Origin: Gammaproteobacteria bacterium
Lineage (GTDB): Bacteria > Pseudomonadota > Gammaproteobacteria > GCA-2400775
Length of the DNA stretch: 44,314 nucleotides
Direction: 5' to 3'
NCBI GenBank assembly: GCA_015492075.1
Contig: WGFU01000026.1
Location: 1-44,314, forward strand
The notes beneath the pieces are model-generated. The model was not told the DNA's origin and did no database searches. It saw only the letters and a list, made by a program, of their open reading frames with translations. How positions within the stretch are numbered: the stretch's first letter is position 1; each line of letters begins with the position of its first letter. Position numbers and translations under genes: made by a program. This document shows positions 1 through 44,314 of this stretch, in pieces.

Positions 1-148
1 CCTTGCCAAACAGGTACTTTAGAAACTTGGGGCTACCCACCTTGGTAGCATGATGTCCACCGACAAGATAATGAACCGCCTTGGTACGTGATCCGTATGC
101 CAGGTGGTGTGGGAGGAGGGATGTCGTGAGGCATCCCCCTATCCCGAT
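1..148 (+). mobile_element. Group II intron, 3' end (domains V and VI), 5' part outside window
   Basis: Positions 73-109 fold as a domain V-like hairpin: GAACCGCC..TTGGTAC pairs with CCGTATGCC..AGGTGGT around a GTGA (GNRA) tetraloop. A GTGGGAGG linker follows, then a domain VI-like hairpin (about 114-140, GGGATG against CATCCC). The sequence ends ..CCCGAT, as many bacterial group II introns do, at 148. The next base, 149, opens the Tyr codon of the transposase motif YDGHTL, so the intron/exon joint falls at a sensible place. The upstream 50 bases encode a maturase-like C-terminus. Domain boundaries were judged by eye. The class of intron is not determined. Confidence 0.72.
3..53 (+). CDS. Group II intron reverse transcriptase/maturase, last 16 residues (5' truncated by window)
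   Basis: Reading from base 3 gives LPNRYFRNLGLPTLVA and a TGA stop at 51-53. The pattern PNxYFxxLGLxxL is how many group II intron-encoded reverse transcriptases end. The stop lies about 20 bases before domain V, as expected for an ORF looped out of domain IV. Only the tail is visible, so whether the enzyme is intact cannot be judged. The call rests on this short motif plus the adjacent intron structure. Confidence 0.55.
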   Translation: MPNRYFRNLGLPTLVA

Positions 149-565
149 TATGACGGACATACCCTGCCTGATGTGTTTACTCAAATAGAGCGCATCCTCG
201 GCCATGTCCGAAAGATCTGTTTGGGCGACCGAGGTTATCGAGGTAAAAGCAAGATCAGCAATACCTGGATATACATTCCCAAACCACCGCGAAAAAATGC
301 CTCAAAAGCCATGCAAGATGAAATGCGCAAACGCTTTCAACGACGTGCAGCCATAGAGCCGGTGATTGGGCATTTAAAGTCTGACCACCGACTCAATCGA
401 AACTTCTTAAAAGGGTTTACGGGCGATCAAATCAACCTGCTGATGGCTGCCGCCGCCTTCAACTTCAAGAAATGGATACGGGAAGTCTATTTTTGGCGCC
501 AGAATATCTGGCAAATATTTTCCTGGATGATGAGTCCAATAGCTCAATGGCAACATAGTCGTTGA
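149..565 (+). pseudogene. IS5-family DDE transposase, C-terminal part, interrupted by the group II intron
   Basis: The fragment starts at YDGHTL and keeps the second catalytic Asp in LGDRGYRG, the catalytic Glu region RRAAIEPVIGHLKSDH, and the usual C-terminal stretch INLLMAAAAFNFKKWIR. An open frame could start at a GTG at 104, but its first 15 codons lie in intron sequence, so this is not a natural start. The N-terminal half with the first catalytic Asp would lie upstream of the intron, outside the window. Splicing of the intron would restore the gene if the 5' exon and intron are intact. As a stand-alone fragment it cannot transpose. Confidence 0.8.
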
Positions 566-570
566 ATATG

Positions 571-589
571 GGTTTTTCAGAACCGACTC
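571..589. repeat. Putative right terminal inverted repeat of the IS5-family element
   Basis: GGTTTTTCAGAACCGACTC lies 5 bases after the transposase stop and resembles the termini of IS5-group elements (ends of the form GAGTCGGTTCTGAAAA in reverse). The following bases TAG or CTAG could be the target duplication. The left end is not in the window, so the repeat cannot be matched directly. Confidence 0.45.
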
Positions 590-1142
590 TAGCTAAGTTG
601 CGGGAAGCTGTTTATTTCTACTCCCAGCGAGATAAAGGGGGTACAAATCCAGCACGAAAAATAGCCTGGCCGAGAACAACAAAGCTAGCTGGAACCTTTC
701 CACAATGACTCCAGGCGAACGCACATGTTGTAACGTGTCACGTCAGCTTGCGACAGAACAGAGTATTGATCTGCTGCCCCTGAGCTAAAAGAGTGGCTTG
801 GGGAAAGTGTGAATGATGGGAATAACTTCGTTTCACTTTTTTCTCCTCGATCAAATAAAGATGAAAAACTGCACATTGGCGTCTGTATTTACCGCGTTTT
901 GTGTGTATCGATGGGCCCCAGACGTGACCAATTTATCCAATAGTCAAATGATCAATCTTTGCCGGCACCGGATTCAGCTAAGCATGCATTCGTCGATGTC
1001 TATAGCGCATTGCTTAACCAGACCGCGCTAGCAACCCTTGGTCGAATCCAGCAGGTGCATGGTGCCGGAACCTATTGAGTTGTTTTTTATATTCAGATCC
1101 AAGAAATGAATCAGAATACCTTTGTGTTGCCGCAATAGCGCT
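590..1142. other. Non-coding stretch without recognisable gene
   Basis: About 550 bases between the IS end and the tpx control region. Open frames of 63 and 72 codons exist on the two strands, but their translations show no domain, no good ribosome binding site and no biased composition. I see no tRNA or clear repeat. It may be decayed sequence next to the mobile element. Confidence 0.5.
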
Positions 1143-1155
1143 ACTGTATTACAGT
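1143..1155. promoter_or_regulatory. 13-bp palindrome upstream of tpx (possible operator)
   Basis: ACTGTA-T-TACAGT is a perfect palindrome with one central base, ending 32 bases before the tpx ATG. The 9-mer TACTGTATT (1142-1150) recurs at 2363-2371 upstream of the cytochrome P460 gene. It may be a binding site for a dimeric regulator; which one is unknown. Confidence 0.4.
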
Positions 1156-1187
1156 GCTGTCTCCGGTTTTATCTGTAGGAGACAGTA
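1155..1187 (+). promoter_or_regulatory. Hairpin sequestering the tpx ribosome binding site
   Basis: CTGTCTCC (1157-1164) is perfectly complementary to GGAGACAG (1178-1185). One G-T and one T-A pair extend it to ten pairs around a 13-base loop. The Shine-Dalgarno sequence AGGAG is inside the stem and the stem ends just before the ATG at 1188. Folding would hide the ribosome binding site. Function is inferred. Confidence 0.5.
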
Positions 1188-1685
1188 ATGGCGACAATCA
1201 CCTTAAAGGGCAATGAAATTCACACCAACGGCGATGTGCCTGCGGTCGGTAGCGTAGCTCCGGATTTTCGTCTGGTAGATAAGGACTTAAATGATGTGAG
1301 CCTGGCCAACTATGCTGGCAAGAAAAAGCTGATCAGTATTGTCCCGAGCCTGGATACACCGGTTTGCCAGCTTTCCACCAAAAAATTTGATGAGTTTGCA
1401 AAAGGGCGTGAAGATGTGGTTGTGCTGATTGTCTCGGCGGACTTGCCTTTTGCGATGTTACGTTTTTGTCAAGGTGAAGGTCTCGATAACGTCATCCCAT
1501 TGGCGATGATGCGCTCACGTAATTTTGCTAAAGATTACGGTGTGTTAATTGAAGATGGCCCGTTGGCAGGCATTACTGCACGTGCGCTGATAGCGCTTGA
1601 TGGCGATAATAAGGTGGTGTTTTCGCAGCTCGTCGGCGAGATTGCCGATGAGCCGGACTACGATAGCGCGATAGATGCGCTCTAG
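1188..1685 (+). CDS. tpx: Thiol peroxidase Tpx
   Basis: Atypical 2-Cys peroxiredoxin that reduces H2O2 and alkyl/lipid hydroperoxides, with thioredoxin as the usual reductant. The 165-residue protein has the usual family length. The peroxidatic cysteine is C60 in SLDTPVC and the resolving cysteine is C94 in LPFAMLRFC. The family signatures SADLPFA, GVLIEDGPLAGITARA and SQLVGEI are all present. There is no signal peptide in the N-terminus, although E. coli Tpx has been described as periplasm-associated. Translation starts at ATG 1188 after a TAGGAG ribosome binding site held in a hairpin. It is monocistronic and converges on the MarR gene, whose stop overlaps the tpx stop by four bases. Confidence 0.95.
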   Translation: MATITLKGNEIHTNGDVPAVGSVAPDFRLVDKDLNDVSLANYAGKKKLISIVPSLDTPVCQLSTKKFDEFAKGREDVVVLIVSADLPFAMLRFCQGEGLDNVIPLAMMRSRNFAKDYGVLIEDGPLAGITARALIALDGDNKVVFSQLVGEIADEPDYDSAIDAL

Positions 1686-2284
1686 GGTACTGATAAGGAC
1701 TCGTCGCTACCCGTTTTGCTATCGAAAAAGCAATGTTCATGGCAAAGTTTGGCGGTTTCGCTAGCTTTCAGTGGAATTTGCAGCAATGCGCAACTATAGT
1801 TGCTGTTCTCGTAAGTAAAATACTTACAGGTTCGGCACACACCAAAGCTTTGCATACTATGCTGGCGGGTCAGTTCAAGTAACAGTTGCGCCAAATCTTC
1901 GGCCATGCGTTCGCGCTGCTGCGCCGGAAGTCGTTCACAAGTATTGCTCCAGCGCTCATTGGCGAACGCGTTTTTGACGACGTTCTTGCCCGTCTCGCTG
2001 AGCACAAGATGCACGATACGACGATCATTATTGTCTTGAACTTTCTTAATTAACCCTTTGTTTTCCAAGACAATAACAGACTGTGACACCGTGCCCTTAC
2101 TGATGCCGAGATAGCGGCTGAGAGATAAAGGCGTATTGCTGAAGCGATTGCAGAGTGAGAGGTATTCAAGTACTTGCACATGCACAGGCTGCAGGCCGTC
2201 TGCCTTGCCAAGCTCACGTTCCTCTAATCTGAGCAGATTGCCTATGCGCTCAATGAGCCCCAACAGGTGCTGACTGTTCTTCAT
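1682..2284 (-). CDS. MarR-family regulator with C-terminal Cys/His-rich extension
   Basis: Winged-helix MarR-type repressor of 200 residues. The DNA-binding core (about 35-110) contains LSLSRYLGISKGTVSQSVIVLENKGLIKKVQDNNDRRIVHL, given here as two parts: recognition helix SKGTVSQSVIVLENKGL and wing NNDRRIVHL. The C-terminal 45 residues are unusual: CRTCKYF, then SCALLQIP, then LCHEHC, which gives five cysteines and two histidines that could bind a metal or an Fe-S cluster, or act as a thiol switch. The gene is divergent from the cytochrome P460 gene, with GTATC/GATAC and TAGTAT/ATACTA repeats between them, so autoregulation and control of the P460 gene are likely. The effector is not known. 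The start codon is the first ATG of the frame. Confidence 0.85.
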   Translation of the reverse strand: MKNSQHLLGLIERIGNLLRLEERELGKADGLQPVHVQVLEYLSLCNRFSNTPLSLSRYLGISKGTVSQSVIVLENKGLIKKVQDNNDRRIVHLVLSETGKNVVKNAFANERWSNTCERLPAQQRERMAEDLAQLLLELTRQHSMQSFGVCRTCKYFTYENSNYSCALLQIPLKASETAKLCHEHCFFDSKTGSDESLSVP

Positions 2285-2318
2285 ACTACATACAGCTTCT
2301 CGTACAATTGGTGGTTAA

Positions 2319-2337
2319 TAGTATCGGATACATACTA
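2319..2337. promoter_or_regulatory. Nested inverted repeats in the MarR/P460 divergent region (putative operator)
   Basis: TAGTAT (2319-2324) and ATACTA (2332-2337) form an inverted repeat that encloses the perfect palindrome GTATC-G-GATAC (2321-2331). TAGTATCG (2319-2326) also pairs with CGATACTA (2376-2383), near the P460 gene start. Such spacing suits a dimeric MarR protein. No binding data are visible in sequence. Confidence 0.5.
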
Positions 2338-2339
2338 GC

Positions 2340-2366
2340 TTGACTACACCTTAATGCAGGTATACT
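2340..2366 (+). promoter_or_regulatory. Putative promoter of the cytochrome P460 gene
   Basis: TTGACT (2340-2345) and TATACT (2361-2366) resemble -35 and -10 boxes, but their spacing is 15 bases, shorter than the ideal 17. TACTGT at 2363 would give 17 with a poorer match. The boxes lie between the two halves of the TAGTATCG/CGATACTA repeat, so a repressor bound there could block them. Confidence 0.4.
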
Positions 2367-2404
2367 GTATTGACTCGATACTAAAAGTGAGCAGGAGATG
2401 AGAA

Positions 2405-2881
2405 ATGAAAGTTTCAACTATCGTTTTTATTGCCATATCTACCATAGCTGTTACGGCGGGTGTCAAAGCAGAACATAGTGTGGCATACCCTGATAATTTC
2501 CGAGATTGGTACCATGTGAAGTCAATGGTACTTTATGCCGACCATGCGCTGGCTGATCCGTTTGAAGGGATTCACCATGTCTACGCCAACAAGCTGGCAA
2601 TGGAGGGATTTTCTAATAGACAATTTGCCGACGGCTCGGTGATCGTGTTTGATTTATTCAATAGTATTGAAGGCGGCGGCGCTTTACAGGAGGGTGACCG
2701 CAAGCTGACCGGCGTAATGGTTAAGGACTCGAAACATTTCAGCTCGACAGGAGGTTGGGGGTTTGAAGGCTTTGCCGGAGACAGCAAAGATCAACGTCTT
2801 GTCAGCGATGGTGGCGCTGGCTGTTTCGCGTGTCATGAACAGGTAAAAGATTCTGACTATGTGTTTAGTCAGTTACGCTAG
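2405..2881 (+). CDS. Cytochrome P460-family c-type haem protein, periplasmic
   Basis: The 158-residue protein has an N-terminal signal peptide (about 1-22, ending GVKA) and one haem c site, C140-FAC-H144, close to the C-terminus. The pattern YPDNFRDWYHVKSMV, HVYANKLAMEGF, FADGSVIVFDLF fits the Cytochrome_P460 family. Characterised members oxidise hydroxylamine or bind NO (cytochrome P460, cytochrome c'-beta). Substrate here is unknown. GGAG precedes the ATG by nine bases. The gene is divergent from the MarR gene and shares its operator region, which suggests inducible expression. A hairpin terminator follows at 2907-2930. Confidence 0.85.
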   Translation: MKVSTIVFIAISTIAVTAGVKAEHSVAYPDNFRDWYHVKSMVLYADHALADPFEGIHHVYANKLAMEGFSNRQFADGSVIVFDLFNSIEGGGALQEGDRKLTGVMVKDSKHFSSTGGWGFEGFAGDSKDQRLVSDGGAGCFACHEQVKDSDYVFSQLR

Positions 2882-2906
2882 TTAATTGCATAACTTTATG
2901 GAAGAG

Positions 2907-2930
2907 AGGAGGGCCTGTTCAGGCCCTCCT
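2907..2930. terminator. Bidirectional hairpin terminator
   Basis: AGGAGGGCCTG-TT-CAGGCCCTCCT is a perfect 11-bp stem between the convergent P460 and haem peroxidase genes. It lacks a strong T run on either side, but its position between two stop codons supports termination in both directions. Confidence 0.75.
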
Positions 2931-2948
2931 GACAAATACCATAGGCGA

Positions 2949-4367
2949 CTAAAATGTGAGCATCTCACCCACTGTGGAGACGCCGACACCGTCGGCAGGC
3001 TGCCAACTGCGGTTTTGCGCAAGGAATGAGCGCGAGTCGAGCTCAATCAGACCAAGCACGGTTTCAGCGATAATGCGAGCACCAACAGGTCCCAGGCCTT
3101 CACCTTTGTCAAAGTGGCCACTGCTGGTTTCACGACCGATTTTTTCTGCTTCGACCAATAAATAAAACCATAAGGGTGTGCCGTTCGACAGGTCGATTTT
3201 TTTGCCGGCTATGGTCTGCGCAGCACGGCTGACTTTATTGATTTCAGTGTCGCTGCGATCCAATGCATGGGCCACATTTTCCCCTGAAGGAAGTTGAAAG
3301 GCCTGACCGCGTAATAAGTTGCGAGTGGCCAGCGACTGGACGTCATCAGAGGGGATAAATGGTAGCTTGAGTAAGTCAGTGGCCAGCTTGCTATCAAGTT
3401 TTTCAGCTTTTTGTACACTGCGGCCGGCATTGGTTTCAAGCAATTCGTTCCAGTCAACGACTCCCTTTGGACTCGACAATGGGGCAAAGCCTTCACCCAG
3501 TACGGAACCAAACAGCTCCAGCGCAGGTTTGCCTTTTTGTATTTGCACTTTTTGCGGGATCATTGAATGACCAAAGCGGTAGGCAGCTACCGAAAACTCA
3601 ACCGGAATAAAGGGGTCATTATCATCGGCGCAGTAATAGCTGCGTCCATTGCCGAGAATGTCAGAGACCACGGCGTTGCCACACAGCTGTGGCAGAAAAT
3701 CATGGATGACAACCCATTGATAATGCCAGCTAACAGTGCGGCGTGCTTCTTCAAACAATTCGCTGCCTTCGTATTCGCTGCTTAATATGTCAACGACCTT
3801 GTTGTGGAAGCGTATCATTGCCAGTTGCAACTGTGATAGCACGCGGTTTTCATCATTACGTGGGTCGCCAATAATGGCGGTACCGTGAGGGGTACGTGAC
3901 AGATCGTTTTTTGCAAGATTGGCGCTTTGAGTCGCTGCTGTTCCGTCGGCACCGGTCAGCAGTTTGATGCCGGCATAGTCTCCTGTAGCGTGGTAAAGGA
4001 ATGGACTTGCTTCCGGCCCTTGCGCATAGACACAATCAAGGTCGAGTGTCGGGGTGCGGGCGTTGTCAATTTCGCTTTCATCTGACACGACTGATGACAG
4101 GCTGGTGCTAACGTCTAAAGTAATATCGTGATCAAGAAACTGACCAAAAAAGATTTGTCCTACGGCAACGGTCTGAGTACGACAGGCGCGTTTGCCGCCA
4201 TCCAGAGCGCCGCCTTGTGCACCCAGCGCGAGAAGATCGGGTGCGGGAGTGAAGAGTGGGGGAATATCGAATAAGCGGCCAAAACGGTCACCGCGTTGTT
4301 CTTGGTAACCGTAGTGGCAAAATGCGTTAATTCCCTGTAGCGTTCCCATGCCATGATGGTTTGCCAT
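2949..4367 (-). CDS. Animal-type haem peroxidase (peroxidase-cyclooxygenase superfamily)
   Basis: The 472-residue protein belongs to the An_peroxidase fold. The distal site VGQIFFGQFLDHDI gives Gln76, Asp79, distal His80 and the Ca-ligand Asp81. The catalytic Arg/Glu motif GDPRNDENRVLSQL gives R170 and E173. The proximal histidine is H267 in AAYRFGHSMI. Asp79 and E173 occupy the positions that form haem ester bonds in mammalian members. There is no signal peptide or secretion repeat, so the location is unclear. An AGGAGG ribosome binding site supports the ATG at 4367. Bacterial homologues have been proposed to make hypohalous acids or oxidise organics. The substrate is unknown. Confidence 0.88.
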   Translation of the reverse strand: MANHHGMGTLQGINAFCHYGYQEQRGDRFGRLFDIPPLFTPAPDLLALGAQGGALDGGKRACRTQTVAVGQIFFGQFLDHDITLDVSTSLSSVVSDESEIDNARTPTLDLDCVYAQGPEASPFLYHATGDYAGIKLLTGADGTAATQSANLAKNDLSRTPHGTAIIGDPRNDENRVLSQLQLAMIRFHNKVVDILSSEYEGSELFEEARRTVSWHYQWVVIHDFLPQLCGNAVVSDILGNGRSYYCADDNDPFIPVEFSVAAYRFGHSMIPQKVQIQKGKPALELFGSVLGEGFAPLSSPKGVVDWNELLETNAGRSVQKAEKLDSKLATDLLKLPFIPSDDVQSLATRNLLRGQAFQLPSGENVAHALDRSDTEINKVSRAAQTIAGKKIDLSNGTPLWFYLLVEAEKIGRETSSGHFDKGEGLGPVGARIIAETVLGLIELDSRSFLAQNRSWQPADGVGVSTVGEMLTF

Positions 4368-4608
4368 AACCTAACCTCCTAGAATGTTATTGAATGAGCA
4401 TTTTTTCTCGTATTTGTACCGGCATTGTTCGCCTTGTTTCTGCTATCTAGGGGCCTATTCTACAATGGCCGGCTTGGTGTTAGCTAGCACGAACTGTTTA
4501 TACCGGCAATGGTGACAAACGATTATCGAGTCGGGAAAATGTGGTCAGAACTTGTGGTATTGTTTTTGTTCAGAAAGGCAATATTAGTATTTTTCGGAAA
4601 GAGGTTTT

Positions 4609-5925
4609 ATGACAATCAGGAAATATCATGTGTTCAGCCCAATAATATTGTTGCTTGGGCTGCTAAGTGCGTTTGTCGCACAGGCTGATCCTGTCACCTA
4701 TTCCCTGGTTTACAGCGGTAATCTGAATGGCGAGCTAGAGCCGTGTGGCTGCAGTATAGAAGGCAATTCCGGTGGTATTATGCGGCGTGCTCAGAAGCTG
4801 GATGAGTTGCGTGCCGAAACCCCTGGGATTTTTGTTATCTCTGCTGGTGGCCTGGTCAATAACGGTTTGCTTGAGGAAAGGCTTAAATCGAAGTTCATTT
4901 TTGATGGCTATGCGCAGCTGGGTTATGACGCTATCGGTGTGCAATGGCCTGATATTCGTTATGGGGTCGGGTTTGCTCAAAGGGAAACCCTGCCTTGGGT
5001 GGCGAGCAATTGGCTGGGCGATGAGTTTGCCGCCTCTTATACTATTACACATGGTGAGAAGTCCTTGGCATTTTATAGCTGGTTGGCGCCGGAAGATTCT
5101 CCATATCGCGCCATGCAGGGAAATCACCGCGTTGTCAGTGAATCGCTAGCCCCACTTTCGCTGGCTTTGCGCCGGGCGCGCGAATCGGGTGTGATGACGG
5201 TGCTGGCCTCTACCTATTCGTTGGCACAGGCGCAGGAAAAACTGCCATTAGCCGATGTCGATGTGCTGATTGTGAAGTCGGCCTATGAAGAATACCCGGC
5301 ACCAGAATTGGTGGATGGAACCCTGGTATTGCAAGCCGGTTCGAGAGGTCTGCGTCTTGGTAAACTTAGTGTGCAATTTGAGCCGGGCAAGGGCATAGCC
5401 GGTTGGCGTCATGAGGTGATTTCGTTGCCGCCGGCAGTGCCCAATGCCAAACGTCTTGAAGCCTGGTATCAGGCCTATAATGACGCAGTGGCTAAGGCCT
5501 ATCAAACCAGTGTGATACGCAAGCGTGAAGCGAGAAAAGTACAAGCGGTAAGTCCCTTTATCGGCGATAAAGCCTGTCAGGCCTGTCATGTCGAAGCACA
5601 CAGCATTTACAAGAAAAGTCGGCATGCCAAGGCATTTTCTACCCTTGAGCGGGTGAATAAGGCATTTGATCCCGAATGTATTGCTTGCCACAGCGTGGGT
5701 TTCAACAAGCCCGGCGGCTTTATTGATATCGATAGCACCGGGTACTTGAAAAATGTACAGTGTGAGTCGTGCCACGGTGAAGGGCGAGCACACGCGCAAT
5801 CGGCCGGGCGATTAGCCTTGGGACATCAGAGTTGGGCGCCTGAGCAGATGTGTGCACAATGTCATACGCCACCACACAGTCCAAAGTTTGATTTTGAGAA
5901 CTACGTCACCAAGATTCGTCATTAG
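4609..5925 (+). CDS. Periplasmic tetrahaem cytochrome with degenerate UshA-like N-terminal domain
   Basis: A 438-residue exported protein (signal peptide about 1-26, ending AQA). Residues 30-290 resemble the metallophosphatase/5'-nucleotidase fold (SGNLNGELEPCGCS, then GGIMRRAQKLDEL). The usual first metal motif NDLHG reads GNLNG, so the Asp and His metal ligands are replaced and a CGC motif is added. The C-terminal part has four CXXCH haem sites at C323, C357, C385 and C415 and resembles the cytochrome c554 type. The likely role is periplasmic electron transfer. The partner is unknown. AGAGG precedes the ATG. A 49-codon membrane peptide follows 64 bases downstream and may be cotranscribed. 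Confidence 0.82.
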   Translation: MTIRKYHVFSPIILLLGLLSAFVAQADPVTYSLVYSGNLNGELEPCGCSIEGNSGGIMRRAQKLDELRAETPGIFVISAGGLVNNGLLEERLKSKFIFDGYAQLGYDAIGVQWPDIRYGVGFAQRETLPWVASNWLGDEFAASYTITHGEKSLAFYSWLAPEDSPYRAMQGNHRVVSESLAPLSLALRRARESGVMTVLASTYSLAQAQEKLPLADVDVLIVKSAYEEYPAPELVDGTLVLQAGSRGLRLGKLSVQFEPGKGIAGWRHEVISLPPAVPNAKRLEAWYQAYNDAVAKAYQTSVIRKREARKVQAVSPFIGDKACQACHVEAHSIYKKSRHAKAFSTLERVNKAFDPECIACHSVGFNKPGGFIDIDSTGYLKNVQCESCHGEGRAHAQSAGRLALGHQSWAPEQMCAQCHTPPHSPKFDFENYVTKIRH

Positions 5926-5989
5926 ACTTGTTCAGTCATTGTCGCGACCGTCGATATCTTTAACTCAGTAAAGTCAAGGAGAACGAATT

Positions 5990-6139
5990 ATGACGGTTTT
6001 TGAGATTTCAATATGCTTGGGTGCGCTCGCAATGCTATCGGTTATTATTTCGTCGATGTTGTCAACGAATCGTCGTTATCAACGTGATGAAGAGCTGCTC
6101 GGCCGCCCCATTGTGGTTCGAACTACTCATCGTATCTAG
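5990..6139 (+). CDS. 49-residue single-span membrane peptide
   Basis: ATG at 5990 follows an AAGGAG ribosome binding site at ideal distance. The product starts MTVFEISICLGALAMLSVI, forming one hydrophobic segment (about 4-24), followed by a charged tail (NRRYQRDEELL) and GRPIVVRTTHRI at the end. It is probably a small inner-membrane protein with a cytoplasmic C-terminus. It lies directly behind the tetrahaem cytochrome gene. No family is recognised, and it is short enough to be missed by gene finders. Confidence 0.6.
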   Translation: MTVFEISICLGALAMLSVIISSMLSTNRRYQRDEELLGRPIVVRTTHRI

Positions 6140-6167
6140 TAATTGCTTTCGCCAAGAAAGCAATTAC
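6139..6167. terminator. Strong hairpin overlapping the stop codon of the 49-residue peptide
   Basis: GTAATTGCTTTC (6139-6150) pairs perfectly with GAAAGCAATTAC (6156-6167) around GCCAA, a 12-bp stem that begins in the TAG stop. There is no T run after it on the plus strand, so it may act as an RNA 3' end stabiliser or an attenuator rather than a classic terminator. Confidence 0.5.
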
Positions 6168-6228
6168 ACGAGCACCCATCTGTCTCCCCAGTGAAAGCGG
6201 GAATCGATGACGGTCTAACAAAATCAGT

Positions 6229-6241
6229 CCCTCGTGGAGGG
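6229..6241 (-). terminator. Possible terminator of the VTT-reductase operon
   Basis: Read on the minus strand, CCCTC-CAC-GAGGG is followed by ACTGATTTTGTT, a short stem with a T-rich tail about 60 bases after the stop codon of the minus-strand gene. The stem has only five pairs. Confidence 0.4.
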
Positions 6242-6297
6242 TATGTTATCGGACGGGGCGCTAGTTGAATAGCGAGGGGAACTGTTATGCAGATTCC

Positions 6298-8433
6298 TTA
6301 GCTGCGGCGACAGCTATGGAAACGTTCCACCCATTGCAAAACTTTTTGCGGTGCGTGGGCGCGTTTCCAGTTACCGGCAACATATTTGTTTGCCTCGGCC
6401 AGCGTTGGGTAAATGTGGATGGTGCCGAGTATCTTGTTTAGCCCGATATTGTATTTCATCGCCATTACGTATTCGGCAATCAAGTCACCGGCGTGATGAC
6501 CGACAATGGTGACACCAAGTATCCTGTCTTTGCCCGGCACGGTTAACACTTTGATGAAACCGTGTGCCTCTTGATCGGCAATGGCGCGATCAAGATCGTC
6601 AATATCATAACGTGTGACTTCGTATTTGATGTTTTTCGCTTTGGCGTCGCTCTCATTGAGGCCAACACGTGCCACCTCGGGGTCAGTAAATGTGGCCCAT
6701 GGAATAACTGAATAATCTACCTTGAATTTTTTAAACTTACCGAATAGCGCGTTGACCGCAGCATACCAGGCTTGGTGGGCAGCCGTGTGGGTGAATTGAT
6801 ACGGACCAGCGACGTCGCCACAGGCTAAGATGGTGGGGATGCTGCTGCGTAGATACTCATCAACCTCAATTGTGCCGCGCGGGGAAATGGCTACGCCGAG
6901 CTCTTCCAGGCCAAAGCCCTTGGTATTGGCGGCACGGCCGACGGCAATCAGTATCTCATCAAAAGGAATAATGGTTTCAGTATCGTTATGGATGCAGAGC
7001 AGTTGTTTTTCGCCATTATTGACTTCAACGCGGGCAGCGCGATGATCCGTCAGTATGCGGATTCCTTCCGACTCAAACTTCTCCCTGGCGATTTGCGAAA
7101 CTTCCTCATCCTCGCGAATCATAATGCGCGGCGCCATCTCGATCAGCGATACCTCAGCGCCGTGGCGAGAAAAGGCTTGGGCCAGTTCGCAACCGATGGG
7201 GCCGCCACCCAATACGACCAGGCGCTTGGGTAAATCTCGAATGTCCCAAATGTTGTCTGATGTCAGATATTTTATTTTGTCGAGCCCTTCAATAGGCGGT
7301 ACAAAAGGGCGTGCGCCCGTGGCAATAACGATATTAGGCGTAGTAATGGTTTCGCCATTAACTTCTACCGTGTAGGGGGACGTCACCCTGGCCTCGCCGG
7401 TGATGCAATTCACTCCCAGTTTGCTGTAACGTTCGATAGAATCGTGCGGTTCGATGGTTTTAATCACCTTTTGCACCCGTTCCATAATATCTTTAAACTC
7501 AAAATCAGCGCTGGCCGATTTAAAGCCAAACTCCTTGGCACGTTTCATATAAGACAGCATTTTGCCTGAACGGAGGATGGCCTTGCTGGGAACACAGCCT
7601 GTATTGAGGCAGTCGCCGCCCATCTTATGGCGTTCTATTAGAGTCACTTTTGCTTTCACAGCGGCTGCGATGTAGGAGGTAACCAGGCCTGCTGAGCCAG
7701 CACCGATGACCACCAGATTGGTATCAAAACTCTTTGGTTTCGGATAGTGTTTCATTACCTTGCTGGTTTTGATGACATGGATGATTTTTTTTGCAATGAG
7801 CGGGAAGATACCTAACAGGACGAACGAGAAAATCAGGCCAGGTGAAACGATATCGCTTAGTGATTCGATTTTACCCAGTTCAGTGCCGGCATTGACATAG
7901 ACAAAAGTGCCCGCAAGCATGCCGAGTTGACTAACCCAGTAAAATGTCCAGGTCTTGATGGGAACCAGGCCCATTAATAGGTTAATCACGAAGAAAGGGA
8001 AGACGGGCACGAGTCGTAGCGTAAAAAGGTAAAAGCCGCCCTCTTTCTTTATCCCTTCGTTAATAGGCGCGAGGTTACGGCCGAATTTTCTTTGCACGCT
8101 GTCATGCAGTACAAAGCGCGAGGCCAGGAAGGCTAATGTCGCACCGATAGAGCTGGCAAAAGACGCCAGTAACAGGCCTACGCCTAAGCCGAATATGGCT
8201 CCGGCAGCCAACGTCATCAGTGCAGCGCCGGGTAAGGAGAGTGCCGCGACGGCGACATAGATAAAGAAAAAAATGAGCGCCAGCCTGGCTGGATTCACAT
8301 TATAGTAGGCATCAATGGCTTCGCGCTGTGATTTAAAGTAATCCAGCGTAAAATACTGACCGAGATCAAAAACAAAGAATGAGACGATTAATGCTGCGAT
8401 GACGGCGACGACAATAAGTTTTCCCTTGCTCAT
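6298..8433 (-). CDS. VTT (TVP38/TMEM64) membrane domain fused to FAD-dependent pyridine nucleotide-disulfide oxidoreductase
   Basis: The 711-residue protein has two parts. Residues 1-225 form a multi-span VTT/SNARE-associated domain (GAALMTLAAGAIFG, then LRLVPVFPFFVIN). Residues 238-700 are a mercuric reductase/dihydrolipoamide dehydrogenase-like enzyme with FAD motif GAGSAG (244-249), redox-active disulfide C275/C280 in GGDCLNTGCVPSKA, NAD motif VVLGGGPIGCELA, second FAD motif ILACGDVAG and a C-terminal dimerisation domain ending near HIYPTLAEANKYV. The second MerR-type cysteine pair and the HMA domain of MerA are absent, so mercury detoxification is not implied. The enzyme would sit on the cytoplasmic face of the membrane. 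AGAGGA precedes the ATG. Substrate unknown. The DUF547 gene lies upstream on the same strand. Confidence 0.92.
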   Translation of the reverse strand: MSKGKLIVVAVIAALIVSFFVFDLGQYFTLDYFKSQREAIDAYYNVNPARLALIFFFIYVAVAALSLPGAALMTLAAGAIFGLGVGLLLASFASSIGATLAFLASRFVLHDSVQRKFGRNLAPINEGIKKEGGFYLFTLRLVPVFPFFVINLLMGLVPIKTWTFYWVSQLGMLAGTFVYVNAGTELGKIESLSDIVSPGLIFSFVLLGIFPLIAKKIIHVIKTSKVMKHYPKPKSFDTNLVVIGAGSAGLVTSYIAAAVKAKVTLIERHKMGGDCLNTGCVPSKAILRSGKMLSYMKRAKEFGFKSASADFEFKDIMERVQKVIKTIEPHDSIERYSKLGVNCITGEARVTSPYTVEVNGETITTPNIVIATGARPFVPPIEGLDKIKYLTSDNIWDIRDLPKRLVVLGGGPIGCELAQAFSRHGAEVSLIEMAPRIMIREDEEVSQIAREKFESEGIRILTDHRAARVEVNNGEKQLLCIHNDTETIIPFDEILIAVGRAANTKGFGLEELGVAISPRGTIEVDEYLRSSIPTILACGDVAGPYQFTHTAAHQAWYAAVNALFGKFKKFKVDYSVIPWATFTDPEVARVGLNESDAKAKNIKYEVTRYDIDDLDRAIADQEAHGFIKVLTVPGKDRILGVTIVGHHAGDLIAEYVMAMKYNIGLNKILGTIHIYPTLAEANKYVAGNWKRAHAPQKVLQWVERFHSCRRS

Positions 8434-8546
8434 TTGGTCCTCTATAGCTAGCTATTATTAGTTTGAATTAGATAGGTCGGTCTGATCAGGCAATGCTTAC
8501 GTTGCGCACAGAAATAACTTAATTCGGTTGCACTATGCCTTGGTAT

Positions 8547-9380
8547 TTATTTGGCTTCGTTTAGGCTCCAGTCGTAATCATAGTCGATATCGCCATCGTG
8601 CTTCCTCAGGCGCTCGGCGAGTTCGGGCGCAGCATAGTTTGCCAATGTGTTCAGTAATTCGCGCTCATTATTGCCAAAATCGATCTGGTACCAGTCGAAT
8701 ATCTTGGACAACAAAAGGTCTTTACCATCGACAGCAACCCCCCTCGGATTATTGATGTAATCTTTTGCCGCAAGCGTTAACTGGTCATCGACATTTTCAG
8801 CCGTATAGACGGTCGCTCTAAGGTTTGGGCAACTGTAGCTGGCACAGTTAACCGCGTAATGAATGCGCGAGTCCTTCCAGATCGGGCGCAGAATACCATG
8901 TTCGATGTCATTCAGGCTCAATTTCTGGTTGGAGATCTTGAGGGTTTTCTTGTTCCATGGTCCCGGCGAAAAGAAGGATCCGTCAATTTTGAGGATTGAT
9001 TTAACCGGGTAGGCATCGAGCACGATATCGACCGTGAGCGCATTGTATAAATTTATCCAGTAAGCCATTTGCTGCGCGCGGTTGTATTGGCGTGGATCGA
9101 TAGCTTGCAAGGTGTTCAGATAGCTCTTAAGGGCTTGGTGGTCGGCGTCGCTGACATCCCTATACTTGAGCAGATTGACGCCGCTGTCATCTGCAACAAG
9201 ATAATGATCAAGAAAATCCTGCCAGGCTTGATGGTCAATAACACGGCTACTGCGTTCATCGCTGGCCAACCAAAAGTCAATCAACTCTGCCCGCGGGGCT
9301 GCCGAGGCAGTATGAGCCAGAAAAATGAGACTGACCCCAACCAACAATTGTCGTAATAAGGTGTTGCTGGGTGCAAGCAT
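8547..9380 (-). CDS. DUF547 domain secreted protein
   Basis: The ATG at 9380 is preferred over an in-frame GTG at 9386 because GGAG lies five bases upstream of it and would overlap the GTG. The 277-residue product has a signal peptide ending HTASA. The DUF547 domain covers most of the mature chain: LLKYRDVS, QQMAYWINLYNALTVDIVL, then HYAVNCASYSCPNLR with the conserved NCAS.SCP cysteine motif, and ILRPIW. The function of DUF547 is not established. The conserved Asn/Cys residues hint at a papain-like fold. The gene is upstream of, and on the same strand as, the VTT-reductase fusion (113-base gap), so the two may work together on an envelope redox or lipid task. Confidence 0.85.
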   Translation of the reverse strand: MLAPSNTLLRQLLVGVSLIFLAHTASAAPRAELIDFWLASDERSSRVIDHQAWQDFLDHYLVADDSGVNLLKYRDVSDADHQALKSYLNTLQAIDPRQYNRAQQMAYWINLYNALTVDIVLDAYPVKSILKIDGSFFSPGPWNKKTLKISNQKLSLNDIEHGILRPIWKDSRIHYAVNCASYSCPNLRATVYTAENVDDQLTLAAKDYINNPRGVAVDGKDLLLSKIFDWYQIDFGNNERELLNTLANYAAPELAERLRKHDGDIDYDYDWSLNEAK

Positions 9381-9588
9381 GATCACTCCAAAATAGTTAG
9401 CGGTGGCCGTTACCGGCAGAACCGATAGGCTAGCGATTAAAATTCACAAAAGTTTAGCTGAGGATTAAAATTATCAAGAGACTAGGGGTATTGCTTGTTG
9501 GCAAAATACAACTGTATATCGAAGACTACCATAGTCTTGTTATAATGCCGCGATATCTGCCATGGCGCAGTAAATCAGGTGGATAGGG

Positions 9589-9810
9589 ATGATGGGGATT
9601 AATGACCAAGAAAATGAACAGCTGCAATTACGGGCTGATTTACAGGAGTTGAAGGTCGAGCACCGTGATTTGGACCAGGCGATAGCCGCATTGGTGCAAG
9701 ATCTTGCAGTGGATCAAGTACGCTTGCGGCGGCTAAAAAAGCGCAAACTGTTATTGAAAGATATGATTGCGAGTATGGAAAGTGAACTGATTCCGGATCT
9801 CAATGCCTAA
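9589..9810 (+). CDS. YdcH/DUF465-family small coiled-coil protein
   Basis: A 73-residue charged helical protein with the family pattern EHRDLDQAIAALVQD, then RLRRLKKRKLLLKDMI and the terminal LIPDLNA. YdcH homologues are common small proteins of unknown function in Proteobacteria. Two adjacent ATG codons (9589, 9592) could start it, preceded by GGATAGGG. The next gene begins 78 bases later. Confidence 0.85.
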   Translation: MMGINDQENEQLQLRADLQELKVEHRDLDQAIAALVQDLAVDQVRLRRLKKRKLLLKDMIASMESELIPDLNA

Positions 9811-9888
9811 TTTGGATCTGAGTGGTGTCAGCCAGGATATATCAAAATAACGGTTTTATTTCTACTACAGCGCCCCAACACTTCCTTA

Positions 9889-10437
9889 ATGACAAACTAT
9901 CAGCGGCAAACACCTGACGGCCAACGCTTGGGTCAGTGGATGATCTATGCCATGTGGGTGCTGGTTTTGTTGGGTTTGACCTACTTTTTTGGTGGCTTGC
10001 TTGACAAACAGCGCAATCCAAACCAACAGGTGACAGGTCGTATCAGTGCTGAGGGTAATGCCGAAGTCATATTAGAGCGCAACCGCTTTGGTCATTACGT
10101 GGCCAACGGTAAAATCAATGGCCATGACGTAGTGTTTTTATTGGATACGGGTGCCACTGATGTCAGCATTCCTGAGCAAATCGCGCAGCGTGTTGGCCTG
10201 CGCCGAGGTGTCGGACACCGCGTTATGACGGCAAACGGGGTAGTGCAGGTCTATGCTACCGAACTTGAGCAGGTAGAGCTTGGGCCTATCCGTTTGCGCA
10301 AAGTGCGCGCCAGCATCAACCCACATATGGATGGCGAAGAGATTTTACTGGGGATGTCATTTCTCAGGCAACTGGATTTTGCTCAAACCGGAAAACAACT
10401 AACGCTGAAACAGCGTCAGCACTGGAACTCATCATGA
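9889..10437 (+). CDS. Membrane-anchored retropepsin-like aspartic protease (TIGR02281 type)
   Basis: The 182-residue protein has one N-terminal membrane segment (about 17-38) and a periplasmic clan AA domain. The active-site triad is in VVFLLDTGATDVSIP, with one Asp per chain, so the active form must be a dimer. The second conserved region is EILLGMSFLRQLDF. It resembles the DUF1768-unrelated bacterial retropepsins (TIGR02281). Natural substrates are unknown. Its stop codon overlaps the TraB-family start by four bases (ATGA), which implies translational coupling. Confidence 0.88.
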   Translation: MTNYQRQTPDGQRLGQWMIYAMWVLVLLGLTYFFGGLLDKQRNPNQQVTGRISAEGNAEVILERNRFGHYVANGKINGHDVVFLLDTGATDVSIPEQIAQRVGLRRGVGHRVMTANGVVQVYATELEQVELGPIRLRKVRASINPHMDGEEILLGMSFLRQLDFAQTGKQLTLKQRQHWNSS

Positions 10438-11648
10438 CCGATAACCATCCTTCACTGGCGGATAATCAACCGCTTATTGTGCGACAGATCAATGGTACTG
10501 AGTTCACCATTCTCGGTACAGCGCATGTCTCCCAGGTCAGCGCCGACGCCGTAGCTGCCTTAATCGCCGAGCACCGGTTTGACGCGGTGGCGATCGAGCT
10601 GTGTGCTGATCGGCTGCATTCAATGGATGATGCCGAAGCGGATGCGCAGCTTGATTTATTTCAGGTGATTCGTGCGGGCAAGGTACCCATGGTGGCCGCC
10701 GGGCTTATGTTAAGTGCGTACCAACAACGTTTGGCCGACAAGCTGGATATCAAGCCGGGCGCCGAGATGCGCATGGCAATAGCTCTTGCCCGTGAATCTG
10801 ATACGCCGCTGCTACTGATTGATCGCAATATCGGCACCACATTGCGACGTGTTTACAAAGGTGTACCGTGGTGGAAGCGCATGATGCTGGTGACGGGACT
10901 CTTTGGCAGCTTGTTGAGTCGTGCCGATGTTTCCGAGGCCGATATCGAAGAGCTGAAGCGTGGTGATATGTTAAACCAGGTGTTTAGCGAATTCTCGGGT
11001 GAAGCGCCAGAGATTTACGCGACCTTGGTCGATGAGCGTGACCAATATATGGCGGCCAAGCTGGTGCAATACGCTAACGAGCATCCCGGCGAAAAGGTTC
11101 TGGCAGTGGTCGGCGCAGGTCACCTCAATGGTATGGCCAAATATATGGATGCTCCGGCGGATGATCTGGGCCAGCGTTTACGCGCGCTAGGCACGATTCC
11201 AGCAGGGCGCGGCATGACCAAATGGCTGCCATGGTTGGTAGCCGTTTTGGTGGTTACCGGGTTTGCAATTGGCTTCTCGCGCAGTCCGGAGCTGGGTTGG
11301 CAGTTGCTATTGGAGTGGTTGCTTATTAACGGTGGCTTGGCGGCTTTAGGCGGCATTATTGCTCTCGCCCACCCGCTAACCATTGTCACAGCATTTTTGG
11401 CGGCGCCACTGACCTCGCTCAATCCGATGCTGGGGGTAGGGATGGTTACCGGCCTGGTCGAGACCGTGCTACGCAAGCCTAGGGTGATGGACTTTAAACG
11501 CCTCAGAACAGACGCGACCTCGTTTAAAGGCTGGTATCAGAACCGGGTATCGCGCACGCTGCTGGTGTTTTTGCTGACAACATTAGGCTCAGCAGCCGGA
11601 ACCTATGTTGCGGGTTTTCGCATAGTTCAGTTGCTAGGCAGTCATTAA
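10434..11648 (+). CDS. TraB-family protein (TraB/PrgY), membrane
   Basis: The 404-residue protein has an N-terminal TraB domain (about 10-235) with motifs ILGTAHVSQVSADAV, DAVAIELCADR and LAVVGAGHLNGM. The GTAH and GAGH histidines and the IE(L)C glutamate are the conserved residues thought to form a metal site as in Tiki-like proteases. The C-terminal 140 residues are hydrophobic with four predicted membrane segments. Homologues inhibit pheromone signals in enterococci and occur widely with unknown roles. It is translationally coupled to the retropepsin gene, an odd pairing of two possible membrane proteases. Confidence 0.88.
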   Translation: MTDNHPSLADNQPLIVRQINGTEFTILGTAHVSQVSADAVAALIAEHRFDAVAIELCADRLHSMDDAEADAQLDLFQVIRAGKVPMVAAGLMLSAYQQRLADKLDIKPGAEMRMAIALARESDTPLLLIDRNIGTTLRRVYKGVPWWKRMMLVTGLFGSLLSRADVSEADIEELKRGDMLNQVFSEFSGEAPEIYATLVDERDQYMAAKLVQYANEHPGEKVLAVVGAGHLNGMAKYMDAPADDLGQRLRALGTIPAGRGMTKWLPWLVAVLVVTGFAIGFSRSPELGWQLLLEWLLINGGLAALGGIIALAHPLTIVTAFLAAPLTSLNPMLGVGMVTGLVETVLRKPRVMDFKRLRTDATSFKGWYQNRVSRTLLVFLLTTLGSAAGTYVAGFRIVQLLGSH

Positions 11649-11667
11649 CCGGTATTCAAATCTTATT

Positions 11668-11686
11668 GACAATCATTATCATTAGC
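11668..11686. promoter_or_regulatory. Fur box upstream of bfd
   Basis: GACAATCATTATCATTAGC matches 16 of 19 positions of the Fur consensus GATAATGATTATCATTATC. It is 58 bases before the bfd start, so iron repression of bfd is expected, as in other Proteobacteria. Confidence 0.8.
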
Positions 11687-11743
11687 ATTATTGTGGATCC
11701 TAAGTGAATGTTTTATGTATTTCTCATCCAGGGGGTTCAGCCA

Positions 11744-11956
11744 ATGTATGTCTGTCTCTGTCACGGTATCACCGAGCGGGATATTGAGTCAGCTGTTGAT
11801 GAGGGTGTGCGATCACTGAAAGAATTGTCGGCTACCTTGGGTGTTGCGACCCAATGTGGCAAGTGTTCATGCCATGCCAAACAATGTCTGCGTGAATCCA
11901 TTGACAGGCGGCATGAAGGCCAGCAGATGCATTATGCTGCTATCACAGCGATATAG
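11744..11956 (+). CDS. bfd: Bacterioferritin-associated ferredoxin Bfd
   Basis: [2Fe-2S] protein that binds bacterioferritin and passes electrons to its haem to release stored iron. From MYVCLCHG the four cluster ligands are C4, C6, C38 and C41, identical in spacing to E. coli Bfd. The open frame begins at an ATG at 11708, but the family start at 11744 is preferred because it places the CLC motif correctly and a GGGGG lies upstream. The product is 70 residues. It is Fur-box controlled and converges on bfr. Confidence 0.93.
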   Translation: MYVCLCHGITERDIESAVDEGVRSLKELSATLGVATQCGKCSCHAKQCLRESIDRRHEGQQMHYAAITAI

Positions 11957-12068
11957 ATGTGGCGGCAAGTGAGTTTGGCCCGCTAGCGGACATAGCTGCA
12001 GGGTTATTTAGCAGGGCAAAGCAGAGATCCTGTGCCAGCGGTTCCGTAATAGATAAACTGTAAACGAT

Positions 12069-12095
12069 AACAAGGGCTGCATTGCAGCCCTTGTT
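12069..12095. terminator. Bidirectional hairpin between bfd and bfr
   Basis: AACAAGGGCTGC-ATT-GCAGCCCTTGTT is a perfect 12-bp stem located between the two convergent stop codons. On the minus strand it is followed by ATCGTTTACAG, only weakly T-rich. Confidence 0.75.
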
Positions 12096-12118
12096 GCATA
12101 GGGTCTGCTGAGCTGATT

Positions 12119-12598
12119 TTATTCCGGCATGTCGTAGGCGGCAGACTGCAAGTAGTTTTGGATGCCCAGTTTATCGACCAATCCCAGTTCGGTTTCCAGC
12201 CAGTCGATGTGTTCTTCCTCGCTTTCCAATATTTCGGTAAACAAGTCGCGTGTGACATAGTCTTTGACTGTTTCGCAATGAGCAATTCCGGCGATGTAAT
12301 GTTCACGTGCCAGGTATTCCTGTTTCAGATCGGCTGCCAAAACCTCGGGCACATCCTGACCAATCATCAGTTTGCCAAGGTCTTGCAGGTTCGGTAAGCC
12401 TTCAAGTAGCAAGATACGGTCAATAATTCGCTCAGCATGTTTCATCTCGCTGAATGATTCTGCGTATTCTATTTTCCCCAGCTTCTTTAAACCCCAATTT
12501 TCGTACATTTTCGCATGCAAAAAGAACTGGTTAATAACGGTTAATTCGTTTTTCAGTGCACCGTTTAAATATTCTATAACCTTGGCATCGCCTTTCAT
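12119..12598 (-). CDS. bfr: Bacterioferritin
   Basis: A 159-residue iron-storage protein that forms 24-mers. It conserves the diiron ligands E18, E51, H54, E94, E127 and H130 and the haem-binding M52, exactly at the E. coli Bfr positions. The ferroxidase centre should therefore be active and haem bound between subunits. AGGAG lies eight bases upstream of the ATG. It is convergent with bfd, its partner for iron release. Confidence 0.96.
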
Positions 12599-12831
12599 GG
12601 TGTTTGCTCCTGCGAGATAATGTTGGCCTAAAAATATGCGAGCAGGCTATCATTCAGTACTGTTGGTGTCAACTTAAGTGTTTGTTTTAAAAGGTAAATA
12701 GGAATAATTTTCATTTCGATAACGTGTCCGTTTGCGGCTGTATCTCATCTCTTTCCATTAGGCTTCGAATATCCGTTTTAGTGCCCTAATCGTTTACAAT
12801 GCTGGTATAAACGATTCATTGCGGGAGCAAC

Positions 12832-14064
12832 ATGAGTAAGGCACAAAGCAAGGCGCAACGACGAGTCACTGTGGCAGTAAAAGTAGGTAAGCACACGGTT
12901 GGTGGCGGTGCTGCAACGGTGGTGCAGTCGATGACCAATACTGATACTGCTGATCTTGAATCCAGCGTCCAGCAAGTTGCGCAATTGGCCAAGGCAGGTT
13001 CAGAGTTGGTGCGTCTAACAGTTAACAATGAAGACTCGGCGCGACAAATTCCCTACATCCGTGAACGGCTCGAGGCCATGGGTATTGATGTGCCGCTGGT
13101 GGGTGATTTTCATTTCAACGGTCACACCTTGCTTGAAAAGCATCCCGCCTGCGCTGAGGCGCTGGCCAAGTATCGGATCAATCCTGGTAATGTTGGCCTG
13201 GGTAGTCGGCGTGATCCGCAGTTTGCCAAGATGATTGAATTTGCCTGTCGGTACGATAAACCGGTTCGTATCGGTGTTAATTGGGGTAGCCTCGATCAGG
13301 AGCTGCTAGCGCGCATGCTGGATGATAATGCCGCCAGCGAGTTCCCCAAGCCATTAAACGAAGTCACCCATGCCGCGCTTATCGAATCCGCTTTGTCCAG
13401 TGCTGCCAAGGCCGAAGAGCTGGGCCTTGCCCACAATAAAATCATTCTTTCTTGCAAGATGTCGGGTGTGCAGGATTTGATCGAGGTTTATCGTGATCTG
13501 GCTACGTGCAGTGATTATCCGCTTCATCTGGGCTTGACTGAGGCCGGCATGGGTGCCAAAGGCATTGTCGCCTCGACCGCCGCGCTCAGTATATTACTGC
13601 AAGAAGGCATTGGCGATACCATCCGTATTTCCCTGACACCAGAACCGGGTGGTGACAGAACGCAAGAAGTCCTGGTGGCGCAGGAGATCCTGCAGTCTTT
13701 GGGGCTGCGAGCATTCACACCGACAGTGGTGGCCTGCCCAGGTTGCGGTCGTACTACCAGCGAATACTTTCAGCAGTTAGCACAAGATATTCAATCGTAT
13801 TTGCGTCACCAAATGCCGGTTTGGCGTAAACAGTATCCTGGTGTCGAAGACATGACTGTTGCCGTCATGGGTTGTGTCGTGAATGGCCCGGGTGAGAGTA
13901 AGCACGCCAATATCGGCATTAGTTTGCCTGGTACAGGCGAGCGCCCCGTCGCGCCCGTTTACATTGATGGTAAACGTCATATCACTTTAAAGGGGGATCA
14001 TATTGCTAACGAGTTTCAGAACATGGTGAATGATTATGTGGAGAAAAATTATTCGATAGATTGA
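12832..14064 (+). CDS. ispG: 4-hydroxy-3-methylbut-2-enyl diphosphate synthase IspG, long form
   Basis: The penultimate enzyme of the MEP isoprenoid pathway; it converts MEcPP to HMBPP with a [4Fe-4S] cluster and flavodoxin/ferredoxin electrons. The cluster ligands are C302 and C305 ([10 protein letters not shown]), C348 and E355 ([11 protein letters not shown]), with the same C-to-E spacing as E. coli. The 410-residue chain is longer than the 372 of E. coli. Extra residues lie around [16 protein letters not shown] and between C305 and C348 (43 against 32 residues), like the longer forms of other Proteobacteria. GGGAG precedes ATG 12832. No neighbouring MEP gene is seen. A secreted unknown protein follows. 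Confidence 0.96.
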
Positions 14065-14082
14065 ACAGCGTGGAGGTCAGTG

Positions 14083-14895
14083 ATGAAGAAGTTAATAACA
14101 GCTTTAATTGCAGCCCTGTTGCTTATGGTGCTAACTGTGGCATCGGCGGCTTATGTTGCTGAGTTCGAAATTCTTGATAAAAGCGATAGCGGATCAATGC
14201 GTATGATTTTTACTGTAGACGGTAAAAATGCCTCGATGTTGTTCAGACAGGCTGATGGCCAAGTTGCTGGCATGTATCGTATCGACGGCGTCAATTATTC
14301 TGCAGCTCAAAACCGAGGCGAATGGCAGGTTGTTAATATGGATGAAATGATGGAAAAAATGGCTGCATTTCGATCGATGCAGCGACCGCCTACGGATGTG
14401 GAGAACAATCAGGAGATTGAACTGCTCGACTTAAAGAAAAAAGTGGAACATGCCGGTTACCCGGGCCAGCTTTATAAAGTGATCGTCCGGGAAAACGGGC
14501 GTATCAGCCATGAAGCCACCATTGTTTTGAGTAGCCATAAGGACATCAAGCAATTGAGTGAGGATCAATTTAATTTCTTTGAGCCTATGGCTAAACGTGC
14601 CGGAAAACTAGGCGCGCCAGCCGGGATTACCGATATGATGAAGGCTCGAGATGTCTTCATGGGGGTCAAAGGTGGTTTTTTGCAAATGACGGATGACGCA
14701 GGGAGTTTTAGTCTGCTATCGCTAAAGAAAGAAACGGGTGGCCCGGTGGTATTACCTGCTGCGCCACAGGACCCTATGGCAGGCATGGATGGATTTGGAA
14801 TGGGTGCCAGTGGTGCGGACGGTATGCCCACTGCGGCGGATATGCAAAAGCAGATCGAGGAGTTAAAGAAACAATTTCAGCAGCGATTAGAATAG
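14083..14895 (+). CDS. Secreted protein of unknown function, Met/Gly-rich tail
   Basis: GGAGG six bases upstream picks ATG 14083 over the GTG at 14080. The 270-residue product has a signal peptide (MKKLITALIAALLLMVLTV, cleavage near ASA). The mature N-terminus looks like a beta-rich domain (FEILDKSDSGSMRMIFTVDG) and may be a DUF4412-like lipid- or outer-membrane-protein-associated fold, but I do not recognise it firmly. The C-terminal 45 residues are rich in Met, Gly and Ala and end in a short coiled coil (QKQIEELKKQFQQRLE). It starts 19 bases after ispG, so the two may be cotranscribed. No function is assigned. Confidence 0.75.
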   Translation: MKKLITALIAALLLMVLTVASAAYVAEFEILDKSDSGSMRMIFTVDGKNASMLFRQADGQVAGMYRIDGVNYSAAQNRGEWQVVNMDEMMEKMAAFRSMQRPPTDVENNQEIELLDLKKKVEHAGYPGQLYKVIVRENGRISHEATIVLSSHKDIKQLSEDQFNFFEPMAKRAGKLGAPAGITDMMKARDVFMGVKGGFLQMTDDAGSFSLLSLKKETGGPVVLPAAPQDPMAGMDGFGMGASGADGMPTAADMQKQIEELKKQFQQRLE

Positions 14896-14938
14896 CCCTA
14901 TAGATAAAGCACAGTGCAGATCGTGCCGGCTTGAGTGA

Positions 14939-15136
14939 AAGTTTATCCTTGGCGAAGAAGGACATGATTCCATCAGTGTTGGTGTGCTCGAGCCAGGTGT
15001 GGTGGCTACAGAGTTAAGAAAGCAGTGATCTGACCACGGGGGCAGTGTTTGCCTGTAGATGACTTTAGTCGCTAAATCAGACGCCGATATCATTAGAAAT
15101 ATAGAGCAGTTTCTTTGTTTGGGTTTTGGCACGTAA
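14939..15136 (+). pseudogene. Remnant of a short-chain dehydrogenase C-terminal half
   Basis: One frame reads SISVGVLEPGVVATELRKQ, stop, SDHGGSVCL, stop, MTLVAKSDADIIRNIEQFL. The first part matches the VxVxxxEPGxVxTEL segment of classical short-chain dehydrogenases. The second matches the downstream xLxAxDIxxxIxxxL helix at about the expected distance. Two in-frame stops (15026, 15056) and no N-terminal Rossmann part mean it is a decayed fragment. Confidence 0.5.
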
Positions 15137-15186
15137 GGTGACGGGTGAATCGACGCTAAGCGGATATATGGATATAGTAGAAATAT

Positions 15187-15393
15187 ATGATAACGGATGA
15201 GCTTGCTGTGTTTGTATCGACAGTGTTGACACAGGCTGATATTGCCCAGTTTGAACATGATGCCGAGTCCGGAGACGAAAGTGCAAAGCCGGTTTTTGAG
15301 GTATTTGGTGATAGTGCTATATTGCCTATAAAAAGCGCCGGTAGCGATGTTTTCGACAGGTGCAGCTTTGCAAAGTGGCCGAACACGGACTAG
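15187..15393 (+). CDS. Possible small acidic protein upstream of the NERD gene
   Basis: A 68-codon open frame with acidic composition and codon use like its neighbours (MITDELAVFVSTVLTQADIA at the start). It has no clear ribosome binding site and no recognised family. Its stop lies just before two TTG codons in the NERD frame (15399, 15402), so it could be a coupled leader gene or chance. Confidence 0.3.
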   Translation: MITDELAVFVSTVLTQADIAQFEHDAESGDESAKPVFEVFGDSAILPIKSAGSDVFDRCSFAKWPNTD

Positions 15394-16127
15394 CTTGGTT
15401 GTTGGATTCTTTTTTTTCACAACTACAGGTTTTGTTACAGCGCTTTTGGTTTGAACCATTCTGGTTTGCGTTATTGCTGATGCTGCTGTTATTGCTTGCT
15501 GGGCTGGTAGTGTTGCCCGGTTTGCTGGACAGCCTGCGAGCCAGCAAGCGTTTCGGCATATTTAGGCGCATAGCCCGGGATAGCCTGCACGATGTTATTG
15601 TCCCCGACGGTGTCGGAGGCAATGTCTATATCGCTCACCTGCTATTATTGCCAGACAGAATAGCTATCTTCAACGAAAAGCCTTTTGCGGGTAAGATTTT
15701 TGGCGATGCCAATGTTGACCAGTGGACTCAGACTGTACGCCATGGTAGTTATCGTTTTAGCAATCCATTGGTGGAGCTGCAGTATCAAATTATGGCGATT
15801 AATAATTTGACTGGTCAACACTGCACTAACGGTTACCTGGTGTTTTCTGACGACAGCGAATTCCCCTGGGGTAAGCCGGATAATGTGTATGTGCGCCAGG
15901 AGTTAGGGGAGGTCTTTGCCAGTGAAACCGGCCCGGTACAGGACAGCATACAACAGGCCTGGTCGCGGCTGCAGCAGCTTGGCATTTCAAGTAAACTGCG
16001 ACGCCCTCGATACGGGCGGTATATGCTGGCGGCTTTGTTAATTTTGGCTGCCGCAGGCTGGCTTGTGTGGGCCTGGTACGGATCAGCCCCTGCCTTAGGG
16101 CAATGGCTTTCGGTGGCAATGGCTTAG
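15360..16127 (+). CDS. Membrane protein with NERD domain lacking catalytic residues
   Basis: The 255-residue frame (GTG at 15360; TTG 15399 or 15402 are other possible starts, none with a clear ribosome binding site) has membrane segments at about 34-54 and 222-244. Between them lies a NERD (nuclease-related) domain: VPDGVGGNVYIAHLLLLPDR, AIFNEKPFAGKIFG, QWTQTV and FSNPLVELQYQIMA. In NERD nucleases the motif is ..IDH.. followed by ..(E/D)xK. Here the Asp is Ala92 and the Glu position is Asn105, with only Lys107 kept. It is probably not a nuclease. Its stop overlaps the stop of a small minus-strand gene. Confidence 0.7.
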   Translation: MQLCKVAEHGLAWLLDSFFSQLQVLLQRFWFEPFWFALLLMLLLLLAGLVVLPGLLDSLRASKRFGIFRRIARDSLHDVIVPDGVGGNVYIAHLLLLPDRIAIFNEKPFAGKIFGDANVDQWTQTVRHGSYRFSNPLVELQYQIMAINNLTGQHCTNGYLVFSDDSEFPWGKPDNVYVRQELGEVFASETGPVQDSIQQAWSRLQQLGISSKLRRPRYGRYMLAALLILAAAGWLVWAWYGSAPALGQWLSVAMA

Positions 16128-16324
16128 ACCATGGAGAGTAATAATATGACAAACAAAACGACTAGGCCGATGGGAAACAAGACGCCAAGCCAGTCTTTAT
16201 CTTCAGCTTCCCGACTTTGCTGGAAGGCAGTTTTAATGCCAGGTTTGAATAAAAAAATAATGAGCAATGCTGCGGCGCCAAACAGCAAACCTTGCCAGAT
16301 GCTGGTGTCTGAGCCTTCAATCAT
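16124..16324 (-). CDS. Small two-span membrane protein of unknown function
   Basis: A 66-residue protein with hydrophobic segments at about 10-28 and 47-65 and a charged middle (QQSREAEDKDW). Starting MIEGSDTSIWQGLLFGAAAL, it looks like a conserved hypothetical of gammaproteobacteria, although I recall no name. AAGG precedes the ATG. It converges with the NERD gene by a four-base overlap of the stops. Confidence 0.7.
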   Translation of the reverse strand: MIEGSDTSIWQGLLFGAAALLIIFLFKPGIKTAFQQSREAEDKDWLGVLFPIGLVVLFVILLLSMV

Positions 16325-16481
16325 GAGCCTTGACCTGGGTGACGAATTTTTGGGTATTGTATCCCAATCTGTAAGTGGCGAGTCATATTGTAGACAAATA
16401 ATAGGGAACAGCGGGATCCGTGCGTAATGCTAATCGTGCCTGATGGTAAAAAATTGTAATGTCCTTAGGGAACAGAAAAAA

Positions 16482-17276
16482 ATGGTGTTAGGAAAACTCT
16501 TATTGATGCCGCGTGCCTATGCGCTGTTGTTCGCACTATTTTGCGCTATGCCATGGACGCTTTATGCCGACCAGGGCATCGATTTTCCAGAGTTCGATGA
16601 CGCTGAATTTTTAGACGACGATTTTTCTGATGAGGCTGTCGTTGCGCAAGAGGCGCTGCTTGATATTGAAGAAATCAGCGTGTGGGATCCGCTGGAACCG
16701 GTTAATCGCGGAATCTTTTGGTTTAATGATGGCGCCTATCGTTATGTGATCAAGCCTGTGGCAAAAGGTTTTCGCGTCGTACCCAAACCGGTTCGAAAAT
16801 CGGGGGCAAACTTTTTTTCCAATTTATTAACGCCGATGAGAGTGATTAATTCACTATTGCAACTCAAGCTGAAAAAAACAGGAACCGAGCTGGCGCGCTT
16901 TGGTATCAATACGACGATCGGTATTGCAGGATTGTTTGACCCTGCAGATAAACATTTCAACTTGGAAAAACACTCAGAAGACTTCGGTCAGACGCTGGCC
17001 AGCTACGGTGTTGGCCATGGTTTTTATATCGTCATACCGATATTGGGTCCTAGCAGCCTCAGAGACGGAGTCGGAGTTTTGGGCGATGCCTTGGTTGATC
17101 CGATTTATTACGCTTTTAATAATCAGGATGCGCTGGCGGCCAAGGCATTGGATACTATCAATTACCTATCACTGGATAATGATAGCTATGAAGCGTTAAC
17201 GGACGACTCCATAGACCCTTACCTGAGCATCCGAGATGCTTATCTGCAATCACGCAAACAAAGCGTCGCTGAGTAA
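16482..17276 (+). CDS. mlaA: MlaA (VacJ)-family phospholipid transport protein
   Basis: Outer-membrane component of the Mla system, which removes mislocalised phospholipids from the outer leaflet. The domain is nearly complete: [67 protein letters not shown] and [13 protein letters not shown]. Many MlaA proteins are lipoproteins, but this one has no lipobox (the only Cys is preceded by Phe), and a cleavage site LYA-DQ fits signal peptidase I. The frame opens at an ATG at 16443. ATG 16482 is preferred for its AGGGA and simple signal peptide. The N-terminus of the mature protein is very acidic. No mlaBCDEF gene is in the window. Confidence 0.9.
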
Positions 17277-17290
17277 TCTCTGGCCAGTTC

Positions 17291-17494
17291 GTGAACAGTT
17301 TTCTCTGTTGGCCGGCGCAGTGCCCGTATTGCGGCGAAGCCATTGTTTTGTTTATTGATCCAGCCAATATTGATAGCCATTATATTGAAGATTGCTCGGT
17401 GTGTTGCCGGCCCATCAGCATCTTCGTCATTGGCGGATTTGCAGGCGGCGAACACCATGTTGAGCGCATCGAGCTGCGGGGGGAGAATGACTGA
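17291..17494 (+). CDS. CPXCG-motif cysteine-rich protein (Cys_rich_CPXG)
   Basis: A 67-residue protein with CPYCGE and [14 protein letters not shown], which matches the small CPXG family with two CxxC pairs likely to bind zinc. GTG at 17291 is the only sensible start. It is 14 bases after mlaA, so it may be translated by coupling. Function unknown. Confidence 0.85.
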
Positions 17495-17568
17495 GTAGCG
17501 TGAATCAGAGTCCTGTAATGGCTGACCAAGGTTTGCTAATCGGCTAAAACACGCTATGCTGCGCCGCC

Positions 17569-18726
17569 ATGTCTGATTCCTCCAATTTCCTGTTTATTGA
17601 CAATGCTGATGCATTGAACGCCTTGTGCCAGCAGTTACGTGATGAGCCTTGGCTCGCCGTGGATACTGAATTTGTGCGTGATCGCACCTACTATCCCGAG
17701 TTCTGTCTTTTACAAATCGGTAATCAAACGCTCAGTGCCTGTATTGATGTGTTGGCGATTGACGATCTCTCACCAGTGCTTGAATTGTTATTTAATCCCA
17801 ATTGTCTTAAGGTCTTTCATGCGGCGACACAGGATTTAGAGCTTTTTTTCCACCTTTGCCAGCGCATCCCTGCGCCTGTTTTTGATACACAAGTGGCCGC
17901 ACCATTACTGGGGTTTGCCGAGCAAGTGGGTTACGCGACTCTGGTGAACCAGTATTTGGGCGTTCAGTTGGCTAAAGGACAGCAGCGTACCGATTGGTCC
18001 AAACGACCCCTGAGTCAAGCACAGCTGAGCTATGCCGCAGATGACGTGCGCTATTTGGCACAACTCTATCCAGCGATGAGCGGACGTTTACAGCAATTGC
18101 AAAGGCTGGAGTGGTTGTCTGATGATTTTTCTCAGCTAGTGAGAATAGATAAATACGATATTCCAGTCGATGAGTCCTGGCGTCGTATCAAGGCCACAAA
18201 AAAACTCAAAGGTACACGTCTGCGCGCAGCACAACGGTTGGCGGCGTGGCGTGAACGGACTGCACGTAGTGCAAACAAGCCGCGTAGCTGGATTGTGCGC
18301 GATGACGCTTTGATTGATGTTGCTACGATGTTGCCGGCTGATCGTGATAGCTTATCGCGTGTGCGCAGTCTAAAAGGGCGCAGCGGCGAGCGCTATTACG
18401 ATATGTTGCTGGCCGAGGTGGAAGCCGCCAAGTTGGAACCCGCCCCCGCCCGAGTCGAGGATAAACAGGTTAATGCAGAGCCTGTCGATGCCGCCCTGGT
18501 CGATTTGCTAATGGCCTTAGTGCAGCTGCGCGCAGAAGAACACCAGATCAATGCTAATCTCTTGGCTTCGCGTAAGGCCCTTGAGCAGGCATTGCGCGGT
18601 GATAATCGTAGTCTTGTATTAAACGGCTGGCGCGCGCAACTGATTGGTGGTGATATCCAAAGAATGATCAATGGGGAATTGGCCTTGTCTATAAAAGATA
18701 AACGCCTTGCTATAAGCCAGATTTGA
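17569..18726 (+). CDS. rnd: Ribonuclease D
   Basis: 3'-5' exoribonuclease for tRNA 3' end maturation. The 385-residue protein has the DEDD exonuclease domain (about 1-170): Exo I DTEFVRDRTYYPEF (D and E), Exo II HAATQDLELF and Exo III SYAADDVRYLAQLY. An HRDC domain follows (about 205-285, RAAQRLAAWRERTAR) and a C-terminal helical part. The length is close to E. coli RNase D (375). The uup gene starts 25 bases downstream on the same strand. Confidence 0.95.
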   Translation: MSDSSNFLFIDNADALNALCQQLRDEPWLAVDTEFVRDRTYYPEFCLLQIGNQTLSACIDVLAIDDLSPVLELLFNPNCLKVFHAATQDLELFFHLCQRIPAPVFDTQVAAPLLGFAEQVGYATLVNQYLGVQLAKGQQRTDWSKRPLSQAQLSYAADDVRYLAQLYPAMSGRLQQLQRLEWLSDDFSQLVRIDKYDIPVDESWRRIKATKKLKGTRLRAAQRLAAWRERTARSANKPRSWIVRDDALIDVATMLPADRDSLSRVRSLKGRSGERYYDMLLAEVEAAKLEPAPARVEDKQVNAEPVDAALVDLLMALVQLRAEEHQINANLLASRKALEQALRGDNRSLVLNGWRAQLIGGDIQRMINGELALSIKDKRLAISQI

Positions 18727-18751
18727 ATAGACTGATTGTTTAATTTCTAAC

Positions 18752-20626
18752 ATGCTTTTGAACTTACGTAATGCCGTTTTGGATCTCGGTGGTCCGACGA
18801 TTCTCAATCATGTTGATTTCCAGTTAAACAAAAATCAGCGTGTAGCCTTGTTGGGTCGTAATGGTTGTGGAAAATCCACTTTATTGAAAGTGCTGGCCGG
18901 ACAAATTGCGCCTGATTCCGGCGTCAGGAAAATCAACCAGGGCGTTACGCTGGGTTATCTCGGTCAAGCAATGCCAGACGATATCCCTAAAACGGTTTAT
19001 GAGCTGGTCGCGCTTTCATTTGGTGAGGCCGGGCGTTTGCTGCTTCAGAGTCACAATGTAGCAGACGATGATCATGCGCACCATGCTGCGATGAGTGAGC
19101 TTGATACCTGGACGGTGGCTGCTCGCATCGAAAAAGTCATATCGCAGTTTCAGCTCGACCCCGAGATGGAATTCGCCGCCTTATCTGGCGGTCGACAGCG
19201 CCGCGCCTTACTAGCTAGCGCCATCGCAACTGAGCCTGACATACTGTTGCTTGATGAGCCGACCAACCACCTTGATTTAGACTCAGTGCTTTGGCTCGAG
19301 AACTATCTTGCTGCGCGTAAGGGTGCTTTACTGTTTGTCTCGCATGACCGCGAATTTATTTCACGCCTGGCGAATCGTGTTGTCGAATTGGATCGGGGTC
19401 AGCTGCATCAATATGATGTGACTTATAAAGATTATTTAGCCTTGCGTGAGCGAAGAGATGAAGAAGAGCTACGCCACAATGCTTTGTTTGATAAAAAACT
19501 GGCGCAAGAAGAACGCTGGATTCGTCAAGGTGTGCAAGCACGGCGTACGCGCAACGAAGGCCGTGTCAGGGCCCTAAAAGCGCTACGTGAAGACCGTGGT
19601 GCGCGGCGTGACAAGCAGGTCAGCGCCACGCTTAAGCTAGATGCCGGTGAACGATCCGGGCGCTTGGTTGCCGAGGTGGAAAAAATCAGTTTTAGTTATG
19701 ATGGTCATCCTATCATTAGTGATTTTTCAACTACGATTTTACGTGGTGACAAGATTGGTTTTATCGGCCCGAACGGCGTCGGTAAGACAACCTTGTTACG
19801 GCTATTGTTGGGTGATCTCACGCCCGCATCGGGTCAAGTCAGGCTTGGCACCAAGCTTGAGGTCGCCTACCTCGACCAGCAGCGCAGCGAAATTGATAAT
19901 GATAAAAGTCTGGTCGATAACGTTTCTCTGGGTAGAGAGTTTATCGAAGTCAACGGACAATCACAGCATATCATTGGCTATTTACAGCAGTTTTTATTCG
20001 ACCCTCAGCAGGCGCGCGCACGTGCTGGCTTATTGTCTGGTGGTGAGCGTGCACGTCTATTGTTGGCGCGTCTGTTTAGCCAGCCTGCAAACGTGTTGGT
20101 GCTTGATGAGCCCACTAACGATCTTGATATCGAGACATTGGAGCTGCTTGAAGAATTGCTGTTGCGCTATGAAGGGACACTGTTTTTGGTTAGTCACGAC
20201 AGGGCACTGCTCAATAATGTGGTGACCAGCTCGCTGGTGCTGGAAGGTGGTGGCCAGATTGGCGAATATGTTGGTGGTTATGATGATTGGTTGCGTCAGC
20301 GCCCCAAAAAAAATGTATTACAAGATAGCAGCAGGAAAATAGTTAATAATTCCCGGCTGGGCAAGTCTGCGCCGGCGAAGCCGGCAACAACAAAAAAAGC
20401 TAAGACTGCAAAGCTTAGTTATAAAGATCAGCTCGAGCTAGATGCCTTACCAGCGCAGATAGCTAGTCTTGAGGCGGAGCAAGAGCCTCTCTATACCGCG
20501 TTATCCAGTCCAGATTTGTATGCCGCGGCCCCTGAAAAGGTGCGAGACTTGAAGAAACAGCTTGAAGACATCGAGTCTAAACTAAATAGTGCATATAAGC
20601 GTTGGGAGCAGTTAGAAGCTTTGTAA
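18752..20626 (+). CDS. uup: ABC-F ATPase Uup
   Basis: A soluble protein of 624 residues with two ABC domains: Walker A GRNGCGKST with signature LSGGRQRR, and Walker A GPNGVGKTT with signature LSGGERAR, each with a LLDEPTN or VLDEPTN Walker B. A charged linker (about 235-310) lies between them and a C-terminal coiled-coil DNA-binding-like domain at about 535-624 (KKAKTAKLSYKDQLELDALP). This coiled coil is characteristic of Uup among ABC-F proteins. Family members affect ribosome function and, in E. coli, precise excision of transposons. It follows rnd closely. Confidence 0.93.
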   Translation: MLLNLRNAVLDLGGPTILNHVDFQLNKNQRVALLGRNGCGKSTLLKVLAGQIAPDSGVRKINQGVTLGYLGQAMPDDIPKTVYELVALSFGEAGRLLLQSHNVADDDHAHHAAMSELDTWTVAARIEKVISQFQLDPEMEFAALSGGRQRRALLASAIATEPDILLLDEPTNHLDLDSVLWLENYLAARKGALLFVSHDREFISRLANRVVELDRGQLHQYDVTYKDYLALRERRDEEELRHNALFDKKLAQEERWIRQGVQARRTRNEGRVRALKALREDRGARRDKQVSATLKLDAGERSGRLVAEVEKISFSYDGHPIISDFSTTILRGDKIGFIGPNGVGKTTLLRLLLGDLTPASGQVRLGTKLEVAYLDQQRSEIDNDKSLVDNVSLGREFIEVNGQSQHIIGYLQQFLFDPQQARARAGLLSGGERARLLLARLFSQPANVLVLDEPTNDLDIETLELLEELLLRYEGTLFLVSHDRALLNNVVTSSLVLEGGGQIGEYVGGYDDWLRQRPKKNVLQDSSRKIVNNSRLGKSAPAKPATTKKAKTAKLSYKDQLELDALPAQIASLEAEQEPLYTALSSPDLYAAAPEKVRDLKKQLEDIESKLNSAYKRWEQLEAL

Positions 20627-20682
20627 AATGCCCTGGCACATTGATATTTAAAGAATTTTTTTGTGGTTTATTATTCTTGTTC

Positions 20683-20704
20683 TAGTGTCAGAAAATCGAC
20701 ACTA
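20683..20704. promoter_or_regulatory. Inverted repeat in the cold-shock gene upstream region
   Basis: TAGTGTC (20683-20689) and GACACTA (20698-20704) are perfect inverted arms separated by 8 bases in the 280-base gap before the cold-shock gene. Such genes often have long structured leaders, so it may belong to an RNA leader, or be the end signal of uup. Confidence 0.35.
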
Positions 20705-20906
20705 TACCCTGTTATGCCGATAAGCCCTTGTTTCGCCTTGGCGCCATCAAGCCGTCGGTAATATACTTCATAAGGATGCAGGCGCCTTGGGGGAAACCTC
20801 TTGGTATGTAACTAATAAGCTTGCACCAGTGAGGAGAGGCTCTGTCACAAAGTCATGTAAATGGCTAGAGCAGCTGTAATGATAATTAGACAGTAGGGTT
20901 ATGGCG

Positions 20907-21113
20907 ATGACAAACGGTATTGTAAAGTGGTTCAATAACTCAAAAGGCTATGGTTTTATTTCACCTAGCGATGGTAGCGAAGATGTATTTGTGCATCACA
21001 CCGCGATTGAAGGAAAAGGCTTTAAGACTCTAAACGAAGGTCAAACCGTCGACTTCGAAGTGCAAAAAGGCCCCAAAGGTTTGCAGGCGACAAACGTTGT
21101 GCCTGCGGCTTGA
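20907..21113 (+). CDS. CspA-family cold-shock protein
   Basis: Single-stranded nucleic-acid-binding OB-fold protein that acts as an RNA chaperone. From ATG 20907 it has 68 residues: [20 protein letters not shown] contains RNP1 (KGYGFI), and DVFVHHTAI contains RNP2. An ATG two codons upstream (20901) is also in frame, but AGGG lies only two bases before it and eight before 20907. A 280-base leader region precedes it and a terminator follows. Confidence 0.93.
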
Positions 21114-21151
21114 TAATAACAAACTCATGCCTGATATCTGATAGGCCTTTA

Positions 21152-21185
21152 TCCGGCAGAGGCTTGCTCTGTCGGATGTTCTTTT
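21152..21185 (+). terminator. Rho-independent terminator after the cold-shock gene
   Basis: TCCGGCAGAG pairs with CTCTGTCGGA (one G-T pair) around GCTTG, followed by TGTTCTTTT. It lies 38 bases after the stop codon. Confidence 0.8.
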
Positions 21186-21194
21186 CCATATATA

Positions 21195-21614
21195 CTACCA
21201 GCACGCACCTGCGGTGCCAGTGCCGGATATGCCGCGCAGGCCGGTTTGGTTCAGTGTAAAGTTACCACATTCTTGGTCTTGTGATTGCGATCCGGTTGCC
21301 GTCGCAGTAAGTGTATAGTTGGTGGCGTTCAGTGTGGCGGTGATGTTGTACTCACCTTCTGTTGAAGTAATAGACACAGGTGTCGGACCAAGGCAGCCAA
21401 CATATGTGTTAGTGGTGGTAAAACATCGTTCGAGTTGCTGCGCGATGTTGGTGAGTGAGGCCGTAGCATCTGTCCTCTTCGAGCGTGTCACTTGGTCGAA
21501 ATAAGCCGGGATGGCAACGCTGGCGAGTATCGCCACAATGGCTATAACAATAAGTAGTTCAATCAAGGTAAAACCACTTTGGCGGCGCAAGGTTGTTTTG
21601 TCTGGCCTAATCAT
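21195..21614 (-). CDS. pilE: Type IV pilin, PilE-like
   Basis: A 139-residue prepilin with class III leader MIRPDKTTLRRQSG cleaved before FTLIELLIVIAIVAILASV; Glu5 is present. Four cysteines (C88-C99 region and C128/C138 near the end) suit a pilin D-region disulfide. It is the last gene of the minor pilin cluster, in the position of pilE in Pseudomonas aeruginosa. It overlaps the pilY2-like gene by eight bases and has a GGAG ribosome binding site inside it. Confidence 0.92.
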   Translation of the reverse strand: MIRPDKTTLRRQSGFTLIELLIVIAIVAILASVAIPAYFDQVTRSKRTDATASLTNIAQQLERCFTTTNTYVGCLGPTPVSITSTEGEYNITATLNATNYTLTATATGSQSQDQECGNFTLNQTGLRGISGTGTAGACW

Positions 21615-22014
21615 TCTGGTTTCTCCGGTGTTTCTCTATATAGCCTTTCGGTAGCAGCCAGATTTCTGTAACCCATTGGTGCTTGCCATTTTTGCTGATG
21701 AGTTGACGGTTGCCATTTCCGGCGGCGAGCTTGTACGCAGCTTCTTTGCCGGTTTTTAGCTTATGCTTTGAATTATCATGTTGCCTGAGCGAGGAATGGA
21801 TGATGACATCTTCGTGTAGCAGAAAAAACCTGTCTCCTATGACGATCGTGCCTTCATTAAGGTCAATGAAGTCAACAGTGCCGATGCCAGAAAACTTGCT
21901 TTCCGTATGGTGACTTGGCAGTGTTACAGCCATCGAAGTGTTGGCCATTAGTGCCATTAGTATTAACAGTCCTGCGATAAGAGTGGTTATTTTCTTCATG
22001 GTTATGTTATCCAT
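21607..22014 (-). CDS. Small exported protein in the pilY2 position
   Basis: A 135-residue protein (or 130 from the ATG at 21999, which has GGATAA upstream) with signal peptide MKKITTLIAGLLILMALM, cleaved near SMA. The mature part has a short beta-rich stretch (GIGTVDFIDLNEGTIVIGDR) typical of an OB- or SH3-like fold and a basic tail. P. aeruginosa has PilY2, a 115-residue protein, between pilY1 and pilE. Gene position suggests a counterpart, but residue similarity cannot be established here. Confidence 0.7.
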   Translation of the reverse strand: MDNITMKKITTLIAGLLILMALMANTSMAVTLPSHHTESKFSGIGTVDFIDLNEGTIVIGDRFFLLHEDVIIHSSLRQHDNSKHKLKTGKEAAYKLAAGNGNRQLISKNGKHQWVTEIWLLPKGYIEKHRRNQND

Positions 22015-22032
22015 ATATATTTGGTGCTGGCA

Positions 22033-25000
22033 CTAACGCGCCAGTTCTTCCCAGGAAAGCCGGCCAGCGTTCAGGCTGCCCAGATCTTCAAATTGAAAGT
22101 TGTCAATGATATCGCTGGGGCTCGTTCCTCCGCCGCTATTATCAGTCGTTGCAATGGCGACCTGGTTTGCATGTGCCCGAGGCGAGGTGCCGATTCCGGA
22201 TATGGCGATACCGGCTGCGCCATCACCATTGATTTCGTCGTCGCTTCCCACTAGGCCATTCCGGTTTATGTCAAAAGCTGCTTCATCGGGGCTGCTGCCG
22301 TCATTGAAGTCGGCGACCATGAGATAACTGTCACCACCGCTGCCACAGGGGTCGGCATTCGGAATAGTGGTGACAAATATCACTCTTTCCCCCCTGACAA
22401 TCGCCTCAGTGACAGAACGCTCGCCAGGCACCGGCAGGGTCATAAACCAGCCGTTATCGCCGCTGGCATAGCTGACGGTATTGCTGGTCAAGGTTCTGCC
22501 CGCAGTACCGTCGCTGGTGGTGCCGGTGCCAATGGTCTGTTCAACCAGGTCGCTTTGAGTCAGTTGTTGGTCGTTGCCGTTGTCCCATACACCATAGAAC
22601 GCTTGTAGTGGCGCAGTGGAGGTGACGTCCGCGGTGGTCAGGTACTGGCCGGTGCCGAACAACACGATAGTATTGGGTTCGCGGCCCGAGGTAGGGATGT
22701 CAGGGTTGCGAACGATGACGGGAGCAGTGGTGATGGGCGAGTTGGCCGGAGAGGTAAACAATGGTCTGGGTGTGCTGCCCTGTTTATAGGCAACGTTCCA
22801 CTGGTTGGTGTTGGAACCTGATATATCAAACACCCACATATTACCTTCCAGATCGCCAGCATAAACACGGTCGGCCGTGCCGTTACCATCGCTGTCAATG
22901 ACTGCCGGGCTGGCCAGACCATTACGGTTAGCAGTGGAGCCGACACCGGTAGAGATTTTTATGTAATCGCCAGTGTCTGTCCAGTCACCATCGATACCAC
23001 CTTCGAGGAAGACAATAAACAACGATGCCTCGCCGCTGCCGGTATCGTTATATCCGTTACCGAATATCGCGGCCCATTCACCATTATCAAGTGGCACCAC
23101 GGAAGGCTGGCTGAAAGTGTAGCCCAAATCGGCATCATCAGCGCTGCTGAACTCCCATAAAACCGTGTTTGCCGGGGCGCTTGCAGATTCGCTAAAACTG
23201 GGTGTGGTAATGTCCAGAGCAAAAATACCGCGGCCACCGCCACGGGCTGCGCCGACCAGTATGGTTTTCCATTTGTCTTCGGATTCTCCCACATAGCTTT
23301 TAATAAAAACATCCGAGACGGAAGGTGTCAGATCGACATAGTATTGATGCGCATATTCTTGATACGTCAGATAGTGAAGACCGCTATTGACTGCGGTGGA
23401 TGAGAGGAACCCTGGCACATAGGCCAGTAGTTCCTCCCCAGTGGCTTCGTCAAAGCCATGCAACATACCGTCATTGCTGCCGATATAGATGACACCGCTA
23501 CGATTGGCTTGTGCTACTCTGAAGTTGCTATATGGTGTGGTGCCAAATGATTGATGCAGGGTGTCGGGCCAGCTAAAGCCGGGTGCACCGACAAAAACAG
23601 GGCCAGAATGGACAATGTCACCGAGCCGGCTGGTACGCTCGCGCAGGTTTTTGGCGTTGTAAATATTGCCCCCTAGGGCGACGCTGCATGCGACGCCGGA
23701 GTTGGGTTCGCAACTGCGGTCACCACGCAGATATTGCAGGCGCGCGAGCGCAACAGCGTCATCGGCTACACCACCGTCAGAATTCGTACGTAGGTCGTCT
23801 TTTTGTGCATTGTCCAGACTTGCCCACTGAAAGGGTATGCCGTCTGCGGTGGTGCTGCTGTAGCTGAGTATCGTTCGATCTTGTAGTGCCAGATTGCGAT
23901 CAGTCAACACCGTGCCGGCAGACCAGGTAGGGCTATTGCTGATATCTCCAGTAACTGGATCCAGGGCAAACGAAAGCAGGTCTCCACTCCAGCTATCGCT
24001 GTTGAGTAACGCCAGATAGATCTCTGAGTTTGCGCTCAAAGAGCTGGTATTAAAGGCAACAGAAGCCGCCGAGCCGGTAATGGCGGAAATCGTGCCGATG
24101 GTGGAATTTAGGCTGTCGATAAGCTGTTGCGGGTCGCCGGCATTTAAGAAGTCGCCGCGGCCGTTCCATGCCGCGTGGCGCATATCATCAACCGTCGTCA
24201 AATTGTTAGCACTGGGTGTTGGCCAGGCAAAAGGATCTGTTCGATTTGGCGGGTTGGCGCTTAAGGTTCCGTTGAGCCCGAATGCAACGGTGAAGGTTTT
24301 CATATGCTGATGCATGGTATTACCGGCCAAGCCGGTAGGATCGGGGTCAAATGGAGTACGAGGTACCTCGTTGTCAAGGCCGCTGAGATCGCGTTCGTAG
24401 TAATGCATGGCGACATCGGCCAGAGTGTTGCTAACGTCCGCATTTTCATCGGCATAGGAGGCGCCGTCAAAGTTGGTATTGTTATCGGTGTCGGCATTAC
24501 CCACAGACGGATTGCCGCCGTTCCAGAAACCATCTGACATGATGATGCCAAAATTATGCTGGCATTCACCGCCTTGTGCGGCGGAGAGAATAGGCGAGTT
24601 GCCCCAGTTGCCATTATCGCCCTCGAAATACTCACCCACTCTTTCAAGCCCGGTTCTGAGCGGTGTCCCGCCGCTGGAGTTAATAGTAAACAGGTTGGTG
24701 AGCAGGTTGTTTTTATTGGTGCGCGCCGTTGCATTCAAGGGCAGGCTGATATCATCGACATCCAGTACTTTTGAGCTGTCGGAATCATCGTTATCGTTAA
24801 TGACACCCAAACCAATGCGAGCGTTGGATTCGACAATGATCTGCGACAAGGCGCGTTTAACTACATATTCACGCTTGCGATAATAAGACCACCAGTTGGC
24901 ATAGTTCTGTTGATCGGATGCGCTAAGGCTGCTGACGGCGACACCATTGGCATTGCTTGAGACATCACCACATTCGTCTGAAGGGTCTGCGGCAGCATTG

Positions 25001-25542
25001 ATATCTGTGCTACCGGGACCATCGTATTCACCGTCACCATCCATATCGTTCCAGACGAAATAAACGTGATTACTGATATTTTCGGTAGCGGTGTTGTAGG
25101 GATTAGGGCGGGCATTGGCCAATGTCATATTGGGGTAGTCATTGCCGGCTGAGTCGGTTCCCGACCAGGGCGTATATTGCACAGTTGGATCGTAGGCCTG
25201 AACGTTAAATCCGCGGCAGACCATACGTCGTTCAAATGTGTTGTCTGGGGTTTCATCAAGATTACTTCCTGCACTTCCGCCAGGGAATTCGGTTCCCTGA
25301 TTGAGCAGGCTTTCCCAGTCCATACTGCCTGAGTCATCAACCATAAAGGCGATATTGGGTTGCACGGAATTAGCCAGAAAAAGCGGGGTATCGGCCAGGT
25401 TGCCCGGACCGGCATAATTCAAGGGCGAGTACAGCGTCACCATGGTGAGCGTCGACGCGGACAGAAAAACTTTGATTTTATGGGCCATCGTATTCATTGG
25501 TGTATTCATAGCGGTTACCGGTATGGGGTTGCTTGATATCAT
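22033..25542 (-). CDS. pilY1: Type IV pilus tip adhesin/biogenesis factor PilY1
   Basis: The 1169-residue protein has an N-terminal signal region, a von Willebrand A-like domain with a metal site DDSGSMD (about residue 68) and a C-terminal beta-propeller (about 680-1100) with repeat motifs YIGSNDGMLHGFDEATG and DLEGNMWVFD. The calcium site DSDGNGTADRVY is the one that controls pilus extension and retraction in P. aeruginosa. A second EF-like loop DINRNGLVGSDDEINGDG lies near the end. The conserved motif YLRGDR is also present. It sits in the canonical place between pilX and pilE. ATG 25542 was taken as the start; internal ATGs at 25509 and 25497 are possible. Confidence 0.95.
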   Translation of the reverse strand: MISSNPIPVTAMNTPMNTMAHKIKVFLSASTLTMVTLYSPLNYAGPGNLADTPLFLANSVQPNIAFMVDDSGSMDWESLLNQGTEFPGGSAGSNLDETPDNTFERRMVCRGFNVQAYDPTVQYTPWSGTDSAGNDYPNMTLANARPNPYNTATENISNHVYFVWNDMDGDGEYDGPGSTDINAAADPSDECGDVSSNANGVAVSSLSASDQQNYANWWSYYRKREYVVKRALSQIIVESNARIGLGVINDNDDSDSSKVLDVDDISLPLNATARTNKNNLLTNLFTINSSGGTPLRTGLERVGEYFEGDNGNWGNSPILSAAQGGECQHNFGIIMSDGFWNGGNPSVGNADTDNNTNFDGASYADENADVSNTLADVAMHYYERDLSGLDNEVPRTPFDPDPTGLAGNTMHQHMKTFTVAFGLNGTLSANPPNRTDPFAWPTPSANNLTTVDDMRHAAWNGRGDFLNAGDPQQLIDSLNSTIGTISAITGSAASVAFNTSSLSANSEIYLALLNSDSWSGDLLSFALDPVTGDISNSPTWSAGTVLTDRNLALQDRTILSYSSTTADGIPFQWASLDNAQKDDLRTNSDGGVADDAVALARLQYLRGDRSCEPNSGVACSVALGGNIYNAKNLRERTSRLGDIVHSGPVFVGAPGFSWPDTLHQSFGTTPYSNFRVAQANRSGVIYIGSNDGMLHGFDEATGEELLAYVPGFLSSTAVNSGLHYLTYQEYAHQYYVDLTPSVSDVFIKSYVGESEDKWKTILVGAARGGGRGIFALDITTPSFSESASAPANTVLWEFSSADDADLGYTFSQPSVVPLDNGEWAAIFGNGYNDTGSGEASLFIVFLEGGIDGDWTDTGDYIKISTGVGSTANRNGLASPAVIDSDGNGTADRVYAGDLEGNMWVFDISGSNTNQWNVAYKQGSTPRPLFTSPANSPITTAPVIVRNPDIPTSGREPNTIVLFGTGQYLTTADVTSTAPLQAFYGVWDNGNDQQLTQSDLVEQTIGTGTTSDGTAGRTLTSNTVSYASGDNGWFMTLPVPGERSVTEAIVRGERVIFVTTIPNADPCGSGGDSYLMVADFNDGSSPDEAAFDINRNGLVGSDDEINGDGAAGIAISGIGTSPRAHANQVAIATTDNSGGGTSPSDIIDNFQFEDLGSLNAGRLSWEELAR

Positions 25543-25565
25543 GGTTGTCTAGCTGAATAAGATCA

Positions 25566-26108
25566 CTAGAAAATTCTGCCGTAATGACTGCGTAGCAATA
25601 CTTCAGCTCCGCCGGCCGCTCCCCCGACGCCACGTGCTGTGATGCGAAACGTGGTGACATCCCCCGGTATATTGTTGGGTAAATTAAGCGCCCCTCCGCC
25701 GCTTGAAAGAACCCCGATTTCCTTAATGAAATATTGCGCGCTATTACTGCCATCAGGGGCCATTGCGACGACATGATTTGTCGAGTTGCTGGCCCAGGTG
25801 GCGGGGTCATTGTAGTCGGGAGCTGTGTCATTCAGGCCATAAAGCCCGTTGTTTCCAGTCAGTGCCGCTGAGGCGACAATACCTTCCAGGTAATTCTCTG
25901 CTTCCCGCAATGCCGCTTCTGCCGATTGCAAGGCAACATTTCTGTCAAGGGTGGCATGCGTCATTTTTTCTTCAAGTGAAGAATGGTTCATCGAATTGAC
26001 GCCAAGCAGTGTTAGTACCAACAGCATTAACAGGCTGACAACGAGTACAGCACCTTTTTGTCTTCGCTGTGACGAAATCGTCTGTTGATCGATAGCTCTA
26101 TATTTCAT
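25566..26108 (-). CDS. pilX: Minor pilin assembly protein PilX
   Basis: A 180-residue protein with PilX N-terminal domain: RRQKGAVLVVSLLMLLVL forms the hydrophobic helix, followed by LEEKMTHATLDRN and ALQSAEAALREAENYLEG. As usual for PilX the prepilin site is imperfect (G-A, no Glu5). It helps to initiate the pilus with PilVW and PilY1. PilX sits in the minor pilin operon 23 bases upstream of PilY1. Confidence 0.93.
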   Translation of the reverse strand: MKYRAIDQQTISSQRRQKGAVLVVSLLMLLVLTLLGVNSMNHSSLEEKMTHATLDRNVALQSAEAALREAENYLEGIVASAALTGNNGLYGLNDTAPDYNDPATWASNSTNHVVAMAPDGSNSAQYFIKEIGVLSSGGGALNLPNNIPGDVTTFRITARGVGGAAGGAEVLLRSHYGRIF

Positions 26109-26119
26109 GCGTGTTCTCT

Positions 26120-27112
26120 TTAGCTTGTGCGGTTTCTGATGGCTATGGTGCTGGTGAAGACCTGATAAAGTCGATTGTCGGCAGCGGTGGATGTGACACC
26201 ATTAAAGGTGTAGGACTGCGGCGATGTCGAGAGGTTATCGCTATCGCTTTGCACTAGCAGTGATATTTGTACACTGACGACATTGTCCATATCGACCACA
26301 TTGTCTGCGATAACATAATAGTTCGCAGTACCGGATGCATTGGTGTCTTCACCGTAGAGCACTTGCATGCTATTGATACCGTTCACCAGTTCAACACCGT
26401 TGCGAAACAATGCGGGCTGGTTGTCGGCACCATTTTGAATAGTGTAGACCAGCGTCTGTGCTCGGTATATTTGCGCGTCTTCTACATAGATTTTAGATAA
26501 GGGCTGGGTGGCATTGCCTGGCGTACCCGTGCCGGTATTATGGGTGATCGAGCCACTGGTGCCAGGGTTGGCATTGGTGATCTGGAACACGTCAGCCTGT
26601 TGGCAGTCACTGACTATAACGATGTCGCCTTGCGCCAAGCTGTTGCCAGCAGAAGTTCTGATGTCGGCACTGGGGGTGGGGCCGAATGGTGGTTGGACAT
26701 TAAGCCCGGTGCCAAATGCACCGCGTATCACGATGCGGTCGGAGTTGTTGACACCGTCATTGTCGGTTCCTTCAATACCACTATTATTAAATGAGAGCGC
26801 TTCGCTATAGCTGTCGGCGGTGCCGTTGCCAGTGCTGTCAAAGTCGAAATTGAGGTGGTTGGTAAGGTTGTTGGTGCTGCGTGTACAGCCCCAGAATCCG
26901 GCCATACGCAAGTCTCTGGTTAGAAACTCCATAGCGAAGCGGCCACTTTCCTGCACCCGTGACAGGCCTTCGTGAACACGATAGGTTTGCTTGGTTGAGG
27001 CAAAGACTTGTATCACACCAGCAAGCAATAACAGACCGATGGTTATTGCCACCATCAGTTCGACTAATGACAAGCCTCTTTGATTGATTTTGAAGACAGA
27101 TAGATTCTTCAC
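26120..27112 (-). CDS. pilW: Minor pilin PilW
   Basis: A 330-residue prepilin-like protein: MKNLSVFKINQRG, then LSLVELMVAITIGLLLLAG, followed by the PilW signature VQESGRFAMEFLTRDLRMAGFWG. The C-terminal region is a beta-rich globular domain. It overlaps pilV by four bases. The operon gene order follows Pseudomonas. Confidence 0.93.
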   Translation of the reverse strand: MKNLSVFKINQRGLSLVELMVAITIGLLLLAGVIQVFASTKQTYRVHEGLSRVQESGRFAMEFLTRDLRMAGFWGCTRSTNNLTNHLNFDFDSTGNGTADSYSEALSFNNSGIEGTDNDGVNNSDRIVIRGAFGTGLNVQPPFGPTPSADIRTSAGNSLAQGDIVIVSDCQQADVFQITNANPGTSGSITHNTGTGTPGNATQPLSKIYVEDAQIYRAQTLVYTIQNGADNQPALFRNGVELVNGINSMQVLYGEDTNASGTANYYVIADNVVDMDNVVSVQISLLVQSDSDNLSTSPQSYTFNGVTSTAADNRLYQVFTSTIAIRNRTS

Positions 27113-27615
27113 GGTTGGAAACTCGTAAAGAACAGTTGATTTTCAGTGTCCGCGTTACGGTCATCATCCCACCACAGCTTGACTGCGAACAAATTGCCCG
27201 TGTTATCACAATCATGATCGGCGGCGCTGGATCCGTCATTGGGCGAGCTGTCAATGCATATCACCCCTTGCCCACCGGGAAGGGCTTGAGTGACGGTTGC
27301 ATTCCACTCCGACATATCATTTTGTGCCAGCTGCGCAGCGGTGCATCCCACCGTGGTGTGACAACTGGCTGTTGCCGTGGCTGTTGGAAGATGGTAGTTA
27401 ATGGCGGCGTTGGTGATATTGGCCCGTACCCGATCAGCCATATCATAGGCGAGTATGGCTGCTTGGCTGCGCTGCAAAGAGGTTTGACTGGCTCTAAGAC
27501 CGGCGGCCTGTAAGCCTGCCAGGCCTAGCAGGCCAGTGGAAAGAATGACCAGAGCCACTAGCACTTCAATGAGTGAGAATCCGCTTAACTGTTTCTTTTT
27601 GCTGATATTATTCAT
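27109..27615 (-). CDS. pilV: Minor pilin PilV
   Basis: A 168-residue prepilin with leader MNNISKKKQLSG before FSLIEVLVALVILSTGLLGL, and LQAAGLRASQTSLQRSQA, a pattern shared by PilV proteins. Glu5 is kept. The ATG lies 9 bases after the stop of the FimU-like gene in the operon. The 3' end overlaps the start of pilW. Confidence 0.93.
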   Translation of the reverse strand: MNNISKKKQLSGFSLIEVLVALVILSTGLLGLAGLQAAGLRASQTSLQRSQAAILAYDMADRVRANITNAAINYHLPTATATASCHTTVGCTAAQLAQNDMSEWNATVTQALPGGQGVICIDSSPNDGSSAADHDCDNTGNLFAVKLWWDDDRNADTENQLFFTSFQP

Positions 27616-27624
27616 GGTAAGAAC

Positions 27625-28155
27625 TTAAGAGCATGTTGTATTACCGACGCTGACGCTGCCAGTAGCGGTAATAGTGATTTGTCGGCCTGTTTCGCCGCTA
27701 CGGTTATCGCAAAAAGTCAAAATGTCACCATTGTTTACGATGCCCGTGGCCGAATACTGGAACGCGCTTTGCGTGGTGCTTGTCAGTATCGAGGCCGTGT
27801 TTAAAGGTGCCTGCACTCTTATTATTTCCGCAGCATCCAGTGCGCCGTCGTTATCCTGGTCTACCCAAACGATCCACCCCGAAGCCCAGTTGGTGCCGCC
27901 GGTGCAAGTGGCCTGGTCGGTGCTGACACATATTTGCGCGTTACGTTGTTGTTTGACGGCGGTGCTTCGAGTCAGCTGGAGACTGGCAATAAGCTGGTTG
28001 GTTTCCGCGCTGATGCGGTTATTTTGAATGATTGAGCTAAAGCTGGGCACTGCAACGGTTACCAGGATTGCGGCAATGGCCATAGTCACTATCAGCTCGA
28101 TGAGAGTAAAACCCTGCTGTGCGATAAAATCGGGGATGTGATGTTTTTTATCCAT
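27625..28155 (-). CDS. fimU: Minor pilin FimU/FimT-like (GspH type)
   Basis: The open frame reaches a GTG/ATG at 28326, but the prepilin leader MDKKHHIPDFIAQQG before FTLIELIVTMAIAAIL begins at ATG 28155, giving 176 residues with a normal short leader. The mature domain carries the FimT/GspH pattern PSFSSIIQNNRISAETNQLI and RSTAVKQQ. It is first in the operon and would prime the minor pilin complex. The upstream 57 codons are probably untranslated. Confidence 0.88.
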   Translation of the reverse strand: MDKKHHIPDFIAQQGFTLIELIVTMAIAAILVTVAVPSFSSIIQNNRISAETNQLIASLQLTRSTAVKQQRNAQICVSTDQATCTGGTNWASGWIVWVDQDNDGALDAAEIIRVQAPLNTASILTSTTQSAFQYSATGIVNNGDILTFCDNRSGETGRQITITATGSVSVGNTTCS

Positions 28156-28505
28156 GTTGCTGTCATCGGCGGGCAACCAGATAGGTTGAGTGGTTCTGGA
28201 CGGGTGGCGTGAATTTGGCGATAAACGGTTAAATTGTGCAGCAGTGATGATATTGTTGGCCACGTGCAGCCGAGGATTAGAGCGCCAGTGGCATTTACGT
28301 TTATGTCTTTTTGTATTAAGCCCCAAAAGGTTCAGTATCCGGAATAATTGGATTCACGGGTGCTCTAGGTACTTGGATCAACAAACCGAAGCCATTGAAG
28401 CTAGACCTGCTTCGTTAGTTAACTATAGTTGCCGGTGTACACTACGAAAAACAGGCGGTGTAGCACTATTGTTGGAAGTGACAATATAGATCAAGGGGGG
28501 TGTCA
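28156..28505. other. Intergenic region carrying the pilus operon and VOC promoters
   Basis: About 350 bases between divergent genes. It must hold the promoter of the minor pilin operon on the minus strand. I did not find a convincing -24/-12 box. It is followed by a strong Shine-Dalgarno (AAGGGGGG) and a 14-codon frame. Confidence 0.4.
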
Positions 28506-28550
28506 ATGAAGTTAGAATTTATTGGCTTGATAAGCAGAGAGTGTTTCTAG
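28506..28550 (+). CDS. Putative 14-residue leader peptide upstream of the VOC gene
   Basis: ATG 28506 is preceded at five bases by AAGGGGGG, the strongest ribosome binding site in the area, and encodes MKLEFIGLISRECF, then TAG. The next gene begins 16 bases after its stop in another frame. It could couple translation of the VOC gene or be chance. Confidence 0.3.
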   Translation: MKLEFIGLISRECF

Positions 28551-28566
28551 AACATGGGCAATAATC

Positions 28567-28947
28567 ATGGCGTTTAATTTGGGCGCCATTCATCACGTGA
28601 GCATTGTTGTGGCGGATACGGCAACGGCGTTGGAGTTTTACTCTGGTGTGCTGGGTTTGGCAGTGGCTAGCGCCCGCCCGGACCTGGGTTATCCTGGTGT
28701 CTGGCTTGATATCGGCAGCCAGCAGATTCACCTGCTCGAAGTCGACAATGTTGATCCAGTCACCGGTCGCCCCGCTTATGTTGGCCGAGATCGCCATATT
28801 GCGTTTAATCTCGATAATATCGAGGCGTTGGCACAACAACTGGCGCGGTCAAACATCGATTATAACCGCAGTCGTTCGGGGCGCAAGGCACTGTTTTGCC
28901 GCGATCCTGATGGTAATGGCCTGGAATTTGTCGAACAGGCGAAATAA
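28567..28947 (+). CDS. VOC-family (glyoxalase/dioxygenase superfamily) protein
   Basis: A 126-residue single-module VOC protein: AIHHVSIVVADTATALEFYS, then GLAVASARPDLGYPGVWLDI, IHLLEVDNV, HIAFNLDNIE and RDPDGNGLEFVEQ. Metal-binding His (first strand) and Glu (last motif) are in place. The nearest relatives are small glyoxalase-like proteins of unknown substrate. It is followed by the M16 protease gene on the same strand. Confidence 0.88.
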   Translation: MAFNLGAIHHVSIVVADTATALEFYSGVLGLAVASARPDLGYPGVWLDIGSQQIHLLEVDNVDPVTGRPAYVGRDRHIAFNLDNIEALAQQLARSNIDYNRSRSGRKALFCRDPDGNGLEFVEQAK

Positions 28948-29060
28948 GGACTATTTTGCCAGAAAAAACGGTTTTCCCCTGGATTTTATTGCGCCGCAGC
29001 CCTATATAGTAGGGTTGGGCCATAGGCCAAATAACATGTTGAAGTCATTTAGGAGTAGGT

Positions 29061-32012
29061 ATGTCGATCAGAGCGGTTGATGCACAAGCAATGAATCAGG
29101 GCGGTACAGGTTTTGAGTGGCTACGCAGCCAGGCCATTGCATCGCTTAATGTCACTGTTGAGGAGTACCGGCATGCTGGCACGGGCGCGATGCACTATCA
29201 CATCGCTAGTGATAACTCTGAAAACGTGTTTTTGGTCGCGTTGCGCACACTGCCAATGGATTCAACCGGCGTTGCTCATATTCTTGAGCATACCGTGCTT
29301 TGCGGTAGCGAGCGCTACCCAGTGCGTGACCCGTTTTTTATGATGATTCGGCGCTCGCTCAATACCTTTATGAATGCCTTTACCAGCAGTGACTGGACGG
29401 CTTACCCCTTCGCCAGTCAAAACCGCAAAGATTTTTTTAATTTGATGGATGTTTATCTCGATTCCGTCTTTTTCTCGCGTTTGCACGAGCTGGACTTTAT
29501 GCAAGAAGGACATCGCGTCGAATTTGCAAAGGCTGACGACCCTTCGTCTGATCTGGTCTACAAGGGGGTTGTATTTAATGAAATGAAAGGGGCAATGAGC
29601 TCGGTGACCAGCACCTTGTGGCAAACCCTAACTAAATATTTGTATCCGACCACGACTTATCATTACAACAGTGGTGGAGACCCGGAGCATATTACCGATT
29701 TAAGCTACGCTGAGCTTAAATCATTTTATAAAAAGCATTACCACCCGAGTAATGCAGTTTTTATGACCTTTGGCGATATTCCTGCTGCAGAACATCAGGC
29801 CGTCTTCCAGGATCGCGTGTTATCACGTTTCGACCGTCTTGACCACGCTATCAGTGTGCATGATGAAAAGCGTTATTTCTCTCCGGTCGCGGTTGAGGAG
29901 GCTTATCCTTTGTCAGAAGATGAAGCACAGGGTGATCGCAGCCATATCGTAGTGTCCTGGTTGTTAGGCAAAAGCAACGATCTAGAGGAGGTGTTGCGTG
30001 CCAATTTACTCAGTAGTTTGTTGTTAGATGATGGTGCTTCGCCGCTGCGTTACGCACTGGAGACGACCGAGCTTGGCAGTGCGCCGTCGCCCTTGTGTGG
30101 GCTGGAAGATTCCAATCGCGAAATGGCCTTTGTTTGCGGTATGGAGGGGACAACACCCGAAAATGCTGAGGCAGTGGAAGAACTGATTTTATCCGTCCTG
30201 AAAGAGGTGGCAGAGAAGGGTATCGAACAAGAACGCATTGAAGCCATGCTGCATCAGTTAGAGTTGAGTCAACGCGAAGTTGGTGGTGACGGTATGCCCT
30301 ATGGTTTGCAACTCATGCTGGAAAGTCTTTCCAGCGCCGTACATGGTGGCGACCCTGTGGCCATGTTGAACCTTGACCCGGCACTCGAAAAATTACGTGA
30401 AGAGATCAAAGACCCTGGCTTTGTGCGCCGTATGATTAATGATTATTTATTGAACAACGCGCATCGTGTTCGATTGACTTTGAAGCCTGACCCACAATTA
30501 GTGCAACGCCGTGACGCAGCGCAGCTTGATAAACTTGCCGACATCAAACAATCGATGTCGGCGGAACAGCACAATAATATCATTGATTTAACGGCAAAAT
30601 TGGCCGAGCGGCAGCAGCAAGAAGACGACCCGAGTATTTTGCCTAAGGTAGGTATCGAAGATGTGCCAGCGAGCATCGATATTCCGCAGGGTGAGCAGCT
30701 TAGCGTAGAGGGCACGCCATTAGGTTTTTACGGTCAGGGCACCAACGGTATTGCCTACCAAGAAATTATTGTAGCGATGCCCGATTTGCCAGCTGAAGAA
30801 ATGGCTGTATTACCGTATTACAGTACGTTGTTGCCTGAGTTAGGTTGTGGTGAGCACGATTATCTGGCAGCACAAATTTGGCAATCAAAAGTCAGTGGTG
30901 GGGTAAGTGCCTACACCATGCTACGCGGGGAAACCGACGATGCATCTAAAGCAAAAGGCTATTTTGTCTTATCAAGCAAGGCGCTGGTACGACAACACGG
31001 CGCATTGTCAGAATTGTTGAAACAGAGCTTTTTCGGCGCCCGTTTTGATGAGCAGGCGCGCATTCGAGAGCTCATGAGTCAGCTGCGTTTGCGACGCGAG
31101 CAAAGCGTGGTGGGGCGTGGTCATAGTCTCGCCATGTTAGCCGCCAGTGCATCGTTGAATCCCATTGCAGCAATATTACACAATATGCGTGGTTTGGCTG
31201 CATTGAGTGCATTAAAGACCCTGGATGATAGCCTTGATGAGGCCTCGTCACTGGCGGCATTATCGCAAAAGCTTGCCAGTGTGCACCAAAAGATCGTGGC
31301 TGCACCACGACAGTTTTTATTGGTGGGTGAGGCAGAACAACGCGATCAATTGTTGGCTGAATTATCCGCGCAATGGCGAGGTAGCGATAATATTGTTGCG
31401 GATAACCGTGGCTTAAGCGCTGTGTCAGTCGATGCCGGCAAGGGTGAATTCTGGCTAACCAGCACCCAGGTTAATTTTTGTGCGCGTGCTTATGCCGCAG
31501 TGCCGGTAGCGCATGACGATGCGGCGGCCTTGTCGGTCCTTTGCGGCTTTCTCCGTAATGGCTATTTGCATACGGTGATTCGTGAACAAGGTGGTGCCTA
31601 CGGTGGCGGTGCCTCTTATGATTCTGATTCGGCGACATTCCGCTTCTATTCTTATCGTGATCCGCGTTTGCTGGAAACGCTTAATGATTTTGATCGCTCT
31701 ATAGATTGGCTGTTGCAGAATGATCACGATGAACGATTATTAGAAGAAGCCATACTGGGTGTGATTGGCTCTATCGATAAGCCAAGCTCGCCTGCCGGTG
31801 AAGCGAAGAGCGCATTTCATGCCGCGTTATTTGGACGTGATGCCGTGTTTAGGCAAAAAACACGGGCGCGAGTGCTGGAGGTAACGCTTGATGATCTAAA
31901 GCGTGTGGCACGGACTTATTTGGTCCCGGAAAAATCAGTGACAGCGGTGATTACCAATACAGATAATACTGGTTTGGCTGCCGAGTTGGGCTATGGTACG
32001 AGAAAATTGTAA
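29061..32012 (+). CDS. PreP-like M16C zinc metalloprotease
   Basis: A 983-residue insulinase-family enzyme with the inverted zinc motif H73-ILE-H77, followed by VLCGSERYPVRDPFF, typical of presequence protease/Cym1. The N-terminal catalytic and C-terminal M16C halves are both present; the C-terminal one includes VVSWLLGKSNDLEE and GGAYGGGASYDS. Bacterial members are thought to degrade peptides in the cytoplasm or periplasm. This one has no evident signal peptide. AGGAG lies six bases upstream of the start. The gene converges on the chemoreceptor gene with a 15-base gap. Confidence 0.92.
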   Translation: MSIRAVDAQAMNQGGTGFEWLRSQAIASLNVTVEEYRHAGTGAMHYHIASDNSENVFLVALRTLPMDSTGVAHILEHTVLCGSERYPVRDPFFMMIRRSLNTFMNAFTSSDWTAYPFASQNRKDFFNLMDVYLDSVFFSRLHELDFMQEGHRVEFAKADDPSSDLVYKGVVFNEMKGAMSSVTSTLWQTLTKYLYPTTTYHYNSGGDPEHITDLSYAELKSFYKKHYHPSNAVFMTFGDIPAAEHQAVFQDRVLSRFDRLDHAISVHDEKRYFSPVAVEEAYPLSEDEAQGDRSHIVVSWLLGKSNDLEEVLRANLLSSLLLDDGASPLRYALETTELGSAPSPLCGLEDSNREMAFVCGMEGTTPENAEAVEELILSVLKEVAEKGIEQERIEAMLHQLELSQREVGGDGMPYGLQLMLESLSSAVHGGDPVAMLNLDPALEKLREEIKDPGFVRRMINDYLLNNAHRVRLTLKPDPQLVQRRDAAQLDKLADIKQSMSAEQHNNIIDLTAKLAERQQQEDDPSILPKVGIEDVPASIDIPQGEQLSVEGTPLGFYGQGTNGIAYQEIIVAMPDLPAEEMAVLPYYSTLLPELGCGEHDYLAAQIWQSKVSGGVSAYTMLRGETDDASKAKGYFVLSSKALVRQHGALSELLKQSFFGARFDEQARIRELMSQLRLRREQSVVGRGHSLAMLAASASLNPIAAILHNMRGLAALSALKTLDDSLDEASSLAALSQKLASVHQKIVAAPRQFLLVGEAEQRDQLLAELSAQWRGSDNIVADNRGLSAVSVDAGKGEFWLTSTQVNFCARAYAAVPVAHDDAAALSVLCGFLRNGYLHTVIREQGGAYGGGASYDSDSATFRFYSYRDPRLLETLNDFDRSIDWLLQNDHDERLLEEAILGVIGSIDKPSSPAGEAKSAFHAALFGRDAVFRQKTRARVLEVTLDDLKRVARTYLVPEKSVTAVITNTDNTGLAAELGYGTRKL

Positions 32013-32027
32013 ATAGGTGCGATAGCC

Positions 32028-34367
32028 TTAACATGCCTTGGTTAACTTGAATTGTTTCACCATGCTTGATAGCTCGTTAGCGAGATTGTTAAGTTCCTGA
32101 ATGGATTTTGTGGTGTCGGCTGTGCTTTCTGTTGTTTTGTCGGAAAGCTGGCTGATTGTTGCAAGTGCGCTATTAATATCTTCCGATACGGCGGTCTGGC
32201 TGTCTGTTGCGTCGGCAATTTCACCATTGGTTGCCACAATTTTTTCTATAGAGCTGGTGATTTGTTCCAGTGAAACAGTGGCCTTTTCAGCGCTGTCGAC
32301 ACTGTAATGTGCTTGTTTCTTGCCTTGCTCCATCGCATTGACCGCGTCTTTTGCGCCATGTTGCAGGCTTTCAATAATATCCTGAATCTGTTTGGTAGAG
32401 TTTTGTGTTTTGCGAGCAAGCTCGCGCACTTCATCTGCAACCACTGCAAAGCCGCGACCTTGTTCGCCAGCACGTGCCGCCTCAATAGCGGCGTTAAGCG
32501 CCAGCAAATTGGTTTGTTCGGCTATGCTGTTAATCACTTCGATGACCGTACCAACACTTTCACTGTCTTGCTCCAACTTGTTGATAACAGAAGATGATTG
32601 CTCCATTACATCGGCCAGCTGAGTGAGTTGTGTTGCGGTTTGCTGCACGATAGCATGGCCACTATGCGCTTCTTCGTCAGCCACTTTCGCTGCCTCTAAG
32701 GCATCGGTGGCATTGCTGGCAACGCCGCGAGTAATGTCAGACATTTGTTGCATTGACTCCGTCACCGAAGCAGTTTGTTCTTTCTGCTCATGTACCACTT
32801 TATTGGATGATCGTGTTACTTGTAGCACATGTGATGATGACTCGTTCAAGGTGTTGCTAGCGTCAGAAATACTGGCGACGGTAGCGCCAAATTTTTCCAG
32901 CATTTTATTGACGGAGCGGGCGATATCGCGCGTGACATCACCTTTACGTGTACGAATACTGTGAGAAAGATCAGCGTTATGTTCAATATTCTCGATCTCT
33001 TTCGAGAAGATATCGATTGGCAGGGTCAGTGTACCGGTATACCACCACACCGAGATGTAAGCGATGATTAGCATTGCTGCTAATACCCAGACGACGCTGT
33101 TGATAATGTCTGTCTTTAGCACGCTGGCCGGCGCCTGCGCTTCGGCGACAGAGATTTCGCTGACTATGGCCAAATCGAGATCACCGATTTTTAGCGGGCT
33201 GTAGACTGAAATCACTTCGGTGCCGAGATAGTTGCTACTTTTGTGAACGCCTGTTTTGCCTTGCATGGCCAGTTGTGTACTGGCAGATTGTACATTCAGA
33301 ATGCCGATGGTGCTTTCTTTTGCCTTGATGGTGGAAATGGTTTCGGCACTGACATTCTGGCTGGCAAGTTGCTTGAAGAATTGCGCTTCGTCTTCAACTA
33401 GGTGACGGCTTATGTTGAGCATTTTCTGGTCCGAGCCTACCAGATAGCTTTCGCCTGTTTTACCCAGACCCACCTTTTGCCACGCCTTGCCGCTGGTCAT
33501 GATGTGGTCAATTTTATTGACCGGGATTTGAAAGATCAGTATACCGGTCTTTACGCCATCCTTGACGATAGGTGAAGCAATGAAAGCAGCCGAATCATTA
33601 TAGGAAGGCGTGTAGTGTCCAAAATCGGAAAGGAAGGAATCTTCGGTTGAGTGTGAAGCGTTTGCTAATTGAAATGCTTTGGCGATCCCCGTGTCAGCGT
33701 AAGGGCCACTTTTCAAGGAAGTGGCATAATCCAGTTCCTTGAATACTGAATAAACGATATAGCCGGTTTCGGGGTCGACCAGAAAAATATCATAATACCC
33801 AAAGGTTTCAAGATAGCTCCTTACAATAGGGTGATACCGTTCATGTACCTGGCTGTAAGCAGAGCTGTCGCCAGGGTGGTTTAACGCATCTTTACTGCCT
33901 AAAGGGTTAGGGTTTGCACTGATGTAAAAATATTGCAGTGCGATGCTGTTGGCATCCAGCTTTGACATCAGTGATTTTTGGCTACTGCTGGCACCAGGGT
34001 TGGTGCGGGCATACTTGCGACCAAACTGGTCGTCATAAAAATTTTTCAGGTCGCTTGCCATAGCTGTTGAATCTTTGTTAGCGATCTGATCTTTGAAATC
34101 AAAAAAATGTTTTTTTGAAGTCACCATTAGTTCGTTGACTGTTTCGCTTTTCGAGAAGGTAACGATTTGGTTTTTGATTGACGCGAAATACTCCTCGATT
34201 TCCATACGCTTGAGTTCGCGCACACTTTCCAGTCGATTCGAGACTTCATTGGCGATCAGGTTTTTACCGCTTCGCTCTGCGGCAATGCCACCGATAATAT
34301 TTGATGCGATGATAAGAATCGCCATCATGGTGACAAGGGCGAGTACCAATTTGTTGCGGATTGACAT
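32028..34367 (-). CDS. Methyl-accepting chemotaxis protein
   Basis: A 779-residue chemoreceptor, starting at ATG 34367 because AGGAGA precedes it at the right distance (an earlier in-frame ATG at 34406 has none). Membrane segment 1 is at about 8-30, with a large periplasmic sensor of about 390 residues that looks like a double-Cache domain ([31 protein letters not shown]). A second membrane segment ([20 protein letters not shown]), a HAMP domain and the signalling hairpin follow. The tip reads [20 protein letters not shown]. No pentapeptide receptor tail or Che genes are nearby, so the partner array is elsewhere. Ligand unknown. Confidence 0.93.
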
Positions 34368-34487
34368 ATTTATCTCCTGATCCATCAGTGATATGAGTGA
34401 TAGCACTCATACTTCCATATAGGAGGATAGCGGCTATATACTACGCTGGCTTTAGTTGGCCAAAACTTTAGCGACACTCTGGTTTAC

Positions 34488-34511
34488 TGTCACCTCTGCG
34501 TGGTGGTGACA
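34488..34511. repeat. Inverted repeat in the chemoreceptor upstream region
   Basis: TGTCACC (34488-34494) and GGTGACA (34505-34511) are perfect 7-bp arms with a 10-base spacer, in the 250-base gap between the divergent chemoreceptor and small unknown gene. It may be an operator or a hairpin. The remainder of the gap shows no gene. Confidence 0.4.
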
Positions 34512-34619
34512 AATAATGAATAAAGCAGATATTCCTTTATTCCTTGGCTATCACCGAATGACAGGGTTTGAATCCGCTCGCTGCTGCGAAAGTATTGCCA
34601 ATACGGTTATGATTGCAAG

Positions 34620-34886
34620 ATGTTGTCAGATCAGGCACTAAGAGAGCTGTTGGCTTCACGCCGTGAGTTATCAGGTTTGTGCAGCCAAAATGGCTGGATA
34701 GATACGGATACTATTGCGTATCAGGTAATTGATCAGTCAGATAAATGTGTGCGTCTCAAGGTGAGCTTTACAGAGATTATAATGGAGGGGTCAGGCTGCG
34801 TGGCTGCACGCATAGCCTGTTATGGCCAGCTGAATATAGATTTAGGCGACAGCCTTGATCAGATCAACATAACTGTAATGAGATAG
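34620..34886 (+). CDS. Hypothetical 88-residue protein upstream of nudF
   Basis: The frame starts MLSDQALRELLASRRELSGL and contains four cysteines spread along the chain, without CxxC pairs. I recognise no family. It precedes nudF by eight bases on the same strand, which supports it as a real gene, but no clear ribosome binding site precedes the ATG. Confidence 0.5.
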   Translation: MLSDQALRELLASRRELSGLCSQNGWIDTDTIAYQVIDQSDKCVRLKVSFTEIIMEGSGCVAARIACYGQLNIDLGDSLDQINITVMR

Positions 34887-34894
34887 AGACTGGT

Positions 34895-35524
34895 ATGGTG
34901 ACAACGAAAAACAACGGCACGGGTTTGGGCAAGAATGATGTGGAGGTGCTCGACTATCGTATTGCCTATTCAGGATATTTTCGTATTGATGCCTACCGCT
35001 TGCGCCATCGCCGCTTTAACGGCGAGTGGAGCGAACCACGTGATTATGAACTGTTCGAGCGCGGGCATGGAGTAGCGGTGTTACCCTACGACCCCGAGCG
35101 CGATCAAATAGTGTTGATCGAGCAGTTTCGTATGGGCGCATTGGCAAGTGCCCAACCATGGTTATGGGAGATTGTCGCCGGCATAGCAGAAGAAGGGGAA
35201 TCGGCTGAGGCAGTAGCTCGACGCGAAGCGATAGAAGAAGCACATTGCAAGCTCAGTGAACTGGAACCGATTGGCAACGTCTATGTCAGTCCCGGTGGGA
35301 GTTCGGAGAGGACGCAAATCTATTGTGGAAAAATAGATATTTCAACCATTAGTGACGCCTATGCTGGCCTGGACGAGGAAGGCGAAGATATCCGTGTTCA
35401 TATTGTTTCTTACGATGAAGCTGTCTCAGCGCTCAATACAGGAAAGATATGTAGCGCTCCAGCAGTGATTAGCCTGCAGTGGTTACAGCTTAACAAGGCA
35501 CGCTTGCAACAAAAGTGGGCCTGA
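34895..35524 (+). CDS. nudF: ADP-ribose pyrophosphatase NudF
   Basis: Nudix hydrolase that splits ADP-ribose to AMP and ribose 5-phosphate. The 209-residue protein has the Nudix box GIAEEGESAEAVARREAIEE starting near residue 95; the last Gly of the consensus is His here (EEAHC). The NudF features RGHGVAVLPYD, VLIEQFRMGA and VYVSPGGSSERTQIY are all present. E. coli nudF lies next to yqiB; here yqiB is 1.6 kb away on the same strand, with the VKOR-DsbA gene between them. Confidence 0.93.
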   Translation: MVTTKNNGTGLGKNDVEVLDYRIAYSGYFRIDAYRLRHRRFNGEWSEPRDYELFERGHGVAVLPYDPERDQIVLIEQFRMGALASAQPWLWEIVAGIAEEGESAEAVARREAIEEAHCKLSELEPIGNVYVSPGGSSERTQIYCGKIDISTISDAYAGLDEEGEDIRVHIVSYDEAVSALNTGKICSAPAVISLQWLQLNKARLQQKWA

Positions 35525-35596
35525 ATCTTCGAGGGGAAGCCCCAGACTTGTTTGTCAACTCCGTCTTTGAAGGGATAACATTAAACCAGAGTATGC

Positions 35597-36946
35597 CTAG
35601 TGATCATGTTCGTCGTGAGAGATTTCTTCTGCCTCCGGTAGAATGGCAAATTCCGGCGCTGCATCATTGCCAGCACTTAGAATCAGGCTGTAAATTAAAT
35701 GCGGCATGGCCGTCAGCGGGCGGCCATTCATCACCACCAAAGGCGTACCGCTGATGTTGTGATCCTGCGCCATGGTAATATCGGTGGCCAAGGTTTGCCG
35801 GGTGGCGTCAGACTCGATGCAAGCGGCCAGTTTAATCATATCGACTTCGTGATCACGGATAATATCCCGGATCATATCAGTGCTCAGTTGTTTTTGATTG
35901 GCGAACAAGGTGGCGCGTACGCTGTCAGCCTTTTCCCGGTCTGCGCTGAGGCAAATAAGAGATTTGGCAGCCAGGCAACTGACCCCGTTATTGCGGCTGC
36001 GCGTCATCTCGGGATTACATTCGCTGTCCAGAGGATAATAACGTGTTTCCAGAGACCAGCTACCGGCATCAGTAGAGTTTTGAATGCTGGCAAGTTGCTG
36101 GTTGAGCTGGGCACAGTGTGGGCAAGTGATTTCCAGCCATTCAACAACCTTGACCGGGCTGTCGTCGCTGCCAAAGGACAGTCGGCCAGGATCCGGGCGC
36201 TGCTCGACAGTTTTGGCAGTGCGGTATTGCGCAAGAAAATTACTCATTGCTTGCAGTACGGGCTGCGGCTGATTTTCGATAAACTGTTTCAAAGTGTCAT
36301 TTTGACTAGCCGCGCTATTGCTGACATTATTGCCGCGTTTAACACCGTTAATATTATCACCAGGTGTGCCAAGCGAGCTGTTCAATACAGATTGCAAAGG
36401 TGTGCGTTGTCCCGGGCTGAATAACAGCAAAGCCAGAATTACGGTCAATGCCAATACTATCCCGCTACCGGCGACCAGTTTGGTTTTGCCACTTTTTAGC
36501 CTGGTGAGGACGGCGCCGGCGACAATGCCGACAATAATATAAAACATAATGCAACTAAGGCAAAAGACCTGTAGCGATATACTGTAAAGTACCAGCGCAA
36601 CAGTAATAATTAAGCCCGCGATTGCAGTGACGCGCAATGCCGAGATGGCCAACGAGCTGTCGCGCTTTTTATGGCTATCTAATACTAGTTTGACAGTAAG
36701 TATTAATATCAAGGCTGACCATATCAGTCCCCAGCCAGCGACGGGAATGCCGCTGAACTGGTGAATGCTGGTCGATAATGCAGAATCCCAAATAGCACTA
36801 CAGTCGAGCGTTGCATTAACAGCGCATAAGGGTTTTTCGCCACTGCTGCGTAGCGCTAACAGCGCCAGCCACTGATAAACAGTGGTGGCAATGCCCGCCA
36901 GTGCGGCTGCCAGCAGTGTAAAGATTAGGGTGCGGGAAGGTTTCAT
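35597..36946 (-). CDS. VKOR-DsbA fusion protein (disulfide-forming)
   Basis: The 449-residue protein joins a vitamin K epoxide reductase-type membrane domain (1-175, four or five spans) to a DsbA-like thioredoxin (about 245-430). In VKOR the loop cysteines are C41 and C49 and the quinone-side active site is C129-LS-C132. The thioredoxin site is C275-PH-C278 in EITCPHCAQ, and the cis-Pro loop is SGTPLVV. Such fusions replace the DsbB/DsbA pair by passing electrons from substrate thiols to quinone. The linker (about 176-240) is rich in Asn, Ser and Gln. The C-terminus is His/Glu-rich. Confidence 0.9.
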   Translation of the reverse strand: MKPSRTLIFTLLAAALAGIATTVYQWLALLALRSSGEKPLCAVNATLDCSAIWDSALSTSIHQFSGIPVAGWGLIWSALILILTVKLVLDSHKKRDSSLAISALRVTAIAGLIITVALVLYSISLQVFCLSCIMFYIIVGIVAGAVLTRLKSGKTKLVAGSGIVLALTVILALLLFSPGQRTPLQSVLNSSLGTPGDNINGVKRGNNVSNSAASQNDTLKQFIENQPQPVLQAMSNFLAQYRTAKTVEQRPDPGRLSFGSDDSPVKVVEWLEITCPHCAQLNQQLASIQNSTDAGSWSLETRYYPLDSECNPEMTRSRNNGVSCLAAKSLICLSADREKADSVRATLFANQKQLSTDMIRDIIRDHEVDMIKLAACIESDATRQTLATDITMAQDHNISGTPLVVMNGRPLTAMPHLIYSLILSAGNDAAPEFAILPEAEEISHDEHDH

Positions 36947-37148
36947 ATAGATGCATAGTATAAAGCTAAAATCACGTTTCAGGTAGCATGTATGCCATCT
37001 TGCAACTATGTTATGGTCATAGTCACTACTGAGCGGATTTTACGTTTTTATTTTTGTTATCCGCTACTCATCGAGCAAGTTTTTGCGCTGTTGGTCGCTA
37101 GACTAGGGAAAGGATGTTTGGCAACTGCGTATCAATTCAGGATATAGA

Positions 37149-37610
37149 ATGAGCAAGAATTGCACTCCGGGCGCAGCTACTTGTGCCATTGAATACTATG
37201 CGCCGCTAGCGGTGTACGACGATAATTACACGCGGCTCAAGATATTGCTGCCGGCATTGCAACAAGCGAGTATAAAGCGTCGAGTTGAGTTTGAGGGCTG
37301 TGATGGTTTTGCTTTTGAGTTGCTTGAAAAAACACCCTATACCAGCGTGGTTCGATTAACGGCAGACTGGAGCCTGTGTTCCAGCCTGGTGCCAGCCCCT
37401 GACATGACCGTGCGTTTGTATCACGACGCTGAAGTGGCGGAAGTGCTGTCGTACCAACAGCGTCACCGGTTTAAGGTTGAATATGATTATCCGAATCCTG
37501 GTATGTTTAACAAGCATGAAAAACGGCGCTTGAATGAATTTTTGCGCGATTGGTTGGGCGCGTGTTTAGTACGTCTGTGGAAAGGGCGCGAGCAAGCACT
37601 GTCTTTGTAA
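37149..37610 (+). CDS. yqiB: YqiB-family protein (DUF1249)
   Basis: The 153-residue protein has DUF1249 hallmarks: YDDNYTRLKILLPAL near the start, MTVRLYHDAEVAEVLSYQ and KVEYDYPNPGMFNKHEKRRL. In enterics yqiB is next to nudF and cpdA, and here nudF is close by, which supports the call. Its function is unknown. Confidence 0.9.
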   Translation: MSKNCTPGAATCAIEYYAPLAVYDDNYTRLKILLPALQQASIKRRVEFEGCDGFAFELLEKTPYTSVVRLTADWSLCSSLVPAPDMTVRLYHDAEVAEVLSYQQRHRFKVEYDYPNPGMFNKHEKRRLNEFLRDWLGACLVRLWKGREQALSL

Positions 37611-37786
37611 GGAATGTGATCAATGGCATATATTTTGCCTCATGCGGCTCTTAAAGTTGTTAGTCGTTGAGCCGATAGGTTTAGGTGTAGTGAAGGTACT
37701 CTTGTTGTCGTGATCTTGGCGAACAGCAGAGTGATAAAAGCGTGTCTGGTGGGCTGTTATGGCCACAATAACATCGGGGTGACGTA

Positions 37787-37963
37787 ATGCGATCTGCACC
37801 AAAAGAAAGGCAAAACAAAGGTTTAAGTCTGGATTCGAATGATTTCTTGCTTGATGAAATGGAAGAAGTCAGCGCCGAGCATATTCAGATTGATGCTTGG
37901 GGCAATGAATGGGACGATAGTGGCGACTTTATGGACATGGATTTTCGACTCGTCGAAGATTGA
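37787..37963 (+). CDS. 58-residue acidic protein of unknown function
   Basis: ATG 37787 is preceded by a GGGTG. The product is very acidic, with an N-terminal basic part (MRSAPKERQNKG) and a tail with many Asp/Glu and Trp residues (WGNEWDDSGDFMDMDFRLVE). It is not a shadow of another gene. No family is recognised; acidic small proteins of this kind can be inhibitors or DNA mimics, but there is no direct evidence here. Confidence 0.55.
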   Translation: MRSAPKERQNKGLSLDSNDFLLDEMEEVSAEHIQIDAWGNEWDDSGDFMDMDFRLVED

Positions 37964-38143
37964 TTTTATTTGCCACAATAGCCTAATAGCTTCCCGGTAG
38001 CTTTAAGGGAAGTAAGACGCTGGTAGTTATAAAGGATTATTGAGATACTTGTTACTTTATTAACTCGCAAGTACTGGTGTAGTTAAGTTTTTTCGAATAA
38101 ATAGCCGGTAATGTGTCACTGAAGACAGAGCAGGGAGTTGTGA

Positions 38144-39112
38144 GTGCTTTTCCCTGGTTGGTGTATGGATAGCATAATAATGAATCTACGAAGGGGTGCT
38201 TTTGCCCTGGTTCTCTTTTTTTTTGGCACTTCTGTTGCGCAGGGGAAGGAGCTTGTCGCGGTATTTCAGCCCAATCTGCGCGCTCCCTATGATCAAGTTT
38301 TCCGCTCTATTATTGACGGTATCAAAGAGGAAGCCAATTTTAAGCTCAGCGTAAAAAGAATTGGTGATCGCTATAGCCCCAACACATTAAGCGCGTGGCT
38401 GGATAAGAAAAATGTAAAAGTGATTATCGCGTTGGGCAGCCGTGGCCTCGAGGCGGCTAAATCTGTTGCCAATGGTCGGCCTATTATGGCTGCTGCGTCG
38501 CTACTTGCGCCTGACCCTGAATTCAATAATGTCGGTGGTATCAGTTTGGCTGCTGATCCTGAGATTATGTTTTCTGAACTCAAGCGTCTATTTCCTACCG
38601 TACAAAAAGTCTGTGTTGTCTATAGCCCGAAACATAATGAGTGGTTGATGCGCCGTGCTGTGAAGGTGGCGCAAGAGCATGACATCAAGCTAAAAATCAT
38701 ACCGGCAGAGAATTTGAGGCAGGCGGCTATTCAGTATAAGTCTGTGCTCAACGAGCTAGTGCCTGGCCGCGATGCACTGTGGTTGCCGCTGGATCCGGTG
38801 ACCGTCGAGAACCGGACCATTCTGCCCTTGATTTTACGCGTTGCCTGGGACAGGAACTTGACGCTGATATCGAGTAACGCACCGCATGCCAAACGCGGCG
38901 TGTTATTTTCAACGTTTCCACAAAATATGGCAATGGGACAGAGCATTGCGGATAGAGTCAATCATTGGCTAGTGTCTAGTGAGCTTGATTTCATGATCAA
39001 GCCGCTGAATGATCTGGGTCTGGCCATTAATGTGCGGACTGCTTCGCATTTAGGTGTCAAGCTCGACAAACAAGACCTGGAGCGGTACGAACTCAAGTTT
39101 CCGCAGAATTAG
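38144..39112 (+). CDS. Periplasmic substrate-binding protein (ABC_sub_bind family)
   Basis: A 322-residue exported protein with a Rossmann-like periplasmic binding fold (VAVFQPNLRAPYDQVF, VIIALGSRGLEAAKSV, VCVVYSPKHNEWLMRRAVKV, WLPLDPVTVENR). It resembles PF04392. GTG 38144 is chosen because AGGGAG lies six bases upstream; ATG 38180 lacks such a site but begins the typical signal peptide MNLRRGAFALVLFFFGTSVA. No ABC permease or ATPase is in the window. The sensor kinase gene follows with an 8-base gap, so this protein may feed a ligand signal to the kinase rather than a transporter. Confidence 0.82.
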   Translation: MLFPGWCMDSIIMNLRRGAFALVLFFFGTSVAQGKELVAVFQPNLRAPYDQVFRSIIDGIKEEANFKLSVKRIGDRYSPNTLSAWLDKKNVKVIIALGSRGLEAAKSVANGRPIMAAASLLAPDPEFNNVGGISLAADPEIMFSELKRLFPTVQKVCVVYSPKHNEWLMRRAVKVAQEHDIKLKIIPAENLRQAAIQYKSVLNELVPGRDALWLPLDPVTVENRTILPLILRVAWDRNLTLISSNAPHAKRGVLFSTFPQNMAMGQSIADRVNHWLVSSELDFMIKPLNDLGLAINVRTASHLGVKLDKQDLERYELKFPQN

Positions 39113-39120
39113 AACGAAGA

Positions 39121-40758
39121 ATGAAGGCGCTGTTACGACAACTGATTCCACCCGAGACCGAGTTTCGGCGCCAGATAATGATTCTGGTTAGCGTTGGTAT
39201 TCTTGTTCTTGCCCTGGTCTCCTCCCTGATCACTGCGTGGGTCAACAGCGAAAATGAACGGGATCAACTGGTCAAGCAAAGTTTGCAGTTGACGAAAAGT
39301 TTTGCCGAGCAGAGTGTGTTGGCAATGCTGTTTGAATCGGCAGAAAATGCACAGGATTCCGCCGCCGCAACGCTGTCTTTTCCCAATGTCGTTCACGTCT
39401 TGCTACGCAAGCCTGATGGTGGGGTATTGCTGGATAAGGGGGGAATGTTTGATGGCGAGCTTGATTCTGACAAGGTTGGGCGTAAGGCCATGGAAGAGTT
39501 GATGCACTGCAACTCACCTGGTGATGACGCCCAGTTGATTCATGAAACATCTGGCTATCTTTATTTTTGTGCGCCGATACTGGAGCGACGGCCGGATTCC
39601 CATACGGGAATATTTGTTGGCAGCGACGACATGCCGAATCGAATAGGCTATGCCCATGTCATGGTGAGCAAGGCTGCGCTAAAGGCACACCGTACCACAA
39701 CCATTATTCAAAATAGCGCAGTCTCCTTAGCTCTGGCGCTGTTAATGCTGGTTGTGTTGCAAAAAGTGATTTCACGTATTACCACGCCGTTGAGCGAATT
39801 ATCGACCTTGATGCGCGAACAGGATGCAGAAACCGAAACCTCGCGGGTAGCCGTCAAGGGGCCAATAGAAATCCAGGATATGGCACGCGCGTTTAACGCC
39901 ATGATGGATGTGTTGGACAAGCGGGATCTGCGCCTGCGGCACCAAAATGACACCCTGGAAAACCAGGTGCGGGCACGAACCCGTCAATTACTCGATGCAC
40001 GTGATGCAGCAATATTGGCGAGCAAGCATAAGTCGGCTTTTCTTGCCAATATGAGTCACGAGCTAAGAACACCAATGAATGCCGTGCTAGGTTATACCGG
40101 TATGGTGATCGAGGATATGCGCGACGGTGGCTTTCATGTAGAGGATTGTCTTGAGGATCTAAGCCGTGTTGAAAATGCCGGCAAACATTTGCTGTCAATG
40201 ATTAATAATATTCTTGATCTGGCCAAGATCGAGGCTGGGCGTATGGAGCTGGAACTCGACACTGTCGATATCAGGCAACTGGTACGCCAGGTTGAGGACA
40301 CCGTGTTACCCATGGTGATGGAGAAAAATAACAAAATCGAGTTGGACGTCACTAGGGACGACAGCACACTGGTGATGGATCCGGTCAAGTTAAGGCAAAT
40401 ACTTGTTAACCTGTTAAGCAATGCGGCCAAGTTTACTAAAGACGGTGTGATTACCATCAAGGTTGAGCACAATGAGGAGGCCCTGTATTGCGCTGTCATC
40501 GACAACGGCATAGGTATGGATGAGGAGCAACAACAGCGTATATTCAGGGCGTTTAAACAGGCTGATATGACCACCACCAAAAACTTTGGCGGTACCGGCC
40601 TTGGCTTGACCATATCGCAGCGCCTGTGCACCCTGATGGGAGGAAACATAAAAGTAGTTAGCGCGCCGGGTAAAGGCTCCTGTTTTTATTTCACCATTCC
40701 TCTACCAGTGCAAGAGCATCAGGAAGACCAGGATCTACCACCCAGTTACAGTATTTAG
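39121..40758 (+). CDS. Membrane sensor histidine kinase
   Basis: The 545-residue kinase has membrane segments at about 20-42 and 198-218 flanking a periplasmic sensor of about 155 residues. HAMP (about 218-270), a coiled coil, HisKA with phospho-acceptor H313 in FLANMSHELRTPMNAVLG, and HATPase_c (N box LLSNAAKFT, G1 IDNGIGMDEE, G2 GGTGLGLTIS) follow. There is no receiver domain and no response regulator next to it. Gene order suggests that it senses the neighbouring ABC_sub_bind protein or its ligand. Confidence 0.92.
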   Translation: MKALLRQLIPPETEFRRQIMILVSVGILVLALVSSLITAWVNSENERDQLVKQSLQLTKSFAEQSVLAMLFESAENAQDSAAATLSFPNVVHVLLRKPDGGVLLDKGGMFDGELDSDKVGRKAMEELMHCNSPGDDAQLIHETSGYLYFCAPILERRPDSHTGIFVGSDDMPNRIGYAHVMVSKAALKAHRTTTIIQNSAVSLALALLMLVVLQKVISRITTPLSELSTLMREQDAETETSRVAVKGPIEIQDMARAFNAMMDVLDKRDLRLRHQNDTLENQVRARTRQLLDARDAAILASKHKSAFLANMSHELRTPMNAVLGYTGMVIEDMRDGGFHVEDCLEDLSRVENAGKHLLSMINNILDLAKIEAGRMELELDTVDIRQLVRQVEDTVLPMVMEKNNKIELDVTRDDSTLVMDPVKLRQILVNLLSNAAKFTKDGVITIKVEHNEEALYCAVIDNGIGMDEEQQQRIFRAFKQADMTTTKNFGGTGLGLTISQRLCTLMGGNIKVVSAPGKGSCFYFTIPLPVQEHQEDQDLPPSYSI

Positions 40759-40791
40759 CTAGCAGGCCAAGGGGCTAGCCGAATATGGCTG

Positions 40792-42933
40792 TCAGATACG
40801 ATATTCCACGCTGAGCAGGCAGTGAATACCGGCTAATGGCAAGTCATTGGGAATAGGCGGTGCCGGGTCGCCATTCAGGCTGGGCGCACGGGCATCCTGA
40901 TCCAGCGCATTGCGCACCGCCAGGGTGATGGTCAATGGTAGTTGTTGCAGCTTATGGCGCAAGCCTAAATCAAGCCAGATGAAATCATCGATATTCTCAC
41001 GCGGGTCACCCGCGGCACGTTGGCGACCAGCGACCCAATTCATCTGCATGCTTAACCACCAATTGTCTGTGAACATCCAGTTGCTGCGCAGGTAAATCTG
41101 ATGCTGCGGTGCATTGGCTGCGTCGCTATTCGTTGACTTGTCAGTGGAATGCTGGAACGCATAATTGCCCAGTAGCGCCAGGGTCGGGCTGAATTGCCAA
41201 TCTGTTTCCCATTCCAGGCCGTAGCCGGTCTGGTCACCGGTATTTTGCGCCGTCGAAACACCACTGCTGTCCGGCACAAAACGAATAATATCGCGCCATT
41301 GGTAGTAAAAGAGATTAAGCTTGGCCGCGATGCTTTGTGTGGGCTGATAGTTCAAGGCCCATTCAAGCGTATCGATGATTTCCGGCTCAAGATCAGGGTT
41401 GCCCAGTACGACCGGGTTGTTGATATTTCTCAACTCGGCAAAAGAGGGTGCGCGAAAGGCACGGCCGTATAACAGTTTGGCCGTTACATTATAGGCGGCG
41501 TGCCAGACCAGGGCGATGCGCGGGTTAAGTGTGCCGGCAAAATCAGAGTAATGGTCCCAGCGCAGCCCGCTGGTCAGATTCCAGTCGCGGGCAAAGGCCC
41601 ATTCGTCCTGGACAAAGCTGTAAAAATTAGTCCGGCTGCTGGGCCGGTGAAACACCAGGTCCGGGTTGTTGCTGGTGTCGACCAGGCTGATATTGTCATT
41701 AATGGGCGCGGGGAGCAGATTCTCGTCGATAATGAAGTTTTTGCTTTCCCTGATTTTGTCGACCTCGTTAAGATTAATGCCGGCACCGATACGAATACGA
41801 TGGTGACTGAAACCATGATAAAACGCCGAGCCACCCAGGCGTATATGGCGTTCAAAAACCTCCGGATTACCGATAACGCCTGGAGGGAACAGCGCCCCGT
41901 TAGGAAAACGCGCGCCCGCCGGTGATAGGAATAAACGGGCTATTACGCTGGTATCAAAATAACTGAGTTGGGCATTGAGGTCCCAGTTGTCATAACTGTG
42001 CTGGTTGCGATACGTCAGGTCGGCATTGAAACGATCACTACTCGATTTTCCTTCAAGGTCGAGTGAGAAGCCTATTCCTGCACCGTTACCGATGTTTTTT
42101 CGACCCTGATAACCCAGGCGTAGTTGCCAGTCACCGCGTGTGAGGTCGACACGGGCATCGATGTTTTCACCCTGGATGCTAGCGTGACCGGGCGCATTGG
42201 AGGCCGACGTGCCGAGGCTGGCATCCAGCGCACTCTGGGCATCGGCTTCGATTAGGCCACCCTGGCCGTTATTATTGCTGTACTGCAAGGACAGCGCCAG
42301 CTCAACGCCGTTGCTGCGACGACCATGCAACAGCCAGCTTGATGAGCTATCGGCAGAGCTAATGGCGGCCCCTAATTGGGTGCCGTTAATTTCCCTGGCG
42401 GATTTGGTGATGATATTGATGGTGCCGGCAAAGGCATCGGCGCCATAGAGGGCTGAGCCGGGGCCGCGCACCACCTCGATGCGTGAGATATTCCTGACTG
42501 GCATACCACCCCATACCTGATTGCGATCACCAAAAAATACATTGGTGATCGGTATGCCATTAATGAGTACCAATACCTGAGAACTGTTTTGCGCGTAGAT
42601 ACCGCGAATGATATAGACAGGCGAGTAAGAGTGTGCTGATCGTGAGACATGCAGGCCGGGAATCGTTTCGAGCACATCATCAATGTCATTGGCTCCTATC
42701 GCTTCGATGTCTGCGGTCGTGATCACACTGGCGACGGCGGGGGCAAGAGACAGGGGTTGGCTGGCCCCCGTGGCCAGGCTGGTCATGCCTTCTCCGGCGT
42801 AGAGCATGTCCAGTTCGTCGGATGCGTCGGCCCGGGTTTGAGTGTTAAAGAAGCAATACAAACATAAAACAAGTGTCAACTTGCAATATCGCACTATCTT
42901 GCCCGAGTATCGGTAATGATTGTTGGCATCCAT
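40792..42933 (-). CDS. TonB-dependent receptor, first copy
   Basis: The 713-residue outer-membrane receptor has a signal sequence (about 1-35, ending TRA), a plug domain at about 60-175 (VASVITTADIEAIGANDIDD, RIEVVRGPGSALYGADAFAG) and a beta-barrel. The C-terminal end is SVEYRI, with a terminal aromatic/hydrophobic pattern as expected for Omp85/Bam recognition. The mid-barrel shows motifs typical of siderophore/vitamin receptors such as RWDHYSDFAGTLNPRIALVW. The second copy is its close paralogue and lies just upstream on the same strand. Ligand not deducible. Confidence 0.93.
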   Translation of the reverse strand: MDANNHYRYSGKIVRYCKLTLVLCLYCFFNTQTRADASDELDMLYAGEGMTSLATGASQPLSLAPAVASVITTADIEAIGANDIDDVLETIPGLHVSRSAHSYSPVYIIRGIYAQNSSQVLVLINGIPITNVFFGDRNQVWGGMPVRNISRIEVVRGPGSALYGADAFAGTINIITKSAREINGTQLGAAISSADSSSSWLLHGRRSNGVELALSLQYSNNNGQGGLIEADAQSALDASLGTSASNAPGHASIQGENIDARVDLTRGDWQLRLGYQGRKNIGNGAGIGFSLDLEGKSSSDRFNADLTYRNQHSYDNWDLNAQLSYFDTSVIARLFLSPAGARFPNGALFPPGVIGNPEVFERHIRLGGSAFYHGFSHHRIRIGAGINLNEVDKIRESKNFIIDENLLPAPINDNISLVDTSNNPDLVFHRPSSRTNFYSFVQDEWAFARDWNLTSGLRWDHYSDFAGTLNPRIALVWHAAYNVTAKLLYGRAFRAPSFAELRNINNPVVLGNPDLEPEIIDTLEWALNYQPTQSIAAKLNLFYYQWRDIIRFVPDSSGVSTAQNTGDQTGYGLEWETDWQFSPTLALLGNYAFQHSTDKSTNSDAANAPQHQIYLRSNWMFTDNWWLSMQMNWVAGRQRAAGDPRENIDDFIWLDLGLRHKLQQLPLTITLAVRNALDQDARAPSLNGDPAPPIPNDLPLAGIHCLLSVEYRI

Positions 42934-43062
42934 GTCGGCGGTGATGAGCGAAACGGCTTAGGTGTCGGTATACAAGGGGTACATCGGGTGATCAGAATTA
43001 GGCCAAATGCCATGTGTATCTATGTGCTTGAAAAATGATATTCGGTGCTCTATGAGGGAGTG

Positions 43063-44314
43063 TTAAATACGGTATTCGACGCTGACAAAACCGTGAATAC
43101 CGGCTAATGGCAGGTCGTTGGCGATAGCAGGGCCGGTACTGCCATTCAAGCTCGGTTCGCGGGCATCCTCATCAAACAGATTGCGTATTATCACCGACAC
43201 GTCGACCGGCAGCTTTCTCAGGCTATGGCGCAGGCCGAGATCGACCCAGGTGTAGTCATCGATTTCCCCGCGTGTATCACCGGCAGCACGTTTGCGGCTG
43301 CCTACCCAGTTCACTTGGGTATTCAGTTTCCAGCCATGAACAAACTGCCAGTCACTGCGCACATAAAACTGATGTTGCGGCGCATTGGCGACATCGCTGT
43401 TGCTGTCTTTGTCGGTGGATTTTTGAAAGGCATAGTTGGCAAGCAGCTTGTGTTTGGAACTGCTTTTCCAGTCGATTTCCCACTCCAGGCCAAAGCCGGT
43501 CTGGTCGCCGGTATTCTGTGCGGTCATTGCTGTGCTGGTGTTATTAGGGACAAAACGAATGATGTCACTGATTTCATAACGAAAAACATTCAAGGTAGTG
43601 GCAATATCTTGTGTCGGATGATAGTCAAAGGCCAATTCAATGGTATCGATTGTTTCCGGGTCGAGATCAGGATTGCCAAGCGCTACAGGGTTATTAATGT
43701 TTCTGGTTTCCTGGAACGATGGGGCTCTAAAGGCGCGACCGTATAGCAGCTTGGTGGTGAGATTGTAGGCCGATTGCCAGACCAGTGCCGCACGTGGGTT
43801 GACGGTGGTGCCGAAATCCGAATAGTTATCCCAACGCACGCCGGCGGTGAGGTCCCAGTCACGCGCAAAATACCATTCATCCTGAACAAACGCATATTGA
43901 ATGGTGCGGCTGCCCGGTTGCAAGAAGACCTGACTGGGGTCGTTTGTTGTCTCTGTCAGGCCGCCGGGGAGAAGCTCTGGAAACATGGCATTAATCTGAA
44001 AATTCTTGCTTTCTCTTACCTTGTCGATTGCATCATAGTTGACCCCTGCGCCGAGACGGATGCGATGGTCGGTGAAGCCATGGTAAAAGGCCGAGCCGCC
44101 CAGGCGTGCATGGCGTTCAAAGACATCGGGGTTGCCGATGACACTGTCAGGGAATGTGTCGCCACCAAAAGGAAAGGTGACACCGGCGGGAAACAGAAAC
44201 AGGTCCGATTTTGCGCTGGTGTCGAGATAGCTTAATTGTGCGGCGAAATCCCAGTCATCAAAGGTCTCTTCATTTTGATAGGTGAGGTCGGCATTAAAGC
44301 GATCACTATTACCT
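43063..44314 (-). CDS. TonB-dependent receptor, second copy (5' part outside window)
   Basis: The frame stays open to the window edge, although the first ATG inside is only at 43986. Reading upstream gives GNSDRFNADLTYQNEETFDD, aligned with DRFNADLTYRNQHSYDNW of the other receptor, and RESKNFQINAMF. The C-terminus is LPLAGIHGFVSVEYRI. It is a paralogue of the 40792-42933 receptor from a tandem duplication. Barrel residues differ most in the loops, so the two could bind related ligands. The visible part is the last 417 codons. Confidence 0.92.
   Translation of the reverse strand, partial: GNSDRFNADLTYQNEETFDDWDFAAQLSYLDTSAKSDLFLFPAGVTFPFGGDTFPDSVIGNPDVFERHARLGGSAFYHGFTDHRIRLGAGVNYDAIDKVRESKNFQINAMFPELLPGGLTETTNDPSQVFLQPGSRTIQYAFVQDEWYFARDWDLTAGVRWDNYSDFGTTVNPRAALVWQSAYNLTTKLLYGRAFRAPSFQETRNINNPVALGNPDLDPETIDTIELAFDYHPTQDIATTLNVFRYEISDIIRFVPNNTSTAMTAQNTGDQTGFGLEWEIDWKSSSKHKLLANYAFQKSTDKDSNSDVANAPQHQFYVRSDWQFVHGWKLNTQVNWVGSRKRAAGDTRGEIDDYTWVDLGLRHSLRKLPVDVSVIIRNLFDEDAREPSLNGSTGPAIANDLPLAGIHGFVSVEYRI

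Follow-up and report, generated by a model that had tools for sequence, protein, structure and literature searches.

The window analysed here is the whole of contig C26 (44,314 bases), which belongs to a MAG of 1.65 Mb that is 80 % complete. Four genes lie at its right-hand end, in the places given by the original prediction:

38144..39112, + strand: binding protein (SBP) of family PF04392, 322 aa, with a signal peptide and no lipobox; start GTG 38144 or ATG 38165
39121..40758, + strand: membrane sensor histidine kinase with HAMP, HisKA and HATPase_c domains and no receiver, as found by domain search
40792..42933, − strand: TonB-dependent outer-membrane receptor 1, complete, with Plug and TonB_dep_Rec_b-barrel domains (Pfam)
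43063..44313, − strand: TonB-dependent receptor 2, C-terminal 416 aa, barrel only, with 64 % identity to receptor 1

The SBP and kinase genes are separated by 8 bases, and the receptor 1 gene converges on the kinase gene, 33 bases away. The contig stops within the receptor 2 gene, which leaves just the barrel, and the layout of the locus is truncated, as the window comprises the complete contig C26. Upstream of the SBP gene there are genes for DUF1249, VKOR-DsbA and NUDIX proteins, none of them a transporter. A promoter scan gave a signal no higher than in shuffled sequences, and the locus contains no match to a Fur box, the sole match in the window being at 11668. The ATG at 38165 is the start position used by the SBPs of relatives and may be the true start.

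The SBP is a member of the ABC_sub_bind family, scoring 44 bits against PF04392 (curated cut-off 25.9), and reached only 29.7 bits with the NCBIfam TrpX equivalog model, whose cut-off is 390. Its AlphaFold2 model (mean pLDDT 93.6) has the two-lobed fold of binding proteins, and a fold search with this model retrieved as nearest structures 3lkv and 3lft (the latter with Trp), from TrpX-type ABC importers; the AI-2 receptor LsrB and XylFII, in its sensor complex with LytS, were among the further matches. The permease family expected to partner such an SBP is BPD_transp_2, for which no match was found in this 80 % complete MAG, in a search whose control was positive in 12 of 14 genomes. The SBP is of the same family as the TrpX-type importers, but differs from them in having neither a permease nor an ATPase partner.

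A profile of the SBP (A1), made from 30 relatives and searched against 370 Gammaproteobacteria genomes, identified a clear group of 50 genomes at E 1e-60 or better. The kinase gene is situated 3′ of the SBP gene, on the same strand, in 49 of these 50 loci, with a spacing of at most 400 bases in 47 and of 415 and 690 bases in two more; in the remaining locus the contig ends after the SBP gene. Additionally, a TonB receptor occurs in the same stretch in 42 of the 50 loci. This grouping of SBP and kinase is far beyond chance, and gene order indicates that the partner of this SBP family is a kinase rather than a permease. A complete (TrpX-type) ABC importer was ruled out by the kinase genes found behind the SBP gene in all but one of the 50 loci and by the lack of BPD_transp_2 in the MAG. 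The proposals that the SBP works without a permease, and that receptor, SBP and kinase belong to one system, are borne out by these data, the three being a conserved unit; there is no complete ABC operon beside the locus, and the kinase is not an unrelated partner, being of the same family in 49 of the 50 loci.

The periplasmic domain of the kinase spans approximately residues 43–197 and is predicted to have a mixed helix-strand structure. The sCache_4 domain was matched in 10 of 17 members of the kinase family, the window's own kinase not being among them, and when the kinase model was compared with known folds it retrieved kinase cores only, which is uninformative on the sensor domain. The locus has the gene arrangement looked for in SBP-activated kinases (XylFII-LytS, LuxPQ), the SBP gene lying next to one for a membrane-bound histidine kinase that has a periplasmic domain. 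In agreement with the original prediction, no regulator was identified for the window kinase, which has no receiver domain and stands alone in its genus. In many relatives the kinase is a protein of ca. 1,500 aa with sCache_4, HisKA, HATPase, receivers, Hpt, GGDEF and EAL domains (for instance, loci L034 and L138). In locus L032 a gene for an RR-EAL protein adjoins the kinase gene, and in L033 STAS and RR-SpoIIE genes precede the TPP gene described below. By analogy with these relatives, the stand-alone kinase of this genus would also have an output in c-di-GMP.

The two receptors are two of only three matches in the whole MAG, and TonB is encoded elsewhere in it, which answers the suggestion to look for further receptors and TonB genes; tandem receptors are also present in two other genomes, G001 and G002. 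No STN signalling domain was found in the complete receptor 1, which contains only Plug and barrel according to Pfam, so that a FecA-type transducer was ruled out. In FecA-FecR, as in the unit described here, sensing involves a TonB receptor of the outer membrane, but here the receptor lacks STN and there is no FecR or sigma partner at the locus. A cobalamin receptor was also ruled out, with BtuB models giving 106 bits against a cut-off of 600.

The survey of the neighbourhood in related genomes, also suggested originally, revealed three genes next to the receptor, in the fixed order TPP, CCL1 and CCL2. TPP is an acetolactate-synthase-like thiamine-diphosphate enzyme in which the motifs for catalysis, RHE and GDG...ND, are conserved. 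Among solved structures it is closest to BbmA and CsmA (8x3x, 8x3z), with moderate identity only, and no description of their chemistry was found in the literature searched. CCL1 and CCL2 differ from each other and have ca. 270 aa each, and the nearest solved relative of both is the citryl-CoA lyase 6hxp (E 1e-10 and 3e-16, respectively). They share the fold of citryl-CoA lyase and citrate synthase, but are two different short subunits encoded side by side, score far below the NCBIfam cut-offs for citryl-CoA lyase, and have the GYGH histidine and the NVDG aspartate replaced in all rows of both alignments. The first catalytic His is absent from CCL2 and its assignment in CCL1 is ambiguous, and the catalytic His-His-Asp of citryl-CoA lyase and citrate synthase is not found in either protein. 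Judging from the replaced residues and the scores under the cut-offs, CCL1 and CCL2 may not be enzymes, and the pathway is an assumption. A Caulobacter 'citryl-CoA lyase subunit' was considered as a match and rejected, being, according to the table in its source, a CitE-type annotation in a different context.

The TPP enzyme could equally cut as join, and TonB receptors are usually nutrient importers, which leaves room for a catabolic role, with the receptor and an unlinked permease importing an outside compound, TPP and the lyase-like pair degrading it, and the SBP and kinase sensing the substrate. The superfamily of thiamine enzymes does include lyases, such as 2-hydroxyacyl-CoA lyase, and the closest fold relative of CCL1 and CCL2 is itself a lyase. 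However, the conserved set has neither a permease nor a transcription regulator, the replaced histidine and aspartate speak against lyase activity in both families, and the output points to c-di-GMP; we consider this explanation unlikely, though a live rival.

The search for CCL2 in this MAG gave no match. The enzyme arm therefore seemed absent at first, but a search with TPP located it on another contig, C12. The TPP gene lies at C12:18253-20151, its product being 72 % identical to that of G002, a genome of the same genus, and is followed by the first 77 codons of CCL1 (79 % identical to G002), with C12 breaking off at 20,529. Just before TPP, at C12:16448-18139, there is a gene similar to that for PAS-GGDEF-EAL in G002, and this GGDEF-EAL gene may belong to the same circuit. 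G002 carries both arms on one contig (L114), in the order PAS-GGDEF-EAL, TPP, CCL1, CCL2, receptor, receptor, kinase and SBP, and the assembly of G001 is broken within the same tandem receptors (L026, L088). Because of these two arrangements, the ends of C12 and C26 most likely face each other across CCL1, CCL2 and a receptor.

Searching the GTDB genome collection with CCL1 as the anchor yielded 143 relatives, 80 of which were kept; TPP is present in 78, CCL2 in 79 and a receptor in 69 of these 80 loci. The count of gene orders was limited to the 62 loci that extend 7 kb or more downstream of CCL1, and the collinear arrangement CCL1-CCL2-receptor-SBP-kinase occurs in 34 of them, with SBP and kinase in another order in 8 more. 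In the other 20 this SBP is absent nearby, about half of these loci being of a Marinobacter-Hahella type with another sensor. The same set, SBP and kinase included, also occurs with a different gene order in L246 and L247, two loci from another class of the phylum. At the sequence level, TPP, CCL1, CCL2, one or more TonB receptors, SBP and kinase form a set conserved over many families, and the cassette is widespread in the Gammaproteobacteria (in the GTDB sense, including Gallionella, Collimonas and Dechloromonas) and present in that further class.

Among the 370 genomes, SBP was found in 50 and CCL2 in 46, both occurring together in 41, SBP only in 9, CCL2 only in 5 and neither in 315 (Fisher p = 5e-40, a value uncorrected for the kinship of the genomes and which therefore overstates their independence). 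One of the 9 genomes with SBP only is the MAG studied here, whose contig is cut, and 25 families hold both genes. The two arms co-occur even when they are apart, being located on different contigs in G041 and G081 and ca. 9 kb from each other in G060. Their association bears on the idea that receptor, SBP and kinase sense a ligand from outside and that the enzyme genes are neighbours or regulatory targets and not the makers of that ligand. Pairs of an SBP and a sensor kinase do commonly sense outside nutrients (PMC11113362), and the 9 SBP genomes without CCL2 would agree with this, but the strong co-occurrence of SBP and CCL2, even with the arms unlinked, makes it very unlikely. The uptake of a nutrient from outside, for instance the iron, cobalamin or sulfur whose limitation the original prediction proposed to test, finds no support either: the search of this MAG for BPD_transp_2 gave no matching inner-membrane importer, the locus has no Fur-box match, and the unit is tied to three enzyme-like genes that were hidden by the end of the contig. 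The statement that the ligand cannot be deduced was also too pessimistic: since the sensing unit is tied to TPP, CCL1 and CCL2, a likely source can be proposed for the ligand, and not its structure.

Hydroxy-acid products are plausible for the chemistry of TPP and the CCL proteins, and such a product might be a chelator: the three proteins would make a metal-binding hydroxy acid, the receptor would return its metal complex and the SBP and kinase would report it. Consistent with this, the receptors are related to CirA, FepA and heme receptors, and the carriers include the iron-oxidising Gallionella, Sideroxydans and Ferrigenium. Against it, the genes examined at the loci included no recognisable siderophore synthetase, the search for BPD_transp_2 gave no matching permease in this MAG, the locus is devoid of Fur-box matches, and the outputs fused to the kinase in relatives are c-di-GMP enzymes and not a sigma factor or an iron regulator. 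We regard a chelator system as unlikely, though also a live rival.

The reading that we favour, with a probability of about 0.5, is that the genes in the window are the sensing arm of a make-and-sense cassette whose ligand would be made by the cell itself. TPP would join small carbon units, and CCL1 and CCL2 would complete or modify the product, which would leave the cell and be returned to the periplasm by the TonB receptor. There the SBP would bind it and, once loaded, would touch the periplasmic domain of the kinase, which would relay the signal by phosphorylation and thereby change c-di-GMP; the response regulator would in this genome be a separate protein. No exporter was found in the core set. 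The parts and their association were derived from sequence comparison, from which we infer production, export, uptake, binding and phosphorelay. The 20 of 62 CCL1 loci without this SBP nearby and the 9 SBP genomes without CCL2 count against this reading, as does the possibility that TPP cuts rather than joins.

A more specific version of the make-and-sense cassette would be a circuit for communication or self-sensing, in which a diffusible signal made by the trio re-enters through its own TonB receptor and reaches the c-di-GMP-linked kinase by way of the SBP; we put this forward tentatively, as a possibility that is somewhat doubtful. In an autoinducer circuit genes for synthesis would accompany the receptor; here the enzyme-like trio is linked to the receptor and co-occurs with the SBP, and is a candidate maker of the ligand. 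Precedents for an SBP that signals through a sensor kinase are XylFII-LytS and LuxP-LuxQ (cited in PMC11113362), the latter sensing autoinducer-2. The likeness lies in a periplasmic SBP gene beside the gene of a membrane histidine kinase, with the signal being read rather than imported; the cassette differs from both in its ABC_sub_bind SBP, its TonB gate and its biosynthesis-like trio, and the contact between SBP and kinase is putative.

Each part is of a known kind, and what is new is that a biosynthesis-like trio and a TonB gate are combined with an orphan SBP and a c-di-GMP-linked kinase. We found no paper describing the cassette in the literature searched, although most subscription journals were outside its coverage and this is weak evidence of novelty. 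If the make-and-sense reading is true, the cassette would add a class of chemical signal to the ways in which bacteria set c-di-GMP, together with an unusual entry route, the signal having to cross the outer membrane by energy-driven uptake before it is sensed; it would be relevant to marine, groundwater and iron-oxidising lineages, and would give a role to orphan ABC_sub_bind proteins that resemble transporter parts. Even with a ligand that is not self-made, the six-gene unit is a well-defined functional module.

The sensor associated with the trio is replaced in Marinobacter algicola, where the genes before TPP-CCL1-CCL2 encode a YfiR/HmsC protein, a CHASE8 kinase and an RR-GGDEF-EAL protein, and a gene for an SBP_bac_3 protein is situated 3′ of the receptor. 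This variant recalls c-di-GMP control of the YfiBNR type, in that a periplasmic protein like YfiR/HmsC is encoded next to the trio, whereas the window has the SBP and the histidine kinase instead.

On contig C12 of the same MAG, the genes for the GGDEF-EAL protein and the thiamine-diphosphate enzyme (TPP) are directly preceded by a Wsp-like chemosensory cluster:

C12:7215-16073 (positions 2216-11074 of stretch L243), Wsp-like cluster: MCP, CheW, CheR, CheW, CheA-receiver, CheB and receiver-GGDEF

Such a cluster, at minimum its MCP-to-CheA portion, is also present in the congeneric genome G002 (L114 1-5924), and it may be part of the same c-di-GMP network as the GGDEF-EAL/TPP set. In several lineages, TPP is preceded by genes resembling HsbA/HsbR:

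L033 11440-13495, STAS and receiver-SpoIIE phosphatase genes ahead of TPP; also in L093, L095, L096, L094 and L040

These genes constitute a second type of output beside the c-di-GMP enzymes.

The set also varies among relatives. In Marinobacter algicola (L183 3951-14868), YfiR/HmsC, a CHASE8 kinase and an RR-GGDEF-EAL protein are encoded ahead of the enzymes, with SBP_bac_3 downstream of the receptor. In G004, of the same genus as the MAG, a vanadium-haloperoxidase-like gene (L028 11724-13226, - strand; domains DUF6851 and VCPO_2nd) lies between the kinase and the receptor. A second, remoter subtype of the lyase-like pair (L078-L083), ca. 30% identical and from other lineages, adjoins a TonB receptor; in many cases the locus also encodes the same SBP and kinase.

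Within the window, a small ORF for a strongly acidic product of 58 aa (37787-37963, + strand) is situated between DUF1249 and the SBP gene. The only Fur-box-like site (11668-11686, - strand; 3 mismatches, with zero such matches expected by chance from shuffles) is distant from the SBP-kinase-receptor locus, just past a gene ending at 11648.
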